Of a DNA stretch of 64,000 nt, positions 1-64,000 are shown piece after piece. The notes beneath the pieces are model-generated. The model made no database searches. It was not told the origin of the DNA and saw nothing but the letters and a program-made list of their open reading frames with translations. This DNA comes from a virus. Both the position numbers and the translations under genes were made by a program. Every line of letters begins with the position of its first letter. The stretch's first letter is position 1. Location of the stretch: positions 1 through 64,000 of the IMG/VR virus record IMGVR_UViG_3300020183_000039; one strand, written 5' to 3'.

Positions 1-78
1 CTTCCTGGCGCCCATGGTGGCGACGCCGATGATGATGCCCGCGAGGGCGGGGTAGAGGGGTTCTAGGAAAGTAGGCAT
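1..78 (-). CDS. Partial small hydrophobic protein (C-terminus off window)
   Basis: Only the first 26 codons are in the window. The protein begins MPTFLEPLYP and enters a hydrophobic stretch (PALAGIIIGVATMGA) that suits a membrane segment. AGGAGG lies five bases before the ATG, the clearest ribosome site in this part of the window. It follows the 162-residue gene by 16 bases and is probably cotranscribed. Function unknown; a holin-like or other small membrane protein is possible but not shown. Confidence 0.6.
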   Translation of the reverse strand, partial: MPTFLEPLYPALAGIIIGVATMGARK

Positions 79-94
79 GGCGCCCTCCTGCGTG

Positions 95-583
95 TTACTC
101 TGGGAGGCCGGACTTCCCGGCCCTCATACGGTCGCGCACGGTCTTCGGGAGGCCCTGCTCCCAGCCGTGCTCCTTCGCAATGCGGATGATTGCGCGCATC
201 ACCGCGTCCGGGTCCTTGGCGCGGCCCACGGAGGACCAGGCCGCCGACACGTCGCCGGGCGACGCGATCGGGAACGACATGTCCGGGCCGGCGAAACCGC
301 CCTTCATCTTGCCGTCCTGGAGGGCCTTGCGCATGTCGCCGGACCACTCGCGGTGGTTGACACCGTAGGCCTCCTCCTGGTAGTTGACCCGGTTCTGGCG
401 GGACTGCTCCATCCGGGCGCGCTTGCGGCCCATGATCTCGCGCATCACGTCGTCGCCGACGACGTAGTTGTCGCGGTCCTTGGGGATGAGGGCCTCGACC
501 CTCTCGCGGCGCTCCTTGTTCTTCTTGAGCAGGTCGCCGACGGGGATCACCTGCCCCACCAGCGTGTCAGTTAGGTTCATCAT
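95..583 (-). CDS. Hypothetical protein with small phage helical domain
   Basis: 162 residues starting MMNLTDTLVG. The N-terminal half is charged and helical (KKNKERRERVEALIPKDRD). Residues 98-140 contain FPIASPGDVSAAWSSVGR followed by a helix ending KEHGW; this resembles the small 'PI..P.DV..A...' module (DUF6582-like) attached to phage protease and tail proteins. I recall that family only by pattern. The start overlaps the end of the upstream acidic gene by 17 bases, and GGAGG sits just ahead of it. It lies at the end of the tagged-protein cassette but has no cysteine tag itself. Confidence 0.75.
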   Translation of the reverse strand: MMNLTDTLVGQVIPVGDLLKKNKERRERVEALIPKDRDNYVVGDDVMREIMGRKRARMEQSRQNRVNYQEEAYGVNHREWSGDMRKALQDGKMKGGFAGPDMSFPIASPGDVSAAWSSVGRAKDPDAVMRAIIRIAKEHGWEQGLPKTVRDRMRAGKSGLPE

Positions 584-1343
584 CAGAGGGGTCCTCCTCC
601 TCGGTTTCGTCTTCGGTTACGTCGGGCTCGGTTTCCTCCTCTTCGCCCTGGGTTTCCTCGGGCGCGTAGTCCTCGTCCTCCTCCTCCTCCTCCTCCTCTT
701 CCTCGCCGTCTTCGGTCAGCGCCGCCAGCTCGGCCTTGAGCTCGGCGATCCTGGCCGCGATGTCGTCGGCGTCGGGCTCGGGCTCCGGCTCGCCGTCGCC
801 ATCGGGTTCCTCGCTTTCGTCCTCTTCTTCCTCGTCGTCCGCGGGGCCGAGCAGCTCGTCGAGCATCGCGTCGATCTCCTCGTCGGTCGTGTCCTCGTCG
901 ATGCCCTCGAGCATCCGCTGGACCAGCGCGTCAAACTCCGGGTCGGCGTCGTCGTCCCCGTCATCGCCGGGGTCGGCTTCCCCCTCGCCGTCGATCTCGG
1001 CGAGCACCTCGTCGATCATGGCGTCGAGCTCCTCGTCGGACATGTCCGACAGCTCGAGTTCGTCGTCGTCGGCCGGGAGGTTGCCCTCGCTGTCGCGGAG
1101 CGCGGCCAGCAGGTCCTGCTGCTTCTGCTCGACGTCCTGCCTCTCGCCGCGCCCGTCGGGGTACTGCCAGAGGCCGGTCTTGTCGAGCCACGCGGACCGC
1201 ACCGGTGCGGTCTCGACGCCGAGCGTGTCGGAGCCGACCTTGACGCCCTGCTCCTCCGTCTCCTCGGCCTTCTGCAGCTGGGCGGCGTAGGCCTGCTGGA
1301 GCTGCTCGTAGGCCTCCTGGGAGAAGCTTCCGAATCCGGACAT
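567..1343 (-). CDS. Extremely acidic protein, possible structural or scaffold-like
   Basis: 258 residues. Residues 1-40 (SFSQEAYEQLQQAYAAQLQKAEE) form a glutamine-rich helix; residue 90 onward is dominated by Asp and Glu, ending in long runs of Glu and DDEPN. Two similar segments, D-x-EELDAMIDEVLAEIDG and EEIDAMLDELLG, look like an internal helical repeat. The Glu runs come from CTC/TTC-rich tracts on the plus strand (about 590-720), which also create long false ORFs there. No catalytic motif is visible. It could be a DNA-mimic, scaffold or internal virion protein; none is proved. Confidence 0.75.
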   Translation of the reverse strand: MSGFGSFSQEAYEQLQQAYAAQLQKAEETEEQGVKVGSDTLGVETAPVRSAWLDKTGLWQYPDGRGERQDVEQKQQDLLAALRDSEGNLPADDDELELSDMSDEELDAMIDEVLAEIDGEGEADPGDDGDDDADPEFDALVQRMLEGIDEDTTDEEIDAMLDELLGPADDEEEEDESEEPDGDGEPEPEPDADDIAARIAELKAELAALTEDGEEEEEEEEEDEDYAPEETQGEEEETEPDVTEDETEEEDPSDDEPN

Positions 1344-1373
1344 GTTGTTTCCGTGGGTTGGTACCCACGTGTC

Positions 1374-1997
1374 TTACCCGCCCAGCTCCTTGATCTGGTC
1401 CATGATAGCCTGGCGCCCGGCCTCGTTGACCTGGCCCTCGAGCGCCCTCTCCAGGCCCTCGATCCGGCTGGCGTTGCCGCCGCCGCCGGCGCGGGACCCG
1501 CCGCCGCGCCCCTGGCGTTTTGGCTTCGCGGGCTTAGGCCCTACCTTCTTCTCGCCGGCCACGGAGCCCCACTCGACCATGATCGGCTTGCCACCCTGGA
1601 TCGCCCAGCCGTATGCCTTACCGTCGATCACGACCTTCTTGTTGTTGGTCGGGTCGGAGCCCTGCGACTTGGCAGCCTTCTCGAGCTTCTCCTCCATGGG
1701 GGACTTGGGCTGCTCCTTCGGCTTCGGCTGCTGGCCTGCGGCCGCCGGCTGCCCGGGCTGCTGCGCCTGGGGCTGCGACGGCGCCGCGCCCTGCTGGGCG
1801 GGCTGTGCGGCCGGGGCCTCCCCGATCTTGCGGCAGACGCCGAAGGTCATCTTCTCCCCGGGCCCGCACTCGGCGAAGTCGCTCTGCGCCCACTCCTTCT
1901 CGACCATCGCCTCGAGGTAGCGGATGATCGCGTCCGGCCTATAGCCGTTCGACTCCAGGTAGTCGACGACGCGCTGCTCTGGTGCTCTGTCTGTCAT
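1374..1997 (-). CDS. Tag-family protein with divergent Cys-pair N-terminus
   Basis: 207 residues. The N-terminus is a helix (VVDYLESNGYRPDAIIRYLEAMVEKEW) followed by DFAECGPGEKMTFGVCRKIG, with Cys44 and Cys55. This is a shortened relative (C-x10-C) of the DFARC...CRKG tag on the upstream genes. Residues 60-115 are Ala/Gln/Pro-rich linker. The C-terminal half contains KKVVIDGKAYGWAIQGGKPIMVEWG, a compact beta-like segment, and a Gly/Arg-rich tract. The ATG overlaps the TGA of the 51-residue gene. The body is not recognised; tag membership is an inference from position and motif. Confidence 0.8.
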   Translation of the reverse strand: MTDRAPEQRVVDYLESNGYRPDAIIRYLEAMVEKEWAQSDFAECGPGEKMTFGVCRKIGEAPAAQPAQQGAAPSQPQAQQPGQPAAAGQQPKPKEQPKSPMEEKLEKAAKSQGSDPTNNKKVVIDGKAYGWAIQGGKPIMVEWGSVAGEKKVGPKPAKPKRQGRGGGSRAGGGGNASRIEGLERALEGQVNEAGRQAIMDQIKELGG

Positions 1998-2149
1998 AGG
2001 TAGGCTGCCGCCAAAAATTCGTCGTCGGATACCTTGCCGCGCTCTGCGAGCTGCTCGGCTAGTGTGAGGAGCCGCTCGGCCTCCGCCTCGTCGCCCTTGA
2101 ACAGGGCGGCCTTGCGCTTGGTCATCAGCTCCACGTACTTGCTGGCCAT
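1994..2149 (-). CDS. 50-aa-class kinase-partner mini-protein, copy 2
   Basis: 51 residues, MASKYVELMTKR... ending GKVSDDEFLAAAYL. It is a paralogue of the 50-residue gene at 5892-6044: both start with M-[AS]-x-YV, have a charged helix in the middle and end KVS-[DE]-DE-x3-A-AY-[LI]. Both directly follow a tagged kinase-like gene. The stop overlaps the next ATG as ATGA, which argues for real translation. It is predicted to be a two-helix soluble peptide. The conserved pairing suggests a kinase partner, chaperone or inhibitor; there is no direct evidence. Confidence 0.75.
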   Translation of the reverse strand: MASKYVELMTKRKAALFKGDEAEAERLLTLAEQLAERGKVSDDEFLAAAYL

Positions 2150-2189
2150 GGTGTGTGTGGTGTCGGTGCTCTTCGTGGTATTATGCGGG

Positions 2190-4550
2190 CTAGACGCCGT
2201 CGTACAGCATCTCGACGTACGCTTTGGCGGCCGTCTCCGACATGCCGTCGAGGACCCGGTCGATGTGCTCCGGCTTGTTCCGGATGCCCATGCCGCGCAT
2301 GCGGTTGGTGTCGATGTCGAGCTCCTCGAGCGCGCGGTTGACCCTCTCCTGGTTGCGGCGGAAGCGGTAGTAGGCCGGGGCCTCGCCGCCGCTCGCCTTG
2401 TAGCGGCCGATGAACCGCTCGGACTGCCAGTCGCCCTGGTTCGTGCCGAAGGCCTCCATGAGGGCGGCCTTGTAGCTGGGCTGCGCCAGGCCGAAGTCGA
2501 TCGCCTGCATGCGGCCGGTCGCCTTGTCGTAGAAGACGTTGTTGCCGTGCATGTCGTTGTGGGCGACGCCGGCCAGGTGGATGTCGCGGCGGGTCCGGAT
2601 GTACTCCTCGAGGACCTTGTTCTTCTCGGCGGCCGAGCGGGGGTTGTACTGGCCGACCGGGACGCCCTTGGCCTCGCCGATGCCGAGGTAGCCCTGGCCC
2701 TCCTTCACGTGGCCGCCATAGCCGGCGCCGACAACGCGCATGTTCGGACTGACGACTGCCCCGTGGAACTCGGGGACGCGGCCGGTGCTCTGGAGCTTCT
2801 GCCACACCTCGGCCTCGTGCTCTCCGATCTTGCCCTGCTTGATGACGCCGGGCGGCGGGCCGTCGGTGCGGTAGGCAGCGCCGAACGCTCCTTTGGCCAG
2901 CAGCCGATTGTTGGTCTGGCCGTAGGTAGCGATCGGATCGTAGTCTTTTACCGCCCGGTCGAGCTTCCAGCCGGCCTTCACGGCTGTGGCGGTCGTCATA
3001 CCAGCAGTGACCTTCACGGGGCCGGCGGGTGTCACCCCGCGGCCGCCGAGCTCCTCCTCGATCTTCCGGCGCTGGGCCGCGCCGAGGTCCCCGCGGCGGA
3101 GCACCGCCTGCAGCTTGTCGGTCGGCTGAGCGAGGAACTTCTGGTTGATTTGCTTTGGCTTGGCCGAGGCTATCTCGGGCTGGGCGGCGAGCTTTGCATT
3201 CTTCTCCCGTAGCTTCTGACCAAGCTCGCGCCGGGCCTCCCTGCCAGCCGACCCCGGCTGCGCCGCGCGCTTCATCAGGACGGCGGTGCTGGCGTCCTTC
3301 GCCCCCGCCTTGACTGGCGCGACGCCGGCCTCGATGTCCATGCGCTTGCGGATCAGGCCCTTCTCGAGGCTGTCGAGGAACGCCTTCTGGTCCGGCTTCT
3401 GGTACGCCGGCTCGTTGCGCCTGCGTCTGATTGCCTCAATCTGCCTGTTGACATCCTCGATGGCCGCCTTGCGCGCCTGCGCGTCGCGCGGCTTCGCGGC
3501 CGGTTTGGGCTCGGCGCCCCTGCCGCCCTGCTCGCGCCGTTTCAGCTCGGCCTCGATGGCCTTCCGCTGGTAGGCGTAGAGCTTGCGGTTGTCCAGGTAC
3601 TCCTGCAGCTTCTGCGTGGTCTCCTTCTTCAGGAACCGCTTGTTGACCTGCATCGAGGGCTTTTCCTGGGCCGCCTTCGCGGGCTTCTTGGTCTCCTTGA
3701 CCGGCGCGGCTGCCTCACCCTTGCGGCGCGCCATCTGCTCGCCCCTGGCCTCGCGATCCTTCCTGAAGCGGGACATGTCCTCGGCCCGTACCCTATCGAA
3801 GGCCTCCTGGGCCCGCTTGATCTGGTCCGGGTCGCGGCCGAGTTTGGCGCGCTCCAGCGCTTTGCGGGCGGCGTCGTAGCGCGGGCCCGCCAGGTAGCGC
3901 TCCTGCTCGAGCCCGCGGACGCGGCGGTCCAGCGTTTCGTTGCCCATGCCGCGGACGCGCCCGACCTCGCTGGCCCTCGCGGCCAGGGCCTCCTCGATCT
4001 TCTTCCTCTGGCCCGCGTTGAGCTGCCGCTCGTCGAGGATCTTCTGGAGTTCGCGCGCGTTGCGAACGTTGAGGAACTTCTCGTTGACGACGCCGGTGAG
4101 CTTCTCCTTCTTGGGCTCGGCGCCCTTGATGGCCTTTGCCGCCTGCTCCGGGGTCTTCACGCCCTTGACGTCGGCGGGCCTCTGCGTCACGCCCATCCGC
4201 TCGTTCAGCCTGCGGACCAGCGACTGTACAGCCTCTGGGCCCTTGACCATCTTGAGACCCTTCTCCTCGCGGAGGCGTTTGTTCTCGTCGAGGATCGACT
4301 CGACCCTCATGCCGGCCGCGCGGCCCTTGTTGTACACGTCGCCCTGGCGGTCGCCCGGGCGGTAGGAGATGGGCGTGCCCTTGCGGCACTGGCCCTGCGT
4401 CCCGTAGACGCTGCCGTCGGGCCGCTGGCAGACCTGCGCGAAGTCGAAGTCCCCGGCGCCGCCGCCCTCCGTGAACTCGGCGAGCAGCGCGTCGCGCACC
4501 TCGCTCTCGAGCGACGGGTCGAAGCCGCCGTGCTGCGTTAGCTTGTCCAT
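2190..4550 (-). CDS. Tagged protein with C-terminal protein-kinase-like domain
   Basis: 786 residues. The tag lies at 34-58: DFDFAQVCQRPDGSVYGT then GQCRKG, Cys41 and Cys55. Three copies of a roughly 36-residue repeat (N-[EKQ]-[KR]-FL...LQ..L..R.L.A.QR..IE.EL) lie near 155-191, 302-338 and 468-503, separated by Lys/Arg/Ala-rich linkers. A kinase fold occupies about 548-700: glycine loop KGAFGAAY, Lys571 in VIKQ, catalytic loop HNDMHGNN (664-671), metal motif DFG (685-687). HND with a following N resembles RIO/APH-type small-molecule or protein kinases. The C-terminus YVEMLYDGV matches that of the other kinase gene. The two-base gap after the HNH gene indicates cotranscription. Confidence 0.88.
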   Translation of the reverse strand: MDKLTQHGGFDPSLESEVRDALLAEFTEGGGAGDFDFAQVCQRPDGSVYGTQGQCRKGTPISYRPGDRQGDVYNKGRAAGMRVESILDENKRLREEKGLKMVKGPEAVQSLVRRLNERMGVTQRPADVKGVKTPEQAAKAIKGAEPKKEKLTGVVNEKFLNVRNARELQKILDERQLNAGQRKKIEEALAARASEVGRVRGMGNETLDRRVRGLEQERYLAGPRYDAARKALERAKLGRDPDQIKRAQEAFDRVRAEDMSRFRKDREARGEQMARRKGEAAAPVKETKKPAKAAQEKPSMQVNKRFLKKETTQKLQEYLDNRKLYAYQRKAIEAELKRREQGGRGAEPKPAAKPRDAQARKAAIEDVNRQIEAIRRRRNEPAYQKPDQKAFLDSLEKGLIRKRMDIEAGVAPVKAGAKDASTAVLMKRAAQPGSAGREARRELGQKLREKNAKLAAQPEIASAKPKQINQKFLAQPTDKLQAVLRRGDLGAAQRRKIEEELGGRGVTPAGPVKVTAGMTTATAVKAGWKLDRAVKDYDPIATYGQTNNRLLAKGAFGAAYRTDGPPPGVIKQGKIGEHEAEVWQKLQSTGRVPEFHGAVVSPNMRVVGAGYGGHVKEGQGYLGIGEAKGVPVGQYNPRSAAEKNKVLEEYIRTRRDIHLAGVAHNDMHGNNVFYDKATGRMQAIDFGLAQPSYKAALMEAFGTNQGDWQSERFIGRYKASGGEAPAYYRFRRNQERVNRALEELDIDTNRMRGMGIRNKPEHIDRVLDGMSETAAKAYVEMLYDGV

Positions 4551-4551
4551 G

Positions 4552-5892
4552 TCAGCCCTCCCCTCCGGCCGCGTTCAGGATCGCCACCCGCTCCGCGGCC
4601 GTCAGGCCGCTGGTGGGGCCGAAGCGGGCCTCCACGTCCTTCAGGATCTCCGACCGCGGGCGCGAGTCGTTCTTGGAGCTCGCGATCGCCTGGCCGATGC
4701 TCTTGAGGTCGGACTCCTCGAGCTTGAAGCCCCAGCGCATGCGGACGAGCGCCCTGCCCTCGCCCACGGTCGGGTACGCCGTCTGGCCCCTCGACCCGCC
4801 CTTCTTGACCCACGCGGCCCCGGCGCTGCCCTGGACCGACGCCTGCAGCATGTCCTTGATCTCGCCCATCTTCGCCGTGGCCAGCATGTCGCCGATCTGC
4901 TTCTGCGTCATCAGCGGCATGTTCTCCTTGAGCGCCTGGCGGCGCTGGGCCTTCTCGGCCGCCGCCGCGCTGCCGGCGCCCTTGACCCTGGCCACCTCGT
5001 CCGCTGACATCGCGGCGTTCTCCCTGAGCTTCTTGAGCAGCTGCGTGTTGAGGTAGTCCTCCGCCGCCTTACCCGTGAGGCCCTTGGCGCGGACGCCGGC
5101 CTCGATGTTACCCTTCGTCTGGTTCGTGGCGGTGCTCACCCAGATCCAGTTGTTGGGCGAGTCCTTGCCGCCCATCGAGCCCGCCAGCCTGTGGTCGAGC
5201 TGCATGCCTGTGCTCCAGGGCAGGAACTTGCCGTTGACGTCCTTGAAGTCGTTGTCCATGAGAGACTTGAGGACGGCCTTGGCGCGGGCGTCCTTGGGCT
5301 GGTCGCCCCACGCCTCGGCGCGCATGCCGGCCTCGGGGGTCCCCTTGCCGTCGAGCTTGCCGCTCACCTTGCCCCAGGTCTTCTCGGCCTTCATCCTGTC
5401 GATGACAAAATTGACCTCGGCCTCAGAGGTGTCGTGGGGCGGCCTGTAGGTCCGGTCGCCGCCGCTCTCGTAGAACTTGACGTACTTCGCGGCCTCGCCC
5501 GGGTCCTGCAGGGTCACGCCGGCGGCCTGCCTGCCGCCCGAGACCGTCGCGGATAGCGTGTCGACGGTGTTGGATGCCCTCACGGCCTGCTCGACGCTGA
5601 GCTTCTTCTTGACGCCCTCGGCCACGCGGCTGAGCTGCTTGTCGTCGAGCTCCTCGAGCTTCTTCCTGGTCTCGCCGGAGGCGCCGAGGCTGTCGATCAG
5701 CCTCTTGCGCTCGCCGGCATCGAGCCTGCACTCCTTAGCGGACGAGATGAAGCTCTCGCCGCACGGGATACCTGTCCCGGCCTTGGCGAACTCGAGCGAG
5801 CCGGCCGGCTCGGAGTAGCGGAGCGCGAGTACCCCCCTGGCTCTCGTCTCGAGGCTCGGGTTCCAGCCGCCGTGCTGCTTCAGGCGCGCCAT
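4552..5892 (-). CDS. Tag-family HNH endonuclease-like protein
   Basis: 446 residues. The start LKQHGGWNPSLE matches the kinase gene's LTQHGGFDPSLE, so the lead helix is shared, but the cysteine motif is GIPCGESFISSAKECR (Cys44, Cys55), a variant seen in other phage proteins with CG-x-S-x-IS...C. Residues 226-262 form an HNH-type core: WSTGMQLDHRLAG then GGKDSPNNWIWVS and TNQTKGN, with D233-H234 as the DH pair, N248 and N257. A charged helical region follows. It could cut host or competitor DNA if delivered, or act as a packaging-linked nuclease; the target is unknown. The start overlaps the 50-residue gene by one base. Confidence 0.85.
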   Translation of the reverse strand: MARLKQHGGWNPSLETRARGVLALRYSEPAGSLEFAKAGTGIPCGESFISSAKECRLDAGERKRLIDSLGASGETRKKLEELDDKQLSRVAEGVKKKLSVEQAVRASNTVDTLSATVSGGRQAAGVTLQDPGEAAKYVKFYESGGDRTYRPPHDTSEAEVNFVIDRMKAEKTWGKVSGKLDGKGTPEAGMRAEAWGDQPKDARAKAVLKSLMDNDFKDVNGKFLPWSTGMQLDHRLAGSMGGKDSPNNWIWVSTATNQTKGNIEAGVRAKGLTGKAAEDYLNTQLLKKLRENAAMSADEVARVKGAGSAAAAEKAQRRQALKENMPLMTQKQIGDMLATAKMGEIKDMLQASVQGSAGAAWVKKGGSRGQTAYPTVGEGRALVRMRWGFKLEESDLKSIGQAIASSKNDSRPRSEILKDVEARFGPTSGLTAAERVAILNAAGGEG

Positions 5893-6044
5893 CAGATGTA
5901 GGCCCCCGCGATCATCTCGTCTTCGGACACTTTCTTTGCTTTTACCATCTTGCGGGCCTTCTCGAGCAGCGCCCTGGCGTCGTCGTCGCGCCCGGCGCGG
6001 CGAGCGATCTTGTACTGCTCCATCACCTTGACGTAGTTGCTCAT
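5892..6044 (-). CDS. 50-aa kinase-partner mini-protein, copy 1
   Basis: 50 residues, MSNYVKVMEQYK... ending KKVSEDEMIAGAYI. It is paralogous to the 51-residue gene at 1994-2149. It starts one base after the kinase gene at 6046 ends and its TGA overlaps the HNH gene's ATG (TGATG). Charged helices with no cysteine, signal or membrane segment. Conserved length, ending and kinase adjacency in two places support a real gene with a kinase-linked role. Confidence 0.78.
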   Translation of the reverse strand: MSNYVKVMEQYKIARRAGRDDDARALLEKARKMVKAKKVSEDEMIAGAYI

Positions 6045-6045
6045 G

Positions 6046-7254
6046 TCACACTCCCTCGTAGAGGCTGTCGATGTACTTTTCGGCCTGCGAGCGCGAGATG
6101 CCCTGGCGGTCGAGCGGCTGGGCCGGGTCGAAGCCGTCGGCCTTCATCTGCTTGGCGACGGCCTCCTGATTCTGCTCGAACCTGGCGAGCATCGGGCCGG
6201 CGTTGGACCTGGGCCCGCTGCCGGACCTCGGGCCGGCCAGGTCCGACAGCATGCTGCCGCTCTTGAAGTCCCCGCTCGAGCCGAGGGTGAGGCCCTCCTG
6301 CAGCGCCGACACCGGCGACGTCTTGGCCATACCGAAGTCGATCAGGCCGCCCTTGCCCGTCGCGCTGTCGTAGAAGAAGTTGCCGTCGTGCTGGTCGCCG
6401 TGGCTCACGCCGCGCTTGTGCATGTCGCGGTTCAGCCGGACCAGCTCGTCCGCCGCCTTGGCTGACGCCTTGCTCGGGCCGTCATACAGCAGGTCGGTAT
6501 CCATGATCGCCCTGCCCCTGGCGAGTTCCATCTCGATGAGGTTGCCCTCGTTGCCCTTGATCTTGGGGACGCCGTCCACGCCCTCGAGCTTCTTCTGGGC
6601 CGCGACCTCCTCGGGCCCGAGCTCGCCCTTCTTGATGACGGTGCCGTCCTCCGTGCGGCGGACCTGCGCGAAGCCGCCCTCGCCCAGGGTCTTGGCGCTC
6701 TCGTACCGGCCGGCCAGCGACCTAGGGTCGCCCCCTCCCGGCTTGACGGCCACGCCCTTCAGGGCCGCCTCCTCGTAGATCTCCTTGGGGCTGTAGTCGA
6801 GGCCGCCGAGCGTCCCGTCGGCCTTCTTCCAGAAGTATTTCCCGTCCTTCTTGACGTAGGTATCGTCGCCGACCTGTACCTCCGAGCCGTCCGGCGCGCC
6901 CTTGAGGCCGTCCATGGACAGTTCGATCTTGGCGGGCTTCGCCGGCTCCTCCTTCTTGGGCGCCTCCTCCTTGGGGGCGGCTGGCGCCGCGGCCGGCTTG
7001 GCGTTGATGGCCCGGAGCTCCTTGATGGCGTCCTCCTTGCTCTTCCGCCCCTCGACCACCTCGAGAGCTATCTGGGCCTTCTTGTTGCCCTTGGCGGCGG
7101 CGTCCCTGAGGATCTTCATCTCGCGCGGGCCGACCTCCTTACCCTTCCTGCACTGGCCGCCGGTCCCGTAGTACGAGCCGTCCGCACGCTGGCACCGCGC
7201 GAAGTCGAGCACCGCGAGGGCGTCCTCCGAAAAGATTAGGTGGGTGCGCTTCAT
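6046..7254 (-). CDS. Tagged protein-kinase-like protein
   Basis: 402 residues. The N-terminus MKRTHLIFSEDALAVLDFAR leads into CQRADGSYYGTGGQCRKG (Cys21, Cys35). Residues 85-110 are an Ala/Pro/Lys linker, and 125-150 (VQVGDDTYVKKDGKYFWKK) look like a small beta unit. The kinase-like domain covers about 183-320: glycine loop GEGGFAQV, Lys208 in VIKK, Glu at EMELARGR, catalytic loop HGDQHDGN (285-292) and DFG (306-308). All core residues of an active kinase are present. The C-terminus YIDSLYEGV matches the second kinase gene. The ATG overlaps the TGA of the 139-residue gene. Confidence 0.9.
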   Translation of the reverse strand: MKRTHLIFSEDALAVLDFARCQRADGSYYGTGGQCRKGKEVGPREMKILRDAAAKGNKKAQIALEVVEGRKSKEDAIKELRAINAKPAAAPAAPKEEAPKKEEPAKPAKIELSMDGLKGAPDGSEVQVGDDTYVKKDGKYFWKKADGTLGGLDYSPKEIYEEAALKGVAVKPGGGDPRSLAGRYESAKTLGEGGFAQVRRTEDGTVIKKGELGPEEVAAQKKLEGVDGVPKIKGNEGNLIEMELARGRAIMDTDLLYDGPSKASAKAADELVRLNRDMHKRGVSHGDQHDGNFFYDSATGKGGLIDFGMAKTSPVSALQEGLTLGSSGDFKSGSMLSDLAGPRSGSGPRSNAGPMLARFEQNQEAVAKQMKADGFDPAQPLDRQGISRSQAEKYIDSLYEGV

Positions 7255-7670
7255 TTTTCATCCGCACGGTCCATCTGCGCCTTGACCTTCTCGGCCCAGG
7301 CCCTGCCCGGGTCGCCGCCCCAGAGCAGCCAGGAGATGAGGCTGTTGGACGGGGGGCTCATCGTGTGGTTCTTCTTGTACGCGGAGTGGCGGGCGAAAAA
7401 GCTCACCATGCGCCCTATCGTAGCGGGGGACAGGCTCTGGCGGTTCTTCAGCGACGCGGCGCGCTGGACGCCGGAGCCGACGCCCTCCTCGGCCGCCTGC
7501 TTCGTGCTGAAGCCGCCGCGGCCGGTCTTCTTGCGCAGCTCGAGCCCGCGGGCCGCCGCGTCCGCGACGGACTGGGGCGGGCGGAAGTCGATGTCCCCGT
7601 ACTTCTCGGCCCACTCCGGGTTCTCGGCCCACTCGAGGGCCTCTGGGTTGATGCGTCCGAAGTTGTTCAT
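7251..7670 (-). CDS. Conserved 139-aa phage protein, copy A
   Basis: 139 residues starting MNNFGRINPEALEWAENPEW. It is closely similar to the 138-residue gene at 10176-10592, sharing IDFRPPQSVADAAARGLELR, an A-[AS]-LKNRQ-x-L segment, TIGRMVSFFARHSAYKKNH and LISWLLWGGDPG. The 'FFARH ... WLLWGGDPG' pattern recurs in phage head-region proteins; the family's role is unknown to me. The start codon at 7670 overlaps the upstream TGA (TGATG). A longer frame upstream of this ATG is only a shadow of the 302-residue gene. Its place between two tagged genes suggests it serves the tagged set. Confidence 0.88.
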   Translation of the reverse strand: MNNFGRINPEALEWAENPEWAEKYGDIDFRPPQSVADAAARGLELRKKTGRGGFSTKQAAEEGVGSGVQRAASLKNRQSLSPATIGRMVSFFARHSAYKKNHTMSPPSNSLISWLLWGGDPGRAWAEKVKAQMDRADEK

Positions 7671-8578
7671 CAGCTCACGTAGTACTTGCCCTGGCCCTTG
7701 GTGCCGGTCAGCTCGTCGAGCCGCCCGCCGACCTGCTCGGCCTTCTTCCTGAGGCGCTTCATGGCCTCGTCGATCTGGTTCACGCGGCCGATCTGCAGGC
7801 GCATCTGGGCGACGTTGCGCTCGTTGGAGAGCCTCTTCATCGCGGCGCGGGCGCGGCCGATGAACTTCTCGCCGCGGGCGACCTCGCGCTCGCCGGCCTT
7901 GGCGTCGGCCATTGCGCCGCCCTTGGCCGCCCCTGGCTTGTTTGCGAACATCCGGGGATACCTGGCCGCGATGCGTGCCTTGATCTTGGCGTCCGCCCTG
8001 GCGGCTCGCTCGCGGGCCACGTCGTCGAACGTCCGGCCGGTGCGCCGGGCTTCGGCCTCGACCTTCGCGTTGCGTTGCAGGCCCTGGAGTTCGTTCCGTA
8101 GATCTTTCAGCTTCTTCTTGTCGCCGGACGCCTTGGCGGCGGCGATTCGCTCTTTGAGCACGGACATCCGGTCGGCCTTGGCGTCGGCCATTGCCCCGCC
8201 GCCGGAAAGATTGACGCCCCTGGCCTTGAGCTGGCCTTCGACGGCCGCGAGGGCTTGCATCAGGTTGTTGGTCTTGCCCAGATCGCCCGACTTCGCGGCG
8301 TCGCCGATCTGCTTGGTGAGGGAGGCGCGGAGCTTCATCGCCTGCTCGTTGCTCACCCCGCCGGACCTCGTCGCCTTGGCCCTCGTCTGCTCGGCCGGCT
8401 TGTCGCCCGCCTCCTTGCCCGTGCGGCACTGGCCGCTGGTGCCGTAGAACGAACCATCTGCTCGCTGGCAACGGGCAAAGTCGTACGACTCGCCCTGCTC
8501 CTCGGAGAAACGAAGGTGGAGGTCGTCGATGGCTTTGGCGGCGGACTCGCTGAAGTCGCCGAACTGCTTGAGTTTCAT
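7670..8578 (-). CDS. Tagged coiled-coil basic protein
   Basis: 302 residues. A lead helix (MKLKQFGDFSESAAKAIDDL) precedes YDFARCQRADGSFYGTSG and QCRTGKEAG (Cys37, Cys51). The rest is Lys/Arg/Ala-rich helix with two copies of GGAMADAKA near 165 and 220, encoded by a 21-bp perfect direct repeat. The C-terminus is LTGTKGQGKYYVS. No enzyme motif is seen; a nucleic-acid-binding or filamentous internal protein would fit. It is the equivalent, in the second duplicated block, of the 180-residue tagged gene at 10611-11153. Confidence 0.85.
   Translation of the reverse strand: MKLKQFGDFSESAAKAIDDLHLRFSEEQGESYDFARCQRADGSFYGTSGQCRTGKEAGDKPAEQTRAKATRSGGVSNEQAMKLRASLTKQIGDAAKSGDLGKTNNLMQALAAVEGQLKARGVNLSGGGAMADAKADRMSVLKERIAAAKASGDKKKLKDLRNELQGLQRNAKVEAEARRTGRTFDDVARERAARADAKIKARIAARYPRMFANKPGAAKGGAMADAKAGEREVARGEKFIGRARAAMKRLSNERNVAQMRLQIGRVNQIDEAMKRLRKKAEQVGGRLDELTGTKGQGKYYVS
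7894..7914. repeat. 21-bp direct repeat, copy 1
   Basis: Identical to 8173-8193; both encode the GAMADAKA segment of the tagged coiled-coil protein in the same frame, so this is an internal duplication within the gene. Confidence 0.9.
8173..8193. repeat. 21-bp direct repeat, copy 2
   Basis: Perfect copy of 7894-7914, 279 bases away in the same reading frame; a possible site for in-frame recombination that would change the length of the coiled-coil protein. Confidence 0.9.
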
Positions 8579-8605
8579 CAGTCTATTTTAATACAGGGAC
8601 TGCGT

Positions 8606-8803
8606 TCAGTCTTTGTTGTCGGCCGCTTCCATCTGGGCCTTGGCTCGAGCTGATTTAGCCAACTCTGCTGAATGCTTTCTTAACTCGTTGTTTCTCTGCA
8701 TGTTGCCCATCGCATAGGCGATATTGGATGCTCTGATGAAGTCTCCGTTCTCGAGGAGTTTCTTTACAGTCGGAAGCTTTTCAAATTCTTCTATAGTAAT
8801 CAT
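8606..8803 (-). CDS. Small helical protein in cassette
   Basis: 65 residues, MITIEEFEKLPTVKKLL... ending AQMEAADNKD. Mostly helical and charged, with no cysteine. Its ATG overlaps the stop of the 459-residue tagged gene (ATGA). It occupies the slot after a tagged gene where the kinases have their 50-residue partners, but its sequence is different. It shares the AT-richer composition of its upstream neighbour, so the two may have moved together. Confidence 0.75.
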   Translation of the reverse strand: MITIEEFEKLPTVKKLLENGDFIRASNIAYAMGNMQRNNELRKHSAELAKSARAKAQMEAADNKD

Positions 8804-10179
8804 TCTTCAAAGGGATCGGGATAGGTGGAGAGCTGAGAGGCAAAGTCTCCAAAGTCTTCTCTCTTAGACATGACTTCAAAGATTCTAGCGGCTTGACGGG
8901 CCGAACGGTCCCAGTTCCTATCTTCTTTAGAACCGGGTCGTATCTCTCCGCTTTCGATGAAAGCATCTTTCATAAACTTCGCATCTTCGAGCAAAGAAGA
9001 GCGGTCAGCAATCCGTTTGCCTCCGCCGCCACTTACATGTTGGTTCATATAGTTGACGAGGATCTCTTCCATGGGTGTAATCCCCTTAGTCCCAGACGCC
9101 TTGGCAAAGTCTTCTGATGATCTCCCGAGGTAGCTGTGAATAGCAGAGTGGTAGCGATCGTGCGATGCTGTAACATCATCAAGTCCGTTTCTCTTCTGCC
9201 AATCTTTCGTGTATGAATCAAGCTTTTCTTGGCTTTTCCAGGCATCCTTGCTTGGGGCTAATTTGCCTTTCTCGTATTCATTACTTACTAAGTACTTGCC
9301 AAACCTTTCTTCTCTTGAAGTCCCCAGAGATTTTACTCTGTCTTCTGCCTCGAGTTTTCTTTGTCTTGCATCTGCAAGAATACTCCCCCTATCCTCCCCA
9401 GCAGCCATGCGTCTCCCGTCTTCTTTCATAGCCGCATCGTAGGCAGCTTTGGCCTCTTTGAGCTCCTTGAGCGCCTTAGCAGTAGCTTTAGCGTCTGGAG
9501 AGTCTCTCAAAGCCTTAAGTGCGTCGTACCTTTCGTACTCTTTAAGGGTGTAGGTACCGTCCATGACCTTGCTTTTAAGAGCTTCGATCTGGGTTGAGAC
9601 TTTGGCCTTTTGAGCATCGTTCAACGGCTTTCCAGGCGGGGCGTCAAGAGCCCCATTTTCTAAGGCCTTCTTATCTTCAGCCAAGACTTTTAACGCTGCT
9701 TTAGCGTCGTCTAAGTCTAAACCTAGCCGATCATACTTACTGTCCCATTCGCTAGTGGTCTCAAGTTGCTTTTTGAGACCACTAATCTTTTCTTGGGTTT
9801 CTTTCTCTTCTCGGCTTAGGTTTTCTAGGGCCTTCTTTGTCTCTTCGCTCGGCCCCTTCTTTTCGGGCTCAAGAGGCTTCGCATCCTCAATCTTCTGTGC
9901 CTTGGCCTGCGGTTTCGGCTCAGCAAGAGGCTTAGGAGCAGCAGGCCCCTTGGGGCTGTCGGGATCCTCCACTTTGGACAGTTTTTGGAGTGCAACTTTG
10001 GCTTTAGCGTCTCCCGCTTGTGCCTTAGCCTGCAACGCTTGGATCTCCTTGGGGCCCACTTCTTTACCCTTACGGCATTGCCCTGAAGTTCCGTAGTAAC
10101 TTTCGTCTGGACGCTGGCAACGAACAAAGTCAAGGGTTTCCAGTGCTTGCTCTGAGAATGTTGAGTAGGTCCTTTTCAT
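8800..10179 (-). CDS. Tagged protein, unknown C-terminal domain, atypical composition
   Basis: 459 residues. MKRTYSTFSEQALETLDFVR then CQRPDESYYGTSGQCRKG (Cys21, Cys35), nearly the same as the 402-residue kinase's tag. Residues 75-120 are a Pro/Lys/Glu linker; 115-320 are long charged helices. From about 335 a distinct domain begins (ASHDRYHSAIHSYLGR, then ITPMEEILVNYMNQHV, GGGGKRIADRS, RNWDRSARQAARIFEVM). The HD...YH...H spacing invites a metal-site reading, but I cannot assign a family. Codons are much AT-richer than in genes on either side, a sign of separate acquisition. Confidence 0.88.
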   Translation of the reverse strand: MKRTYSTFSEQALETLDFVRCQRPDESYYGTSGQCRKGKEVGPKEIQALQAKAQAGDAKAKVALQKLSKVEDPDSPKGPAAPKPLAEPKPQAKAQKIEDAKPLEPEKKGPSEETKKALENLSREEKETQEKISGLKKQLETTSEWDSKYDRLGLDLDDAKAALKVLAEDKKALENGALDAPPGKPLNDAQKAKVSTQIEALKSKVMDGTYTLKEYERYDALKALRDSPDAKATAKALKELKEAKAAYDAAMKEDGRRMAAGEDRGSILADARQRKLEAEDRVKSLGTSREERFGKYLVSNEYEKGKLAPSKDAWKSQEKLDSYTKDWQKRNGLDDVTASHDRYHSAIHSYLGRSSEDFAKASGTKGITPMEEILVNYMNQHVSGGGGKRIADRSSLLEDAKFMKDAFIESGEIRPGSKEDRNWDRSARQAARIFEVMSKREDFGDFASQLSTYPDPFEE

Positions 10180-10592
10180 CGCTCGTCAGCTTTCTCCATC
10201 TGTGCTTTGACTCGCTTCGCCCAGGCCTCACCGGGATCCCCACCCCAGAGCAACCATGAGATGAGTGACGCGGAAGGCGGGTTGGTCGTGTGATTCTTTT
10301 TATAGGCCGAGTGGCGGGCGAAGAAGCTGACCATGCGGCCGATGGTATTTGGGTTAAGCGCTTGTCGATTCTTCAGCGAGGCTGCTCGAGCCACGCCGCT
10401 GCCGATCCCCTGCTTGCCCGCCTCCTCCGTGGAGAGCCCTCCACGCTTATGCTTCTTACGAAGCTCCAGGCCACGAGCGGCGGCATCCGCCACGGACTGA
10501 GGAGGGCGAAAGTCGATATGGCCGTAGCGTTCAGCCCACTCGGGGTTTTCTGCCCAGGCCAAAGCCTCTTCCGAGATGCCACCGCCGAACAT
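10176..10592 (-). CDS. Conserved 138-aa phage protein, copy B
   Basis: 138 residues starting MFGGGISEEALAWAENPEW. By eye about three quarters of positions match copy A at 7251-7670, including IDFRPPQSVADAAARGLELR and LISWLLWGGDPG. It sits between two tagged genes, as copy A does. Codon choice differs from copy A although the proteins are similar, so the two did not split very recently in this genome. The stop overlaps the next ATG (ATGA). Confidence 0.88.
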   Translation of the reverse strand: MFGGGISEEALAWAENPEWAERYGHIDFRPPQSVADAAARGLELRKKHKRGGLSTEEAGKQGIGSGVARAASLKNRQALNPNTIGRMVSFFARHSAYKKNHTTNPPSASLISWLLWGGDPGEAWAKRVKAQMEKADER

Positions 10593-10610
10593 CAGCCTCG
10601 CTCCTTAGCG

Positions 10611-11153
10611 CTACTTGGAACCACTTTTAGCCGCATTCTTATCATTCACGATAAGAGCCCGGAGGATCTCAGAGGATCTCCCGCGGTTATAGTCAACTGT
10701 GCCGCGCTTCCTCTCGTTATCTTGGTACTCTTTCAGCAGTCCTTTGACTTGCTGGAAGCCCGGCTTCTCGCCAAGTTGTTCCGACCGAGCAAGGAGACGC
10801 TTCCTGGCTTCGTAGAAGGCCTTGGTTCCCTTCTCCGTATCAAAGGCACGCCTATTCATGATGGCGCGTGCGTCGGACGCCACCTGCTTTTTCAGATCTT
10901 GGCCGCCGCCGGAAGGGGCCGCAGCGGCCTTAGGAGCACTAGGTTGCTTGGGCTTTTCCTGCTTAGCCCCGGCGTCCTTGCCCATGCGGCAGCTACCGGA
11001 TGTCCCGTAGAAAGACCCGTCGGCTCGTTGGCAGCGAGCGAAGTCGTAAGCTTCTGCAAAAGCCTGCTGGTCCTCGGGGTTTTCCGAGTATTTTAGAGCA
11101 ACCAGGGCCCTAGCTTTTGCTAGGGCCTCTTCGGTGAAATGATCTTTGCGCAT
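10611..11153 (-). CDS. First tagged protein of the cassette
   Basis: 180 residues from the ATG at 11153 (a TTG nine codons upstream keeps the frame open but runs toward the terminator). The lead MRKDHFTEEALAKARALVAL and YSE resemble other tag leaders; the tag is EAYDFARCQRADGSFYGT then SCRMGKDAG (Cys41, Cys55). A short Pro/Ala linker precedes a helical body containing ARAIMNRRAFDTEKGTKAF and ending NDKNAAKSGSK. No enzyme motif is visible. A GGGTAAAA motif lies about 32 bases before the ATG, after the PhoH terminator, so the cassette may begin its own transcript here. Confidence 0.82.
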   Translation of the reverse strand: MRKDHFTEEALAKARALVALKYSENPEDQQAFAEAYDFARCQRADGSFYGTSGSCRMGKDAGAKQEKPKQPSAPKAAAAPSGGGQDLKKQVASDARAIMNRRAFDTEKGTKAFYEARKRLLARSEQLGEKPGFQQVKGLLKEYQDNERKRGTVDYNRGRSSEILRALIVNDKNAAKSGSK

Positions 11154-11184
11154 TGTCTTTAACTGGGTGGATAACCACAAGGAG

Positions 11185-11192
11185 TTTTACCC
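11185..11192 (-). promoter_or_regulatory. GGGTAAAA motif upstream of tagged cassette
   Basis: GCGGGTAAAACTCC on the minus strand, 32 bases before the first tagged gene and just after the PhoH terminator. One of a set at similar spacing; candidate phage late promoter element (inference). Confidence 0.4.
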
Positions 11193-11194
11193 GC

Positions 11195-11224
11195 AAAAGA
11201 AAAGCCCGAGGATGTCCCCGGGCT
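11195..11224 (-). terminator. Rho-independent terminator after PhoH-like gene
   Basis: Minus strand: AGCCCGGGGA-cat-CCTCGGGCT stem (one weak pair) followed by TTTTCTTTT. It lies 17 bases past the PhoH stop and separates it from the tagged cassette. Confidence 0.8.
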
Positions 11225-11240
11225 CGCGAGCATTAAGCTC

Positions 11241-12044
11241 TTAGTCGTCGTATCGGTCTAGAATGTGAGCGATCACAGAGTTTCGTACGATGTCCTCTTT
11301 TTCGAACTGCACGATCCCAACGTCCCGCATGTCCCGAAGCCGGTAGACTGCGTCAAGAAGGCCATTGTCCTTGCGGAACACCTCTAGATCAGACTGCTTC
11401 GTGTCACCCACGATCGCCATCTTGGAATCCTGACCCAAGCGAGTCAGGCACGTCTTCACGTGCGACGGGAGCATGTTCTGCGCCTCGTCGACCACAATGA
11501 AACAGTCGTTGAAGGAGCGCCCGCGGACGTCCTCCAGAAGTACGGGCTCGACGAGCCCTTTGTTGATCAGGTATTCGGCGGCGCCTTGGTTGCGCATCAT
11601 CACCGGTAGATTGTCGAGAACTGGCCCGATTAACGGGCGGACTTTCTCGTTGAAGTCACCAGGGAGAGCACCACGGCCTCTCTGGAACTCCACTCCAACA
11701 TCGCTGCGGATGTAGATGACTTTCTCGACCTCACCCCTGGTGACTTGGGTCATTCCGAACCAGAGGGCGAGGAGGGTCTTGCCAGTTCCTGCGTGGCCAT
11801 GAGCCAGCGTGACTGCATTGCGCTCCATCTGGTTCCAGAACTCGTCCTGCCTCCAGGTCATAGCCTTGAAGGGGAGGAGGTCCATGCCTCTTTCACGGTG
11901 GACGACGTCTTCGACTTGACGCCGTACTTTGCGCTTCTCTCGAGCGGTAGGCATTAGATTGCGGATAGCGAAGGTTTGAGTTTCGACGAGGACAAACTCT
12001 AGGTGATCACCGGACTCACCTCCTTCTTCTTTGCCACCATACAT
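11241..12044 (-). CDS. phoH: PhoH-like P-loop ATPase
   Basis: 267 residues. Walker A GHAGTGKT at 83-90, Walker B/DEAQN motif in FIVVDEAQNMLPSHVKTCLTRLG, then MAIVGDTKQSD, the sensor segment typical of PhoH. The family is a putative ATP-driven RNA helicase/ATPase, common in marine phages but of unclear role. The acidic N-terminal ~60 residues are extra. GGGAG precedes the ATG, and GGGTAAGA lies 30 bases upstream. Terminator immediately downstream. Confidence 0.95.
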   Translation of the reverse strand: MYGGKEEGGESGDHLEFVLVETQTFAIRNLMPTAREKRKVRRQVEDVVHRERGMDLLPFKAMTWRQDEFWNQMERNAVTLAHGHAGTGKTLLALWFGMTQVTRGEVEKVIYIRSDVGVEFQRGRGALPGDFNEKVRPLIGPVLDNLPVMMRNQGAAEYLINKGLVEPVLLEDVRGRSFNDCFIVVDEAQNMLPSHVKTCLTRLGQDSKMAIVGDTKQSDLEVFRKDNGLLDAVYRLRDMRDVGIVQFEKEDIVRNSVIAHILDRYDD

Positions 12045-12073
12045 GGCTCTCCCTTGCGGGTGTCCGAGGCGGT

Positions 12074-12080
12074 CTTACCC
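12074..12080 (-). promoter_or_regulatory. GGGTAAG motif upstream of PhoH
   Basis: GCGGGTAAGACC on the minus strand, 30 bases before the PhoH ATG, in the short gap after the terminase gene. Same motif and spacing as upstream of several structural genes. Confidence 0.4.
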
Positions 12081-12126
12081 GCTACACTTCATTGCGTGCG
12101 TGCTCAAGAGCGCGCTAGCTACACGC

Positions 12127-13836
12127 TTAGTCGATGCCGACGTCGTACTTCAGGTCTGACCGGCCTCGGTAGCCTCTCTGCCCAGTAAGCCCGTCACCGA
12201 AGGCCCAGGACGTCTCGTTTGGCGATAGGATCTGCCGACCCTTGCCGCTTTTAAGCTCCGTGAAGTCCCTCATCAAAGCCGCACGGTCCTCCGCTCGTCC
12301 GATGCCCGACTTCATCATGTCCATGGCGTTCGCGTGGCCCGAAGCGTCCAGATGGAAAGAATAGTACGTCAAACCCCAAACCACTGCGTCCGTCTTGTCA
12401 TCGTGAGGGACGAACGGGAATGCCGTAAGCTCCTTGACAAAATCGTCTACCCAGGCTCCCTCGACAAAATGCACTCGCTTAGCTTCGAACAGCGGGCACA
12501 CCGTCTGAAGCCGCACCGTCTTGGACTTCAGTGGCTTGAACTTGTGGATCTGGATCTTGCTCTCCCGTTCCAGCATCTGGATCAGGGACTGGCCAGACGC
12601 GGCCTGCTCGATGGTCATGAACCGAGCGTTGTAGTACTTCTGGGTCTGCTGGACCATCGCGAGAAGGTCAGGGAATCCCCAGCGCCCGTGGACCAGCTCC
12701 CGGATATAGATGTTGTCCGGGTCCTTCTTCGAGAACCCTACCACGGCGATGACACTCTCGTCCGCGCTCTGCTTCTCCGAGAACGCCGTGTCGAGCGACA
12801 TGTACGTGATGTCGAACTCCGGGCATTCGTCAGCCGGCTTCACGCTGATCCAGCCAGCCTTGACGATGGAGCCTTCCTGTGCGGCGGGAAGACCTTGGTA
12901 CAGAGCGGCGAACTTTGCGCTGCCCATGATCCTCTTCTGGGAGAGGAGCATCTCTGTCGTGAAGATCGGGTTGGACGGCCAGTGCGACTCTCCATTCTTG
13001 CGCCCGAGCGGATCGATCGCCTCGTTCTCGCAGAGACCTGGCACGTTCACCCAGCGCCACCCCATCGGGTTCTCGACCTCGTCGTAGAGCCCGTCGCCGT
13101 CCATCAGGATCCCGTGAAGATCTTTCTCGTGGAAACGAGTACCGATGAGAAGCTGAGCCCAGCGGTTGGTGCGACGAGTAGACGCTTGTTCACCCCACCA
13201 GTCTTCCAGGCCTTCCAACGCTGCACGCGAATCCGAACCTTTGAGCGGGTCGTCGATCACCATTGCCCCGACACCCGGGCTATCTTCCGCCGGTGTACCG
13301 GCCGTGAAACCGGTCATCACGCCGCCTACTGACGTAGCGAGGATGAAGCCTCCGCCCTTCATGTCGTACTTGGAGTCCGGGTGGAAACCCAGCCAGTTCG
13401 GGAACACCCGAGTGAACTGCTTATGGCGTAGGTACCCGTGGATGCCTCGGAGGAAGCGATTCGAGAGCTGTTGGCCGTACGAAGCGAGGATGTGCTGGGT
13501 TTGCTGGTCTCGCCCTAGCAGCCACGCCACGAACAACTGTGATAGCATCGACTTGCCCGAGCGCGGAGCGCAACTCACGATAAGACGAGAGTAACGCCAG
13601 TCCGCGATGTCCTCGAAGCCCGAGGCGATGATCTCGTGGAACGGCTCGACCTTGAGTTTTCCGTCAAGCATCAGGTCGGCGAACGCCAGAAAGCAAGAGC
13701 GCGCCGCGCGGAATTTGAAGTCCTGCAGCACGCTCTTCGGCGCTTCCATGAGTTCTAGCTCGCGGAGGCCTCTCTTGTAGACGCGCCAGCTCGAATGCTC
13801 CTCGAGCTGTGACGCGTGGGTGATGATCGGTCTCAT
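12127..13836 (-). CDS. terL: Terminase large subunit
   Basis: 569 residues; packages DNA into the prohead. Walker A CAPRSGKS at 89-96; Walker B AMVIDDPLKG near 200 with a following TRFHEKD coupling-like segment; the nuclease domain begins ITYMSLDTAFSEKQSADES (DxA acid near 350) and ends with DDKTDAVVWGLTYY near 500. The length and order ATPase then RNase H-like nuclease are normal for TerL. The ATG overlaps the upstream small gene's stop by ATGA. No intein or frameshift seen. Confidence 0.95.
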   Translation of the reverse strand: MRPIITHASQLEEHSSWRVYKRGLRELELMEAPKSVLQDFKFRAARSCFLAFADLMLDGKLKVEPFHEIIASGFEDIADWRYSRLIVSCAPRSGKSMLSQLFVAWLLGRDQQTQHILASYGQQLSNRFLRGIHGYLRHKQFTRVFPNWLGFHPDSKYDMKGGGFILATSVGGVMTGFTAGTPAEDSPGVGAMVIDDPLKGSDSRAALEGLEDWWGEQASTRRTNRWAQLLIGTRFHEKDLHGILMDGDGLYDEVENPMGWRWVNVPGLCENEAIDPLGRKNGESHWPSNPIFTTEMLLSQKRIMGSAKFAALYQGLPAAQEGSIVKAGWISVKPADECPEFDITYMSLDTAFSEKQSADESVIAVVGFSKKDPDNIYIRELVHGRWGFPDLLAMVQQTQKYYNARFMTIEQAASGQSLIQMLERESKIQIHKFKPLKSKTVRLQTVCPLFEAKRVHFVEGAWVDDFVKELTAFPFVPHDDKTDAVVWGLTYYSFHLDASGHANAMDMMKSGIGRAEDRAALMRDFTELKSGKGRQILSPNETSWAFGDGLTGQRGYRGRSDLKYDVGID

Positions 13837-14129
13837 TCCGACTTGTTCTGCCCGAGTTTCTTGAGGAGGTCGTCGACCTTGGACGTGTACTCGTGGCTCT
13901 TAGCCAACTCTTTCTCGGCTTTAGACTCCGACTCGTTGATCGCCACGATGTCCGCCATGAGATCGCGATGGGTCTTGATCGCGGAATTGAAGATGGAGAT
14001 CAGGTCGCGGATAGGAGCCTCACCCATCGACACTTCGATGTCGTCAAGAGCGGACTTGGCGACACGGAGGACGTCTTCGGCAAGCTTCTGCTTCTGCTCG
14101 ATGATCTTCTCGTTGCGGCTGTGTTCCAT
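13833..14129 (-). CDS. Small helical protein, candidate terminase small subunit
   Basis: 98 residues from the ATG at 14129 (MEHSRNEKIIEQ). I prefer this over an in-frame GTG at 14174 that would overlap the 58-residue gene by 41 bases. Long helices, KLAEDVLRVAKSALDDIE and HRDLMADIVAINESESKAEKELAKS. It directly precedes terL with an ATGA overlap, where small terminases usually lie, but no HTH motif is clear. The role is inferred from position. Confidence 0.6.
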   Translation of the reverse strand: MEHSRNEKIIEQKQKLAEDVLRVAKSALDDIEVSMGEAPIRDLISIFNSAIKTHRDLMADIVAINESESKAEKELAKSHEYTSKVDDLLKKLGQNKSE

Positions 14130-14133
14130 GGGT

Positions 14134-14310
14134 TCAGAAGTTACGTCGACAGCGGGAGCACCCGTTACCGGCACGAGCGTCTAGACGCTGGCCTCCGGTG
14201 GGCGGCGTGTGAAGCGCTTTGATGATGCGTTGAGCAGCGGCCTTGTCACCGCGATGCATGGCTTTATAGTACTCTTTCCAGAGCTGCTCTCTGGACCTCG
14301 GATCATACAT
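14134..14310 (-). CDS. Small Cys-containing protein next to terminase
   Basis: 58 residues, MYDPRSREQLWKEYYKAMHRGD, ending GNGCSRCRRNF. The tail has a single CxxC, so metal binding would need a dimer or partner. It overlaps the upstream gene by 8 bases and ends 4 bases before the next ATG. Similar small 'W.EYYKA..RGD..A...I...C..C..NF' proteins occur next to phage terminases, from memory; role unknown. Confidence 0.7.
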   Translation of the reverse strand: MYDPRSREQLWKEYYKAMHRGDKAAAQRIIKALHTPPTGGQRLDARAGNGCSRCRRNF

Positions 14311-14515
14311 CATCGTCGTCCTCCTGGTCCATCGTGCCGTAGATCGCGTCGAGCAATTCGGACAGAGCGGTCTCTTCGTCTTCGAACTTCTCCACGAAAG
14401 ACTCGGGGACCTGAGACGACAGGACCTTGATATGGGTCCTTCGCATCCGTTTGTACTTTGCCGAGTCGACGTTGGAGCTAAGATCCGAGAGATCCACTCC
14501 GTACCTTAATTGCAT
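14303..14515 (-). CDS. Small acidic hypothetical protein
   Basis: 70 residues, MQLRYGVDLSDLSSNVDSAK ... ending MDQEDDDDV. Basic near the N-terminus (KYKRMRRTHIK), acidic at the C-terminus. It overlaps the end of the 408-residue virion gene by 10 bases and the next gene by 8, consistent with a translationally coupled late operon. No motif recognised. Confidence 0.75.
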   Translation of the reverse strand: MQLRYGVDLSDLSSNVDSAKYKRMRRTHIKVLSSQVPESFVEKFEDEETALSELLDAIYGTMDQEDDDDV

Positions 14516-15732
14516 GAGTCGATCTTACCCTCTTCCAGGGTGGTCTCATCGCAGTCGAGAAGTGGGATGTAGTCCTTCGGATTGAGAAGCGTGAGCTCCA
14601 GCTTCTTAACCCAGGCACGTCCGATAGGCGTGCTTCCGACAAGCTGGTAGACAACGTTGTTGTGGGTCATCTCGGTTCCGATAGCCGTCGGGAAGAGAGC
14701 GCCGTAACGGACTCTCAGTGTGCCCTTGCTCGGGTCGGTAGGGTCCACGTAGAGCAGAGACTGGAATTCGTTGATGTAGCCGTAACCGTTGACTGGAAGA
14801 TTAGTAGCGATGAAGTTCTCGGTGTTAGCGGCTGTCACGGGCGTGTAGGTCTCTCCGTTGATACGAACAAGGCCGCCTCCTGGTGCTTCGCCCACCAGAC
14901 TTAGAAGCTTGTTGCCGGTATCAGCTCCGAAGAATGACCTCACGAACTGCCCGCTAGGGCCGCACTCCGTCTTGATGTTGATGATCTCGAAGGTGTCGGT
15001 GTCGTCTTTGGTACCGGTGCACGCCAAGCAGTAGCCGAGACTGATCTCCTCTGCTGTCATGAAGACCTGGGCAGGATCCCACTTGTAAACCAGATCCCCG
15101 TTGTCGGCGTACTCCACACCAGCGTACTCCTCGGAGTACGGGATCGACGGGTTGGGCGGAGGAAGAACCGGAGCGTAGATAATGTTGCCGCAGACGGTCT
15201 CTCCTGGCCCAACGACCTGCTTGGTGTTCTGCGGGAAGAGTTTGGAGCAGTCTCCACGCTGCACGCATGGGTCGATGGCGATGGCTCGCTCGATGTCCTG
15301 CACTACAAGTTGCCACTGCTGGCTGTAGGTGTAGTGGGACGAGTCCGTGAGGCCCGTGAACTGCTCAGAGATCATGTAGAACGGCTGCACCACCTCGACT
15401 CCTGAGTTCGGAGGCACTGCGTTCGTGAGCGTCATCTTCGAGGCCGCGCAAAGCTGCACTGCGAAGTCGTGGCCGGACTGGCTTAGGTACGACTGGGACG
15501 CGATGTTCACCTCGAAGATCATCGTGTCCTCGGAGGTCAGAGGCGCCTGGCGGATGACGTTGCCGCTGGTCGACACGTAGCGAACGACGATAGAGTTCAC
15601 CATCTGGAGGATCCCCTCCTCGTCGATCACGTCCGCGAGTCGAACAACATTGACGCCCAGCGGCACCAAGGGCGATGAGAGGAGCATGTCAGTCATGAAC
15701 CTCTCGATCTTCGTGATCGAATCGAGTCTCAT
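14506..15732 (-). CDS. Putative virion protein of tail/fibre region
   Basis: 408 residues. N-terminal MTDMLLSSPLVPLGVNVVRL and VNSIVVRYVSTSGNVI fit a compact alpha/beta domain seen in tail-completion or gp37-like proteins. From about 130 it has Cys residues in pairs (DPCVQRGDC, LGYCLACTGTKDD) and beta-rich sequence, with repeated NGETYTP-type turns. No enzyme motif. It shares a base with the fibre gene's stop. A virion or fibre-assembly protein is the best guess. Confidence 0.7.
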   Translation of the reverse strand: MRLDSITKIERFMTDMLLSSPLVPLGVNVVRLADVIDEEGILQMVNSIVVRYVSTSGNVIRQAPLTSEDTMIFEVNIASQSYLSQSGHDFAVQLCAASKMTLTNAVPPNSGVEVVQPFYMISEQFTGLTDSSHYTYSQQWQLVVQDIERAIAIDPCVQRGDCSKLFPQNTKQVVGPGETVCGNIIYAPVLPPPNPSIPYSEEYAGVEYADNGDLVYKWDPAQVFMTAEEISLGYCLACTGTKDDTDTFEIINIKTECGPSGQFVRSFFGADTGNKLLSLVGEAPGGGLVRINGETYTPVTAANTENFIATNLPVNGYGYINEFQSLLYVDPTDPSKGTLRVRYGALFPTAIGTEMTHNNVVYQLVGSTPIGRAWVKKLELTLLNPKDYIPLLDCDETTLEEGKIDSCN

Positions 15733-17468
15733 CAGGCGTTGCGCTCCGTCATCATGATGTTGTAGATCTTACCGGTCTTGTTGTTGCGGAGAGTCAAAGC
15801 GTCCTCTTCTTCGATCATGGTCCAATCGCCGCGATCGTTCTTGAGGTGAAGGTCACCGGTGTAGACGTTCGCCCAGCGAAGCGAAGCGGAACCGAGGTTG
15901 TAGCTATTGTCGACACGCGGAACCACATTGCCGGTCGACTCGATGCGAACCTTCTCTGTGAGAGAGCCGCCAGCCGCTACAGTGTAGAAGCCGATAGCCC
16001 CATCTTCGGAGGTGCTAGTCGCGTCCGTAATGATACCAGCAATCTGCGCATACGACTGTGCATTACCAGCGCTATCTTCTCCCTGAAATAGAATACCGCC
16101 GATGATGTCACTAGCTGCTGGGCTAGCACTGTCTCGATAAAGGGTGATTAAGGGTTGAACTGTAGCCCCAGCATCAGTGGAAGTAAGAGTAATCCCCCCT
16201 GTTGCGCTATCGAAGGTGAAGTTAGCCGATCCCGCGATTAAGCCATTATTGTTATACTGCACTTGGGTATTTGAGCCACCAACAGATAAAACAGCCTCTG
16301 CTAACACAATTCCGCTAAATGTCGCGCCACTCGGAGGAGCGGACGTGAATGTGATAGTAGCTCCGCTTAGGGTGTAAGCAGTGCCAGGAGTTTGCACCAC
16401 ACCACCGATGGCAATGAGAAGCTGATAAGTTGATTGTGGAGTGTAGTTCGCGCCTCCAATTTTCAGTGTGAACGCAGTGGTTGACCCGTTGAACTGAGAC
16501 GCGATGCTGTCTAGCTGACGAATCGTAGATGCCGAGTCGTTGGGAGCTGCATCGACCCATTGAGACGAGTTAGTGTCTTCGTAGTAGACGAAAAGTCTGC
16601 CATTTGACGAGTTGTACCAGAGGTCTCCGTCAAGCGGGCTAGCCGGGGCGGTGTCGGACGTGACGATATTCGCGGTGCCGAACGAAAGAGCCGCTGACCC
16701 ATTCGTCTTCAGAGTGTATCCGGTAGTCGTAGACCCGTCAGAGCCGGGAAGCACGAAGACGAGATCGGATCCGACAGACGCCGGAGCTTCCAAGCCGATG
16801 TAGTTCGTGCCATTGGCGACAGCTTCGCGGAAACGAACCTCCCCGCGGTCCGCCATCGTGAAGTGTGGCGATGTCGTCAGGATACCGCCGGTGCCTGAGT
16901 TGACATTGATCGTCGTCGCGCCAGTAGTGTTGCCAAGAGTGATCGTCTTGGCGTTGGAGTTATTGCCGATGTTGACCGCACCGGTGGTCCCCGAGTCAAG
17001 GGTGACGGCACCGGTCGTACCAGAGTTAAGATTGAGAGCGGAGGCCGCGGCGGACGAGAGAGTCACAGCGGCGGTACCCGTGATGTCTCCGACCGAGGTG
17101 AGGCTGCCGGTGACATTAGCGGACCCGTCGAAGTTCTGGCCCCAGAGCGTGCGCGTTGTTGTGAGAGTGGCTACTGACGCTCTGGACTCTACGAAAGACG
17201 CGCCGGTCCAGATCTTGAGATTGCTGGTCCCGGTGTCGAACCAGAACTCCCCGACGCTGTTCCCGCTGGACCCGGCCGGGACTGAGTTCGGGGCCGTAGC
17301 GCTAACCTCTGCCGGCCCCACTTTGCGGACATTTCCGGCACTGTCCTCGAAGAAGAGGCCGGGGGTATTCGAGTCATAATTCAGGCCAAGCTCGCCTATC
17401 GCCAGGTTGGCGGCTGTAGGACGCTTGCTTGCAGTGCTGCTCCGTTTGAGCAAAAAATTGATCGCCAT
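15732..17468 (-). CDS. Tail fibre protein with conserved N-terminal module
   Basis: 578 residues. The N-terminus (LLKRSSTASKRPTAANLAIGEL, then FFEDSAGNVRKVGPAEV and GEFWFDTGTSNLKIW) matches the N-terminus of the 797-residue gene, so both probably attach to the same baseplate site. The middle is Gly/Thr/Ala-rich beta sequence (TGAVTLDSGTTGAVNIGNN). The C-terminal segment NSYNLGSASLRWANVYTGDLHLKND is the fibre pattern common in marine phages. Adhesion to host surface inferred. Confidence 0.85.
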   Translation of the reverse strand: MAINFLLKRSSTASKRPTAANLAIGELGLNYDSNTPGLFFEDSAGNVRKVGPAEVSATAPNSVPAGSSGNSVGEFWFDTGTSNLKIWTGASFVESRASVATLTTTRTLWGQNFDGSANVTGSLTSVGDITGTAAVTLSSAAASALNLNSGTTGAVTLDSGTTGAVNIGNNSNAKTITLGNTTGATTINVNSGTGGILTTSPHFTMADRGEVRFREAVANGTNYIGLEAPASVGSDLVFVLPGSDGSTTTGYTLKTNGSAALSFGTANIVTSDTAPASPLDGDLWYNSSNGRLFVYYEDTNSSQWVDAAPNDSASTIRQLDSIASQFNGSTTAFTLKIGGANYTPQSTYQLLIAIGGVVQTPGTAYTLSGATITFTSAPPSGATFSGIVLAEAVLSVGGSNTQVQYNNNGLIAGSANFTFDSATGGITLTSTDAGATVQPLITLYRDSASPAASDIIGGILFQGEDSAGNAQSYAQIAGIITDATSTSEDGAIGFYTVAAGGSLTEKVRIESTGNVVPRVDNSYNLGSASLRWANVYTGDLHLKNDRGDWTMIEEEDALTLRNNKTGKIYNIMMTERNA

Positions 17469-17500
17469 GTCGCCTCAGACTGTCCAACGACGGGACTTAC

Positions 17501-17526
17501 AAAAAAGAGGAGGCTATCTAGCCTCC
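17501..17526 (-). terminator. Rho-independent terminator between fibre genes
   Basis: Minus strand: stem GGAGGCTA/TAGCCTCC with GA loop, then TCTTTTTTG. It lies about 100 bases past the end of the 797-residue fibre gene and about 35 bases before the next fibre gene start, splitting the fibre operon. Confidence 0.85.
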
Positions 17527-17624
17527 CCTGATCCTTACCCCTTTTTTTGCGTACCTCCATCCAGCGGGTAGCTCTTCTCCAGCTTTAAGCCACTTTCTCG
17601 TTTCCCCTACGATGCGGGACTTTT

Positions 17625-20018
17625 CTAAAATGTCCCGGCGTCGAAGCTCCCACCTGTGATCGGGGCGATGTCGCTGGTCAGGATCTCACGGAAACTGGCG
17701 TTGCCCGGGCCGCCGGTGTTGGGACCGATGAACGCGTAGTTCTGCGCAATGTTCGTGTTATTCGCGTTGGTGCCGCCGTAGGCCAGACCAATGATGTTGC
17801 CGTTCCAGGTACCGCTCGTGATCGTGCCGAGAGTCGTGATGCTACCCTGGCCGACGTAGGTCGATTTGATCTGGAGATTGTCAGCGACGATGTCCAGCGT
17901 GACATTGTCTACGTTAACATCCAGCGTGTTACCGGTCTTCGACAGACCATTGCCAGCAGTGATCTGACCGGCACCGGAGAACTGCGCAAAGTCGATGCTC
18001 GTTGTGCCGACGGTCACTGGGGCGTTGGTGGTGCACACGTAGCCGTTGTCGGCGTTGGCGGTGCCCTCCTCGATGAACGTGAAGGCGCCGGGGAACTCGG
18101 CCGCTTGGTTCATGTCCGCCGCGCGGGTCAGGATGAACGGGTTTGAACCGTCACCTGCTGCGGTAACAACATAGATGCCGTTGTAGGCCGCGTTGCCCGC
18201 CGTCTCGTTCTTGACGAGAACTCGATCGGCGGCAACCACAGCCACCGAAGTGTCGACAGTCAGAGCACCGTTCGCGTTGGCGGTGATGGTAGCACCTACA
18301 CCGAGAGCCCCGTTAGCGTAGGTGTATGCCGGCAAAGCCGCGTTGGTCGCCGCGCGACAGGAGTCCTTGACGATCAGGCCTTGAGCCGTGGCGTCGACGT
18401 ACGCTTTGGTCGCGGCGTCCTGAGCACTGACCGGGTCGGCAACGTTCGTGATCAGCTGGCTATTAAAGCTCACCGAGGCGGTCGGTGCCGCCATCTGATC
18501 GAGGCGGTTGGTTTGGACAGCAGTGTTGAAGTCTGAAACCTGGGACGCCGTGATGCTGATATTTGTTTCGGCAAGAGCAGTTAGACGACCCTGAGCGTCA
18601 ACTGTAGTAGTAAGAGTTTTATTAGCGGCGCCATACGCACCGGCGACAACCGAGGTATTGTCAAGGTTGATCGTAACGGTCTGGTTAGACGCGACCGAAG
18701 AAAGACCCGTACCGCCCGAAATCAGCAGGGACTGAGACGCGAGGGCGATCGAACCGGTACCAGAATCGCCGGCAGTGCTCAGTGTGGTCGAGATGTTCGC
18801 GGTCGAAGCTAAAGTGATCTGACCCTGTGCGTTGATCGCGAGGACCGGGATAGCGGTGGCGGAACCGTAGGTGTTAGCGGATACGCCCGTGTTGTCCAGA
18901 TTGACCGTGACAGTCGTACCGGCCGCAGTGGATGATAGGCCGGTACCACCCGAGATAGTGATCGACTGAGCGGTGGCGGTAGCCGAGCCGGAGTCACTAG
19001 CAAGTGACTTGAGAACCGTGACTTCCTGAATCGAGCCATAAAGGCTATTGCCTCGAACCTCACTCCAAACAAGACCGGCTGATCCAAGCTTGTGCGAGTT
19101 GTCGGTGATTGGGTTCAGATCGGAATCGACTCGACCATTAAACGTGATCGAGTCAGTGGCGGCATTGCCAAGATCGACATCGCCGTTGAACACGCCCGAG
19201 GTCTGAACCGTCAGGGTGTCGACGTAGACATTGCTAACTTCATTGCCGGCTGCACCGATGTTGTAGCTGGAGTCAGCACCGGGGAGGAAATGCCCCGTGC
19301 TGCTCATCGTCCACCGGGTCGCGGCGTCGGTGACGAAGGTGATCGTGCCGTTTGAGCCACTGTCAGTAACAGTGACCGAGCTATCGCCCTGAGAGATGTC
19401 GTTGGTGCGAGCTTCCTGCCAGCTCAGAACACCGGCACCATTGGTCGAGAGGACCTGGTCCGCAGTACCGTCCGCTGCAGGCAGAGTCCAAAGGACGTCG
19501 GATACGATGTTAGCAGGCGCCTGGAAGCCGACGTAGTTGGTGCCGTTCGCCGTAGCCTCGTAGAAACGCAGGTCCGCCTGGTTTTCCAGGTCGATATCGG
19601 ACGTCGCGTTAAAGCTTGCTGACGTGACAGCGGTCAGGCCGGTGATGCTAGTGGTAGCGGCGGCGCCCAGTTCGATGTTGGTGCTACCGATCGTGACCTT
19701 ACCGATGTAGGACCAACCGGAGCCGGTATAGACTTTCAGTGCGTCCTCACCGTTTCCGCTCGGGCCGGCATTGGCGGTATCAAACCAGAACTCACCAGCG
19801 CTATTGCCCGCGGAGCCGCCGGCCGCCGGAGTGGCGTTAGGAGCGGAACCTCCGACCTCGGCCGGACCGACTTTAACGATGACACCCGCGGCATCTTCAA
19901 AGTAGAGGCCCGAAGTGCCGGTATTAGTATTCAGCGCGATCTCGCCATCGAGCAGAGCGACGGCAGTAGGCCGCTTGCTCGCCGTGGTGGAGCGAAGATT
20001 CTGTACTTTAACTGCCAT
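17625..20018 (-). CDS. Large tail fibre protein
   Basis: 797 residues. Its N-terminal module (LRSTTASKRPTAVALLDGEIALNT, LYFEDAAGVIVKVGPAEV, GEFWFD) matches the 578-residue fibre. Several 'SGTGLSS-A-x-TVTVNLDNT' units repeat between about 340 and 500. DAATKAYVDATAQGL near 560 and a following VKDSCRAATNAALPAYTY are typical of cyanophage and other phage fibres. The last residues GGSFDAGTF belong to a C-terminal motif shared with four other virion proteins. Confidence 0.88.
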   Translation of the reverse strand: MAVKVQNLRSTTASKRPTAVALLDGEIALNTNTGTSGLYFEDAAGVIVKVGPAEVGGSAPNATPAAGGSAGNSAGEFWFDTANAGPSGNGEDALKVYTGSGWSYIGKVTIGSTNIELGAAATTSITGLTAVTSASFNATSDIDLENQADLRFYEATANGTNYVGFQAPANIVSDVLWTLPAADGTADQVLSTNGAGVLSWQEARTNDISQGDSSVTVTDSGSNGTITFVTDAATRWTMSSTGHFLPGADSSYNIGAAGNEVSNVYVDTLTVQTSGVFNGDVDLGNAATDSITFNGRVDSDLNPITDNSHKLGSAGLVWSEVRGNSLYGSIQEVTVLKSLASDSGSATATAQSITISGGTGLSSTAAGTTVTVNLDNTGVSANTYGSATAIPVLAINAQGQITLASTANISTTLSTAGDSGTGSIALASQSLLISGGTGLSSVASNQTVTINLDNTSVVAGAYGAANKTLTTTVDAQGRLTALAETNISITASQVSDFNTAVQTNRLDQMAAPTASVSFNSQLITNVADPVSAQDAATKAYVDATAQGLIVKDSCRAATNAALPAYTYANGALGVGATITANANGALTVDTSVAVVAADRVLVKNETAGNAAYNGIYVVTAAGDGSNPFILTRAADMNQAAEFPGAFTFIEEGTANADNGYVCTTNAPVTVGTTSIDFAQFSGAGQITAGNGLSKTGNTLDVNVDNVTLDIVADNLQIKSTYVGQGSITTLGTITSGTWNGNIIGLAYGGTNANNTNIAQNYAFIGPNTGGPGNASFREILTSDIAPITGGSFDAGTF

Positions 20019-20027
20019 GACGGTCTT

Positions 20028-20699
20028 TTAGAAGGGTCCTTGGTCGATGATGTCGATCTGATTCAAGCCATTGGCCGTGACCCCGTTGCCAGGCTGAAGA
20101 GCTGTAGCACCTGCACCGCTAGAAGCTAGCACCCAGGCTGCCGGTCCTACTGTCGGAACCACGTAGACATATAGATTAGGTGGGACCGTCGAGAACCAAA
20201 GATCCCCGTTGGACGGGTTGGCTGGGGCGGTAGACGAGATCGTGACTTTGCTCGTAGTATCCCACTTATTGCCATTCCATGCCTGGAAGATCGAAATGGC
20301 CGTGTTCCACCTTACCGATCCGACCGAGGTGCCGGATGCCGGAGTGTCAGAGGTTTTGGGGACTACGAGTTCGGCCTTCTCGGCGCCATTCGCTTCGACT
20401 TTCAGGATAGAGCCGGAGACATCGAAGTTTCCGTAGACCGTGTCGCCCTCTGGGCTCAGGTTTCTCAGGCGGTATCTTACCCAGCCCTTCCCGGGCACGC
20501 CTCCATCGACGAGCACTGTGCCGCCTTCGTCAAGGCGACGGTTAGAGCCATTACCCACGTAGAGGTAGATGTTACAGTCGTTCTGGTTCTCGTTGAAGTT
20601 CTCAGGCGACATGTTCAGGCCTATCTGGCCCGGCTCGAGATCGACCGGATGCTCGCCGAAATTGAAAGACCGTAGATGCTGAAGAGTGGCGAGTGTCAC
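20028..20699 (-). CDS. Fibre/tail accessory protein
   Basis: 223 residues. NFGEHPVDLEPGQIGLNM is another form of the fibre attachment segment (..P..L..GEIGLN). Later SSTAPANPSNGDLWFSTVPPNLYVY is a repeated virion pattern (also APASPLDGDLWYNSSNGRLFVYY in the 578-residue fibre). It ends IIDQGPF, one of the shared C-termini. Likely a short fibre or fibre connector. Confidence 0.78.
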   Translation of the reverse strand: MTLATLQHLRSFNFGEHPVDLEPGQIGLNMSPENFNENQNDCNIYLYVGNGSNRRLDEGGTVLVDGGVPGKGWVRYRLRNLSPEGDTVYGNFDVSGSILKVEANGAEKAELVVPKTSDTPASGTSVGSVRWNTAISIFQAWNGNKWDTTSKVTISSTAPANPSNGDLWFSTVPPNLYVYVVPTVGPAAWVLASSGAGATALQPGNGVTANGLNQIDIIDQGPF

Positions 20700-20716
20700 T
20701 GGTTATCTCCGTTCCA

Positions 20717-21133
20717 TCAGGGGACGACTACGCGGATAGCCTCCGCGCCGGCGAAACCGGAAATCTTGAACAGACCTCCGATCGGGACTCCTCCCGCTTG
20801 AGCCCCGGCGATCGAGGAGTACTCGTCAAGAGCCTCCAGCAGAGCATTGACAACCGCCGACGAGGCCAATGTGGCGATCGGAGGAGGCACTACCGCGCTG
20901 ACCCACTGAGACCCGTCGGCGTCTTCGTAGCGAAGGAAGAGCTCTCCGTTATCCGAGTTCCACCAAAGATCGCCTTTCTGCGGCGACGAAGGGGGAAGCG
21001 ATCCGATGTAAACAGGGCCAGTAGACTCTTGCTCGGAGATAGCGACCCACGCTACTCCGTTCCACCGCCAGGACGAGTCTCCGACCGTGTAGATCTGATT
21101 GAGAGAAGGGCTCGAAGGGAAGTTGAGTGCCAT
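20717..21133 (-). CDS. Virion protein with carbohydrate-binding-like N-terminus
   Basis: 138 residues. NFPSSPSLNQIYTVGDSSWRWNGVAWV is a common phage-virion module (x-FPxxPxxNQ-x-Y...W-x-WNG-x-W), repeated in many marine fibre proteins. It is followed by GSLPPSSPQKGDLWWNSDNGELFLRYED, the same 'GDLW-x-N' unit seen in neighbouring fibres. It ends in a Val-rich strand. Probably a fibre or baseplate decoration protein. Confidence 0.78.
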   Translation of the reverse strand: MALNFPSSPSLNQIYTVGDSSWRWNGVAWVAISEQESTGPVYIGSLPPSSPQKGDLWWNSDNGELFLRYEDADGSQWVSAVVPPPIATLASSAVVNALLEALDEYSSIAGAQAGGVPIGGLFKISGFAGAEAIRVVVP

Positions 21134-21134
21134 G

Positions 21135-22187
21135 TCAGGAACTTACGGAGTTGCCAGAGTAGATGGTCGCGCCGTCGTCGGCCGGTTGCTGGGGTAGGTA
21201 CGCGTTACTAGCCTCGGTACCGAGATCGTCGTCCCAGTTCGGATCGTCGTTATTGTTCTCAGCGTTGTAGAAGTCGTAGCGCCAATCCTGAACACGATCC
21301 CCGGCAGAATCGGTCCACCAACCACTGAGGCCCTTGCCGCTTGCCCCGTTGTAGTATTGCGGGATACGCCATGTCCGAAGAAGGCCGGCTCTCGAGTTGA
21401 TAGCCATCTCGCCGTCCGGACGAACGGCTGGATTGTACGTCGTAGCGGCATCAAGCTCTTTGATCGCGCGTTCGTAGTCCTTGAGAACGTCCTCGCGCCG
21501 ACGCACCGTGTCAAGGTAGTAGCGCGCGAGAATCAACGAAGTGCGGCGACGATTGGAACTTACCAGAAGCTTCCCGGCTTTGGTCGACTGATTGATGTAA
21601 GAGTCGATCAGAGCGTTCGCGTCTTGGATCGCCATCCAGAGTCTATCGGTGTTCGGCTGAGTCGCGTCAGCATCATCGATGTTCGTGATCTGGATAGCCT
21701 CTTTCAGGCCGTAGGCTAACACGAAGTCGTCTGGGGTCGCCGAACGAGGATTGGTGCCTCGGTCACGGCGCGAGTAGCCTTGGCCACTGGCGTAACGACC
21801 AAGATTGGCCATCTGGTCCCAGCCAGCCGCCTTTTCGTTGATCTGAAGCTCGTTCTTTGCGGGAACTTTGAAGAAGGCCCTCACCACATTGCGCCGCAAG
21901 GTGGCCATGCTAGCGCCTTGCTTCACCGGGGAGCGGACGGCCAGATTGATATCGTCCGGCGGAATGTAGTTAACGAAGACCTTGTCCTTAGGCAAAAGAT
22001 TCTTCGAAAGCTTCAGCGAAATCGTAGCAGTATCCGGGTACGACCTCTCGATGACCGGAAACTTCCCGTAGTTAACGGAGAAAGACGTAAGAGGGACCTG
22101 AACAGTCGAATCCAAAGATTGATCGAAAGTCAGGTGGAGTTCCGTCTGGCCTTTGACCGTTACATCTAGCAGTTGAGGGGCAGCCAT
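21135..22187 (-). CDS. SwmB-like domain fused to gp36-like head/tail connector
   Basis: 350 residues. Residues 1-85 (KGQTELHLTFDQSLDST, FSVNYGKFPVIE, ATISLKLSKNLLPKDKVFVNYIPP) resemble the repeat of SwmB-type cyanobacterial surface proteins. Residues 150-255 (LKEAIQITNIDDA, RLWMAIQDANALIDSYI, RRRTSLILARYYLDTVRRREDVLKDYERAIKEL) match the pattern of Mu gp36-like (DUF1320) proteins. The combination is unusual. It sits in a run of touching genes. The role is probably virion assembly; the SwmB part might contact a host surface. Confidence 0.65.
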   Translation of the reverse strand: MAAPQLLDVTVKGQTELHLTFDQSLDSTVQVPLTSFSVNYGKFPVIERSYPDTATISLKLSKNLLPKDKVFVNYIPPDDINLAVRSPVKQGASMATLRRNVVRAFFKVPAKNELQINEKAAGWDQMANLGRYASGQGYSRRDRGTNPRSATPDDFVLAYGLKEAIQITNIDDADATQPNTDRLWMAIQDANALIDSYINQSTKAGKLLVSSNRRRTSLILARYYLDTVRRREDVLKDYERAIKELDAATTYNPAVRPDGEMAINSRAGLLRTWRIPQYYNGASGKGLSGWWTDSAGDRVQDWRYDFYNAENNNDDPNWDDDLGTEASNAYLPQQPADDGATIYSGNSVSS

Positions 22188-23186
22188 CTATCGGAACAAG
22201 CGGAGGTACGGATCGCCCTTGACTAGTTGCTTGAAGCCCAGTGAGGTCCAGAATGCCGTCGGGTCATCTTCGACAACGACCTCTACCACGCAGTCAGGAA
22301 GTTCGTTTATCAGAGCTTTGCAGGCTTTAAGAACTGGGGTGTCGTCCTCCCAGTTGTAGTGAGTCCACGAAGTGATCGTGGCGACCGAGCCGTAGATCTC
22401 GTACGAGACTTTCCCGAGAAGAGTTCCAGGCGGGCGATCGTCGTACTTATTGCTTGGCCGTGTGATCTCGATCTCCACACCGTCATAGTCGCCGTCGCCG
22501 ACGATCTCGGAGGACACTTCCGGAGGAGCATCGGTTTCGATGTCAGCAAAGTACGCCCCGGCCGTCTCCGCACCGAGAGCGGTGTCTCCCATAGACGCGG
22601 GATCCGCAAGCACCAGCGCGGCATTAGCCGATGAGGGCTCCGTAGCCAGAGTCCCGAGCGGCTGAGGGATTGTAGGCAAAGCTCCCGGATACGACGCCAA
22701 GGAGTCGTAAACGGAAACTTCAGCGAAGGTTCTCCTCACTCTGATTCCCCTCTCGCCATACTCGTTGTACTCAGCCTCGTCGAGTGTGAGTGCGGGACGC
22801 GGAGCATTGAAAGCTCCGTTGTCAAATACGAGTTCTTCGACGACAACGTTGAAGTACCAATCGTCGTAGACGACGAACTCCTCGGCCGCTACGACCTGAA
22901 ACTCGAAGATGTAGTCGTACTCCTGGTGATACGTCCAGGAGGCCGTGGCGTACGGGTAGAGAGTACCACCAAGGGTTTCCCACCACTCAGGCAGCTCTAC
23001 ACTGCACTCGATAGAACCATCGGGCTCTTCCTCGCAGGAGTCCTCCTCGATTACTACCGTTTGAGTGTATGTCCAAGCAGCCGTCTCGTACGGCGAGGGC
23101 TTTTGGCTCCCGCCTATCGTTTGCCACCACTTAGGTCGCGGATCGCTAGGCGAAGCGTCTGGGTCTCGACTGTAGTCCCTTCCCAT
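22188..23186 (-). CDS. Acidic Trp/Tyr-rich virion protein
   Basis: 332 residues. The first ~95 residues carry two copies of a unit W-[WQ]-x-T-[IL]-GG-[ST]-x3-P-Y-x-TA-[AS]-WTY (near 20-42 and 67-92). The C-terminal half is mixed alpha/beta with GDYDGVEIEITRPSNKYDDR and ends near LGFKQLVKGDPYLRLFR, which recalls a GNAT-like final strand-helix (FW-x-SLGFK), though the acetyl-CoA loop is not evident. It lies between connector and spike-like genes. Unknown function. Confidence 0.65.
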   Translation of the reverse strand: MGRDYSRDPDASPSDPRPKWWQTIGGSQKPSPYETAAWTYTQTVVIEEDSCEEEPDGSIECSVELPEWWETLGGTLYPYATASWTYHQEYDYIFEFQVVAAEEFVVYDDWYFNVVVEELVFDNGAFNAPRPALTLDEAEYNEYGERGIRVRRTFAEVSVYDSLASYPGALPTIPQPLGTLATEPSSANAALVLADPASMGDTALGAETAGAYFADIETDAPPEVSSEIVGDGDYDGVEIEITRPSNKYDDRPPGTLLGKVSYEIYGSVATITSWTHYNWEDDTPVLKACKALINELPDCVVEVVVEDDPTAFWTSLGFKQLVKGDPYLRLFR

Positions 23187-23230
23187 CCACGCGATCCGGG
23201 CGTCGTTAGGAAGGATTTACCCTGATGAAG

Positions 23231-23878
23231 TTAAGTCGTGGCTTCGACATCGTCATTGACCTTGCCCTCGCTATCACCATCGCTATCCGCCGCCTGCGAC
23301 TGGTGGATGTGCTTCAAGTCGATATGACGAACCCATTTGTAGCCGCCTCGATTGAGGCAAACGCATAGCCAGTCATATCCTTGAGGCCCACCCTCCTCTA
23401 CTATCATGCACCCGATATTGTCCTTGCTAGCCGGAGGGAGCTGGCCGGACGGGTAGACAGGGAGGCGTGTCATAGCGGAGTTCTGAGGCTGCTTAGCCTT
23501 GTTGAACTCATTGGGGTCGTAGACCGGATCGCCGAAGTTCAGTCGGTTGGGATCTCCGTCGCGGGGCGTGATAGGGACCCGAGCCTTCTTGTCGACAAGA
23601 GCTTTGGGCTGCTTCCCTTTGAAAGGCACGACCGGGTAGATCCAGTCTGTCTCCGTCGGTTTTCCGCTCTGGTCAAATCCCTTGCCCTTGAGATAGTCCG
23701 GGTTGACCTGATCCAGGACTACTCGCACTCTGCCCTCTTGTTTGGGATCTTCTACGTCGATCACGGTGCCGTAGGTGCTTTGCATCTGGCCGCTAAGGCT
23801 AGCGGCCTGTTGGGCCCCACGGAAAGATCGAAGAAGTATACCGGCCAGCTGGTCGATGTTTGAGCTAGTATTGGCCAT
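23231..23878 (-). CDS. Baseplate spike-like OB-fold protein
   Basis: 215 residues. Residues 35-55 (YGTVIDVEDPKQEGRVRVVL) match the OB-fold entry of gp5/VgrG spike proteins ('G.V..v.DP...GRV.V'). WIYPVVPF follows as expected for the fold. The remaining region has Pro/Asp-rich loops and a WLCVCLNRGGYKWVRHIDLKHIH segment. No lysozyme domain or long beta helix is seen, so it is shorter than T4 gp5. Likely hub/spike component. Confidence 0.7.
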   Translation of the reverse strand: MANTSSNIDQLAGILLRSFRGAQQAASLSGQMQSTYGTVIDVEDPKQEGRVRVVLDQVNPDYLKGKGFDQSGKPTETDWIYPVVPFKGKQPKALVDKKARVPITPRDGDPNRLNFGDPVYDPNEFNKAKQPQNSAMTRLPVYPSGQLPPASKDNIGCMIVEEGGPQGYDWLCVCLNRGGYKWVRHIDLKHIHQSQAADSDGDSEGKVNDDVEATT

Positions 23879-24177
23879 CAGCGAGTGATGCTTCTAACGG
23901 CAGCTTTTACCCGGCGCTGTGGCACCGCTTTCTTCGGAGTGAGCGGACGAGGCTCTTCGTGATGACGCTTGACCTCAGGCGCCACAGTCGGTTCTTCAGA
24001 AGCCTCAGTGGCCTGAGCAGAGCTTTTCTTCTTGCGAGCACGCTTAGCTTGAGGCTCGCTTCCAAACCCTTGGGCCGACTCAAAACCGGCTTCGGATTGC
24101 TCTTCCGGAAACTCGTTAGTAAGAACTTCCGGTTGCGGTTCGATCACGCTTTCAGCGATGAAGTCGTCCATGGTCAT
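23878..24177 (-). CDS. Small basic, low-complexity virion-region protein
   Basis: 99 residues from the ATG at 24177 (MTMDDFIAESVIEPQPE), which overlaps the stop of the 1756-residue gene as ATGA; a longer in-frame start would overlap it by 73 bases. The N-terminus is acidic, the C-terminus basic (AKRARKKKSS, KRHHEEPRPLTPKKAVPQRR). It has no fold signature and may be disordered. It may bind DNA or acidic partners. Confidence 0.65.
   Translation of the reverse strand: MTMDDFIAESVIEPQPEVLTNEFPEEQSEAGFESAQGFGSEPQAKRARKKKSSAQATEASEEPTVAPEVKRHHEEPRPLTPKKAVPQRRVKAAVRSITR
23905..23912 (-). promoter_or_regulatory. GGGTAAAA motif before spike-like gene
   Basis: CCGGGTAAAAGC on the minus strand, 27 bases before the ATG at 23878 and inside the 3' end of the preceding gene. 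Part of the recurrent motif set. Confidence 0.35.
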
Positions 24178-27100
24178 TGTACTGTGATAGATGCTTGATT
24201 CGAGGTAGCCTGAGACGCCGGAGTACCATTGGAACTGATAAGGCAACGGAAGAGATAGCCATTTGCCAAAGTCGAGAATGGTCTCACGACGAGGAACGAA
24301 GTGTCTGGATAAGTAGCTATGATGACATCATAGCCCTGGTCCGCCACTGTAGCCGTGGGTAGAGGACCATCGTACGTGCCGGAATCCAGGGTGGGCTCAG
24401 GAGTATTGCCCGTGTCATTGGTGCTGATCAAGCGGCCGAAGTCGTCGATCAGTTCCAGGAGAGACTCAGTGAGGACCTCCTCAGGAACGAATGTGAATCC
24501 GAACTCGTCATTGTCGATCAGAGGCCCGTCACTGATTGTAGTCCAGCCGCCGCCACTGTTAGTGTTCATCTGCCACTGGTACGTCAGCGTGCCGCTGTCG
24601 TCAGAGTAGGCCTGGATGAAGAAGCTCGCGAGCTCTCTGAGGCCGATAGGGCCGAGATTTTGCGGCTGCTGAGTGATGTAAATGCCGATGCCGTAGATGA
24701 CCAAGCGGCCGGGGCCAGTCGAAGTGGCCGGAGGCGCCGTATTGCTCGAGGTAACGATGCAACGGACTTTGTAGTTGAGCGCGGCAGTCGAAAGAGCAAC
24801 CACGCGCAGGTTTGGTCCTTCTGGATAGAAGGAAACCAGGCCGTCCCAGGGATCGTCTGTGACGGTGGTCGGGTAGGGAGCCCCGTCCATGTCTCCGTCA
24901 TCAAGCGTCTGAGTAGCGGGAGCGGCGATGTCTTCGACAAGTTCGAAACCGTCTTCCGTCTCGAGAATCAACAGAGATTCTGTTGCGATGTCATCGCCGG
25001 AAACGGACGCTCCGATAAGCCCGTTGTCATAGCTTTGGCCGGTGATTGTGACAAAGCCAGACCCGGTGTCTAGTTGCCACTCGTAGGACAGAGTGCCACC
25101 ATCGTCGGTGGTAGCATTGACCGAGAAGTAGCCTTCTTCGCGCGTGAAGAGATACAGGTCACTCGGACCTGTAATCGTGATAGTGCCAGGAAGAACAGTA
25201 AGCTGTGCGCTGCTGCTGAACACCGTCGGAGCCCCGCCAGTGCTATTGACAGCGGCACGGTAGAGGCTTCCGTCGAGAGCAAGGCCAGCCGGCGTGACAC
25301 CGAGAACCGGAGTCGTGACGCCGGAGAATTGACCTCCATTCGTGAGGTTGATCCAATTCGTACCATTCCACTGTTGCCACTGGTACGAGACAACTCCGTT
25401 ATCGTTCGTCGTTGCGGCGACAGAGAACTGCGCGAGGTTCGTGGAAACGACAGTGGAGTCACCAGGCTGACTCGTGATCGTGATCTCCTTGGGAATCACC
25501 GTGAGCAAGCAAGGCTCGGAGGTGACGTACGTGAATCCGAGATCAGATTCGACCGCTACTCTGAATTGAGCCTGATTGTAGAAGTTGTCCTGAGGGGTGA
25601 TCGTCAGCTTGTAAGTAGTCGCGCCATCGAACGTGGCATTATCGTTGATGTCAACCCACGGAGAAGTCGGGGTGAGACGAACTTGCCAACGGAAGAAGAA
25701 CGGCTCGACGACCCCGTTGAGAATGGTGATCTCAACGTCGCCGCTGTCACCAACGAGAAGCGAAAGCGAGAGTGGCTTGATAGCCACGAACGCGCTTGAC
25801 CTAGAGCGAGTACCAAGCGGACGGGGAGGACGGGGGAGGAACTCTTTGCGCTCGTGAAGAAGGTAAGCAGTCTCGGTCTCGACGCAGATGTCGTCGATGA
25901 CATCCTCCTCATCGATCAGGATCTCGCCGGCCTCTGTGGTGATCTCAAGATCATTCTCCGTGGTGATGGCAGGGGTGGCGTCCTCTTTGCCGAACAGGCA
26001 CTCGGTGCGGAAACTGTAGAGCGCCTTGGGATCGAAGACAGGATCATCGCTCGCGGACAGGTCTGCCACAAAGTACGCATAGCACACCGCGTAGTTCGAG
26101 AAAGACGCGCGATCAACATCGTCCGGGAACTCGACATTAGGAGCGATGAACTCACTGGAATCTCCGAGTTCAGCTTCGGGGCCGATTGCGTACGTCAGGA
26201 TGCCCTCGTCCACGTCGGTCTGGAGGAAGCCCGTGAGGAACCGTCTCCGACTGGAGTACTGGAGGTAACGGCCAGCGCGAGAGCCATCTGGAAGCAACCG
26301 ACGATACGCGTAAGCATCGTAGTCTACGATCGTGGATGGGTTGAAAGGCTTCGAGTTGGCGGGGTTCTCGAAACTGATGATCGCCTGCTGAAATCCAGAC
26401 TGGTTATCTAGGTCCGTATCGCGGACTTGAGAAACGAGATAGTCCTCCACGTAGAACGTGGTGTAGTCCGGCAGAGCGGTTCCATCTAGATAGTAGTCCT
26501 CGTCATAGAGTCTCGGTCGAAGGCTCGAAGGAGTAGTTTGAGTCTCCGAAGGAGGCAGGAGCCGCGAGAAGTAGCTCTGGTTCGCAAGTACTGCCTCGGT
26601 GCGGTTCCAGAATCTTGCGTTCCGGGGGTACTCGAGAGGCAGTCGAGCAAAATGACGGTACTGAGCCGGATCTTCCGGGCCTGTGTTCTTGTCCGCGATC
26701 AGCGTGTTAGTGTACGCGGCGTCGTAGCCTACGTCGGCCACATTGAGCACACGATGCTTCCAGAGACGCAGAGGCGTCTTGGAGTTCATCACCGTCGGAC
26801 GCATGCGCCAAGCGGGAGACTGGAAGATGATCTGATCCAGACGGACTCGGATGGGCAGAGGAGGGCAAGGCTCCGGCGGAGGATTTTCCGGATCGCAAGG
26901 CTGGCAGAGAAGCTCACCCTTGTCGTAGAAGCCTTCGTCCGCGTCGGAAGTCGGGACTGTGAAGTCGATGACCCCGTTGTCGAGATAGCATTGAGGAGGA
27001 GGAAGAGGCTTACCGCAGGGCGTGCAAACCGTGGGAAGATACGTATCCGTGTACTCGCCCTGATCAACCACTGTCTCAGCGGAATCGTCGCCGAACTCCT

Positions 27101-29444
27101 CGTCGTTCAGAGTGCAAGTGATCTCCGATGCTACGCCAATGAAACCGTCGTCATAGCCGATGCAGGCGATCTCGGGACTAACTACTCTGTCATATTCCTC
27201 GCCGTCGTACAGCACGCAGTCGTCATCGATATCCGCAGAGCCGAGGCCATCGATCCCGGGAGGACCGAGGAACGGGAGTTGCCCGTAGACGTAAGGACCA
27301 TTGTCGATGGTGCCGCACTCCTCGCCACAGACCGTGTTGACTAGCGGCGGCGGCAGCGGGTTGCCCACCGTATAGATCCCGCCATCAGCGTTCTCGCAGA
27401 GAGTCGTGGGAGCAAAGTTGCAGAACGGTTGGATCAGCTCGTCGAACTCTCCGTCATCGAACGACAGGAATCCAGAGATGAACTTGGCATTGAGGCATCC
27501 GACATCGGATTGCTCAGCGTAGAGCACAGCATCGAGTTCTGGTCTGCGATCGAATTCGCCGTCATCGGCCGTCATCCAGGCGGCTTCGGCCGGGATCGGG
27601 AAGTAGGTCTCGTTGTCTAGAGTCGGGTCAAAGACCCACTCCACGCAGGGGAACTCGACTTCGCCGAACGTCGTCTTAGCGTTGTACTCGAACGACACCG
27701 CACTGAGCTCGAGCCCGTCGAACGCTAGAGCAAAGCCATCGTACTCGCCATCCGAGTCGCTAGCGACAAGCACGATCTCGTTGAACTGGCCCGGATCAGA
27801 CATGAGGACAGGACCCGGTTGCCCGTCGACATCGATGATCAAATCATCGTAGTCAATGATACGCTCGAAATCCTCTTGAGTGACGTTTCCGTCAAAGGGG
27901 CTACGATCGTAGATTCCCTCGTCGACCACGTTCGTGGGCGGGATGGCATCATCGAAGTCCCCATCGTCCAGGTAGAACTGCCCCAGTGGCTGCTCATACT
28001 CCCCATTGTTGATATCTCCGTCGATAGGTCCCAAGAACAGCACGCCATTGCAGCCTATGGCAAAGCTAGTATCTGGCCCGGGATCCGTAGCGATCTCATC
28101 TGGCTCCGGGTCATAAAACTGTCGGAGCGTCATCGTGAAGTTCGGAGTATCGCAGATACCGAACTCGGGGTCAGGAGGCAGATAGCAAGGCTTGGTATAG
28201 ATGCTCGCGTCGTCGATGCAGATCTCGAACCCGTTTTCCGTTGCCAGCTCAGTGGGCTCGTCTGTGAAGAACCCGTCGTCATCCAGACTAGACGTCGGAA
28301 CGGATGTCAGCGGGTACTCACCATTGCTAACGGTCTCCAGGGGCGGGATCGGATCTTCGAATGTCCCGTTGTCGGTAATACTAGCACTGCCCTGCGGAGC
28401 ATTGATGAGAAGTTTGATCGGAGGCTCGGTCTCGACATTGCAAGCCGGGTCTTCGATGGCCAGAAGTTCGCCGTTGTCCGTCTCCAGATCTTTCAGATCC
28501 TGAGTCTGCAGGACAGTCGTTTTCGTCTCGAGAGACACCGTAGGATTATAGACGTCGTCACAGCCTTCGACTGAGAAGTTGTAGTGAGACGTGAGGTATG
28601 CCGTGGCTGGCCCTGGCTTGAGACCGATAAGCTCAAGAAGTTCGGCAATGGAGATCTCCTTGAGGATGTCGTCCAGAGACAGCCCTTCTTCTTCGTTGAA
28701 CCCGTGGACGTCAAGGGCGTCGAAGAGGAAATGACTCGAGATCCAGTTGCCTTTGTTGCCCCAAAGGCCGAGGAACTGGTTCCTGATCTGCTCAGATCCC
28801 CAGTCATTGATGTCTTCCCAGTCTTCGATGAAGAAGAGGAATGGCTCGGCGAGAGAGCCTTCTACAGAGATATTGACGCCAGTGCTATCGGAGTTAAGGA
28901 TCCGGACAGACGTGAGCCGTTGAGATATGTCCTGAGTAACATAGAAAGTCTCGTCGGGACCGCCGGCTGCCGTGACATCGACAAGCTCATTGAACACGTA
29001 CTCGCCGCCTACAATCAGGCGAGGAGTGCTTTCGTACAGGACGTCACGAGGCTGGCCAAACGGCACAACATGGGTCTTGCCGTCCTGCGCGAAGACGTCG
29101 AAGGCCAGGTCAGCTGAGGCCCCGACTTTAGAGCGGTTGAAAGGGGCCGGACGCTCGGAGTAGTCCCTGTCTTTATTGTAGACACCGTAAGAGCCGACCT
29201 GTACGGCTCGCTTCTCGGATACAGTACGAGGAAGCCCTTCCCACTCGTACGACCCATCGATCGTGGGGATCCTTTTCCCCCAGTACGAAGGCCCGTTAAA
29301 GCCAAGCAGCTGAGCGTTCCAATCGATCTGGCCGTTAACACGCGCCAGAACCTGACTCAGAGCCTGCTTCTGCTCTTCGGTGTAAACCGTGGGAAGATGG
29401 CCACGGAGCTCGTATTGTTCCCGGTCGAATACGGGGCTCGGCAT
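24174..29444 (-). CDS. Giant virion protein with DGxYD repeats and Ig-like domains
   Basis: 1756 residues, the largest gene here. The N-terminus (HLPTVYTEEQKQALSQVLARVNG, GPSYWGKRIP) is likely a baseplate anchor. From about 350 to 900 there are many short acidic units of the form D-[DNS]-G-x-[FYIM]-[DT]...P...V-x-[DE]-x-G-x-[YF]-D (for example DDGDFDDAIPPTNVVDEGIY). From about 1215 to the end lie four Ig-like domains marked by 'ITITSQP...F.V.A...G..SYQWQ...G..W..I'. Ig-like domains in phage virions bind cell-surface sugar. Probably a long fibre or baseplate adhesin. Confidence 0.8.
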   Translation of the reverse strand: MPSPVFDREQYELRGHLPTVYTEEQKQALSQVLARVNGQIDWNAQLLGFNGPSYWGKRIPTIDGSYEWEGLPRTVSEKRAVQVGSYGVYNKDRDYSERPAPFNRSKVGASADLAFDVFAQDGKTHVVPFGQPRDVLYESTPRLIVGGEYVFNELVDVTAAGGPDETFYVTQDISQRLTSVRILNSDSTGVNISVEGSLAEPFLFFIEDWEDINDWGSEQIRNQFLGLWGNKGNWISSHFLFDALDVHGFNEEEGLSLDDILKEISIAELLELIGLKPGPATAYLTSHYNFSVEGCDDVYNPTVSLETKTTVLQTQDLKDLETDNGELLAIEDPACNVETEPPIKLLINAPQGSASITDNGTFEDPIPPLETVSNGEYPLTSVPTSSLDDDGFFTDEPTELATENGFEICIDDASIYTKPCYLPPDPEFGICDTPNFTMTLRQFYDPEPDEIATDPGPDTSFAIGCNGVLFLGPIDGDINNGEYEQPLGQFYLDDGDFDDAIPPTNVVDEGIYDRSPFDGNVTQEDFERIIDYDDLIIDVDGQPGPVLMSDPGQFNEIVLVASDSDGEYDGFALAFDGLELSAVSFEYNAKTTFGEVEFPCVEWVFDPTLDNETYFPIPAEAAWMTADDGEFDRRPELDAVLYAEQSDVGCLNAKFISGFLSFDDGEFDELIQPFCNFAPTTLCENADGGIYTVGNPLPPPLVNTVCGEECGTIDNGPYVYGQLPFLGPPGIDGLGSADIDDDCVLYDGEEYDRVVSPEIACIGYDDGFIGVASEITCTLNDEEFGDDSAETVVDQGEYTDTYLPTVCTPCGKPLPPPQCYLDNGVIDFTVPTSDADEGFYDKGELLCQPCDPENPPPEPCPPLPIRVRLDQIIFQSPAWRMRPTVMNSKTPLRLWKHRVLNVADVGYDAAYTNTLIADKNTGPEDPAQYRHFARLPLEYPRNARFWNRTEAVLANQSYFSRLLPPSETQTTPSSLRPRLYDEDYYLDGTALPDYTTFYVEDYLVSQVRDTDLDNQSGFQQAIISFENPANSKPFNPSTIVDYDAYAYRRLLPDGSRAGRYLQYSSRRRFLTGFLQTDVDEGILTYAIGPEAELGDSSEFIAPNVEFPDDVDRASFSNYAVCYAYFVADLSASDDPVFDPKALYSFRTECLFGKEDATPAITTENDLEITTEAGEILIDEEDVIDDICVETETAYLLHERKEFLPRPPRPLGTRSRSSAFVAIKPLSLSLLVGDSGDVEITILNGVVEPFFFRWQVRLTPTSPWVDINDNATFDGATTYKLTITPQDNFYNQAQFRVAVESDLGFTYVTSEPCLLTVIPKEITITSQPGDSTVVSTNLAQFSVAATTNDNGVVSYQWQQWNGTNWINLTNGGQFSGVTTPVLGVTPAGLALDGSLYRAAVNSTGGAPTVFSSSAQLTVLPGTITITGPSDLYLFTREEGYFSVNATTDDGGTLSYEWQLDTGSGFVTITGQSYDNGLIGASVSGDDIATESLLILETEDGFELVEDIAAPATQTLDDGDMDGAPYPTTVTDDPWDGLVSFYPEGPNLRVVALSTAALNYKVRCIVTSSNTAPPATSTGPGRLVIYGIGIYITQQPQNLGPIGLRELASFFIQAYSDDSGTLTYQWQMNTNSGGGWTTISDGPLIDNDEFGFTFVPEEVLTESLLELIDDFGRLISTNDTGNTPEPTLDSGTYDGPLPTATVADQGYDVIIATYPDTSFLVVRPFSTLANGYLFRCLISSNGTPASQATSNQASITVQ

Positions 29445-29447
29445 GGC

Positions 29448-29651
29448 TTAGAAAGTCCCGTTGTTGACGAGAGTCGGAAGAGCCGCTTCTATAGCGGCCT
29501 TCTGCGCGTCCACGTAAGCCTTGGTAGCTCCTTCGTCGGGGACAAGGGGATAGACATTAACATCGGTCTCGAGTCCCGTGATGCGATTGCCACGCATATC
29601 AAGAACTCCGGTTATCTGAACGTCCGCACCAGAAACCCTAGAAGAAGCCAT
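29448..29651 (-). CDS. Small fibre-linker protein
   Basis: 67 residues, SGADVQITGVLDMRGNRITGLETDVNVYPLVPDEGATKAYVDAQ. This 'G..I..L..P....DAATK.YVD' motif is the usual trimer-start of phage fibres, here as an independent tiny gene. It ends LVNNGTF, another of the shared C-termini, and overlaps the next gene's end by 14 bases. Possibly an adaptor that joins a fibre to the baseplate. Confidence 0.75.
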   Translation of the reverse strand: MASSRVSGADVQITGVLDMRGNRITGLETDVNVYPLVPDEGATKAYVDAQKAAIEAALPTLVNNGTF

Positions 29652-31134
29652 CGTCCAACGCTGTCGTGAATGTTATGTCGACGTATGCCTTTGTCGACAG
29701 ATCAGACTGCTCAACAGGTGCTCCCAAGTTGATCACTTGCTGTGGAGTTACTGTTGAAGTCTGAACTATAGAGACGATATTCTCAGCCAGGACCAGAAAT
29801 CCAGCTGGGTCCGTGGCTACGTTATCTCGAAGTGGATCAGAAAGAAGATCCGCGTCTCCGACGATCTGAGTCGGAGGCCTGAGTTCGATAGCTACCGGCT
29901 GATCGAATGTCGGAGCTTCGGTGTCCGAGCCGAACTTGAAATTCCCGCGGTCGAGAAGGTCATCATAGAGTTTGACAGCGCCGGTGACCGGCGACATGTA
30001 CTCAGCGGAGTACTTCTCTATGGAAGTGAAGAGTTCTCGTAGTGAATTGTCTTGGAAGTCCGTGAGCCATTTAGCTACTGGCTCGTATTTGACGGACGTG
30101 AAATTACGCTCGTCCGTCGTCTCCACTACGGCTTGTTCCTTGACCTCCAGCGTAGCAAGTACGATGTAAGGCCGCGGTTCCAGTTGATCAAACTTACCCT
30201 CAAGGAAGGGTTGTACTATAGTAACAGAGCCTACTGGCCGCTGATTCGGGTAGACCGCTTGGCCGGTGTAGAGGACCGAGGTGACTTCGGCGGTGCCGTC
30301 CCAGAAGAACAACTTCCAGTAACGCCGGCCCCCGTCGGAATTGCCTCTAACGGTCCAACCAAGATCCTCTGGCTCCCGGCTATCTTCTATGTGCCAGACG
30401 ATCGCGTCGATGGAACTGTAGAGCGCGCATTTGGCCGTCCCAAGCAGTGGTTCGGCGACCGAGAGCTTGAACTCTCTGGCCACGACCGGCACCGTGAAGT
30501 CGATGTCGACATACGAAGCGTCTGGGTACTTGCCAGCTACGGCGTATTCAGTAGGACTCCATGATCCGTCCTCGAAGCTCGAGAACATCGCCGAGACCGG
30601 GCGGTACGGAGCGGTCCTATTCGCCTCGTAAAGCGAGGCGCTGCCCCCAAGAGAGTAGTTCTCGACGTCGAAAACACCGTCAGGCGGGTCTTCAGGCCGA
30701 GCGTAGTCTATGTAGTATCCAGCCTGATAGACTCCGTCCTGAACCCCGCCGTCTACGATCGTTCTAAGATCGATGGCGAGAGTATCGGTCTGGATCTGGC
30801 CATGCTGCCAGGTGATCGTCCCGCTCTCGAAGAGCAAGATATGTTGGTCCTCAGTCCATGCCCCAACTTCTAGCGAGCCGGGACCACGAGTTGTACCAAA
30901 CTGCGGGTCGACGTAGACCAGGCCATTGTCCTTCTCCCCAAAGTACTCGAGTTGGAACCCCTGAGAGATGCCGGGAAGGCGATTGTAGATCGGAAGACCG
31001 TCAGCTCGCCCCCAAACCGTAGGGACCGGAGCGATCCGCTTAATCCTAGCGGCTTCCTCATTGAGAACCTGGACTTTAGCAAATCCGTCTACAAGAGGCT
31101 TCGTTACGATCTTGCTAGGTGGAGCTTTCGTCAT
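29638..31134 (-). CDS. Baseplate/fibre attachment protein
   Basis: 498 residues. The N-terminal half is beta-rich (VYVDPQFGTTRGPGSLEVG, ITWQHGQIQTDTLAIDLR), with a middle segment around 190-300 similar to discoidin/galactose-binding folds (YVDIDFTVPVVAREFKLSVAEPLLG, WTVRGNSDGGRRYWKLFFWD) by pattern only. The C-terminus has GAPVEQSDLSTKAYVDI, the fibre motif, then LDDGFF. Located between wedge and giant virion genes; a carbohydrate-binding fibre hub is plausible. Confidence 0.72.
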   Translation of the reverse strand: MTKAPPSKIVTKPLVDGFAKVQVLNEEAARIKRIAPVPTVWGRADGLPIYNRLPGISQGFQLEYFGEKDNGLVYVDPQFGTTRGPGSLEVGAWTEDQHILLFESGTITWQHGQIQTDTLAIDLRTIVDGGVQDGVYQAGYYIDYARPEDPPDGVFDVENYSLGGSASLYEANRTAPYRPVSAMFSSFEDGSWSPTEYAVAGKYPDASYVDIDFTVPVVAREFKLSVAEPLLGTAKCALYSSIDAIVWHIEDSREPEDLGWTVRGNSDGGRRYWKLFFWDGTAEVTSVLYTGQAVYPNQRPVGSVTIVQPFLEGKFDQLEPRPYIVLATLEVKEQAVVETTDERNFTSVKYEPVAKWLTDFQDNSLRELFTSIEKYSAEYMSPVTGAVKLYDDLLDRGNFKFGSDTEAPTFDQPVAIELRPPTQIVGDADLLSDPLRDNVATDPAGFLVLAENIVSIVQTSTVTPQQVINLGAPVEQSDLSTKAYVDITFTTALDDGFF

Positions 31135-34100
31135 AGAGCAAGCGTCCCGTCACCGTAGTTCACTGGCTTGTACGGGAACGCGGTGCCCGTATAGAAAGAT
31201 AGCTGAGAAGGCTGAGAGCGCGTGTTGGTGTTCTCCCAGACGAATGTCTTGGACGCCAGAGTGTTAGCCTTGGAGGTCACAGTGATCGTCGCCGTTCCGA
31301 GCTTATTAGTTGACACTTGCACACCAAGACGTGACAACAGTCGCTCGGAACCGACCGAAGCTACCACGAACTTCAGAAGATTTCCGAAGACCTCTTCGAT
31401 CCTGGGAGTGTTGATGACCTCTCCAGCCCACGACGTAACTAGGTCCGGCGGAGTGAATGATCGGATGGCCCGGTAGAACTTCTGAGAGTAGTCGTTCTGA
31501 TCGATGATCACATCCTCGTAACGATATGTCGGATCGTAGTACTTGACCGTTTCAGCTTTGTCGGTACGAACGAAAATCCCGTTATCGAAGTAAACCTCCA
31601 AGTCAGTAAGAGGAGTCACATGCTTCGTAGCTTCGTACTGACGGAAGATCGTGCCATTGCGGAACAGAGCCGCGTCTCCAGGAGCGAACCTAAAGATGTC
31701 TCGGAAGACCGGAATGCCACGGGTCTCCACTTGCCAGCCAGAACTGGACCAGAAATAGGATCCCAGCGTCTCCCCTACTGGCCCGATGACCTGAACTGTC
31801 TGACCGAAGATCAAGTCCGTCGGCACTCGGATAGACCCTTGCTCGATCAGCAACTGAGTGATGTCTTGCGGAGAGAAGAACGAAGGCAGAACGCTCTGAT
31901 TCAGAGTGTAGTTGTATCGGAAAGTGCTTGCCGGAACTTCGATCATGAACCCGTCTTCGACAAGCTTGTCCGGATCATCAATACTCGGCGTGAAGTCGAC
32001 AATCGCCTGGAAGTATCGCGGCAGCGGCAGATTAGCCTCGATCAACCGTTTGCACGAAGGAGTCAGCACGTCGCATTGCTCAGCGAGAACAGTACAGTTC
32101 TCAAGTTCCGTAGCGTTAAAGCCACCGCGAGCTCTGTAACGAAGGTACTCGCCCAAAGCGAACCGAGCTTTGTAGCGGAACGGGCTGTCCGAAAAGAGAG
32201 GACGGCCAGCGCAGTCGAGATAACTTACTACTTCGATGACCTGCAGGATGCCGTCTGCGACAAGCTGATCGACAAGCTCTGAGTAGGTGCCGATAGTGTT
32301 GTTGCAGAAGGTAAAGTCCTGAAGAGCTTTGACATAGAGCTGGACAACGCCTTTGAGCTCACTGATGTAGCAGGAGTCCTCAAGAACCGAGCCAGCAAGA
32401 AACTGCTCCTGGGACGGAGTCACGAGGATCTGTCCGGCCGTGTAGACTTGGTCTTCGGCAAGAAGCTGCACCGACACGGTGTCAGTTCCAACATAGCCCT
32501 GAGCTTGAGCGGTACCAAGGTCAGCGAGGTTGCTCGTGATCGTGAAGTCTTTCTTTGCGACCCATACTGGGTAGCCAGGACGCAGCGAAAGCGGCACGTA
32601 GCTAGGCACGCGAGGCTCGTAGACCTCGTTGTTGAGATCGCTTCTCACGAACTCGACGATCTGCGGGTTGTATTCGTTTGCGTCGTTGAATGCCTCGATC
32701 TCTAAACCAGCGTTCCAATCTGAGAAGCTCTTAGCTGCGGACAACGTGCCATCAAGAACAAGCTCCTGAGTCGTCTTCTTGCCGGTGTACGTGAAGCTAG
32801 CAAGTACCACATGGAGAGTGGCCTGAGCCGCAGTCACCACGCTGATGACCTGGCCGGTAGAGTACTCGCCAGGAGATAGAGCGCGGATGATTTGGAACGA
32901 GAGGTCGTCGATATTAGCATGATACGACTTGTCGCCCGTGATCGGAGTGAACCCGTTAAGCACCTCGTAGTAGAGGGGCACAAGGCCAGTACGATTGACG
33001 ACCAGATCGCCTTCTTGAAGAGTATTGCCCGTGCGGAACGACTTCGGAGACACCACTCCGAACGAAGGACCAGAGATACTCCTCGGAGTGTAGTATGCTA
33101 CCAGAGAACCGATGTCCGGATCGATATACTGAGTCTCAGTACCCAGAGTCAGAGACAGAGCCGTTGCTAACGCGCCTTCTACGTCTGAGATGTTCGGTTC
33201 GTAGCTGACCGGGAACACCGCGTTCGGAGTCAGGATTCCGAACAGAGAGTCACGAACAGTCTGCGTGAGGTTACGAAGATCCTGAGCGTAAGGCTTGTTC
33301 GGATCGTAGCTCAACTGTAACGAGATATCTGCATCGTCCACTTCCATGGAGTAGACCGTGCCAGTGAACTCGGTCGGAAGGGAGAAACGAACCAGATTCT
33401 GCAGGCTTCTCCGTTGAGCCGAAGTCAGCGGAGTGCCGTCCGGATTGATGACGAAGAACGAGACTGCTGGGGCGCTGTCGACAAAGTTCTCGTCATAACG
33501 ATAGAAGTCTTTCTCAGACCGCCTGGGCAGCACATTGACGCCAGTTCCCGGACCAAGTGCGTCAGAGAAGAAGTCAACCCAGTCCTCAGCAGAGACCGGA
33601 TTGCGACGTCGAATAAGCGTGAAGAAACGTTCTTTGACCTGAGCTAGCAACTCCGGGTCCGAGCCACCACGAGCGGGCTCTGGATTAGTGACACCAAGAA
33701 CGCCAGCAAGTGACGTTACGGCTGACGTGATGGTATTAGCGTCTACGTTCGTGTTCGATCCACGAAGAAGCGAGACGGCAGTGATGCGGCCTGTCTCCTC
33801 TCCTGCAGGGATCCTGAGATTAGCATTGGTGACGAAAGCGATCGACTGACCGCCGGTCAGATTGGAGTCGGTGGCGAGTTCGAAGCCTTCGAAAACAACA
33901 AACTCCTGGTCTCGCGGCTCGATCGTGAACTTGACCTCTACTACCGAGCCGGCCCCGGTACGCCGTTGCGCACCAAGAAAGGGTCCGATCCACTCGACAA
34001 GTACGGACTCTGGGAACGAGTTAGCGAACGCGAGGAGCTCGGATTGAGCGAAGGCCTGACCCTCGAGCAGCGCCATGATCGGCGAGCCGCTAGAGAAGTC

Positions 34101-34211
34101 ATTAAGAGTTTCCCCAGAAGCCTCGTAGACCCTCTGGGCTGCCGCCGCGACCAGCTCCGATTCGTTTCTCGGATCGAGCTCGATCGGGGGCAAGGGCGCG
34201 TAATTCGGCAT
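31131..34211 (-). CDS. Baseplate wedge protein, gpJ/gp6-like
   Basis: 1026 residues. Residues 1-250 show the baseplate J pattern: SGETLNDFSSGSPIMALLEGQAFAQSELL, then AQRRTGAGSVVEVKF, FEGFELATDSN, RIPAGEETGRI, NPVSAEDW (the 'R..P.T..D'-type segment) and FFVINPDGTPLTSAQRRSLQNLV. It is over twice the usual J length; the C-terminal 600 residues repeat 'VYTAGQ/YSTGQ-[VI]-...T' beta units like those of large myovirus wedge proteins. It contracts or rearranges with the sheath. Overlaps both neighbours by four bases or fewer. Confidence 0.88.
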   Translation of the reverse strand: MPNYAPLPPIELDPRNESELVAAAAQRVYEASGETLNDFSSGSPIMALLEGQAFAQSELLAFANSFPESVLVEWIGPFLGAQRRTGAGSVVEVKFTIEPRDQEFVVFEGFELATDSNLTGGQSIAFVTNANLRIPAGEETGRITAVSLLRGSNTNVDANTITSAVTSLAGVLGVTNPEPARGGSDPELLAQVKERFFTLIRRRNPVSAEDWVDFFSDALGPGTGVNVLPRRSEKDFYRYDENFVDSAPAVSFFVINPDGTPLTSAQRRSLQNLVRFSLPTEFTGTVYSMEVDDADISLQLSYDPNKPYAQDLRNLTQTVRDSLFGILTPNAVFPVSYEPNISDVEGALATALSLTLGTETQYIDPDIGSLVAYYTPRSISGPSFGVVSPKSFRTGNTLQEGDLVVNRTGLVPLYYEVLNGFTPITGDKSYHANIDDLSFQIIRALSPGEYSTGQVISVVTAAQATLHVVLASFTYTGKKTTQELVLDGTLSAAKSFSDWNAGLEIEAFNDANEYNPQIVEFVRSDLNNEVYEPRVPSYVPLSLRPGYPVWVAKKDFTITSNLADLGTAQAQGYVGTDTVSVQLLAEDQVYTAGQILVTPSQEQFLAGSVLEDSCYISELKGVVQLYVKALQDFTFCNNTIGTYSELVDQLVADGILQVIEVVSYLDCAGRPLFSDSPFRYKARFALGEYLRYRARGGFNATELENCTVLAEQCDVLTPSCKRLIEANLPLPRYFQAIVDFTPSIDDPDKLVEDGFMIEVPASTFRYNYTLNQSVLPSFFSPQDITQLLIEQGSIRVPTDLIFGQTVQVIGPVGETLGSYFWSSSGWQVETRGIPVFRDIFRFAPGDAALFRNGTIFRQYEATKHVTPLTDLEVYFDNGIFVRTDKAETVKYYDPTYRYEDVIIDQNDYSQKFYRAIRSFTPPDLVTSWAGEVINTPRIEEVFGNLLKFVVASVGSERLLSRLGVQVSTNKLGTATITVTSKANTLASKTFVWENTNTRSQPSQLSFYTGTAFPYKPVNYGDGTLAL

Positions 34212-34642
34212 CAGAAGAACCCTTCGTCGACTACTGGGAAGTTATTGATCCGCTCGTTGAGGATCTCTTTGGTGATAGCGTCTGAGTTATCAAGCTGCGC
34301 GAACTTGGCCAGGAAGTTCTGCCCGGAACCGCCCTGGTTATACTTAGCGTTGGTGTTCCAGAACTGAGGGGCGTAGTTCGGGTTGGCGTTAGTCTGGTCG
34401 CCGAATTGTACCTGCCCCATGAAGCTCTTGCTTCCGGTGATTGGGGCAACCCCGTAACTCTGGTCCGTGTCAAGCGTGACGTAGACGCGATCTAACCCGC
34501 TATCGCCGCCGCGCTGGATATCATTTCGATTGATTGGGGCATAATGCCAATCCGTGTCAGCGCCATCAAACTTGATCTCGCGTGCTCCGTTGAGCCATTG
34601 AGACGTGACGATGACTCCTGGCCCGAACAGTGTTTTCGCCAT
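34211..34642 (-). CDS. Tail/baseplate accessory protein
   Basis: 143 residues from the ATG at 34642 (MAKTLFGPGVIVTSQWLNGA). A GTG four codons upstream is also possible; the ATG gives the usual ~29-base distance from the GGGTAAAA motif. The start 'GVIVTS.WLNG.R.I.FDG' resembles short phage virion proteins that begin the tail-fibre region. The end, VVDEGFF, is one of the five shared C-termini and matches a repeat unit in the 1756-residue protein. Probably binds that structure. Confidence 0.72.
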   Translation of the reverse strand: MAKTLFGPGVIVTSQWLNGAREIKFDGADTDWHYAPINRNDIQRGGDSGLDRVYVTLDTDQSYGVAPITGSKSFMGQVQFGDQTNANPNYAPQFWNTNAKYNQGGSGQNFLAKFAQLDNSDAITKEILNERINNFPVVDEGFF

Positions 34643-34670
34643 TCGATCTGGCACTAGACTTCTCGGAGAG

Positions 34671-34678
34671 TTTTACCC
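34671..34678 (-). promoter_or_regulatory. GGGTAAAA motif before baseplate operon
   Basis: GCGGGGTAAAACTCTCC on the minus strand, 29 bases before the ATG at 34642 and directly after a terminator, the position expected of a promoter for the baseplate/fibre genes. Confidence 0.45.
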
Positions 34679-34682
34679 CGCA

Positions 34683-34709
34683 AAGAAAAAGCCTCCCCGA
34701 AGGGAGGCT
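34683..34709 (-). terminator. Rho-independent terminator after tail tube gene
   Basis: Minus strand: AGCCTCCC-ttcg-GGGAGGCT stem with TTCG loop followed by TTTTTCTTT. It lies 20 bases past the tail tube stop. Strong hairpin. Confidence 0.9.
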
Positions 34710-34729
34710 AGTGTCATCTGATCGGAAGA

Positions 34730-35152
34730 TCAGGCGTAGGTCCAGGAGTTCACAGTAAAGACCAGCTCGATGGTCCCTACGTCGCCGCTTTCGCGGTCCA
34801 TCTCGGCGACGGTCAGCTGTTGCAGCTGGCAGCCATTGAGAATGTAGGGAGTGCTATTGCTGGTGTCACCATTACAGGTAGTAGGCTGGATGGTAATGGT
34901 GATGAACTCGCAGTTGTAGTTTGCCCAGACTTGTTCGATCGCGTGTGCGAGAGCAGGATCGTACGGGGCCGTGATGGTGACATCGTCTACGGAACGGGGT
35001 CCCACAACTTTGTAGATGCGGTTCCCGGTTCCGTTGGCGTACTGACCACTTTCAGCCGTATCCGAGACCCCTGAGAATTGCGTCCAGATCGTCTCCAAAC
35101 CAGAGATGGTGACGATAAACGCTGACTTGGGAATTGGCGTGATGACGGGCAT
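34730..35152 (-). CDS. Tail tube protein
   Basis: 140 residues; forms the inner tube of the contractile tail. AFIVTISGLETIWTQFSG, a beta-strand core and the closing GDVGTIELVFTVNSWTY are the pattern of gp19-like tube proteins, and the length fits. It has an excellent ribosome site (AAGGAGG) suited to high expression and its own terminator. It lies next to the capsid gene rather than the sheath, so tube and sheath are separated here. Confidence 0.8.
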   Translation of the reverse strand: MPVITPIPKSAFIVTISGLETIWTQFSGVSDTAESGQYANGTGNRIYKVVGPRSVDDVTITAPYDPALAHAIEQVWANYNCEFITITIQPTTCNGDTSNSTPYILNGCQLQQLTVAEMDRESGDVGTIELVFTVNSWTYA

Positions 35153-35187
35153 TGGAGGTCCTCCTTATGTATGAGTACTAAGAAGGA

Positions 35188-36243
35188 TCAAGCGAACACG
35201 TCGTCGATATAGAAGCCGGAACCGAAGGCACCAGTCGCGCCGAGACCGGTGATGTTGATCACACGCTCCACGGTGATTTCAGCGCGGACCACACGACGCT
35301 CGCGAATGTAGTACTCAGGACGAACGGCGGGAGTGCCGGTCAGCTGGTAGGTGTAAGCGTATGCGGGAGTAGCGGCGTTAGCACCACCAGCGGGCATCAC
35401 GGAATCGGAAGCGCTCAGCGGGCTGTAGAACAGCAGGACGGCGTTCTCGGGGAACACGGGTTGCAGTTCGCCGTTGTCGGTCAGACGGCGGCCTTCAGCC
35501 ACGCGGATGCCGCGCTCGAGACCGAAGTAGCGAGCCAGCACGTCCACGTCGATCGAGTCGGCCGTGGTGAACTGGATGCGCTCCAGGATCGCGGGGTTGG
35601 TCAGCAGGCTGTCGAACACAGCGGTGCCGATCACAGCGCTGTTGGGGCGGATACCGATCTGGTTGGACACGGCGCGCTTCCAGTTGAGCACGTCGACGAT
35701 CGGGTTGTTGGTGGCAGTACCCCAGGGGTTACCACCGGTGGCGATACCGATGGTGGTAGCGTCGGTGTCGTAAGCGGTCCAGTCGGCGTAACCGAGGCCC
35801 AGCGAGCCGCCAGCAACGATATTACCGGGCTCATAATCGGCCACGGTGCTCACGGCGGTGGCGACTTCCACCTCGTAGCTGTTCATGAGGCGGCTCATGG
35901 CGTTGCGCGTCTCGATGGCGCGCAGGTCAACCTGAGCAGGACCCTCGCCGGCGTTCTCGATCACTTCTTCGGGAAGTTCCCAAGCGATCACTTCCTGCTG
36001 CAGAGCGTATGCAGAGGTGTCGAACCGGCTTTGAACGGCGGGGATATTGGCGCCGTAAGCACGACGGTAGTCCTGAATAGCAAAGGCTTCTTTGCCAAAG
36101 CGCAGGATCTTACCGGCCCGGGTGGGGGTGTCCACCACGGGAGCAATGAAGTTAGCGATGCTGGTCTCGGGCAGCATGAAGCCCTGGGCCAGCGTGGTCA
36201 GAATAGGATCGACACCACCGTAGGTGTCCCTTAGATTCATCAT
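35188..36243 (-). CDS. Major capsid protein
   Basis: 351 residues. ANFIAPVVDTPTRAGKILRFGKEAF near the N-terminus, WELPEEVIENA..., then AIETRNAMSRLMNSYEVEVATAV (spine helix) and NWKRAVSNQIGIRPNSAVIG and SPLSASDSVMPAGG fit the HK97-fold major capsid proteins of Mu-like or lambda E-like phages. The ATG doublet is preceded by AAGGAG. No long removable N-terminal delta domain is visible; scaffold function is on the separate protease gene. Confidence 0.88.
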   Translation of the reverse strand: MMNLRDTYGGVDPILTTLAQGFMLPETSIANFIAPVVDTPTRAGKILRFGKEAFAIQDYRRAYGANIPAVQSRFDTSAYALQQEVIAWELPEEVIENAGEGPAQVDLRAIETRNAMSRLMNSYEVEVATAVSTVADYEPGNIVAGGSLGLGYADWTAYDTDATTIGIATGGNPWGTATNNPIVDVLNWKRAVSNQIGIRPNSAVIGTAVFDSLLTNPAILERIQFTTADSIDVDVLARYFGLERGIRVAEGRRLTDNGELQPVFPENAVLLFYSPLSASDSVMPAGGANAATPAYAYTYQLTGTPAVRPEYYIRERRVVRAEITVERVINITGLGATGAFGSGFYIDDVFA

Positions 36244-36331
36244 GGACTTTAAGTCTCCTTCTGCAGAAGGTTAGAGACGGACTTGGGCTTACACGGAAAC
36301 CCGATGCCAAGGCCTGGAATAATGTTAGCGT

Positions 36332-36778
36332 TCAGCTGAAGCTGACGAGAGCGTACTGGTCGCCGCCGATATCCAGCACGTCGCGGATGATCGGGGTCGT
36401 GCCGTTCACGGTCACGGCCGTGGAGCCGGCTGTGGCGGCGTCGGAGGCGATGCCGCCGGCGATTACTTCGAGGGCGGTACCGATGTCGTTGGCGGCCAGG
36501 GTGCCATCAGCCTCGACCAGCAGCAGACCGCTGGTGGCCACGGTCAGCATGCGCACGCGATCGGTAGCGAAGCCGGTAGGAGGAACGTTGTCGTTCACTT
36601 CGTACTGGCTCACGCCCACGGCGGCGCCGCCGTTGGATTGCTCCACCAGGAGGGGAGGGTGAGAGCCGGGGGCGGCGGTCAGTTCCACAACTCGGAACTC
36701 GTTCACCGCGGTGCCGTCGGCGACGCGGAAGGACTCAGCGAAGCGGATGTACTGCTTGCCGTATACAGGAGCTGCCAT
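36332..36778 (-). CDS. Head decoration/capsid cement-like protein
   Basis: 148 residues. The sequence (FRVVELTAAPGSHPPLLVEQSNGGAAVGVSQ, VATSGLLLVEADGTLAANDIGTALEV, TTPIIRDVLDIGGDQYALVSFS) has the beta-barrel pattern of DUF2190-like capsid decoration proteins: hydrophobic strands with A-x-D/G turns and a central 'G.v.v.a.g.i..g..l'. Position beside the major capsid gene agrees. It would stabilise the capsid after expansion. Confidence 0.7.
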   Translation of the reverse strand: MAAPVYGKQYIRFAESFRVADGTAVNEFRVVELTAAPGSHPPLLVEQSNGGAAVGVSQYEVNDNVPPTGFATDRVRMLTVATSGLLLVEADGTLAANDIGTALEVIAGGIASDAATAGSTAVTVNGTTPIIRDVLDIGGDQYALVSFS

Positions 36779-36853
36779 TATCTTAAATGATGGAGGTTGG
36801 ATTCAACCACTCTATGAGTGGGTCTACACATGGGTCTTTTACCCATCCGGAAC

Positions 36854-37777
36854 CTATCGGTATTCGATGACACAACGGCATCGGTCGTGACATTGGCACC
36901 GCACGCCTGGCATCGGAAGACTGCCGATAGGCACCCAGCCAAGAGTCTCGTAGTAGCGACAGTCGAGGCAGACCTTGCGGTCTTTGCGAGTGATGCGCCG
37001 CATCTCACGGTACCCTTGATTCTCGCTTTCGTTAAAACGTCCTGTTTGGAACCATCGGTAAAGCGGGGTTACCAGAAAGCGTTTCAGACGACTCAGGAGC
37101 CCGGACCATGTAGCGGGTCCGGCTTGTCGATTACTCGGTCTAGCTGCTCTCTCGGCCGTGGCTAATGCCGCTTCCGGGTTCGAGAGCTCGCTTCTTGAGA
37201 GCGAGGTAGAACGCTGCTCTGTTTCGGATCTTGATGTTTTTGCCGCGTTCATCGCAGCGGTCAGGCTTTTGGCTCCCTGTACTGGGACAGTGAGACTAGC
37301 AGGTTGGGAACTTGCCGCCGTACCGATGCTTTCAATAGCGCTGTCACCGGGGAAACTCGGCCCGGCCAGAGACTCTTCTATCTCTCCTTCGTCATCCTCC
37401 TCAGCGAACTCCTCTTCCTCTTCGCCATACTTGAGGCGGCCCGAACGGAGTGACATCTGGATCTCGTTGAAGAAGACCCAGAGGTACTGCATCTGGCCCA
37501 TCGCCTCGGAGTACTCGTTGTCCGTGGCCCTACGGCCCTTAGTTCCGAGCGTGAGAGCTGCCAAAGACGCGATGAGACTATCCTCAGCCGTGGCACGCTG
37601 GAACTCCGAGAAGGAGATCTTCTCGAGCTTAAGTCTCTTTTGCAGCCCTGCGGCCCTGGAGTCCATCTCCTCTTCCAGCGCTTCCAGAGAGGAGAAGGAT
37701 TCGGCCAGACGCTCGGCTCTATCGATGTAGTCTTCCCTGCGCCTGGCCGCCTGACCGATGAAGGACAGAAGCTCCAC
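36854..37777 (-). CDS. Minor head (gpF-like) protein with C-terminal Cys cluster
   Basis: 307 residues from a GTG at 37777. The N-terminal 150 residues are helical, with an acidic run around 120. The C-terminus has VCLDCRYYETLGWVPIGSLPMPGVRCQCHDRCRC: the SPP1 gp7/Mu gpF-like head morphogenesis ending with 'C..C..........G..P.PG..C.C...C.C'. Usually this cluster sits at the end of a much longer protein; here the body is short and divergent. Located between capsid and protease genes. Confidence 0.75.
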   Translation of the reverse strand: MELLSFIGQAARRREDYIDRAERLAESFSSLEALEEEMDSRAAGLQKRLKLEKISFSEFQRATAEDSLIASLAALTLGTKGRRATDNEYSEAMGQMQYLWVFFNEIQMSLRSGRLKYGEEEEEFAEEDDEGEIEESLAGPSFPGDSAIESIGTAASSQPASLTVPVQGAKSLTAAMNAAKTSRSETEQRSTSLSRSELSNPEAALATAERAARPSNRQAGPATWSGLLSRLKRFLVTPLYRWFQTGRFNESENQGYREMRRITRKDRKVCLDCRYYETLGWVPIGSLPMPGVRCQCHDRCRCVIEYR

Positions 37778-37781
37778 GGGA

Positions 37782-39857
37782 TCAGCCCATCGAGTCGGAG
37801 AAGAGGACCGCCTTCAGAGCTTCGGCGTAGTCGATACCCTCTTCTTTAGAGAGCTTCACGGCTCGCTCGTGGGGATCAAGATCCTCGTCACGGATCACTG
37901 GCTCACCGCCGGCGATCTCAGAATAGCAAACCTGGGAGGGAAGATTCTCCAGGATGCGCATCAGAGGGGTAGCGGCCGTCTCACCTTCCGAGAACTCGAG
38001 AGTGCCGTACTCGAGACCTTCCATGTAGCTCACCAGCTCGTCCTGACCGACGATAGCTTCGGTCAGCTTGCCAGCCTCGTACAGGCTTTCGGCAAACTGC
38101 TCCAGGCGCATGCGATTGGCCTGACGCTCAGCAAACTCAGCCTGCTCACGCAGTTTAGCGTTAGCGGCTTCCAGCTCTTCGAGGCGCGCCATCATGGCGG
38201 CCAGAGGATCGGCTTCGGAGTGGTTGATCTCCATCACCCGAACTTTGCCGTTCTTGATCTGCTTACCGGCACCTTTAGGACCGCCGGTGGCCATGTACTT
38301 GCTGGGGTAGCCGGCGGGCTCGGGGCCTTTGCCGGTCATACCGCGCTCTTCAGCCATCTGCGAGGACTTACCGGTGTAATCGCCCTTGTAGTTCTTGGCC
38401 ATCTCACCACCGTCAGAGCCTTTGGCCATGCGGTTCTCTTCTTTGCCAGTACCCTTCATGCCGCGCTGGGTTTCGCCTTCTACGCCGGCTTTGCCGACTT
38501 CGCCACGACCAGACTGGTCGTTGTAAGGATCTTGAGCCTTGCGGCCCTTCATCCCGTCCTGGCCACGCTTAGGCTGAGTAGTCTTATTGACGTACTTGTT
38601 GTTGTCCGTCTCGACGTGCTGTTCGTCGTCGTCCTCGAGCTCGTCTTCGTCCGGCTCTTCGAAGCCGAGGTTGACGCCCTTAGAGGTCGAGCGAGTGCGG
38701 ACCAGGCCACCGGGACCACCTTCGGTCTCCTTGGTACCAGAGTCGGTGGCGTTCATGTGGTCGGTACCACGCTTCTTCTTCGAAGCCTCGAGAGTAGGCT
38801 CTTGGTACTTGTCTTCGTCCTCTTCGACCTGAGGCTCTGCGGCGCCGGACTTAGGATTCTTCTTGACTTTGGAGGCTTCGGGGCCTTCGCCATCAGACTC
38901 CTCAGCTTCAAGGCCAGACATTCCCTTCGGAGCAGGGGATTTAAGACCTTTGACCTTGCCGTCATGCTCAGCCGTGGCTTCGCCATGCTTCATGTCATCT
39001 TCGGCCATAGCTTCGTCCATGGACTTACCGGTAGCTTCAGCTTTCTTCTTAGCAGCCTGCTTCTTCAGCGGCTCGGGGAGGTCTTTACCTTCCATCTCCT
39101 TGGACATCACCTCGTCGTCGTCCTCTTCGTCTTCTTCGGACTTGCCCTCGGTGCCCATCTTACCGCCTTTCATGGACTTGCCCTTCTTGTGGGCCATGCC
39201 GCTCATGTGCTCAGCGTACTCGCCAGCATCCTCACCCTCGGCGGGGGCGTTTTCTTCAACTTGCGGCGCCTCAAGCTGTTGCTCGGCGCCCAGTTCTTCT
39301 GCAGTCATCTGAGAGCGTGCCTCATCGAGTTTTTCTTTAAGGAGTTCGAGGGGTCCGAGGTCCCTCTTAAGAGTGGGGCCAAGCTCCTTGTCGAACACGT
39401 CGTCCGGCATGAGAGTAATGGCCGCGGCGAATTCTAGGACCCCATCGGCGTTTTCCTCGTAAGCGAAGCCCTTGAGGCCTTTGACGGCCGGAGGCTGAGC
39501 ACCGAGAAGAGCCACGTGGCGCAATGACCACTTGCCTGGCTCTGGATTGATCTTAGAATCTGGCGAGTAGAACGAAGCACTCACCTTCTTGTACAGACCA
39601 TTGTTGATGTAGTCTGCAGCGAGAGGCGAAAAGTCGATCTCGGCGAAGAGCTCATCGCCTTTCACCTTCACGTCTTTAACCCAGCCCCAGGCCGGTACTT
39701 TGTCGTTGTCCTCGTGCCCGATGCGGATCGGGGCCTCATGAACATCGGGCTTGTAGGAGTCGGCGATCTGCTTTAGATCATTGACCGAGAACTCCCTAGT
39801 CACGCCCTGGGCCGAAGTCTGCGTCCCGGCCTTGAAGATGTGAACTTCTTTGATCAT
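37782..39857 (-). CDS. Capsid protease-scaffold fusion, Mu I-like
   Basis: 691 residues. Residues 1-150 match the Mu I-protein/capsid protease pattern: FSVNDLKQIADSY, EAPIRIGHED, GWVKDVKVKGDELFAEIDFS, KVSASFY, LRHVALLGAQPPAVKGL, with His48 and S94-A-S as plausible His/Ser catalytic residues. Residues 160-500 are low-complexity Lys/Glu/Gly/Met-rich sequence. Residues ~530-580 (MMARLEELEAANAKLREQAEFAERQANR) are a scaffold-type coiled coil, and the remaining C-terminal ~110 residues are helical. Such genes supply protease and scaffold from one chain. The unusually long middle part would be removed on maturation. Confidence 0.85.
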   Translation of the reverse strand: MIKEVHIFKAGTQTSAQGVTREFSVNDLKQIADSYKPDVHEAPIRIGHEDNDKVPAWGWVKDVKVKGDELFAEIDFSPLAADYINNGLYKKVSASFYSPDSKINPEPGKWSLRHVALLGAQPPAVKGLKGFAYEENADGVLEFAAAITLMPDDVFDKELGPTLKRDLGPLELLKEKLDEARSQMTAEELGAEQQLEAPQVEENAPAEGEDAGEYAEHMSGMAHKKGKSMKGGKMGTEGKSEEDEEDDDEVMSKEMEGKDLPEPLKKQAAKKKAEATGKSMDEAMAEDDMKHGEATAEHDGKVKGLKSPAPKGMSGLEAEESDGEGPEASKVKKNPKSGAAEPQVEEDEDKYQEPTLEASKKKRGTDHMNATDSGTKETEGGPGGLVRTRSTSKGVNLGFEEPDEDELEDDDEQHVETDNNKYVNKTTQPKRGQDGMKGRKAQDPYNDQSGRGEVGKAGVEGETQRGMKGTGKEENRMAKGSDGGEMAKNYKGDYTGKSSQMAEERGMTGKGPEPAGYPSKYMATGGPKGAGKQIKNGKVRVMEINHSEADPLAAMMARLEELEAANAKLREQAEFAERQANRMRLEQFAESLYEAGKLTEAIVGQDELVSYMEGLEYGTLEFSEGETAATPLMRILENLPSQVCYSEIAGGEPVIRDEDLDPHERAVKLSKEEGIDYAEALKAVLFSDSMG

Positions 39858-39892
39858 CGTATGTGATAGAAGCTGGGAACAGCCTCAGAGTG

Positions 39893-39900
39893 TTTTACCC
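39893..39900 (-). promoter_or_regulatory. GGGTAAAA motif before protease gene
   Basis: CTCGGGTAAAACACTC on the minus strand; includes the portal stop codon and lies 36 bases before the protease ATG. Confidence 0.35.
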
Positions 39901-41283
39901 GAGAATGTCGTTGATCAGAGCGTCAAATTCTGGATCAGTCGATTCTTCTTGGGCTTGGTCTTCTGTAGCTTCTGGGACGTCTTCTGCTACCTCTTCCGCG
40001 CCTGGAGCATCTTCTGGAGCGATCTCCTGAAGTGGGCCTTCGGCCTTGGTCTCTTCGGGTTCCTCGAGCTCAACCTTATAGGTCGTTTCGATCCATTCTT
40101 TCGTCGGACGATAACCGACTTTCTCGATCATAGTAGCGACGTCCGTCATGGTAAGCTGGCTACCTTCCTCGACCTTGAAATCGCGTCGGACCCTTGGCGA
40201 GACCACGTTGGTACCGTAGTTGAGATCAACCACCCAGCGGACGAGAGTCTCATTCAAGGTTTCGCAGAGAAGCTCAGCAAGCTCTTTAGACCGCACTTCG
40301 CGGACCTGCAGAGCAACTTCGGAGGACGCTCTAGATCCAGCATCAGCGTTGCCGGTCTCGTCTTCGCCAGTGATGAGCATGTTGATCTCTTTGATCAACG
40401 AGTCCCTGAGTTGAGTGAAAGTTTCCGGGGAGCCCTGAGGATTGATGAAGTCGAGATCGTATCCCTCGGGAAGGATCAGCGCCGTCTCCTGAGACAGGTT
40501 AGTCAGGTGGTTGTACAGCGCGTCGATCTCCTGCGTAGTAGCGGCTAGAGGAGCCTTAGCTACAGCGGTAGGGTTCGCGAAGCGGTCAGAGTAGAGTAGC
40601 TGGGACTCCAGAGCACGCCGCTTGAACTTCACGATCGGGTAGAGGATCCGTCCGAGGCCGCAACCGTACGGATCTCCATTGGCCTGAGTCCAGTAACGGA
40701 AAACCATGAACTTCCGGGCCGGAAGATCTTCGCCTACGAATGTGTTGGAGTAGGTCACCATCTTCATCGAGAAGCCCATGTCGGCCTCGTCATCGATGGC
40801 GAACAGGAATCGACGCTGGTCTCGTGGCCGAATATCGTAAGGCTTCACGCCCTGCTTGGTCCTACGCCACATGATCTCTCCCACGGAGAAGCCGACAACG
40901 TAGGCCTCCAGCATATTGCGGAAGATCTCGTCCATCGGGAGTTCGTTCAAGATCTCCTCGACGTACTCTTTCACAGCCATGTCGCCTGGAGAGTCCGAGG
41001 CCGGCTCGACAACAAGCTCTCGCGACGTGATCTCCTGGACGACTTTCATCCACGCGGCCTGTACGTTGGAATCGAACAGAAGCCGCTGGTAGACGATGAG
41101 GGCCGAAATGCCACCCTTCTGGATTAGAAGATCGTCATTGGGACGAACGACCAGATTTCCAGGGGTCTGACCATTGAAAAGCCCTGGATAGTACCCGTAG
41201 ATCGTCTGACGAGCATACGGGTTGGTGGCGTACTGGGCTATGTCTCCCTTTGGGATCGGCGGAATGTCGAAACGTTTTGCCAT
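39895..41283 (-). CDS. Portal protein, Mu gp29-like
   Basis: 462 residues; forms the dodecameric DNA channel at one head vertex. The sequence SALIVYQRLLFDSNVQAAWMKVVQEI, VVGFSVGEIMWR, RFLFAIDDEADMGF, KFMVFRYWTQANGDPYGCGLGRILYP, KRRALESQLLYSDRFANPTAVA and LITGEDETGNADAGSRASSEVALQVR follows the DUF935/gp29 portal order throughout. The C-terminus is an acidic, Glu-rich tail. It shares one base with the gp25-like gene's stop. Confidence 0.92.
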   Translation of the reverse strand: MAKRFDIPPIPKGDIAQYATNPYARQTIYGYYPGLFNGQTPGNLVVRPNDDLLIQKGGISALIVYQRLLFDSNVQAAWMKVVQEITSRELVVEPASDSPGDMAVKEYVEEILNELPMDEIFRNMLEAYVVGFSVGEIMWRRTKQGVKPYDIRPRDQRRFLFAIDDEADMGFSMKMVTYSNTFVGEDLPARKFMVFRYWTQANGDPYGCGLGRILYPIVKFKRRALESQLLYSDRFANPTAVAKAPLAATTQEIDALYNHLTNLSQETALILPEGYDLDFINPQGSPETFTQLRDSLIKEINMLITGEDETGNADAGSRASSEVALQVREVRSKELAELLCETLNETLVRWVVDLNYGTNVVSPRVRRDFKVEEGSQLTMTDVATMIEKVGYRPTKEWIETTYKVELEEPEETKAEGPLQEIAPEDAPGAEEVAEDVPEATEDQAQEESTDPEFDALINDILG

Positions 41284-41636
41284 CAGATCACGAGAGACAA
41301 TGTAAGCGGCGGCTGCGGCACGCCATTCGTGGAGTAAGTGACCGTCACCACATAGACTCCGTGCTCTCCATTATCCCAATTCCCTTTGACCGAAAGGTCA
41401 TCTAATCCCCCGACTTGGGTCGAGATAGCTTCTGAGATCTTGGAGTCGATAGCAGCAGGATTCACGGTCTCGAACGTGTCTTCCATGAGACCGTAATCGG
41501 CTCGCATGATACGTTCGAATGGTCGGGTCTCCAGAACCGACACAATTTGCTGCTCTAATATAGCAAAGTCTTCAGCAAGTGCGAGCTTGCCATTCTGGGC
41601 TTGAAGAGGATACGAGAGCCCTCGGATGCTTGTCAT
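41283..41636 (-). CDS. Baseplate wedge gp25/gpW-like protein
   Basis: 117 residues. LALAEDFAILEQQIVSVLETRPFERIMRADYGL and IDSKISEAISTQ followed by VYVVTVTYST match the gp25/gpW fold (lysozyme-like in name only): 'G.......d....i...i...l.T..GER.m.p.yG'. It nucleates sheath assembly on the baseplate. Gene order portal - gp25 - RHH - sheath is compact, with four-base or smaller overlaps. Confidence 0.88.
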   Translation of the reverse strand: MTSIRGLSYPLQAQNGKLALAEDFAILEQQIVSVLETRPFERIMRADYGLMEDTFETVNPAAIDSKISEAISTQVGGLDDLSVKGNWDNGEHGVYVVTVTYSTNGVPQPPLTLSLVI

Positions 41637-41932
41637 CTAGCGACGTACCTCTTGACAATTTCCGAATTGATCTTTCTCATCGAGACTTCCCAGCCTTTGG
41701 GACGCTCGGTCCCAAGCCGGGTGACCTCGTTTCGAAGCTTGTCCAAAGGCAAGCTAGGATAGAGTTCGGGGTCGATTTCAACCGAGCTTTTTATGCTCGC
41801 TACTCCATCGAGTCCTGTTTCCAGAAGGGAGGAGCAGAGGGCCCCAAGAGGGACCCCGAGCTCCGCCGCTTTCTGCTTGAGACTCGAGTGGAGATCATCC
41901 TCGACGTCGAACGCCAGGCGTTTCTTAGCCAT
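41633..41932 (-). CDS. Ribbon-helix-helix-like small protein
   Basis: 99 residues. KKRLAFDVEDDLHSSLKQKAAELGVPLGALCSSLLETGL is a good ribbon-helix-helix pattern: a beta strand with alternating residues, then two helices, as in Arc/CopG-type DNA-binding proteins. The C-terminal 55 residues are basic and helical. A DNA-binding regulator would be unusual between tail genes; it may control late genes or act in packaging. Confidence 0.7.
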   Translation of the reverse strand: MAKKRLAFDVEDDLHSSLKQKAAELGVPLGALCSSLLETGLDGVASIKSSVEIDPELYPSLPLDKLRNEVTRLGTERPKGWEVSMRKINSEIVKRYVAR

Positions 41933-41953
41933 GTTCGATCTCCTAGGCTAGGA

Positions 41954-44900
41954 TCAGGTAGCCGAGATGCCGGATGCCTCGAGAGCGGCCGGGATGCCAC
42001 CGATACCGACGCGGACCAGATCCACCTCGATGCGCTCGAGGGTGGGAACTGGCACCACGAACACCTTCACGTTCACGTAGCCATTCTCCAGAGCACCGCC
42101 GAGGTTGTTCCGCTCGTCGCAGACCACCTGGTAGGCTTCGGAAGGAGTAGCACCGAACAGAGCACCGGGCACGTAGAAGAACTCGTACAGGGTGTTGTCG
42201 GCGATGGCACGGATCTGGTTGAAGGTCACGGCGCGACCGTCGATCACGCTGAAGATCTGGCCATCGAAGGCCTGACGCAGCGTGCCGTAGATCACGTTGA
42301 GGATCACACGAGTGTTCACGAACTGGTACAGGGCCTGTTCGGAATTGCCACGGTTCACGCGAGTACGGGAACCCCAGACAAACACGGGGCCGAACACCTC
42401 ACCGGTGTCTGCATCTACCGTGCTGTAGCCAGGCAGCTGACGCAGGGCATTGAGGCCTTGCGGGTTGCTGATCTCCTGCTGAGCGTTGGTGATGGCGATC
42501 TCGCAACCACGTGCTCCGGCCAAGTTGTACTTCGCACCAGCGGGAGGCAGGCGGAAGCCAGCGGCGGAATCGCGGTAGCGGCGAATTGCCAGGCCAGTGA
42601 CGAACGAAGAGGGCTGGATGAAGAGACCAACGTCGTTCTTGATGTATGGAGCGTAGTAGGCCAGGAAGCCCTGAGTCGTGCTGTAGGAGGTGGCCTCGTT
42701 GAGCAGTCGAGCGTGGTTGTTGATACCAGCTTCGATGACCCGCATCTGAGGAGTGCCGCCGTTGTTCACGCCACGCAGAGCCTCGTTCACCAGATCACCA
42801 GCGGTGATGGCGTCGAAGTTCCACAGGTTGTTGGGGACGTCAACTTCAGGCTCGAGGAACTCGATGTCCACGTAGCCGCCGTACAGGGTGGTGTAGCCTT
42901 GGCCGATCTGAAGCACGGGATGAGCATACACGCCGGTAGCCGAGGTGTTGGCCTGATCACCATAGCTTAGAGGCACGCAGTAGAAGTTGTTCTCGCCAGC
43001 GAAGTCCTGAGCAGGGTTGAGAGGACGAGCAAAGTCGTCTTCGGTGTACTGCCAGGTGTAGGGGTTGGAGATGCTCGTCACGAGGAACTCCACACCGCCA
43101 GCGTTGTTCACACCAGCGCTGATGATGTCGATCTCTGTACCAGCAACCGCGTCTGCGGCGGTCTCGGCGAACTGGATGGTGTTGGGGTCGACCACGATCA
43201 CGAAGTAGATCCCCGTATCTTCCAGACCACCGGCCAGAGTGGCGTTGGTAGCGGTGTTGACGCTCACCTCGTCGCCGGTCAGGTAACCGTGAGAAGCGAT
43301 GGTCACCTCATTGGTCACCACGTCCACGTCAGCGGCTGCGACCTGCCAGACAGGAACGCCAACCGGAGCAGAACCGTAGGACAGGCGCAGGTCGGTGCTG
43401 ATGTCAGCGGTGTAGGCAACGCCGTAAGGGTCGTTCACACCGTTCTGGATGGCAACGTTAGCCTCGTCGCGCACGCCGGCCACCGCGAGAGTCACGTCCA
43501 GCTGGTACTTGCGGCCACGGATGTAGCGCAGCACGCCGGAGTCACTGAACTGGCCGCCGTCCACTGCAGTCGAGAGCTTCTTGTAGAAGCGACGAGCAGC
43601 TGTGGTGATGATCGCGGAAGTTGGGAAGTCAGCGAAGGCGTTAGAAGCCAGGTCGGAAGCCGAACGAGCGAGACGGAAGAAGTTCCGGTCCACCTTCTGA
43701 GCGAAGTACACAGTGGTGGAGGTCGGGGTCGTGCCGCGGAAGATCGTCTCGGTGGCGGTCACAATGCTGCCATCGAAGTACAGCTTGTCAGCGGTAACAA
43801 CGGGGTGCTCGGAGGAGAACACCATGCAGTCGCGGCCGGTCGTCAGAATAGACTGAGCGGGAGCGCCCTGAGGGTTCAGCACAGTGGCAGAGTCGGTACC
43901 AGCGCCGGGGATGGAGATGTTCGTACCGGAGTTGGCATTGGCCAGCGAGGTGGCCAGCTGGATCGTGTTATCGTCGATCCGGATAACAAAGTACTGCGTG
44001 CCGGACGTCAGGTTAGTCGGGCTAGCAGCGCCGTCAGAAGGCAGCAGGTAGTAATTGATCGCGTCGCCGGTGCTATAACCGTGACCGATAACCGTGATCT
44101 CGTCGGTGCCAGTGTTGACGTCGGAAGCATTGAAGTACTTCAGAGTCAGGCCGCCGCTCAGGATTGCCAGAGAGGGGTCAGACAGCTGACGGACCAGACC
44201 CTTATAGTCGTGCTGGGTCGTAGGCTTCTGCAGGGTGCCGGGCAGGTGCAGAGTGTTGAAGGACACGGTGTTCACGCCACCGTTGGCCTCCAGCAGGCTC
44301 GAGATCTTGCCCTTGATCTCTACGTTGAACTCCCAAGCAGGAGTGGAATAGTAGAGAACCAGCATGCCACCGCCTTGAGGGGTGCCAGCGGTGGTGAAGT
44401 TCACGGCTTCGTTGATAGAAGCGCGAGAAGTGCTGGTAGCCAGGCGGATCTGGTTAGGAGCCAGAGTGTTGTCGATGTCGCTCGCGATCACATAGAACGA
44501 ACCGAGAAGGGGCTCGTTAGTGATGCCGGTAGCGGTATCGCTGTAGAGAGGAGCGGTGGGCAGCGGATCGTTCTCGAACAGCTCCACGCTCACGATGGTG
44601 CCGGAAGGCAGGGCATCCACGGGCCACTCTTCGGCCAGAGTCATCACGTCAGTCGCCGTGTTCAGACCGACATCCACGCGGATGCGCTGGTCGTCCTTCA
44701 TGGCAAGACGCTCACCGTCGTTCAGAGCGACGTTAGCCGAGTTAGCGGCGTTGGTGGCGTCGTAGTTGGCGGACGTGAAGAGCAGAGGAGTCGTATCGGT
44801 CCACTCGTAGATCACGTTGTCCACGAGATACAGCTCGCCGGGCTCGAAGCCGTTGGAGGGATTCGCGGGCGTGAAGTCGCGGTAGATCACGATGTCCGTC

Positions 44901-45871
44901 ACGTTGAACGGACCGCAGTCCACCAGAGCCATCCACTTGTGGTTCTGATCGGAGCAAACCTCTTCCATCGTCTGGCCGAGGTTCACGCGGCTTGACTTAC
45001 CGAACTTGCGGAAAGCCGGAGGAGCGATCATGTAGCCCTGGGGCAGGCGAGGCTCTTCGAAAGCGGTGCGAACGCACTGGATGTAGTCGAAGACAGTCTC
45101 GTCGCTCTCGGTGACGTTGGCGATTGCGTAGCCAGCGGCAGCAAGGATGTACAGGGAACCAACGATCTCGTTGGAGTTCACCACCTCGACAGGTGCGTTG
45201 AACACGCGGCCGGTCAGGTAGAGGTATGCGCACTCATCGCAACCAGCGGTACCAACACCTTCCTGGCGGACGTACACGCCAGCGGTGATGTCGCTATTAG
45301 CGTTGATCGCGTCGGACACCGCATCGCGGATGGCCTCAGAGATCTTGACGTTGTTCGTCAGGTCACCGGACACGTAGTCCACGGGGATCTCGACGGGAAC
45401 ACCCAGCCACACGCCGGAAGAGTTCTTCACGCCGAGAGGGATGCCGTTGATCTCCAGCTTGATGTAGACGCGATCGCCTGTCTGGAGAGGGCTAGGAGCG
45501 GTGACGCCGTTGTCCTTGTTGGCCGACGGATCGAAGGCCACCTGGACGATATTGGAGGGAGTACCAACGCGCACAACGCGGAGGTCGCCCACAGTGCACT
45601 GCTGGAAGAAGGCCTTCACAGCATAGTACGAGTCGAGTTCGGCACGGCCTTCGGAAGGCGCGCCACCGATCAGGTTCTCATACTCGTTCAGGCTGCCCAC
45701 AAAGATGGGGCGGTTGAACGGGAAGACGGCCACGGAAGCGGATTGAGGGGCCTCAACCAGCATGTAGACCGTGTTGAAGCTAGCTACCGAGGCGCGAGAA
45801 GCAATCGCGGACTCGTAGATGAAAGTACCCGGAGCACCGCCACGGGCGCCACCAAGCGAGATAGTAGCCAT
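41954..45871 (-). CDS. Very large contractile tail sheath protein
   Basis: 1305 residues, against roughly 400-660 typical. The N-terminal segment (GTFIYESAIASRASVASFNTVYML, RPIFVGSLNEYENLIGG, YYAVKAFFQQC, DLRVVRVG) and the C-terminal segment (YNLAGARGCEIAITNAQQEI, GVFWG-type VFVWGSRTR, LYQFVNTRVILNVIYGTLRQAF, NGYVNVKVFVVPVPTLERIEVDLV) are standard sheath domains. Between them are about 700 extra residues, including two copies of a unit 'HGY-[SL]-TGD-x-[IV]...Y-FVI-x-[VI]-D-x-NTIQ-[LF]-A' near 590-655 and 855-915. Extra domains would project from the sheath surface. AAGGAG before the ATG. Confidence 0.92.
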   Translation of the reverse strand: MATISLGGARGGAPGTFIYESAIASRASVASFNTVYMLVEAPQSASVAVFPFNRPIFVGSLNEYENLIGGAPSEGRAELDSYYAVKAFFQQCTVGDLRVVRVGTPSNIVQVAFDPSANKDNGVTAPSPLQTGDRVYIKLEINGIPLGVKNSSGVWLGVPVEIPVDYVSGDLTNNVKISEAIRDAVSDAINANSDITAGVYVRQEGVGTAGCDECAYLYLTGRVFNAPVEVVNSNEIVGSLYILAAAGYAIANVTESDETVFDYIQCVRTAFEEPRLPQGYMIAPPAFRKFGKSSRVNLGQTMEEVCSDQNHKWMALVDCGPFNVTDIVIYRDFTPANPSNGFEPGELYLVDNVIYEWTDTTPLLFTSANYDATNAANSANVALNDGERLAMKDDQRIRVDVGLNTATDVMTLAEEWPVDALPSGTIVSVELFENDPLPTAPLYSDTATGITNEPLLGSFYVIASDIDNTLAPNQIRLATSTSRASINEAVNFTTAGTPQGGGMLVLYYSTPAWEFNVEIKGKISSLLEANGGVNTVSFNTLHLPGTLQKPTTQHDYKGLVRQLSDPSLAILSGGLTLKYFNASDVNTGTDEITVIGHGYSTGDAINYYLLPSDGAASPTNLTSGTQYFVIRIDDNTIQLATSLANANSGTNISIPGAGTDSATVLNPQGAPAQSILTTGRDCMVFSSEHPVVTADKLYFDGSIVTATETIFRGTTPTSTTVYFAQKVDRNFFRLARSASDLASNAFADFPTSAIITTAARRFYKKLSTAVDGGQFSDSGVLRYIRGRKYQLDVTLAVAGVRDEANVAIQNGVNDPYGVAYTADISTDLRLSYGSAPVGVPVWQVAAADVDVVTNEVTIASHGYLTGDEVSVNTATNATLAGGLEDTGIYFVIVVDPNTIQFAETAADAVAGTEIDIISAGVNNAGGVEFLVTSISNPYTWQYTEDDFARPLNPAQDFAGENNFYCVPLSYGDQANTSATGVYAHPVLQIGQGYTTLYGGYVDIEFLEPEVDVPNNLWNFDAITAGDLVNEALRGVNNGGTPQMRVIEAGINNHARLLNEATSYSTTQGFLAYYAPYIKNDVGLFIQPSSFVTGLAIRRYRDSAAGFRLPPAGAKYNLAGARGCEIAITNAQQEISNPQGLNALRQLPGYSTVDADTGEVFGPVFVWGSRTRVNRGNSEQALYQFVNTRVILNVIYGTLRQAFDGQIFSVIDGRAVTFNQIRAIADNTLYEFFYVPGALFGATPSEAYQVVCDERNNLGGALENGYVNVKVFVVPVPTLERIEVDLVRVGIGGIPAALEASGISAT

Positions 45872-45949
45872 TTAGAGTTTAACTCCTTCTTTGATGTTGA
45901 TGGGACTAGCAGCTTCGGACAATCTGCTCGTGGTCCCCGTAGGGGCCCA

Positions 45950-46381
45950 TCAACCACGTTGTGAGTCGGAACTTGCCTGAGGCGAGTCCAGACTGAACCC
46001 GTTGAACCGGTTCTTTTCTAGAAGAGCACCGGCGTTGTACCTCGAAAGCCTCTGAGTAAAGGCATCCAGGGTCTCCCACGGGAAGATAGCGCTTGCAATG
46101 TCCTGGATTTCCGGGTTCGGGTTAGCTCCATTCAGGTTGAGAGCAGTACTCAACTGATTGAGAGTGCCCGGAGTACCGGTAGAAGCGCTCGATGGTGTCT
46201 TACCCAGAACCCCGTCGGGCCCGGACACGAAGATAGCGACACCTTGTGCGGGCGTCGTTCGAATATCATAGCTCTCGTTGAGCTCAAGCAGAGTGCGAAA
46301 CTCCCGAGAGTCTCCGTAGTAAGCGTAACCGAGCTTGTTCCAGCTGTCGCCAGTTTTCCAAACTCTTGTCTTTCCGGCCAT
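45950..46381 (-). CDS. LysM-containing tail/baseplate protein
   Basis: 143 residues. Residues 5-45 (VWKTGDSWNKLGYAYYGDSREFRTLLELNES) match a LysM-like unit as found in gp53/gpX baseplate and tail tube initiator proteins. The rest is Ser/Thr/Asn-rich then helical (AIFPWETLDAFTQRLSRYNAGALLEKN). It ends close to sheath start. Likely links baseplate and peptidoglycan or tube. Its ATG overlaps the upstream stop by one base. Confidence 0.78.
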   Translation of the reverse strand: MAGKTRVWKTGDSWNKLGYAYYGDSREFRTLLELNESYDIRTTPAQGVAIFVSGPDGVLGKTPSSASTGTPGTLNQLSTALNLNGANPNPEIQDIASAIFPWETLDAFTQRLSRYNAGALLEKNRFNGFSLDSPQASSDSQRG

Positions 46382-46803
46382 TAGAACCTCTGAATCAATC
46401 CCCGGTTGATGGCCTTAGCAGCGGCCTCAGTTATCCTCGGCATAGACATCATCGGGACTCCGAGCCATGGCCTAGCGGGCATCTTAGAAGTTCCGAACAT
46501 GTGGTAGCGACCGTAGTTCGCGCCCATTGTCGCGTTGAAGAGCCCAGGTGCCCCGGCCGGGCGGATACGAGTGTTGTCTTGCATCCGTCCGGTGAGACGA
46601 AGGATCGGCATGCCAGGAGCGCGCCTGGACTTCCACTGCGCGTAGTTAGGTGACAGAGGAGACCACTTCGTACCCTCCTGCGGATCTTGCTCTTGGGTCC
46701 AAGCAAGACGGTTGTCCTGGAGAAGAATCTGCGCCATCTCGTTCTTGGAGTTGGCCCACCAGTTCTCGTTGAAAGTAGAGAATGAACCTCGGAACGAGAT
46801 CAT
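46381..46803 (-). CDS. Tail completion / virion morphogenesis protein (gpG/gpS-like)
   Basis: 140 residues. TKWSPLSPNYAQWKSRRAPGMPILRLTGRMQDN and YGRYHMFGTSKMPARPWLG follow the phage virion-morphogenesis family: 'W.PLS..Y...K.....IL...G.L......H..G....PAR.flG'. It completes or terminates the tail at the head-joining end. It overlaps the chaperone product by four bases. Confidence 0.85.
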   Translation of the reverse strand: MISFRGSFSTFNENWWANSKNEMAQILLQDNRLAWTQEQDPQEGTKWSPLSPNYAQWKSRRAPGMPILRLTGRMQDNTRIRPAGAPGLFNATMGANYGRYHMFGTSKMPARPWLGVPMMSMPRITEAAAKAINRGLIQRF

Positions 46804-47602
46804 TTCTTTCTCCGCGCTGCGCGCTTATTCTCCTCGTTCTGCTTTTCTACGAAGTCCGAAAGGATCTTCGCCATGAGGAGGATCTTGGATACCGGTTGTT
46901 CTTCCAACCAGTCGATCGAAGCATCCCATCGTTGTTTGCAGAAGTGAAAAGCCATCTCGAGCCACTGCTCGACTTTCATGACTTTCTCTTCCAAGATGTT
47001 CGGCCCCAACCAACTGGCTAGAGGCTCGACGTATCTAGACGGTATCTTCTCTAGGTCGCTCTCGGTCAGGCCACTAAGCCTCATGATGATGAGGATCACG
47101 AGGTGGTTAGTGGTTATGTCCGGGAAGTCGTTTTCTACGAGGCTGAAGAAGTAGAAGTCCTTCGGAGTCAGCTCTCTGAGGGTGATCGTCGTGCCATTCG
47201 CGAAGGTGATCTCGTAGGTGAAATCCTCTCGCGGGACGACGGTCAGTCGTTTGGGTCCTCGTTCTCGTCAGTGCCGCCGGCTTTGGCAAGCAGGTCGGTC
47301 ACCTTGCGGAGATCACGCATCTTGAGCTTCTGCAGCTCGTCGAAGGTGATCTTGCCGCTGCCGGTAGAGAGCCGTGCAGCAAGCTTCAGAGAGCGCTCCA
47401 TGTCGCCAGCGCTATTGAGCTTCTCTACGAAGAGCAGATCGCTAGCGGTCATCTCGCGAAGGACAACGTCGCGGCCATCCGAAAGAGTGGCGTAGAACGT
47501 GTTGTCGGCCGCTTGGTAGGAAGATTGGACTTCCATCCCTTGAGCCAATTCTTCTGGAGATTTCCGCATCACGCGGACGCCGGGCTTCGAAGTTTCTTCC
47601 AT
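46800..47602 (-). CDS. Tail assembly chaperone long form via -1 frameshift
   Basis: Predicted 267-residue product. The 119-residue ORF ends ...DENEDPND at 47243; in the -1 frame from CCCAAAC at 47249-47255 the reading is open to 46800 and encodes RLTVVPREDFTYEITFANG, ITLRELTPKDFYFF, then LVILIIMRLSGLTESD. No ATG or GTG exists in that frame before 47099, 150 bases later, yet the protein-like sequence starts right at the overlap. Phage tail genes between tube and tape often make G and GT forms this way. A separate protein beginning at GTG 47099 or ATG 47084 is the alternative. Confidence 0.75.
47243..47602 (-). CDS. Tail assembly chaperone (short form)
   Basis: 119 residues. YQAADNTFYATLSDGRDVVLREMTASDLLFVEKLNS, then RSLKLAARLS, KITFDELQKLKMRDLRKVTDLL is the standard tail assembly chaperone pattern (strand, strand, 'REMT..D....E', helix, 'IT.dEL..L...D...v...l'). 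Expressed ahead of the sheath, it would assist tail-tube or tape assembly. Its last codons overlap the slippery site. Confidence 0.85.
   Translation of the reverse strand: MEETSKPGVRVMRKSPEELAQGMEVQSSYQAADNTFYATLSDGRDVVLREMTASDLLFVEKLNSAGDMERSLKLAARLSTGSGKITFDELQKLKMRDLRKVTDLLAKAGGTDENEDPND
47249..47255 (-). promoter_or_regulatory. Slippery heptamer C CCA AAC for -1 frameshift
   Basis: CCCAAAC on the minus strand in the zero frame C CCA AAC, an exact X-XXY-YYZ arrangement, six bases before the zero-frame TGA. Slippage by one base joins the short chaperone to the downstream open frame. No obvious pseudoknot was traced by eye. Confidence 0.7.
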
Positions 47603-47633
47603 GATTGTTTTGAGGTTGCTTCTCGTAGTAACT

Positions 47634-47641
47634 TTTTACCC
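47634..47641 (-). promoter_or_regulatory. GGGTAAAA motif before tail chaperone genes
   Basis: TAGGGTAAAAAG on the minus strand, 32 bases before the chaperone ATG, at the boundary between the nucleotide-metabolism and structural genes: a good place for a late promoter. Confidence 0.45.
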
Positions 47642-48531
47642 TAGTTCACACTGACCTTGATGGCCGGGTGCGGGTTGTAATCGTGGAGCTCAAGATCATC
47701 AATCGTGAGACTTTTCGGGTTCAGCCGTTTCAACCACTCAGCGGACAAGGCCATGTTGCACTCGTCGCGATGCGGGAGCAAGATCATGTCCCTGACGGTA
47801 TCATAGCAGTTCTTGTAGATGTGCGAATTGGCACTTGGCATGTAGACATACCGAGCGGTCTTACCAGTGGCTGCCGCTACGACCTTCAGGATGATCGAGT
47901 AGCGCGCGATATCGAGCGGGAAGCCCACGACCATGTCGTTGGACCGAGCGGGAACCATGACGTCGAGCCAGTTGTCCTTGGCGGGACTGAACTGCATCGC
48001 GATGTGGCACGGAGGGCATGCGGGATTGACAGCTGTCGGGTTGTGCGTGATAATCGTAGCCTGCCTGGAGTTCGGGCTTTCGATAAGCCGAACGATCACG
48101 TCGAGAAACTGGTCGACAGAACGGTCGGTGACGAGAGTCTCGTTGGGCATCTCCATTCCAGGAGCAGACGGCGGCCACTGTCGCCACTGGCGGCAATACG
48201 CGGACGCGCCGAGTTCTCCGTTCTCGTCGGCAAGGAAGTCCCAGAAGTGCTTGGCGGGACCGAGAGCCTCGACATTGGTGCTGAACCCAATGTCGAACAG
48301 GAACTCGCGGCAGATGTTCTTCCAGGGAAGCTTCCGAAGGCGGGTGAGAGGGAAACCGACTCGCAAGTCGGCCCGAACAGAACAGCCGAAAGCGGAACGG
48401 GTCTCCCCGTTGCGGCCCTCAAAAATATCCCCATGATCCAGAAGCAGTTCCAGGTACTGCGAGTAGATCGAATCCCAATTGGACGAAAGAAGGGCTCGGT
48501 CTTCGAAGTTCAGAACGTGACCGCGGGTCAT
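47641..48531 (-). CDS. ThyA-family deoxycytidylate-type (hydroxy)methylase
   Basis: 296 residues. Thymidylate synthase core: TRSAFGCSVRADLRVGFPLTRL, ENGELGASAYCRQWRQW, active-site PACPPCHIAMQFSP (Cys175), PARSNDMVVGFPLDIARYS (Arg196-Ser197-Asp199), HIYKN and LHDYNPHP. ThyA normally has Asn in G-x-PFN-I-A, which reads uracil; here the residue is Asp207 (GFPLDIARY). Asp at this site is the mark of T4 dCMP hydroxymethylase, and the same change makes thymidylate synthase act on dCMP. So a dCMP substrate is predicted, product 5-methyl- or 5-hydroxymethyl-dCMP. Overlaps the downstream-of-kinase small gene. Confidence 0.88.
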   Translation of the reverse strand: MTRGHVLNFEDRALLSSNWDSIYSQYLELLLDHGDIFEGRNGETRSAFGCSVRADLRVGFPLTRLRKLPWKNICREFLFDIGFSTNVEALGPAKHFWDFLADENGELGASAYCRQWRQWPPSAPGMEMPNETLVTDRSVDQFLDVIVRLIESPNSRQATIITHNPTAVNPACPPCHIAMQFSPAKDNWLDVMVPARSNDMVVGFPLDIARYSIILKVVAAATGKTARYVYMPSANSHIYKNCYDTVRDMILLPHRDECNMALSAEWLKRLNPKSLTIDDLELHDYNPHPAIKVSVN

Positions 48532-48737
48532 ACTCCTCCGTAGATTTTCTTGTTGGTTTTCTCGTAGAGTTCTTCGAACTCAGGGCTATTGTAGCCCTGC
48601 GGCATCTGCACGTAGATCTGAGCGGCTGATCTCAGACTCTCGGCGGCTTGAGACCTGTGGCCCATGTCCCACCGATCGTTGGCGTCATGGAGCCAATCCA
48701 TAGCGTACGCTAGCATAGCGTCCGGGTCTCTCATCAT
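48528..48737 (-). CDS. Small helical hypothetical protein
   Basis: 69 residues from the ATG at 48737 (MMRDPDAMLAYAMDWLHDANDRWD), which overlaps the kinase stop as ATGA; an ATG four codons earlier is possible. AAESLRSAAQIYVQM gives a two-helix, TPR-like pair. It overlaps the ThyA-type gene's start by four bases, so all three genes are translationally coupled. Function unknown. Confidence 0.7.
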   Translation of the reverse strand: MMRDPDAMLAYAMDWLHDANDRWDMGHRSQAAESLRSAAQIYVQMPQGYNSPEFEELYEKTNKKIYGGV

Positions 48738-49309
48738 TGGGAACGGCATGTGCGTTTGAGAGCTTGAAGGCAAAGAGCCAGTGCGGCTCGAGCGTTTGTC
48801 TGCTTATCGTGAAGCTGTACGTTGGGGAACATCGTGATGTTCTCGTAGAAGTTCAGCAGTTGCTGGGTGTACAGCTCGTGCTCCTGCATCCGCGCGATGT
48901 ACTCGTCGCGGATGAACCAGGGAGAAGCGTCTGGGAAGAGCTCTCGAAGTTCTTGCACATGGAGAGGAGCCGACCAGTGCCAGGGGCGGAGAACCGCGAG
49001 GTGAACCACGTTCTCGACCTGATCCGCTAGCTCGATCTCGAAGTCGATAACGTCTTCAAAGTGGCCAGCGTTGTGCCGGCGATGCTGCTCTAAAATGTAG
49101 CTGCAGGGATAGGCCCGATCGAAGATCGCGTGGGTCTCTCGAAGGCCCCACTTGGCGATGTCTTCGCGGTAGAAATCGAAGATGTTTTTCTGGTTGCTCG
49201 GCGGCGGGCCGTGGTGTGCCACGTAGCAATCGCCATCGAGTTCCTTCATCATGGCATCGATCAGAGTAGACTTGCCGACGCGGTCCGGGCCAGAGACGAT
49301 GATGAGCAT
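48734..49309 (-). CDS. P-loop deoxynucleoside monophosphate kinase-like
   Basis: 191 residues from the ATG at 49309 (MLIIVSGPDRVGKSTLID), chosen because a promoter -10 lies at 49331-49336, upstream of it and inside any longer frame. Walker A GPDRVGKST; FDRAYPCSYILEQHRR as the DR(Y/S) mid motif of thymidylate-kinase-type enzymes; a C-terminal helix with QEHELYTQQLL. It would phosphorylate a dNMP. Being next to a dCMP-type ThyA, it may convert the modified dCMP to the diphosphate, as T4 gp1 does; that substrate is an inference. Confidence 0.8.
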   Translation of the reverse strand: MLIIVSGPDRVGKSTLIDAMMKELDGDCYVAHHGPPPSNQKNIFDFYREDIAKWGLRETHAIFDRAYPCSYILEQHRRHNAGHFEDVIDFEIELADQVENVVHLAVLRPWHWSAPLHVQELRELFPDASPWFIRDEYIARMQEHELYTQQLLNFYENITMFPNVQLHDKQTNARAALALCLQALKRTCRSQ

Positions 49310-49330
49310 GTTGGGATTCTTCACGGTTCC

Positions 49331-49358
49331 ATTATAGCGGTCGGTTGGCATGGTAGTC
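49331..49358 (-). promoter_or_regulatory. Sigma70-like promoter for dNMP kinase
   Basis: Minus strand: GACTAC, 16 bases, TATAAT. The -10 is perfect, the -35 a partial match to the GTTTAC seen elsewhere. The start ATG is 22 bases downstream. Confidence 0.6.
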
Positions 49359-49535
49359 CTATCTGGATGTGACGAAAGCCCAGACGGAGTCCTCGTCGTA
49401 GTACTCCAGATTTAGTACCACGTCCACGGAGCTGAGCATGCGCCGCTCCTTGTGGTCAAAAAAGTTGATCGTTGCGTAAGGCCTGCTCCTCGACAGGAGA
49501 TCGAGATTGTAGAACTGGGCTTTCTTTTTGCTCAT
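49359..49535 (-). CDS. Small hypothetical protein
   Basis: 58 residues, MSKKKAQFYNLDLLSRSRPYA then TINFFDHKERRMLSSVDVVLN and ending WAFVTSR. Looks like a compact alpha/beta mini-domain. It lies between the polymerase-linked 47-residue gene and the kinase promoter. No relative recognised. Confidence 0.65.
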   Translation of the reverse strand: MSKKKAQFYNLDLLSRSRPYATINFFDHKERRMLSSVDVVLNLEYYDEDSVWAFVTSR

Positions 49536-49564
49536 CGGTGGTGTCCTCGGAGGTCAAGGGTGAG

Positions 49565-49708
49565 TTAGATAAGGTGGGACGGGGTACATCGTACTTTGTC
49601 CAGAAGTAGTCGTTTCATCGGGTCCTGGTCAATCTCCGCAAGATTGCAGGCCTGAACCAGGTTGCATCGTCCTCGGTACAGGGCATCGAGGGCTCGTTCT
49701 AATTTCAT
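49565..49708 (-). CDS. 47-aa protein coupled to DNA polymerase
   Basis: MKLERALDALYRGRCNLVQACNLAEIDQDPMKRLLLDKV, ending SHLI. The ATG overlaps the polymerase TGA as TGATG. A helical peptide with two Cys. A polymerase accessory or early inhibitor is possible; only the coupling supports it. Confidence 0.6.
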   Translation of the reverse strand: MKLERALDALYRGRCNLVQACNLAEIDQDPMKRLLLDKVRCTPSHLI

Positions 49709-52605
49709 CAAAGCAGTCCTCGCTGCACCATAGAGTACCTTGTCTCGAGCTTCTTCACCCAGCCGAGCTCGGCCATCTGCTTCATCGAGAACTCCTCGCC
49801 ATCTGGCTCGTCGTCCCACTGGGACGGGGTCTTGGTGCTCTCGTGGACAGACTTGCGGAGCCGGTCGTCGATCGCCACGGAGGAGAAGAACGCTCGGCTC
49901 AGGGGCACGTCGCACATGCCGACGCCCGCTTGGAACCTCGCCCACGAGTACAGGTGGGCCATCTGGAACGCCACCGAGAAAGCTTCAGCCTGCTTCTCGG
50001 GGACCATGAACCACGTCTCGTCGTGGATCGACAGGATGAACTGCGCGGAGATCTTGAACCGACGAGCCAGCCAGTGGGACGCCGTCAGGATCACAGCGAG
50101 CATCTCGGCGCCGGAGGACTGGATGGTCCAGTTGATGCGGCCGGTGTGGAAGTCGTCGCCAACAGCCGCTGGGCGAAGCGCTGTGGAGATCTTCGTTCCG
50201 AGACAGGGGAGCTGCGGCACCTTAGTTCGAAGTGCGATGCCCTCCATGTAGTTGTAGCAGCCGCTGTCGCTGCCGCCCTCGTAGTAGCCATCCGGGCTCT
50301 TCTGGCCCTTCTTGAAGGCCAAAGCTCGGTTACCATACTGGCGAAGCTCGTTTGTGCCGCGGTCCTTGAACTTTTTCTGGATCGTCCCGGCGATGGTCCG
50401 GACCCCTGCGCCATAGAGCATAGCGAAACCGACACCCTTGGCCGTGTCGCGGTCGATGTTGATCGCCTTAGCGAGCTTGGTGTGAGCATCGGTGCCCTTC
50501 TCTTTTGAGCCGGAAAGCACCGTGTGCGCCATCGGAGATGCCCCGATGAACCCGCCCTCCCAAGCGTCCGCATAGATGCTGGCGATCTGAAGCTCCTGGC
50601 CGTCGAAGTCAGCCCCGACGATTTTCCAGCCCGGCGGACATTGGATCCTGGACTTCAGCTCGGTGCCGATGCGATGGGACTTCGTGGAGCACATGGTGAC
50701 CATCAACGACTCGACAGTTCGCCGAGTCACGGTCCCATGAGCGATGATCTCGGGCATCATCATGTTCCAGTGGTTGCCATACGGGTTGTCAACCTCCAGG
50801 AAGATGCGGTCCATGACACGCTTGCGCACAGACGTCCAGTAAGAGGCGGCATTCGCGATCTCCAGAGCGCGCTTAGCGTCTGGCAATTCGCTGCTAAGCC
50901 GCCCTACTTCCATGTCCATGGTAAAGTCTTTCGACAGCAGTTGGCCCACGTTATTGCCATTGCCCTTGGGATGAGGGATCCGCTGGACCTTGCCGTCCTC
51001 GTCTGTGAAGCACCAGCCAAGCTCTTTGGTGTTGATCACCGGGCTGCCCTCCCACTTGAGCTTGAGGAGCAGATTGGAAAGCTTTGACTTAGTGGTGATT
51101 CTCTCGTCAGGGCTAGTGAGAAGCTCGGAGGCCCACTTCGGCTTGAATGCGTACTTGCCGGTGTAACCACGAGGAGTCCAGCTGAGCTGTGAGAGCCACG
51201 GGTCAGCGGCTACCCAGGCGTCGGAGTTGTGCCTCCAGGCATGACCCTGCTTATCGAAGCCACGAAGAACGTCAGTGAACTTCACGGTCTTCTTGCCGCC
51301 AAGGCCAGCCAGAGCGATAGCGGTCTCAGGGTCCGTATCGAAGAGCTTCTGCGCCTCGAGAAGATCCTTATCAAACTCCTTGTTCCACTCGGCGACGTAC
51401 CGCTCGACCAGCTTGTGGCAGATGTCGGTCATCTCGCGGTTGTGGTTCTCGAAGACCTTCTCGACCTGCGCGATCCACTTGGTCCAGTCGGTCGAGACAG
51501 GAATGCGCGAGCCATTGAGGAAGTAGTGGCCGGCAAGCCCGACCTTCGAGGGAGTAGCGTCGAGGTACTTCGGCCAGAGAGCTTGGAACAACTCGGTGGT
51601 GTAGAACGCGTCTTTCATCGCGTAGTCGAGTAGGTCGCGCCGCTGAGCCAACTGGTGGATCTCCGTCGCCTTCACGAAGACGTCTCGGATCTCTTTGTCG
51701 GCGTCCCGCATGCGGTGGACCTCCTTGCCGAAATACTCTCGAACCGCCGCAACGTGGAAGTTGTAGACGTTGACCAGAGCGTTGGTCGAGCCTTCGTCGG
51801 CCCAGCGCGGGCGGAAGCGGAGCTTCTTCTTCTCCTCTTCGGTCAGATCCTCTGGGTCCTTGCCCGAGAGCACGTAGAGCCAGCGTTGCCCTGATGCCAG
51901 GCCAGACACGGCGATGTGCGCCGAGAGCGTGTCGAAGTAGAAGTTCTCGGGCTCAGTTCGCTCCAGAGTGTAGCCATCGCGAGCGCGCACTCGGTCGTAG
52001 GAGATGTTGTGGCCGACCACGAAGTTGTCGTCACCGAGCGGGATGAGCCCGTACTGAGTCCACTTGTCATGCGGAATGAGCGGATCGCACATCTCAGCGG
52101 CCAGCCAGACATACGCTGCTTCAGACGAAAGGCAGGTGCCGATGACCGGAAAGGCTCCGTTGACCACGAAGGTCTCGGTATCGTACGTGAAGGCGCTCTC
52201 AAGCGGGTGAGGCACCGACTCAGTCACCCAGTTGTTGCCCTGCTTGGTGTAGCGGGTCCAGCCAGGTTGGAACACGAAGTCGTCGTAGCTTGGAACAGCT
52301 GGAAGACTGGCTTGAGAGAACTCATTCGCTAGCTCGATGTAGCGATCAACAAATTCCCCGGCCATGAGTTCGAAGTGCCCTTCGATGCCATCGCCCTGCA
52401 GTTCCGGAAAGGGCAGGTCTCCGTCGTAGAGATTGTCCGGGTAGTCTACCGGGACAGGGATCTCGAACCTACTAAGAAGCCGCCTCGACCGTTCGAGCGT
52501 GGAGCTCTTGGGCGCGGGGCGGCTTGCGGAACCGAAGAGCTTTTTGTGGAGGTCACCCTCGAGTACAGGATAGCCTTGCTCGTTCAGCTTCATAGACGTT
52601 GCCAT
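49708..52605 (-). CDS. Family A DNA polymerase, mitochondrial Pol gamma-like
   Basis: 965 residues. 3'-5' exonuclease: TYDTETF near 142, VGHNISYDRVRARD near 200, YAMKDAFYTTELF near 328. Polymerase: motif A VGADFDGQELQIASIYAD near 655, motif B RDTAKGVGFAMLYGAG near 728, motif C SIHDE near 858. The stretch YYEGGSDSGCYNYMEGIA, INWTIQSSGAEML and the final AFFSSVAIDDRLRKSV...TKTPSQW track human POLG closely (there WEGGTES, VNWVVQSSAVDYL, AFFSAVDIDRCLRKEV, KTPSNP). The phage S-TIM5 is known to carry a polymerase of this type. Replicative enzyme of the phage. Confidence 0.93.
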   Translation of the reverse strand: MATSMKLNEQGYPVLEGDLHKKLFGSASRPAPKSSTLERSRRLLSRFEIPVPVDYPDNLYDGDLPFPELQGDGIEGHFELMAGEFVDRYIELANEFSQASLPAVPSYDDFVFQPGWTRYTKQGNNWVTESVPHPLESAFTYDTETFVVNGAFPVIGTCLSSEAAYVWLAAEMCDPLIPHDKWTQYGLIPLGDDNFVVGHNISYDRVRARDGYTLERTEPENFYFDTLSAHIAVSGLASGQRWLYVLSGKDPEDLTEEEKKKLRFRPRWADEGSTNALVNVYNFHVAAVREYFGKEVHRMRDADKEIRDVFVKATEIHQLAQRRDLLDYAMKDAFYTTELFQALWPKYLDATPSKVGLAGHYFLNGSRIPVSTDWTKWIAQVEKVFENHNREMTDICHKLVERYVAEWNKEFDKDLLEAQKLFDTDPETAIALAGLGGKKTVKFTDVLRGFDKQGHAWRHNSDAWVAADPWLSQLSWTPRGYTGKYAFKPKWASELLTSPDERITTKSKLSNLLLKLKWEGSPVINTKELGWCFTDEDGKVQRIPHPKGNGNNVGQLLSKDFTMDMEVGRLSSELPDAKRALEIANAASYWTSVRKRVMDRIFLEVDNPYGNHWNMMMPEIIAHGTVTRRTVESLMVTMCSTKSHRIGTELKSRIQCPPGWKIVGADFDGQELQIASIYADAWEGGFIGASPMAHTVLSGSKEKGTDAHTKLAKAINIDRDTAKGVGFAMLYGAGVRTIAGTIQKKFKDRGTNELRQYGNRALAFKKGQKSPDGYYEGGSDSGCYNYMEGIALRTKVPQLPCLGTKISTALRPAAVGDDFHTGRINWTIQSSGAEMLAVILTASHWLARRFKISAQFILSIHDETWFMVPEKQAEAFSVAFQMAHLYSWARFQAGVGMCDVPLSRAFFSSVAIDDRLRKSVHESTKTPSQWDDEPDGEEFSMKQMAELGWVKKLETRYSMVQRGLL

Positions 52606-52627
52606 CTGATAGGTTGTGTTTGCCTTG

Positions 52628-52655
52628 ATTATAGCCTCGACGGTCAGTTGTAAAC
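52628..52655 (-). promoter_or_regulatory. GTTTAC-N16-TATAAT promoter of DNA polymerase
   Basis: Minus strand GTTTAC (52655-52650), 16-base spacer, TATAAT (52633-52628). Best copy of the early-region promoter. The -35 lies in the last codons of the 58-residue gene; the ATG is 23 bases downstream. Confidence 0.8.
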
Positions 52656-52820
52656 CGTGAGGAGCCCGTAGGACCCTTTGCCCTCGCGGAGCTCTTCCGC
52701 GATCTCGAAAGCCTGCTCAAGAAGAATCTCGCCTTCGATCTCCATCGAATTAGCAAAAAGCTCGTCGGCACGGCTCACAAGGTAGTGAATGCGGTCGACG
52801 GCTGAGTCGCGGTAGTCCAT
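52644..52820 (-). CDS. Small acidic helical protein
   Basis: 58 residues, MDYRDSAVDRIHYLVSRADE, then MEIEGEILLEQAFEIAEELR and ending YGLLTVYN. Single helix-turn-helix style acidic protein. Its last codons contain the -35 of the polymerase promoter. A -10-like CATAAT lies 22 bases before its ATG. Confidence 0.7.
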   Translation of the reverse strand: MDYRDSAVDRIHYLVSRADELFANSMEIEGEILLEQAFEIAEELREGKGSYGLLTVYN

Positions 52821-52841
52821 GGAAGGGGTCCTGTCTGAGGT

Positions 52842-52869
52842 ATTATGCCTCGAGGAGAGCTAGTGAATA
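52842..52869 (-). promoter_or_regulatory. Weak sigma70-like promoter
   Basis: Minus strand ATTCAC, 15 bases, CATAAT; upstream of the 58-residue acidic gene and inside the start of its neighbour's 3' end. Relative of the GTTTAC-N16-TATAAT set. Confidence 0.45.
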
Positions 52870-53060
52870 CTTCGGCTCTTCTCAAAGATTCCTCGGCAGA
52901 TGTCGATGTCTCTCATCGCTTGCTCGAGAGACTCTGCATTGCCGGCGAAGATTTCGTCCACCGCAGCACCGCAATTGAGGACCCAGCGGTACTGGGAGAC
53001 ATGCTCACTGAACCAGATCTGGCAAATCGGATGGCTCACGGCGTCGTCCTTTAAGCGCAT
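52860..53060 (-). CDS. Small hypothetical protein
   Basis: 66 residues, MRLKDDAVSHPICQIWFSEH, then YRWVLNCGAAVDEIFAG and a helix AESLEQAMRDID. It overlaps the end of the 134-residue gene by 56 bases in another frame, a large overlap; the true start could be later, but the next Met (MRDIDICRG) would leave only 18 residues. Three cysteines, no motif. Confidence 0.55.
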   Translation of the reverse strand: MRLKDDAVSHPICQIWFSEHVSQYRWVLNCGAAVDEIFAGNAESLEQAMRDIDICRGIFEKSRSIH

Positions 53061-53409
53061 TTCCGGAGTCGCGTCTCCAGTTGTAGCCAGATGACAGGTT
53101 GACCTTGTCTTCAGGTGGGATGTCCCAGAGGGTTTTACCTATGTCGCCATCGAACAACCCGATATCAAAGTTGTCGTCAAGCTCTTCGAGGAACTCTCGA
53201 CGCTCGTTCCACTTCCGGTGTAATCGAAGCCTCCACTTCATGTACTCGTCTCTGGCTCGTCGACTCTTAGTCGCTTTCCACTGAGAGTACCAGTTCTCGA
53301 GCGCGCTCACGATGCCGATTCCGGCTTTCATCTTGAGCTGCCCCAGTTTCTTCTGGTTGGAGTTGGTCTCTTCAGCCCACTCCTCGAGTCCCCGGATGTT
53401 GCTAGTCAA
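53005..53409 (-). CDS. Basic helical hypothetical protein
   Basis: 134 residues. Tryptophan- and Arg/Lys-rich helices (ALENWYSQWKATKSRRARDEYMKW, LHRKWNERREFLEELDD), ending in RRDSGNALKGRRREPS. It is coupled to the 282-residue gene by an 8-base overlap. It might bind nucleic acid; no known domain. Confidence 0.65.
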   Translation of the reverse strand: MTSNIRGLEEWAEETNSNQKKLGQLKMKAGIGIVSALENWYSQWKATKSRRARDEYMKWRLRLHRKWNERREFLEELDDNFDIGLFDGDIGKTLWDIPPEDKVNLSSGYNWRRDSGNALKGRRREPSDLPDLVQ

Positions 53410-54250
53410 GGTCCGCCTCCAGACGAGTAGTTATGGCCTGTTTGTTGAGCTCTGGGATGCCACTTCCCTCCCTGACGTCATCTCTGTACCTCTCGATGTT
53501 CTCCATTGCGTCGAACACCAGAGGGAAGCTGAGAGCCCGGTTAGCAGGGAAGTCCCGCCAGGCTATCATTTCAGCAAGAGTGTAAGGTGAATCTTCTTCC
53601 CAAGCCTCGTCTCTGGCACCATACAGGAGCGGGAGGCCGTCATTGACCCACCACTCCCGAACGATGGGGACGTACTTGTCCCAAGTACCAGGTTCGACAA
53701 GCGATAGTTTGCACTCCTCGCGGAACGCTTTGACGTAGTGGCGCCCGCGCTTGACGACTTCTACCGCGCTCGGAGGTACCTCCTCGAGGATATAGGCCTC
53801 CTCGCCGCTCATGACCCTTTCGTAGACAGACGGGAAGAGGATCGCCTGAGATATCAACTCGAAGTCGGGAGCAGTATCGCCCTGCTTCGACCAGTTAGAT
53901 ATGTTGAAGAGGATCGAATCGAAGATCGCCACTGTGCGGGCTTTCTTCACGGCCTCGGTCGTCACCGTGGTCTTGGCTGCCGTGGCATTGGCCTTCTCGA
54001 GCTCGGCCTCTAGCTCCTGGATGCGCCTCTGGAGCTTTCGATTCTCAGTCGTCGCAGCCCGCTCGACTTTGGCTTTGTAGGCGTCTAGACCTTGCCCGAT
54101 CTTGTCGGCCGCGATCGTCATCTTGCCCATGTGCTCTTCGAGCTTCTGCACCCAGAGGTTGAACGAGTTCTCGAGCTTCTTGATGTCCGCCACCATCTCA
54201 TCCTTCTGAGTGTTGAGGCGGTTAAGCTCGTAGTCGATCCAGTGGTGCAT
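53402..54250 (-). CDS. Coiled-coil hypothetical protein
   Basis: 282 residues. Residues 5-95 form a long coiled coil (TQKDEMVADIKKLENSFNLW, AYKAKVERAATTENRKLQRRIQELEAELEKAN). The C-terminal 180 residues (YERVMSGEEAYILEEVPPSAVEVVKRGRHYV, DKYVPIVREWWVNDGLPLL) are a separate Trp-rich helical domain. No relative recognised. A promoter with CATAAT lies 24 bases before the ATG. Confidence 0.7.
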   Translation of the reverse strand: MHHWIDYELNRLNTQKDEMVADIKKLENSFNLWVQKLEEHMGKMTIAADKIGQGLDAYKAKVERAATTENRKLQRRIQELEAELEKANATAAKTTVTTEAVKKARTVAIFDSILFNISNWSKQGDTAPDFELISQAILFPSVYERVMSGEEAYILEEVPPSAVEVVKRGRHYVKAFREECKLSLVEPGTWDKYVPIVREWWVNDGLPLLYGARDEAWEEDSPYTLAEMIAWRDFPANRALSFPLVFDAMENIERYRDDVREGSGIPELNKQAITTRLEADLD

Positions 54251-54273
54251 CAGAGTTGGTTCCTGTTTGGTGT

Positions 54274-54301
54274 ATTATGCTACCAAGGACGCCCCGGTAG
54301 A
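54274..54301 (-). promoter_or_regulatory. Sigma70-like promoter for coiled-coil gene
   Basis: Minus strand TCTACC, 16 bases, CATAAT; the ATG of the 282-residue gene is 24 bases on. It overlaps the last codons of the glycosylase gene. Confidence 0.5.
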
Positions 54302-54880
54302 TTTAGATTCCAAGCCGCAACCTCTATCGCTTCGCGTCGACAAAGCCCCTGCTGACGAGCTACGCGGTAACGGGTCTCGTACTGCCTCTCTTTTCCTAAG
54401 CTTCTGGCTGTCTCCCAGAACGCTCGGCAACGGTTGTCCAATTCGCCATCCATGGCGGTGGTACCTGACAAGAAAGCCTTTGAGGGCTCCGTCGTTGACC
54501 TCGTCGGGAAGTGGCCTGTGCCCCTTAACGAAAATCCTCCACGAGTCGAAGGCGTATTGCCCACAACCGTAGAGGCTTCGGGGATCTTTTCGATCCCATT
54601 CAATGTACTGCTCCGACATCTTTCTGAGCCGCTTGGCCTTGACGTTCGAGAAACCGTGAGGCTTCAGTAGTTCCTCAAGCGAGGAATCTGAAGACGCGAG
54701 CTCTGCGGCGATCGGCCATCTTTCGAACAAACTTTCTAAGCAGATGTCCCAGGCCTCTGTCCTGCGGCTCTGATTTAGCAGGATGGCTGAGACAAGGATG
54801 TGCCATTCGGTCGGGAGAGACTCTTGGATGAGCCACTCTCTTGCGTAGGAACTCGAGAGGGGCGGGTTGGTTTCCGACAT
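54275..54880 (-). CDS. HhH-GPD DNA glycosylase, MBD4-like
   Basis: 201 residues. Residues 28-140 match MBD4/Endo III-type glycosylases: HILVSAILLNQSRRTEAWDI (with LLNQ), FERWPIAAELASSDSSLEELLKPHGFSNVKAKRLRKMS, HhH segment LYGCGQYAFDSWRIF, then a catalytic-type Asp130 in EVNDGALKGF. The match to human MBD4 (LLNQT, YPSAE, LLKPLGL, GIGKYGNDSYRIF, DHKLNKY) is close. MBD4 removes T or U opposite G. No Fe-S cysteine cluster, so not Nth or MutY. After Tyr140 the sequence is low quality (SSSAGALSTRSDR), where another frame looks better. Confidence 0.85.
   Translation of the reverse strand: MSETNPPLSSSYAREWLIQESLPTEWHILVSAILLNQSRRTEAWDICLESLFERWPIAAELASSDSSLEELLKPHGFSNVKAKRLRKMSEQYIEWDRKDPRSLYGCGQYAFDSWRIFVKGHRPLPDEVNDGALKGFLVRYHRHGWRIGQPLPSVLGDSQKLRKREAVRDPLPRSSSAGALSTRSDRGCGLESKSTGASLVA
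54280..54453 (-). CDS. Alternative-frame 57-aa protein inside glycosylase tail
   Basis: MDGELDNRCRAFWETARSLG, then KERQYETRYRVARQQGLCR, REAIEVAAWNLN and ending LPGRPW. This frame reads more like a natural protein than the glycosylase frame over the same bases. It is either an overlapping gene or the true C-terminus of the glycosylase if a base is missing near 54455. No clear ribosome site precedes its ATG. Confidence 0.5.
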   Translation of the reverse strand: MDGELDNRCRAFWETARSLGKERQYETRYRVARQQGLCRREAIEVAAWNLNLPGRPW

Positions 54881-54895
54881 CGAATTTGCTTCGTT

Positions 54896-55459
54896 TCACT
54901 TCACGCGTCGTACTGATGCTTTGAGCTGGTCCGCGTTGAGGTCTACCACTTCGACCCTGAAATCGAAAAGCTTCTCGGGATCCGAGAGGAGGTGGAACTG
55001 GCCGGAGAAGCAGTCGTTCTCTGAGTCGCGGAGGAACTCGTTAGCGGGAGTCGGAGGCTCGCAGAGCGCGATGTCTCCAGCAACCTCGGGAGCGGCCTCC
55101 TCGATCGCGCGGATCAGGCGAGCGTTGATCGTCGAGGTGATCGCGAACTCTTCCTCAGTCTTGATCGAGGAGTAGTATTGCTCGTCCTCACTTGGGTGAA
55201 GCTCGATGGCATTGCCATTCTGGAGGATCACCTGGACCACCCGCTCGTCCTCGGGCTTCAATCGAAAGCACACCTCGGGAGATCCGAACTCGGCATCTTC
55301 CTCGCAGTCCGCTTCGAGAATGCGAATCTCGATCAGGTCGTAGAAGGCGCCAGCAAGAGTCTCCCAGTCCGGACCATCAAGGATCTTGGCGATAGCCATG
55401 AAGATCTTCGGGTTGGCCAGCAGTCGCTCCGTGGGGTAGATGATCTGCGTTGTATCCAT
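54896..55459 (-). CDS. Acidic hypothetical protein
   Basis: 187 residues from the ATG at 55459 (MDTTQIIYPTERLLANPK), with GGAG eight bases before it; an in-frame GTG seven codons upstream is less likely. Acidic alpha/beta sequence (GPDWETLAGAFYDLIEIRILEADCEED, VCFRLKPEDERVVQVILQNGNAIEL). GGTAAAAT lies 30 bases upstream. No family recognised. The fold pattern is compatible with a small single-stranded-DNA or early regulatory protein, not established. Confidence 0.65.
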   Translation of the reverse strand: MDTTQIIYPTERLLANPKIFMAIAKILDGPDWETLAGAFYDLIEIRILEADCEEDAEFGSPEVCFRLKPEDERVVQVILQNGNAIELHPSEDEQYYSSIKTEEEFAITSTINARLIRAIEEAAPEVAGDIALCEPPTPANEFLRDSENDCFSGQFHLLSDPEKLFDFRVEVVDLNADQLKASVRRVK

Positions 55460-55502
55460 GAACTCCACAGGAGGCTTCACGGATTGATTTTACCAATCTA
55501 GA

Positions 55503-56201
55503 TCAGAAGTAGATCAACTGCCGGTCTTCGATTCTGTAGACAGGCAGGCGCCCGCCCTCGTTGCCGCAAGAGCCATCGAGTACGATCGAAGAGTCGCTGA
55601 TGTGTACGCAGTGGTAGTGGCCAGCAACGCGTGTCCACGGGAAAGTCTTGTCGGTTTCCCACCAACGAACGCGCTGCCCGGTCGCGTGGTCGATCTTGCC
55701 GTAGAGCATCATGCCGCGAGCCTTGGAGTTAGTGTCCTCGTAGAGCACAGGTCGTGCCATGGCTTCGTTGATCTCCCCGCCGATCCAGCTAGGGAAATAG
55801 GCGTGAGCCGCTCTGTACTCTCTCAAGCGAGAATCTTTGAAGATGTAGCCGTAGTAAGCTTTGGACAGCCAGGTCCGGATCTCCTCGCGGTCGATGTTCG
55901 TATCGTCGAACTCCTTGATCGTGCGTGCCAGCCCTGGCGTCTTAACCAGATCGACCGGGTTGCCCTTGTAGAACCGGAGGAGCTTGTCCTGGTGGTTCGA
56001 ATGGATGACCACGGCCCCGAACGCGTCCTGGAAGGTGCGCACTAGGCCGTAGACCTCAGCGGTCTCGGACGTGTTACAGCGTGAGTCGAACAGGTCACCG
56101 AGGAGGATGACGAGGCAGTCCGGGATCTGAGCCGCGTACTCTAGAGCTTTCTCCAGCGGGCGCGCTTGCGAGTGCACGTCGCCGATGATCAAAGTTTCCA
56201 T
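55503..56201 (-). CDS. Calcineurin-like metallophosphoesterase
   Basis: 232 residues from the ATG at 56201 (METLIIGDVHSQARPLEKAL), which overlaps the kinase TGA as TGATG. Motifs GDVHS, ILLGDLFDSR, IHSNHQDKL (GNHD position) and VAGHYHC are the metal ligands of the family. Substrate unknown; next to a polynucleotide-kinase-like gene it may remove 2',3'-cyclic or 3' phosphates, the job done by the phosphatase half of T4 Pnkp. Confidence 0.85.
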   Translation of the reverse strand: METLIIGDVHSQARPLEKALEYAAQIPDCLVILLGDLFDSRCNTSETAEVYGLVRTFQDAFGAVVIHSNHQDKLLRFYKGNPVDLVKTPGLARTIKEFDDTNIDREEIRTWLSKAYYGYIFKDSRLREYRAAHAYFPSWIGGEINEAMARPVLYEDTNSKARGMMLYGKIDHATGQRVRWWETDKTFPWTRVAGHYHCVHISDSSIVLDGSCGNEGGRLPVYRIEDRQLIYF

Positions 56202-56650
56202 CAGATGCGTATCGTGGCGGTGAAGCCCTCTTTGTCGATAGACGAGAGCTGGGATTTCAGGATGCACCACATGTTCTCCACCACGTGGTCTGGCACCTCG
56301 CGGTCCCGAGCCGAGTTGCGGGCCAAGCACTCTTCAAGAGTGGCGTCGACGACCACCCCGATCACGGTCTCGTACCCGGAGCGTCGTAACAGGTTGATCG
56401 CCTCGCGGCGGTAGGAGGTCCTGTAGTGGGTCGCGTCTAAGATAACGGGGTTACCTACGTTAGTGCTGACCTTGCGTTCTAGGACCTTCTTGATCTCCGC
56501 CCAGTCGCCCTGGATCCTCTCCGACCCGTAGAGCTCCTCTCGGATCGTGTCGGTCGAAACGACAAGAGCCCCGACTACGTCAGCCAGGACTCTAGCACGT
56601 GTGGTCTTGCCAGAGCCCGGGGCCCCGATCATGACATACGCGGCGGTCAT
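56201..56650 (-). CDS. Polynucleotide 5'-kinase-like P-loop protein
   Basis: 149 residues. Walker A GAPGSGKTT (9-17), STDTIREELYG, VILDATHYRTSYRREAINLLRRSG and VVVDATLEECLARNSARDR follow the T4 PNK kinase-domain order (the 'D.tN....r' and lid 'R...R' segments). A stand-alone kinase, without the phosphatase half. With the RNA ligase at 59677-60759 it could repair cleaved tRNA. Confidence 0.85.
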   Translation of the reverse strand: MTAAYVMIGAPGSGKTTRARVLADVVGALVVSTDTIREELYGSERIQGDWAEIKKVLERKVSTNVGNPVILDATHYRTSYRREAINLLRRSGYETVIGVVVDATLEECLARNSARDREVPDHVVENMWCILKSQLSSIDKEGFTATIRI

Positions 56651-56672
56651 CTTGTTCCTTTATGCCATTCCA

Positions 56673-56700
56673 ATTCTATCCGAGTCTGACTTAAGCAAAC
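56673..56700 (-). promoter_or_regulatory. GTTTGC-N16-TAGAAT promoter
   Basis: Minus strand GTTTGC (56700-56695), 16-base spacer, TAGAAT. Drives the PNK-like gene 23 bases downstream. The -35 and spacing match the other early promoters. Confidence 0.65.
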
Positions 56701-56718
56701 CTGGCTTGTACCGGCTGA

Positions 56719-57462
56719 TCAAGTGGTTTCTCTGAGAGCGATACCGGTGATGATGCCAGTGAAGAAAGAGCCCGTATCGATCCTTAGCACGTCTCCGGTC
56801 TTCGTCTCGTAGACCACTGGCTCTCCGTTGCGGCAGATCGTGTGCCCGTGCACTGTCAGATAGTCTTTGCCGTAGCCTTCGACATGGCGATCCCAGATCA
56901 GAACCTCTGGATCTTGCTCGTCAAGCGGGACCCCGGACTCGACCGAAGCGTGGCTCACGAGAAGCTTTCGAGGCTCGTCGTGCTCCCACTCGATCTCAGA
57001 AGGATGCTCGTAGTAGAGCGGAAGAGTCTCCAGCCATGACCACATGTCGGTATCGGTCATGAAGTCGAAGTTCTCCTTCGTGCCGCCATTCTGCTTCCAG
57101 AGCTGGTATTTGCCTTTGGCCAGCCGGAACGGATTGCCCTGGACGTGTTCGTCTTTGGACTCCTTGTAAGCGTCCAGTGCCATCTGCTCGTGGTTGCCGC
57201 GGACTACGTGCACAGCTTTGAGCCCGTACGACTTGGGCTTCTCGTGGATAGCGCGCACCGTGCGAAGCACAACGTCACTGTCGTCACCTCGGTCGATCAA
57301 GTCGCCAGTGAAGACCAGCGTGCATCTAGTACCATAAACCTGGGCTAGTATCTGACGAAGAGCGTCAGCGCAACCATGGATGTCACCGATGACCACGACG
57401 GATTTGTCGTCGAGCTTGTGATCGGCTAGAAGGACACCTTGCTGTTGGAGTTGGTTTTCCAT
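56719..57462 (-). CDS. PPP-type serine/threonine phosphatase-like protein
   Basis: 247 residues from the ATG at 57462 (MENQLQQQGVLLADHKL); a longer frame would cross the promoter region. VVVIGDIHGC, FTGDLIDRGDD, VVRGNHEQM and VSHASVESG, HGHTICRNG give the full PPP signature (GDxHG, GDxxDRG, GNHE). Similar to lambda phosphatase and Ap4A hydrolases. Could act on phosphoproteins (two kinases are encoded in the window) or nucleotides. Confidence 0.88.
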   Translation of the reverse strand: MENQLQQQGVLLADHKLDDKSVVVIGDIHGCADALRQILAQVYGTRCTLVFTGDLIDRGDDSDVVLRTVRAIHEKPKSYGLKAVHVVRGNHEQMALDAYKESKDEHVQGNPFRLAKGKYQLWKQNGGTKENFDFMTDTDMWSWLETLPLYYEHPSEIEWEHDEPRKLLVSHASVESGVPLDEQDPEVLIWDRHVEGYGKDYLTVHGHTICRNGEPVVYETKTGDVLRIDTGSFFTGIITGIALRETT

Positions 57463-57507
57463 GGGTCCATCATAAACTATAAAGGAGCCATTAAGGAGCA
57501 AAGTGAA

Positions 57508-57672
57508 TCAATCCGGGAACTGGTCACCTTTGCCACTTAGACTTTTGGCAAAGAGTTCGGTCCACTCCTCGAGCTCTTCGGTTCGCATGACCGTGAGACC
57601 ATTGTCTTGGATCAGGTCGTGGAGCTGCTGGACTCTGTCCAGCTCTTCTTGAGTGATCATAATGTCTCTCAT
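57508..57672 (-). CDS. Small acidic hypothetical protein
   Basis: 54 residues, MRDIMITQEELDRVQQLHDL, ending GKGDQFPD. Helical and acidic. The ATG overlaps the upstream TGA as ATGA. Confidence 0.65.
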   Translation of the reverse strand: MRDIMITQEELDRVQQLHDLIQDNGLTVMRTEELEEWTELFAKSLSGKGDQFPD

Positions 57673-57878
57673 GCGCACAGTCCGTGGTCGGTCGCGTAGC
57701 GCCCCTTGTCTCCCTTCTTCAGTCGAAGAGCAAGCATCAGGGAGTCTTCGGCCGAAAGGCTTCTTACCTCCCCGATGTACTCACCGAAAGGATCCCTAAC
57801 GCGGACGACGTGGACCGAGCGGCCGCCTGAGCCGCCCAGAGTCCCGTCTTCGTAGAGCTCGAAGATGTAGCCTGTCAT
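57669..57878 (-). CDS. Small beta-rich hypothetical protein
   Basis: 69 residues, MTGYIFELYEDGTLGGSGGR, SVHVVRVRDPFGEYIGEVRS, ending DHGLCA. Strand-rich with a short helix (EDSLMLALRL). First gene after an early promoter 30 bases upstream, with GGAGG-like AAAGGAGGTCA before the ATG. Confidence 0.75.
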   Translation of the reverse strand: MTGYIFELYEDGTLGGSGGRSVHVVRVRDPFGEYIGEVRSLSAEDSLMLALRLKKGDKGRYATDHGLCA

Positions 57879-57905
57879 TGACCTCCTTTGTGGTCCTATA
57901 TGTTC

Positions 57906-57935
57906 ATTCTATACCCGAGCCGAGCAACCGTAAAC
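57906..57935 (-). promoter_or_regulatory. GTTTAC-N16-TATAGA promoter
   Basis: Minus strand GTTTAC (57935-57930), 16 bases, TATAGAAT. Start of the 69-residue gene lies 30 bases downstream. Confidence 0.7.
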
Positions 57936-57939
57936 AACT

Positions 57940-58149
57940 CTACTGCAATGTGGTCGCCATCTCGAGGGCGATGCGGCGAAGATCGTCGGACGTCATGTGC
58001 TCGAGCCCAGCTTCGTCCATGATGTCCGCGGTCTTCTTCAGGTACGAGATGAGCGAATCGAGGATAGCGTTGCTCAGGTGCTGCTCGAGCAGTTTCTCGA
58101 GCTCCTGCTGAGTGTAGCCAGGTGGAGCGATGATTTGAACTTCGCTCAT
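57940..58149 (-). CDS. Small helical hypothetical protein
   Basis: 69 residues, MSEVQIIAPPGYTQQELEKL, LEQHLSNAILDSLISYLKK, TADIMDEAGLEHMTSDDLRR. Three helices. Coupled to the membrane protein gene by ATGA overlap; may work with it. Confidence 0.7.
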   Translation of the reverse strand: MSEVQIIAPPGYTQQELEKLLEQHLSNAILDSLISYLKKTADIMDEAGLEHMTSDDLRRIALEMATTLQ

Positions 58150-58544
58150 TTGTCTACGTTGAAGACTGGAGCAGGGATGCTTCCTTGGCTTGGGATCATG
58201 TACACGGTCTTGTTACCATTCTTGTTACCCTCTTCAAGGCCCGTGATCCAAAGATATGACAGGTAGTCGCGGTTGCCCTTGAGGCTATCGCCGATGATCT
58301 GGTTGGCCTGAGCGACACCTTTGGCACGTTCGACCTCGGCCTGAGCAAGCTCTTTGGCAGAGTCGAGCTTGGCCTTGGCCTCGAGCACGGCCACTTGACG
58401 GGTGAACTCGGCCTCCTGGAGCTGAGCTTTACCGCTGAGGGTCTTGGTGTACACGCCGTACTGTGGCAAGCCGAAAGCCAAGCCGCCGACGACGATGGCA
58501 CCAAGCAGGCCGATGATGATCGCGCTAGACTCGTCGTTTCGCAT
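58146..58544 (-). CDS. SPFH-tail-like membrane protein
   Basis: 132 residues from the ATG at 58544 (MRNDESSAIIIGLLGAIVVG). One membrane segment at about 8-28, then a coiled coil LQEAEFTRQVAVLEAKAKLDS and AEVERAKGVAQANQIIGDSLKGN, a YLSYLWITGLEEGN segment and VYMIPSQG. This copies the N-terminal anchor and C-terminal tail of prohibitin/HflC-type (SPFH) proteins but lacks the band-7 domain. Possible membrane scaffold or host FtsH modulator. Confidence 0.78.
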   Translation of the reverse strand: MRNDESSAIIIGLLGAIVVGGLAFGLPQYGVYTKTLSGKAQLQEAEFTRQVAVLEAKAKLDSAKELAQAEVERAKGVAQANQIIGDSLKGNRDYLSYLWITGLEEGNKNGNKTVYMIPSQGSIPAPVFNVDK

Positions 58545-58630
58545 TAGTCTTGTGGGTTGTTGTGGACTAGCAGGTGGTTGAGGAATGCAGCCGAGAAGGC
58601 CGAAGCAATCCAAAGAAGGAAGAAGCTCAT
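58544..58630 (-). CDS. 28-aa hydrophobic mini-protein
   Basis: MSFFLLWIASAFSAAFLNHLLV, then HNNPQD. Its ATG overlaps the upstream TGA (ATGA) and its TAA overlaps the next ATG (TAATG), so it fills the gap exactly; this favours translation. A single membrane helix, next to the SPFH-tail-like protein. Confidence 0.6.
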   Translation of the reverse strand: MSFFLLWIASAFSAAFLNHLLVHNNPQD

Positions 58631-58809
58631 TCCCAGAACCGATCTCCTAAGCCAAGGGCCATAACCATTGTAGCATAATCACCCTCAGAAGTAAACCCGG
58701 AAGCCGCCCATCGATCGTAGGCGCACTTGTAGACGAAACCCCAGAGCTGCTGCTTCTTGGTCATCTGGTACCTCTCAGCCGCGATGCGGGCCTTGTTGAT
58801 CGTGTCCAT
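58627..58809 (-). CDS. Small hypothetical protein
   Basis: 60 residues, MDTINKARIAAERYQMTKKQ, then WGFVYKCAYDRWAASGF and ending GDRFWE. Aromatic-rich helices. It shares a base with the phosphoesterase stop. A GTTTAC-N18-TACAAT promoter-like sequence lies inside it (58667-58696), which may serve the membrane genes downstream. Confidence 0.7.
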   Translation of the reverse strand: MDTINKARIAAERYQMTKKQQLWGFVYKCAYDRWAASGFTSEGDYATMVMALGLGDRFWE

Positions 58810-59438
58810 CAGATGTCGAGGTCGACGTAGGATAGCTCTCCGAGGCCGATGAACTCGACCCCGTCGAACACGGTGTGGTGATCGAAGTGCCAGTGCCCGT
58901 GGATCCAGAGCTCTGGCTTGTGCACGTAGAGCAGGTTGTCGAAGAACTGCCGTGTGACGCTGGGGATGTCGTACTTGTACTTGTTCTTCACGCTAAGGAC
59001 GTGGTTCACCATGGTCTCGGGGCACTCGTGGGAGACAACGACCTTCGGACGAGCCTCCTCGTAAGCGTCCATGAGCGTGAGAAACTCCGAGTAGCTGAGC
59101 TCTTCGTCGGCCCACCAGTCCCAGCCCTCCGTGCGAAGATGCTTGTCAATCGACAGAGCACCGCCAACACAGAACACGGAATCGTCAACCAACGCACCGT
59201 CAGGGATCCAACACTGATGAGAACGGCACTGCGAGGGGTTATCATGGTTGCCTCGGATGAACTTGTGGTCGCCCTTGGACATGGCGTCAAAAGGCGGGCG
59301 GGAGTAGATTTCGGTACGAGGGTTGTAGAACCCTATGCCGAGGTCGCCCACTTGGATCGAGCGAGGGACATCCTTGATGAGCTTCTTGTAGCGAGTCCAC
59401 TTGCCGTGGACATCACCGATGAAGCGGATAGTGGTCAT
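58809..59438 (-). CDS. Calcineurin-like metallophosphoesterase
   Basis: 209 residues from the ATG at 59438 (MTTIRFIGDVHGKWTRYKKL), overlapping the upstream stop as ATGA. GDVHGKW, VGDLGIG, FIRGNHDNP, VVSHECPE and HGHWHFDH supply the full metallophosphoesterase motif set. It is closest in pattern to short phage MPEs with a Trp-rich middle. Third such enzyme in 5 kb, in one operon with the RNA ligase. Confidence 0.87.
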   Translation of the reverse strand: MTTIRFIGDVHGKWTRYKKLIKDVPRSIQVGDLGIGFYNPRTEIYSRPPFDAMSKGDHKFIRGNHDNPSQCRSHQCWIPDGALVDDSVFCVGGALSIDKHLRTEGWDWWADEELSYSEFLTLMDAYEEARPKVVVSHECPETMVNHVLSVKNKYKYDIPSVTRQFFDNLLYVHKPELWIHGHWHFDHHTVFDGVEFIGLGELSYVDLDI

Positions 59439-59680
59439 GTGTCCATCCACTCCCAGCCAAGCAAGAATCTGGTCATCAGGCGGCTGAGGCGATTAGGGCG
59501 CTTAGCCACGTGGACGTGAAAGTTCCCGTTGATCCTCCAGCAACCGGCGGTCTTCGGAATTTCGATTTGAGATCCCGCGATCGTGAACGTATTCGGGCAA
59601 GTCAATTTAAGCGGCTCCCCGATATTGTTCTCGGTAACTGTCACGCCCCACGGGTCAGGCACGTTAATCTCGTTGTTCAT
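59435..59680 (-). CDS. Small beta-rich hypothetical protein
   Basis: 81 residues from the ATG at 59680 (MNNEINVPDPWGVTVTENNI), which overlaps the ligase stop as ATGA. Strands (LKLTCPNTFTIAGSQIEIP, CWRINGNFHVHVA) then a basic helix ending LLGWEWMDT. Unknown. Coupled to both RNA-repair-type genes. Confidence 0.7.
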   Translation of the reverse strand: MNNEINVPDPWGVTVTENNIGEPLKLTCPNTFTIAGSQIEIPKTAGCWRINGNFHVHVAKRPNRLSRLMTRFLLGWEWMDT

Positions 59681-60759
59681 AGGACTGCGATCTCCTGGTA
59701 CTTCTTCTCTGTCTGCTCGGAGAGCCACTCGGAGAAGCTCGAGTATTTGCCAGCTCTGATACCGAACATGGCGCCGCTCACAGCTTTATGGTGCTCCATG
59801 ACCTGCATAGCGAACTCCTTCTGGTTCAGCTCTCGGTAGAGCCGCACGAAGTCTTCGACCCAGTGGCCGATCACGGCGATCTGAGAGACCCGCAGGTCGA
59901 ACTCCTTGCGATACTCCGGAAAGTAAGTCAAGAACTCTTCGAGATCATCGGCCTTCCAAAGCTCGAAGAAACTCGGGTCGCCATTGCCCTTGACCTGGTG
60001 CATGCGGACGTACGACTCGCCCTTGACCTTCAGTCGGCTACCGTGCTTGTCCACGATGACAAAGCCTTCGTGCTCTGAGCCCTTGAGTGTGGACGCGCAC
60101 TCGAGGATCTTGTCCAGAGATCGGAGGTAGGTCCAGGGTTGCGCGACTTGGAATGTCCCGCTGAAGCCTTCCAAAGGCATCTCGGCCATGGTCGCTTTGT
60201 CGCGCACGGCCAGAAGCGGAAGAGTGTCAAACTTGTGGTTGACGACGACCTTGTTGCGCGACGAGCAGAGCTCGAAGATGTAGACGAGACTCGGTTCCAG
60301 ATCGTCCTTGGAGTACCCGACCTTGCCGAACACCTGCCAGAAGAGCTGCTCGAATGTCATCGGCATCTCGCCGAACCGAATGTCCGCTCCGACGGTCCCG
60401 GACGTGGAGACCACCCAGGTCCCGTAGTGATTGAAGAGCTTGATGAGAGACCCGTCGTACTTCTCGTAGACCCGAGCCGACTTCCAGTCGATCTCAGCGG
60501 CCCACGGCTCTCCCGGGTTGAAGAACCGGTCGAACGCGTACGCCACGGTCTGCCACGTGCCGAACCAGTCCTCGACAACCGCACCACGGCACACTTGCAC
60601 GATGCGGGAGGACTTGTCAGCTATCGGCCCGTACTTCAAGCAGTAGAGGCCGGTGTGGCGCTGGTCGTTCGTGATACGGATGCCTTGCTCCTTGAGCGAC
60701 TCGAGACCATGCTCGGAGATCCACTCTTCGAGGAAGACGACAGATGGGTTCCTTTCCAT
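59677..60759 (-). CDS. RNA ligase, T4 Rnl1-like
   Basis: 360 residues; seals RNA breaks via a ligase-AMP intermediate. Nucleotidyltransferase motifs: I EKYDGSLIKLF with Lys100, III YIFELCSSRNKVVV, IV HEGFVIVD, V LKVKGESYV. VQVCRGAVVED before motif I and the C-terminal helical region (WVEDFVRLYRELNQKEFAMQVM) are as in the Rnl1 family. With the PNK-like gene and metallophosphoesterases it could undo host anticodon-nuclease damage. Confidence 0.9.
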   Translation of the reverse strand: MERNPSVVFLEEWISEHGLESLKEQGIRITNDQRHTGLYCLKYGPIADKSSRIVQVCRGAVVEDWFGTWQTVAYAFDRFFNPGEPWAAEIDWKSARVYEKYDGSLIKLFNHYGTWVVSTSGTVGADIRFGEMPMTFEQLFWQVFGKVGYSKDDLEPSLVYIFELCSSRNKVVVNHKFDTLPLLAVRDKATMAEMPLEGFSGTFQVAQPWTYLRSLDKILECASTLKGSEHEGFVIVDKHGSRLKVKGESYVRMHQVKGNGDPSFFELWKADDLEEFLTYFPEYRKEFDLRVSQIAVIGHWVEDFVRLYRELNQKEFAMQVMEHHKAVSGAMFGIRAGKYSSFSEWLSEQTEKKYQEIAVL

Positions 60760-60770
60760 GAGTTGATCAT

Positions 60771-60800
60771 AAAGAAAGGGCGACCGAGTTAGCCGCCCTT
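60771..60800 (-). terminator. Rho-independent terminator before RNA ligase operon
   Basis: Minus strand: AAGGGCG / CGCCCTT stem, 11-base loop, then TCTTTATG. A -10-like TATGAT follows, 10 bases before the ligase ATG. Separates the ligase operon from the 33-residue gene. Confidence 0.75.
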
Positions 60801-60808
60801 GTACCAGT

Positions 60809-60910
60809 TCATTCGTTGGTCGCTTCGATGATGATCGCAGCTATGACGCCGATGACCCATAGCAGACCGATACCGATGAAGATGTTGAGGCTCCAGACTG
60901 GGTCAGTCAT
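60809..60910 (-). CDS. 33-aa single-span membrane protein
   Basis: MTDPVWSLNIFIGIGLLWVI, then GVIAAIIIEATNE. A single hydrophobic helix covers most of the chain. It overlaps the end of the 105-residue gene by 8 bases and ends just before the terminator. Confidence 0.6.
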   Translation of the reverse strand: MTDPVWSLNIFIGIGLLWVIGVIAAIIIEATNE

Positions 60911-61220
60911 CGTTCTCGAGGAACCAGTTGTCAGGTTTGGTGAACCAACATGCCAGGTCGGTAGGATCTTGCGGGCCGATGAGGTGGTTCCGAGGGTCCG
61001 GGTCTCCGAGGTCGAGGTCGTTGAGGAACTCGTTCATGGAGCCCGGCTCAGGCTTTCCCTGGATGGCTTCTCGACGCGCTTGGTTGATGATACGAGCCGC
61101 GGACCGATTGTGGTCTGCCCACTTCTGTGCCCAGGTCATCTCCTCGAAAGAGACGGCGATGCCGCCCGCGATGCGGGCCGCGATGTCCTCGAGGCGAAGG
61201 CGCGTCTCGGTGGAAAGCAT
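60903..61220 (-). CDS. Hypothetical protein downstream of tRNA
   Basis: 105 residues, MLSTETRLRLEDIAARIAGG, with EEMTWAQKWADHNRSAARII and a C-terminal DLACWFTKPDNWF segment. Helical N-terminus, acidic loop-rich C-terminus. First gene after tRNA-Thr; GGTAAGAT lies 24 bases before the ATG. No family recognised. Confidence 0.7.
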   Translation of the reverse strand: MLSTETRLRLEDIAARIAGGIAVSFEEMTWAQKWADHNRSAARIINQARREAIQGKPEPGSMNEFLNDLDLGDPDPRNHLIGPQDPTDLACWFTKPDNWFLENDD

Positions 61221-61254
61221 GTTGATCTCTCGGCCTGAGGGATCTTACCTCGAA

Positions 61255-61326
61255 AGCCTTCGACTGGATTTGAACCAGCGACCTGCTGTTTACGAAACAG
61301 CTGCACTACCACTGTGCTACGAAGGC
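61255..61326 (-). tRNA. tRNA-Thr (CGT anticodon)
   Basis: Minus strand: acceptor GCCTTCG pairs with CGAAGGC, D-arm with AGTGGTA, anticodon stem GCTGT/ACAGC around TTCGTAA (anticodon CGT), T-arm GGTTCAAATCC. 72 bases, CCA not encoded. It reads ACG, a codon favoured in a GC-rich genome. Confidence 0.92.
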
Positions 61327-61467
61327 GAAGGCCCCGTTTAACACGTGAGACGCCTCAAGGGCGCACAGAGGTGGGGGCACGAGCGGGGGAGGCCATCCCC
61401 CCGACCTACCGAAGTAGGATTTAGTGCCACCGGCATTCCGGTTTATCTTTCCGGCGCAAAGTGGCAA
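61327..61467 (-). ncRNA. Structured spacer RNA between tRNAs (candidate)
   Basis: 141 bases with no ORF. The minus strand can fold: GCCAC/GTGGC enclosing CCGG...CCGG, a CCTAC-TTCG-GTAGG hairpin (very stable UUCG loop), CGGGGG/CCCCCG, and GCGCC-CTTGA-GGCGT. It may be a tRNA-processing spacer, a small RNA, or an unrecognised RNA. It does not fit a tRNA, and I could not match a known ribozyme core. Confidence 0.35.
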
Positions 61468-61539
61468 CTGGCGTGGCAGGGCTCGAACCTGCGGCCAGCC
61501 GATTAACAGTCGGCGGCTCTACCACTGAGCTACACGCCA
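61468..61539 (-). tRNA. tRNA-Asn (GTT anticodon)
   Basis: Minus strand: acceptor TGGCGTG pairs with CACGCCA, D-arm TAGCTCAGTGGTAGAGC, anticodon stem GCCGA/TCGGC around CTGTTAA (anticodon GTT), T-arm CAGGTTCGAGCCCTG. 72 bases, CCA not encoded. Confidence 0.94.
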
Positions 61540-61541
61540 AT

Positions 61542-61568
61542 GAAGAAAGGGAGCCCTCTCGAGCTCCC
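61542..61568 (-). terminator. Rho-independent terminator after lysozyme gene
   Basis: Minus strand: GGGAGC / GCTCCC stem with an 8-base loop, then TTTCTTC. It lies directly past the lysozyme stop and just before tRNA-Asn. Confidence 0.8.
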
Positions 61569-61581
61569 AGTCATCATAGAC

Positions 61582-62214
61582 TCAGCTCTCGAGGGTAAAC
61601 TTACGAGCGTACTCGTAAGCGAAGTGAGTCCGTGCACCGTGATGGCCCCACCCGATCCACTTGTAAGCGGTTCGCATGTAGTCGTCGATGGTGCGGCCTG
61701 GCTTCAGCATCTTGTCCTCGATGGTTTTCCACTGGGGCTCCTCGAAGATGTAGCTGAGCTGGGCGTGAATGGAAGAGGGGTCATGCCCGAGCTTCCGAGC
61801 GTGGGTCCCAAGCCCGCGGAAGCGGTTCTCGGATGTCCACTGGATGAGGCCGAAGCCTCCCGAGCGGCAACCGTGGTAGCCCGCGCGCGCGCCGCCTTCG
61901 CAGACGTTGGGAACGAATGTCGACTCTTGTCGAATGTTCCCCATGATGGTGGCAAGCGCGTTGCGGTCTTTGATTCCGCGGTCTTGAAGCGTCTGGAGCG
62001 CAATCTGTTCGTTTGCGTTGCAGCCCTTACAGATCAGTCGTGGTTCCTTGATTGGTTCTGGAGCGGCCTCTCGGATGGCTACCTTCGTGTCCGGCTCTTC
62101 TCGAATGATCGAGTAGGGGATAGTGGCCGAAGCCACTGGCGAAGGCAGTAGAGCCAATGACGTCGCAGCAGTACCCACCAGGGACACGGCCGCAATCGTG
62201 AGGGACGAAAGCAT
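61582..62214 (-). CDS. Secreted lysozyme-like protein (Phage_tail_lysozyme type)
   Basis: 210 residues. N-terminal signal MLSSLTIAAVSLVGTAATS-LALL with VASA as a likely cut site. From about 75: LATIMGNIRQESTFVPNVCE, HGCRSGGFGLIQWTSENRF and TAYKWIGWG follow the 'GNI..ES.F.P....G..GGyGL.QWt..R' pattern, with Glu in ES as the probable catalytic acid. A signal peptide suggests host-Sec export for lysis, rather than a tail-bound enzyme. Terminator follows. Confidence 0.85.
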   Translation of the reverse strand: MLSSLTIAAVSLVGTAATSLALLPSPVASATIPYSIIREEPDTKVAIREAAPEPIKEPRLICKGCNANEQIALQTLQDRGIKDRNALATIMGNIRQESTFVPNVCEGGARAGYHGCRSGGFGLIQWTSENRFRGLGTHARKLGHDPSSIHAQLSYIFEEPQWKTIEDKMLKPGRTIDDYMRTAYKWIGWGHHGARTHFAYEYARKFTLES

Positions 62215-62388
62215 TAGATAGGATAGAACTCAGCATCCGTATAGAGGACGGTCACTCGCCCGTCTCAGGGCGCATTCCTCCACGGCACAGGAAGTTTAAG
62301 GGACGTTGCATCCCCGAGTCTCGCCTCGGGTAGGTTCCGAGAAACCCCTCATAAAGATCGCCGTCGTTGATACGACCGAGACCTTGTG

Positions 62389-62416
62389 ATTATACACCAA
62401 TCATTAAACTGTGAAC
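62389..62416 (-). promoter_or_regulatory. GTTCAC-N16-TATAAT promoter upstream of lysozyme
   Basis: Minus strand GTTCAC (62416-62411), 16-base spacer, TATAAT (62394-62389). The 5' leader to the lysozyme ATG is about 170 bases and contains a CCCGAG/CTCGGG hairpin and short unlikely reading frames; I see no other feature in 62215-62388. Confidence 0.75.
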
Positions 62417-62574
62417 TTGTCTCTCTGCAATTTGATCGACTGGAGGAGCGAATCCACCTGGCAAATCTTCTCGGTGAGAGCCTCGTCTTCAGCGTAGTCG
62501 TGGATGAGTCGTTGGATCCAGAACTCTAAGGCTTCGATGGCCAGGTCGTGGTCGTGAAGGGACAGCAAAGACAT
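62404..62574 (-). CDS. Small acidic helical protein
   Basis: 56 residues, MSLLSLHDHDLAIEALEFWI, QRLIHDYAEDEALTEKICQ, ending RDKFTV. One base after the upstream stop. Its last codons contain the lysozyme promoter's -35. Confidence 0.7.
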   Translation of the reverse strand: MSLLSLHDHDLAIEALEFWIQRLIHDYAEDEALTEKICQVDSLLQSIKLQRDKFTV

Positions 62575-62575
62575 G

Positions 62576-62779
62576 TCAGTCGCGGTCGGAGATGTCCCAA
62601 GTCGTCATCTCGGGAGCCAGGCTCATGCGGCCAGCGCGGATCTCGTTGCGGCGCCACTCCTCGCGCTCTAGTTGCTTGAGGTACTGCTCCATGACGAGCT
62701 GGCAGGCCGGGTCATTCTTGGCGGTCTCGTTGACGAGGAAGGCGCCGTTGTGGACGCGTTGTAGAGGTTGTTTGTCCAT
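62576..62779 (-). CDS. Small hypothetical protein
   Basis: 67 residues, MDKQPLQRVHNGAFLVNETA, helical middle (QLVMEQYLKQLEREEWRRNEI), ending TTWDISDRD. Lies directly after a terminator. Confidence 0.7.
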   Translation of the reverse strand: MDKQPLQRVHNGAFLVNETAKNDPACQLVMEQYLKQLEREEWRRNEIRAGRMSLAPEMTTWDISDRD

Positions 62780-62792
62780 GGTGTTTGCAGAT

Positions 62793-62820
62793 AAGAAGAA
62801 AGCCCCGCCGAAGCGGGGCC
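62793..62820 (-). terminator. Rho-independent terminator
   Basis: Minus strand: GCCCCGC-TTCG-GCGGGGC stem then TTTCTTCTT, a strong terminator just past the 84-residue gene. Confidence 0.92.
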
Positions 62821-62827
62821 GAAGAAG

Positions 62828-63082
62828 TCAGGCAGGCTTAGAGTTGAGAGCCAGAGTGCGCATGCCGGGTCCGGTAACCACCCAGCCGTTCACCTGCTCC
62901 CAGCGGATGAGCCCGATCTCGCGGAGCTCGTTGATGCGATGCTCGCGAGTGTGGTGGGAGGTCCAGACTCTGTGGAGCTCGCCGGTCTGGTAGCCACGGC
63001 GGAGGTCTTCACGGAGACCCGTGGAAGCGATGATCGCGAGGAGCGCTTTCTTCTGGAACCTGGAGAGCTTGATGAAGTTCAT
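62828..63082 (-). CDS. Winged-helix-like small protein
   Basis: 84 residues. SRFQKKALLAIIAST, TREHRINELREIGLIRWEQVNGWVVT gives a helix, helix, beta-wing order like MarR-type winged helices. Candidate early transcription regulator, with its own promoter and terminator, so it is a single-gene transcription unit. Confidence 0.7.
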   Translation of the reverse strand: MNFIKLSRFQKKALLAIIASTGLREDLRRGYQTGELHRVWTSHHTREHRINELREIGLIRWEQVNGWVVTGPGMRTLALNSKPA

Positions 63083-63103
63083 TGGCCTTCCTTTGACAGA
63101 TCA

Positions 63104-63133
63104 ATCATATACCATTGACCTGAGAAAGTAAAC
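63104..63133 (-). promoter_or_regulatory. GTTTAC-N16-TATATG(AT) promoter
   Basis: Minus strand GTTTAC (63133-63128), 16 bases, TATATGAT. The winged-helix gene ATG is 22 bases on, with AAGGAAGG between. Confidence 0.7.
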
Positions 63134-63135
63134 CC

Positions 63136-63651
63136 CTAGTCCCAGAACCTGTCCATGGTCTCCACCACGCGGCGGAAGTGACACCACGCTACGAATCGCC
63201 CGTTGTAGAGCCTCTCGTTCAACTGCAGCATGCGGATCTCATGCGCGCAGGCGTGAGTGATCGCATTCGACTCGGTGTAGCCCCACGCGCGGAAACAGTC
63301 GAACTTCTCAATGTAGACTACAAACGGAAACTGCCGTTGATAGGCTCTGTGAAACACCGCGTCCCGTCTCAACCCGTCCTTCTGTTTGATCTCGACCTTG
63401 CCGTACCCGAACTGGTTGTCGATCTCGTCGATGCTGAAGTCCAGCCCGTCGATGTACTCCTCGGCCAGCTGCGTGTCGAAGACCACTTCTGTGCGCTGCC
63501 AGTCCTCGGTCAGCCCGATGCAATAGTCCTTGAACTCCTTGTCGTGCGCTCGCCACACGATGTTGTGGACGAAGAAGGGGTACTGCATCACGGCCTTTGG
63601 GTACCGGATGGAGAAGTGCAGGATCTCGAACGAGCGATCGGTGTCGGTCAT
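63136..63651 (-). CDS. Hypothetical alpha/beta protein
   Basis: 171 residues, MTDTDRSFEILHFSIRYPKA, with aromatic-rich strands and IDEIDNQFGYGKVEIKQKDG in the middle, ending RVVETMDRFWD. Cysteine and His near AITHACAHEIRML. No family recognised. The start overlaps the membrane gene stop (ATGA). Confidence 0.7.
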   Translation of the reverse strand: MTDTDRSFEILHFSIRYPKAVMQYPFFVHNIVWRAHDKEFKDYCIGLTEDWQRTEVVFDTQLAEEYIDGLDFSIDEIDNQFGYGKVEIKQKDGLRRDAVFHRAYQRQFPFVVYIEKFDCFRAWGYTESNAITHACAHEIRMLQLNERLYNGRFVAWCHFRRVVETMDRFWD

Positions 63652-63803
63652 GGCCTCAGAGAGTGGCGGAGCCCTAGCAGTAGGAACACACAGGCGAAGC
63701 CCACGTAGATGTAGAACGTGGCGGCCGGAGCCAAGAGCGTGAGGCCCAGCGAGGCCATCGCCAGGAGGAAGAAGATCGTAGCTGGTAGTTTCGATGCCCG
63801 CAT
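63648..63803 (-). CDS. 51-aa two-span membrane protein, candidate holin
   Basis: MRASKLPATIFFLLAMASLG, then LTLLAPAATFYIYVGFACVF, ending LRHSLRP. Two membrane segments with a Pro/Ala turn and basic ends, as in class II holins. Distance to the lysozyme gene (1.4 kb) permits such a role but does not prove it. Confidence 0.65.
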   Translation of the reverse strand: MRASKLPATIFFLLAMASLGLTLLAPAATFYIYVGFACVFLLLGLRHSLRP

Positions 63804-63810
63804 GGTGTCC

Positions 63811-64000
63811 TCAGTAGTCGGAGCCGTCCGGCCAGTCTTCCTCTTCGGCCCTGTCAGGGTCCCAGAGGAGGCAATTGAGCATGTCCGATAGATACCTAAT
63901 CTCCTCCAGTTCGAGGCCCTCCAGGGTCATCAGGGGACCGTCTCCGAAACAGATGGAGATCGAGTAGCCGAAGTCTGGGCTATAGCCGGAAGTGGCTTGG
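63811..64000 (-). CDS. Partial hypothetical protein (N-terminus off window)
   Basis: C-terminal 62 residues: YSPDFGYSISICFGDGPLM, LEGLELEEIRYLSDMLNCLL, ending EEEDWPDGSDY. A strand followed by an acidic helix; function unknown. Confidence 0.6.
   Translation of the reverse strand, partial: QATSGYSPDFGYSISICFGDGPLMTLEGLELEEIRYLSDMLNCLLWDPDRAEEEDWPDGSDY

What the first reader, a model, noticed from the sequence alone, without database searches (positions are those of the whole stretch)
1374..11153. Array of unrelated proteins sharing one N-terminal two-cysteine tag
Five genes carry a nearly fixed short element, F-[AV]-x(1-2)-CQR-[AP]-D-[GE]-S-x-YGT-x-G-x-CR-x-G, with the two Cys 14 apart (21/35, 21/35, 37/51, 41/55, 41/55). 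Two more (HNH, 207-aa) keep the position and the Cys pair at 44/55 with other residues between. Before the tag is a short helix, after it a Pro/Ala/Lys linker, then unrelated domains: two kinases, an HNH nuclease, coiled coils, an unknown domain. One tag on many effector types in one operon is how polymorphic toxins and T4-type injected capsid proteins are built. I infer a virion-packaging or delivery signal; it could instead be a metal or disulfide clip.
Basis: partly seen in the sequence, partly recalled or inferred. Interest (0 to 1): 0.9.

Follow-up and report, generated by a model that had tools for sequence, protein, structure and literature searches.

The report
Shared packaging-like tag on phage effectors
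A family of viruses that infect bacteria (the one cultured member infects cyanobacteria) puts the same short two-cysteine N-terminal tag, usually behind a probable protease-cut site, on many different enzymes (kinases, ADP-ribosyltransferases, nucleases, an NAD-synthesis enzyme), most likely to load them into the virus particle for delivery into the host.

Summary
All seven proteins and Cys pairs are at the stated places. The tag, DF[TA]RCxR[PA][DN]G[ST]xYGTxGxCRKG, is on 145 non-redundant proteins in 78 loci from IMG/VR contigs and cyanophage S-CBWM1 (up to 15 hits per record), and none was confirmed in 84,980 bacterial/archaeal genomes. Bodies include protein kinases, ADP-ribosyltransferases with intact R-S-ExE motifs (some match T4 Alt-like families), HNH nucleases, NMN adenylyltransferases and minor-head-like proteins.

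It is about 10-fold enriched before the tag, not after it, and 7-fold enriched in the phages' own head-maturation protease/scaffold proteins. It looks like that protease's cleavage site (compare T4 [LI]xE). S-CBWM1's tagged NMN adenylyltransferase is reported in its virion proteome, and two of its virion kinases carry a sister four-Cys tag. In T4-like cyanophages the same enzyme classes carry a T4-type capsid-targeting sequence instead.

Best reading: a lineage-specific capsid-cargo tag plus maturation site. Packaging is well supported; cleavage and ejection are inferred; the Cys chemistry is unknown. Caution: window 1-8420 is nearly identical to another phage and joins inside one tag (natural crossover or misassembly).

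The parts
10611..11153 (-). p180, tagged protein (tag 10968-11045); FTE at residues 6-8, YSE 22-24, FAE 32-34 upstream of the tag
10968..11045 (-). two-Cys tag of p180 (DFARCQRADGSFYGTSGSCRMGKDAG)
10176..10592 (-). 138-aa untagged neighbour with the same N-terminal motif (MFGGGISEEAL); body matches phrog_2859
8800..10179 (-). p459, tagged protein with coiled-coil-like body; starts MKRTYSTFSE
10054..10131 (-). two-Cys tag of p459
7670..8578 (-). p302, tagged protein; FSE at residues 9-11 and 24-26; gene spans the compositional junction
8405..8482 (-). two-Cys tag of p302; predicted beta meander after an N-terminal helix (low-to-moderate confidence)
7251..7670 (-). 139-aa untagged neighbour (MNNFGRINPEALEWAENPEW), relative of the 138-aa protein at 10176-10592
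6046..7254 (-). kinB402, tagged protein kinase with catalytic HGDQHDGN..DFG; starts MKRTHLIFSE; kinase fold predicted
7129..7206 (-). two-Cys tag of kinB402, predicted three-stranded beta meander (strands at residues 19-23, 28-31, 38-41)
4552..5892 (-). HNH446, HNH nuclease-like protein with diverged tag (Cys 44/55) and YSE at residues 26-28; homologues carry the canonical tag
2190..4550 (-). kinA786, tagged protein kinase (HNDMHGNN..DFG); FTE upstream of the tag
4365..4445 (-). two-Cys tag of kinA786 (DFAQVCQRPDGSVYGTQGQCRKG)
1374..1997 (-). p207, variant tag FAECGPGEKMTFGVCRKIG (Cys 44/55), unchanged in the L009 homologue
567..1343 (-). acidic scaffold-like untagged protein with the same N-terminal motif (MSGFGSFSQEAYEQL)
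37782..39857 (-). head-maturation protease with scaffold-like tail; seven [FY][SA]E sites against 0.65 expected from shuffling
36332..36778 (-). small head-region protein with N-terminal IRFAESF, also in S-CBWM1 gp172 (IRFAETF)
11241..13836 (-). PhoH-like gene and terminase large subunit, directly upstream of the array and co-directional with it

Best explanation
The tag is a capsid-cargo (virion-loading) signal of a phage lineage that includes cyanophage S-CBWM1. Late in infection each tagged effector is made with an N-terminal leader: usually a short helix bearing a [FY][SA]E site, then a small two-Cys beta meander, then a Pro/Ala/Lys linker and an effector domain. The leader and tag bring the protein into the assembling prohead, probably by contact with the scaffold or its protease. 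The head-maturation protease then cuts after Glu of [FY][SA]E, in the scaffold and in the cargo leaders, as T4 gp21 does at [LI]xE. The mature cargo keeps the Cys tag, stays in the head with the DNA, and is ejected into the host at infection, where kinases, ADP-ribosyltransferases, nucleases and NAD-synthesis enzymes act early. Shown here: the shared tag, its range of bodies, the [FY][SA]E enrichment in leaders and protease, and late-operon placement. Reported by others: a tagged protein in virions. Inferred: cleavage, docking partner, ejection, and the role of the Cys pair.
For: Tag on 145 non-redundant proteins in viral loci, up to 15 hits in one 277-kb record, and none confirmed in genome contigs. 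Bodies match kinases, ADP-ribosyltransferases (some Alt-like, with intact R/S/ExE), cytidylyl/NMN adenylyltransferases, HNH and minor head protein. [FY][SA]E: 76 in leaders against 7.9 in shuffles (maximum 15), 18 against 14.9 after the tag; 92 against 12.9 in 15 maturation protease/scaffold proteins, while most reordered motifs fall below expectation. phrog_976 protease in 9 of 10 tagged records of at least 99 kb. S-CBWM1 gp39 (NMNAT) carries the tag, and an NMNAT is reported in the S-CBWM1 virion proteome (PMC10665884, PMC9602691). Kinases gp161 and gp162, of classes also reported in S-CBWM1 virions, carry a related four-Cys tag. In T4-like S-CREM2 and S-SCSM1 the mass-spectrometry-detected cargo enzymes carry T4-type CTS leaders instead. 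The array is co-directional with TerL and PhoH.
Against: 34 of 90 non-redundant leaders have no strict [FY][SA]E, and some tags start 7-12 residues from the N-terminus, so the site is not universal. The virion evidence is second-hand for one phage, and both citing papers warn of carry-over after CsCl purification. Enrichment tests do not correct for shared ancestry, and my start-codon picker gave a small bonus to FSE-like starts. No tag-scaffold contact was tested. Some S-CBWM1 tagged genes lie outside the head-gene region.
Confidence: 0.76

Rival explanations
1. The two-Cys element is a small ligand-, metal- or nucleic-acid-binding module (or a disulfide clip) needed for how these effectors act in the host cell, not for packaging.
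For: Both Cys invariant and the element is basic (R/K at several positions) and Gly-rich; predicted beta meander; some tags lie directly at the N-terminus without a cleavage-like leader; in a few proteins a second tag lies inside the chain.
Against: The bodies share no substrate or chemistry, so one common functional module is hard to motivate; the leader shares its motif with the maturation protease/scaffold; a tagged protein is reported in virions; only two invariant Cys and no His, so no complete mononuclear zinc site.
Confidence: 0.13
2. The tag directs the effectors, made during infection, to one place in the host or to the replication/transcription machinery, and their presence in virions is contamination.
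For: Citing papers caution about carry-over (PMC10665884, PMC9602691); some tagged genes lie far from head genes in S-CBWM1.
Against: [FY][SA]E enrichment in leaders matches that of the maturation protease/scaffold; array in the late operon by TerL/PhoH; Alt-like cargo; the equivalent enzymes of T4-like cyanophages carry T4-type CTS leaders.
Confidence: 0.07
3. [FY][SA]E is a scaffold-binding short motif rather than a cleavage site; cargo is packaged but not processed there (a variant of the best explanation, not exclusive of packaging).
For: The motif sits at the start of an amphipathic-looking helix (FSEEAL..F..L), and N-termini of untagged neighbours resemble it.
Against: Multiple copies inside the protease/scaffold itself resemble T4 and phiKZ cleavage sites (Glu at P1, short specificity; PMC9026906).
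Confidence: 0.2
4. The array in this window is partly an assembly artefact (concerns this record only, not the tag family).
For: Window 1-8420 is nearly identical to L005-L007 with GC 0.68 against about 0.55 beyond; the junction lies in the p302 tag and everything from there to the record's end is of the other type; no other contig holds the junction sequence.
Against: Arrays of the same design occur in L005-L007, L009, L010 and L013 without such a GC jump, so the tag phenomenon does not depend on the join.
Confidence: 0.5

Closest known systems
T4 capsid targeting sequence (CTS) and internal proteins IPI-IPIII/Alt, processed by gp21
   Same: Short N-terminal leader shared by unrelated cargo; Glu at P1 of a short protease motif that also recurs in scaffold/protease; ADP-ribosyltransferase cargo; kinB402 and p459 leaders (MKRTxxxFSE) have the length of the IPIII CTS.
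   Different: P3 is F/Y rather than L/I; the protease belongs to phrog_976; a conserved two-Cys tag follows the leader and would stay on the mature protein, which the T4 CTS lacks.
Virion-associated kinases and NMNAT/cytidylyltransferases of cyanophages (S-CBWM1, S-SCSM1, S-CREM2)
   Same: Same enzyme classes; S-CBWM1 gp39 itself carries the tag.
   Different: The passages read here do not mention any shared packaging tag; S-SCSM1 and S-CREM2 enzymes use T4-type CTS leaders.
Polymorphic toxin systems
   Same: Constant N-terminal trafficking part with exchangeable C-terminal effector; possible crossover at the constant part.
   Different: Phage head cargo rather than secreted toxin; immunity genes were not looked for.
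Polyvalent proteins of phages and plasmids
   Same: Injected effector repertoire (ART, kinases, nucleases), virion-associated.
   Different: Here mostly one effector domain per gene behind a tag, in arrays, not chains of many domains.
phiKZ/SPN3US head ejection proteins processed by the prohead protease
   Same: Many head proteins cut after Glu at a short motif and ejected.
   Different: phiKZ site is S/A-x-E instead of [FY][SA]E; no Cys tag described in the passages read.

Membership tests
T4-type CTS cargo | N-terminal leader of about 10-20 residues ending in phi-x-E with L/I at P3 | tested here: not met
   The enriched site has F or Y at P3; [LI][SA]E in leaders is only 13 against 8.0 shuffled, [FY][SA]E 76 against 7.9; leader length and P1 Glu are similar
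T4-type CTS cargo | Same motif recurs in the scaffold/protease of the same phage | tested here: met
   92 sites against 12.9 expected in 15 phrog_976 proteins
T4-type CTS cargo | Processing by a gp21-family protease | tested here: inconclusive
   The protease is phrog_976; its relation to gp21 was not examined; cleavage not testable here
Virion cargo (general) | Protein present in purified virions | tested here: inconclusive
   Reported for an NMNAT of S-CBWM1 (PMC9602691, PMC10665884), gp39 being its only gene so annotated; original data not held; not known for the window's phage
Virion cargo (general) | Delivered into the host with DNA | not testable with these tools
   Needs an infection experiment
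Polymorphic toxins | Constant N-terminus with variable C-terminal toxins | tested here: met
Polymorphic toxins | Adjacent immunity genes | not tested
   No immunity search was made
Zinc ribbon or treble clef | Four Cys/His metal ligands | tested here: not met
   Only two invariant Cys, no invariant His
Known tag family in Pfam/NCBIfam/PHROGs/PDB | A model or solved structure that covers the tag | tested here: not met
   No model matched the small tag-bearing proteins in NCBIfam or PHROGs and none of the Pfam families found describes the tag; no PDB sequence or fold match
Polyvalent proteins | Several effector domains in one polypeptide | tested here: not met
   Most tagged proteins show one recognised domain or none

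The most novel reading that the evidence does not exclude
A Cys-tag code for virion loading in these phages: small two-Cys and four-Cys modules, unrelated to the T4 CTS, mark exchangeable effectors for packaging, remain on the ejected protein (perhaps as a redox- or metal-switched clip suited to passage through the tail), and act as crossover points at which phages swap cargo, as the p302 junction suggests.
Probability: 0.3. Interest if true: 0.9.

Novelty: new variant of a known kind. Interest (0 to 1): 0.78.

Why it matters
A tag that can be read from sequence lets one list the probable injected effectors of a whole phage lineage, much as the T4 CTS did for internal proteins, without proteomics. 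It would help explain why kinases and NAD enzymes keep turning up in cyanophage virions, offers many candidate host-takeover effectors, gives a testable cleavage rule for the maturation protease, and could serve as a handle to load reporter proteins into cyanophage heads.

Tried and rejected
a DNA pattern for the tag with a variable gap found nothing in the own genome; replaced by protein HMMs; script error from alignment files, fixed; the only PDB sequence hits (FGF21, E 0.5) are chance; no fold match for the tag model (best E 2.4; model of low confidence); no tag relatives confirmed in bacterial/archaeal genomes; junction sequence in no other viral contig; uninformative about artefact versus recombination; weak hit in Streptomyces phage Bmoc (E 4) ignored. 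Considered and rejected: ordinary zinc domain (too few ligands), one fixed protein family (bodies differ), chance similarity. Single-linkage clustering of bodies over-merges and was not used for counts.

Full report
Observation. The window is bases 1-64000 of an 86,569-base virus record. Its terminase is closest to cyanophage S-CBWM1 (51% identity). The array is read on the minus strand directly after terminase (12127-13836) and PhoH (11241-12044), that is, with late genes; major capsid protein, portal and head-maturation protease lie at 35188-41283. The bodies are two related protein kinases with complete catalytic motifs (kinase fold for kinB402), a weak HNH match (E 0.011), and four bodies without a clear family match.

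The tag is a family. A scan of IMG/VR with the five tags gave 27 loci; a second with a variant tag listed 73 loci. An iterated HMM collected 145 non-redundant tagged proteins in 78 loci. Whole-record searches show 1-15 tag hits per record. No bacterial or archaeal genome contig gave a confirmed relative. Consensus: DF[TA]RC[VQ]R[PA][DN]G[ST]xYGTxGxC[RK]KG, both Cys and two Gly invariant where aligned. The two odd proteins are explained: HNH446 is a diverged homologue of proteins with normal tags, and the 207-aa variant is conserved in L009.

Bodies. Of 93 representative proteins, Pfam at E below 0.001 finds kinase (9), ADP-ribosyltransferase exoenzyme (7), ART (5), APH (5), ABC1 (3), cytidylyltransferase-like (3) (one protein can match several). 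PHROGs finds minor head protein (6), cytidyltransferase (4), Alt-like RNA polymerase ADP-ribosyltransferase (3) and kinases. The full-length tagged ADP-ribosyltransferases keep the R (FYRG), S (GSYSA) and ExE (ENEALLPRGT) motifs. T4 Alt is a packaged and ejected ADP-ribosyltransferase (PMC9026906).

A second element. N-terminal to the tag there is usually [FY][SA]E, often twice, flanking a short helix. In 90 non-redundant leaders it occurs 76 times against 7.9 in composition shuffles (maximum 15 of 200); after the tag 18 against 14.9. The phages' head-maturation protease (phrog_976, with scaffold-like tail) has the same motif 92 times in 15 proteins against 12.9 expected; four of five reordered motifs fall below expectation and the fifth, E[FY][SA], overlaps EF[SA]E. 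One site, FSEGET, recurs in both protease tails and cargo leaders. The protease is in 9 of 10 tagged records of 99 kb or more. T4 gp21 cuts after [LI]xE and the phiKZ protease after [SA]xE (PMC9026906). I infer that [FY][SA]E is the cleavage site of this protease. In the window's genome the N-terminal F[ST]E-x-A[LY]-like pattern at real gene starts is confined to this cluster, including three untagged neighbours. Limits: shuffles ignore shared ancestry, several of the 15 proteases are close relatives, 34 of 90 leaders lack the strict motif, and my start picker favoured FSE-like starts slightly.

Virion evidence. S-CBWM1 gp39, its only gene annotated as NMN adenylyltransferase, carries the tag. 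Two papers state that an NMNAT was found in the S-CBWM1 virion proteome, and one adds APH, ChoK and Rio2 kinases (PMC9602691, PMC10665884); both groups warn about carry-over. The original paper was not available. The APH kinase gp162 and, once its start is moved upstream, the ChoK kinase gp161 carry a four-Cys tag C-x(5)-C-x(3)-C-x(6)-C that is also on gp106 and the 'virion structural protein' gp174, and on proteins in other loci with two-Cys tags. The RIO-type kinase gp113 has neither tag.

Comparison. In T4-like S-CREM2, virion-detected SAM hydrolase, Cas9, APH kinase and cytidylyltransferase begin with T4-type leaders (MKDFDSFLEE, RFASFMAEA, MKRFDAFLTEE, MKNFSSFLTEA), and so does S-SCSM1 NMNAT (MKSFLQFLKEA). 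The pattern F..F[LIMN].E is in 4 of 13 detected and 0 of 23 undetected genes of the stretches read. Similar enzymes therefore carry lineage-specific leaders. The system here works like T4 capsid targeting but is not a member: P3 differs and a two-Cys tag is added.

Tag structure. AlphaFold gives a small three-stranded beta meander (pLDDT about 70 in kinB402; weak as a fragment), without a PDB match. With two Cys and no His it is not a complete zinc site; disulfide, shared metal or neither remain open.

Caution on the window. Bases 1-8420 are nearly identical to contigs L005-L007 and have GC 0.68, against about 0.55 beyond; identity is lost inside the p302 tag. This is either a crossover at the tag or a misassembly (one search found no second example). 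The conclusions rest on many other contigs.

Noticed in passing
window 8405-8520 (junction about 8420): Sharp GC change (0.68 to about 0.50); everything from about 8420 to 1 is nearly identical to contigs L005-L007. The join lies at the 3' end of the p302 tag: natural cargo swap or chimeric assembly.
   Followed up: partly
L032:23743-24699, L032:37376-38962, L001:21107-22669, L021:6893-7768; also L017, L022, L036, L043, L063, L064: A second, four-Cys N-terminal tag (CxKGKSCG[SA][AS]C-x6-C) on S-CBWM1 kinases of classes reported in virions, on gp174 and gp106, and on proteins in loci that also carry two-Cys tags.
   Followed up: partly
L021:6893-7768 (S-CBWM1 gp161): The GenBank start of gp161 seems too far downstream; the upstream extension contains the four-Cys tag.
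   Followed up: partly
window 36332-36778 and S-CBWM1 gp172: A small protein next to the major capsid gene has a conserved N-terminal IRFAE[ST]F, a possible maturation site.
   Followed up: no
L100:14831-16684, L019:8071-9636, L070:8424-9995: Single proteins with two tags, like fusions of two tagged genes.
   Followed up: no
window 7251-7670 and 10176-10592: Two related short untagged proteins (phrog_2859 match for the second) lie between tagged genes and share a leader-like N-terminus.
   Followed up: no
L134 (S-CREM2 gp6, gp12, gp13, gp14) and L135 (gp154): T4-type CTS leaders on virion-detected enzymes, including a Cas9-like protein, of a T4-like cyanophage.
   Followed up: partly
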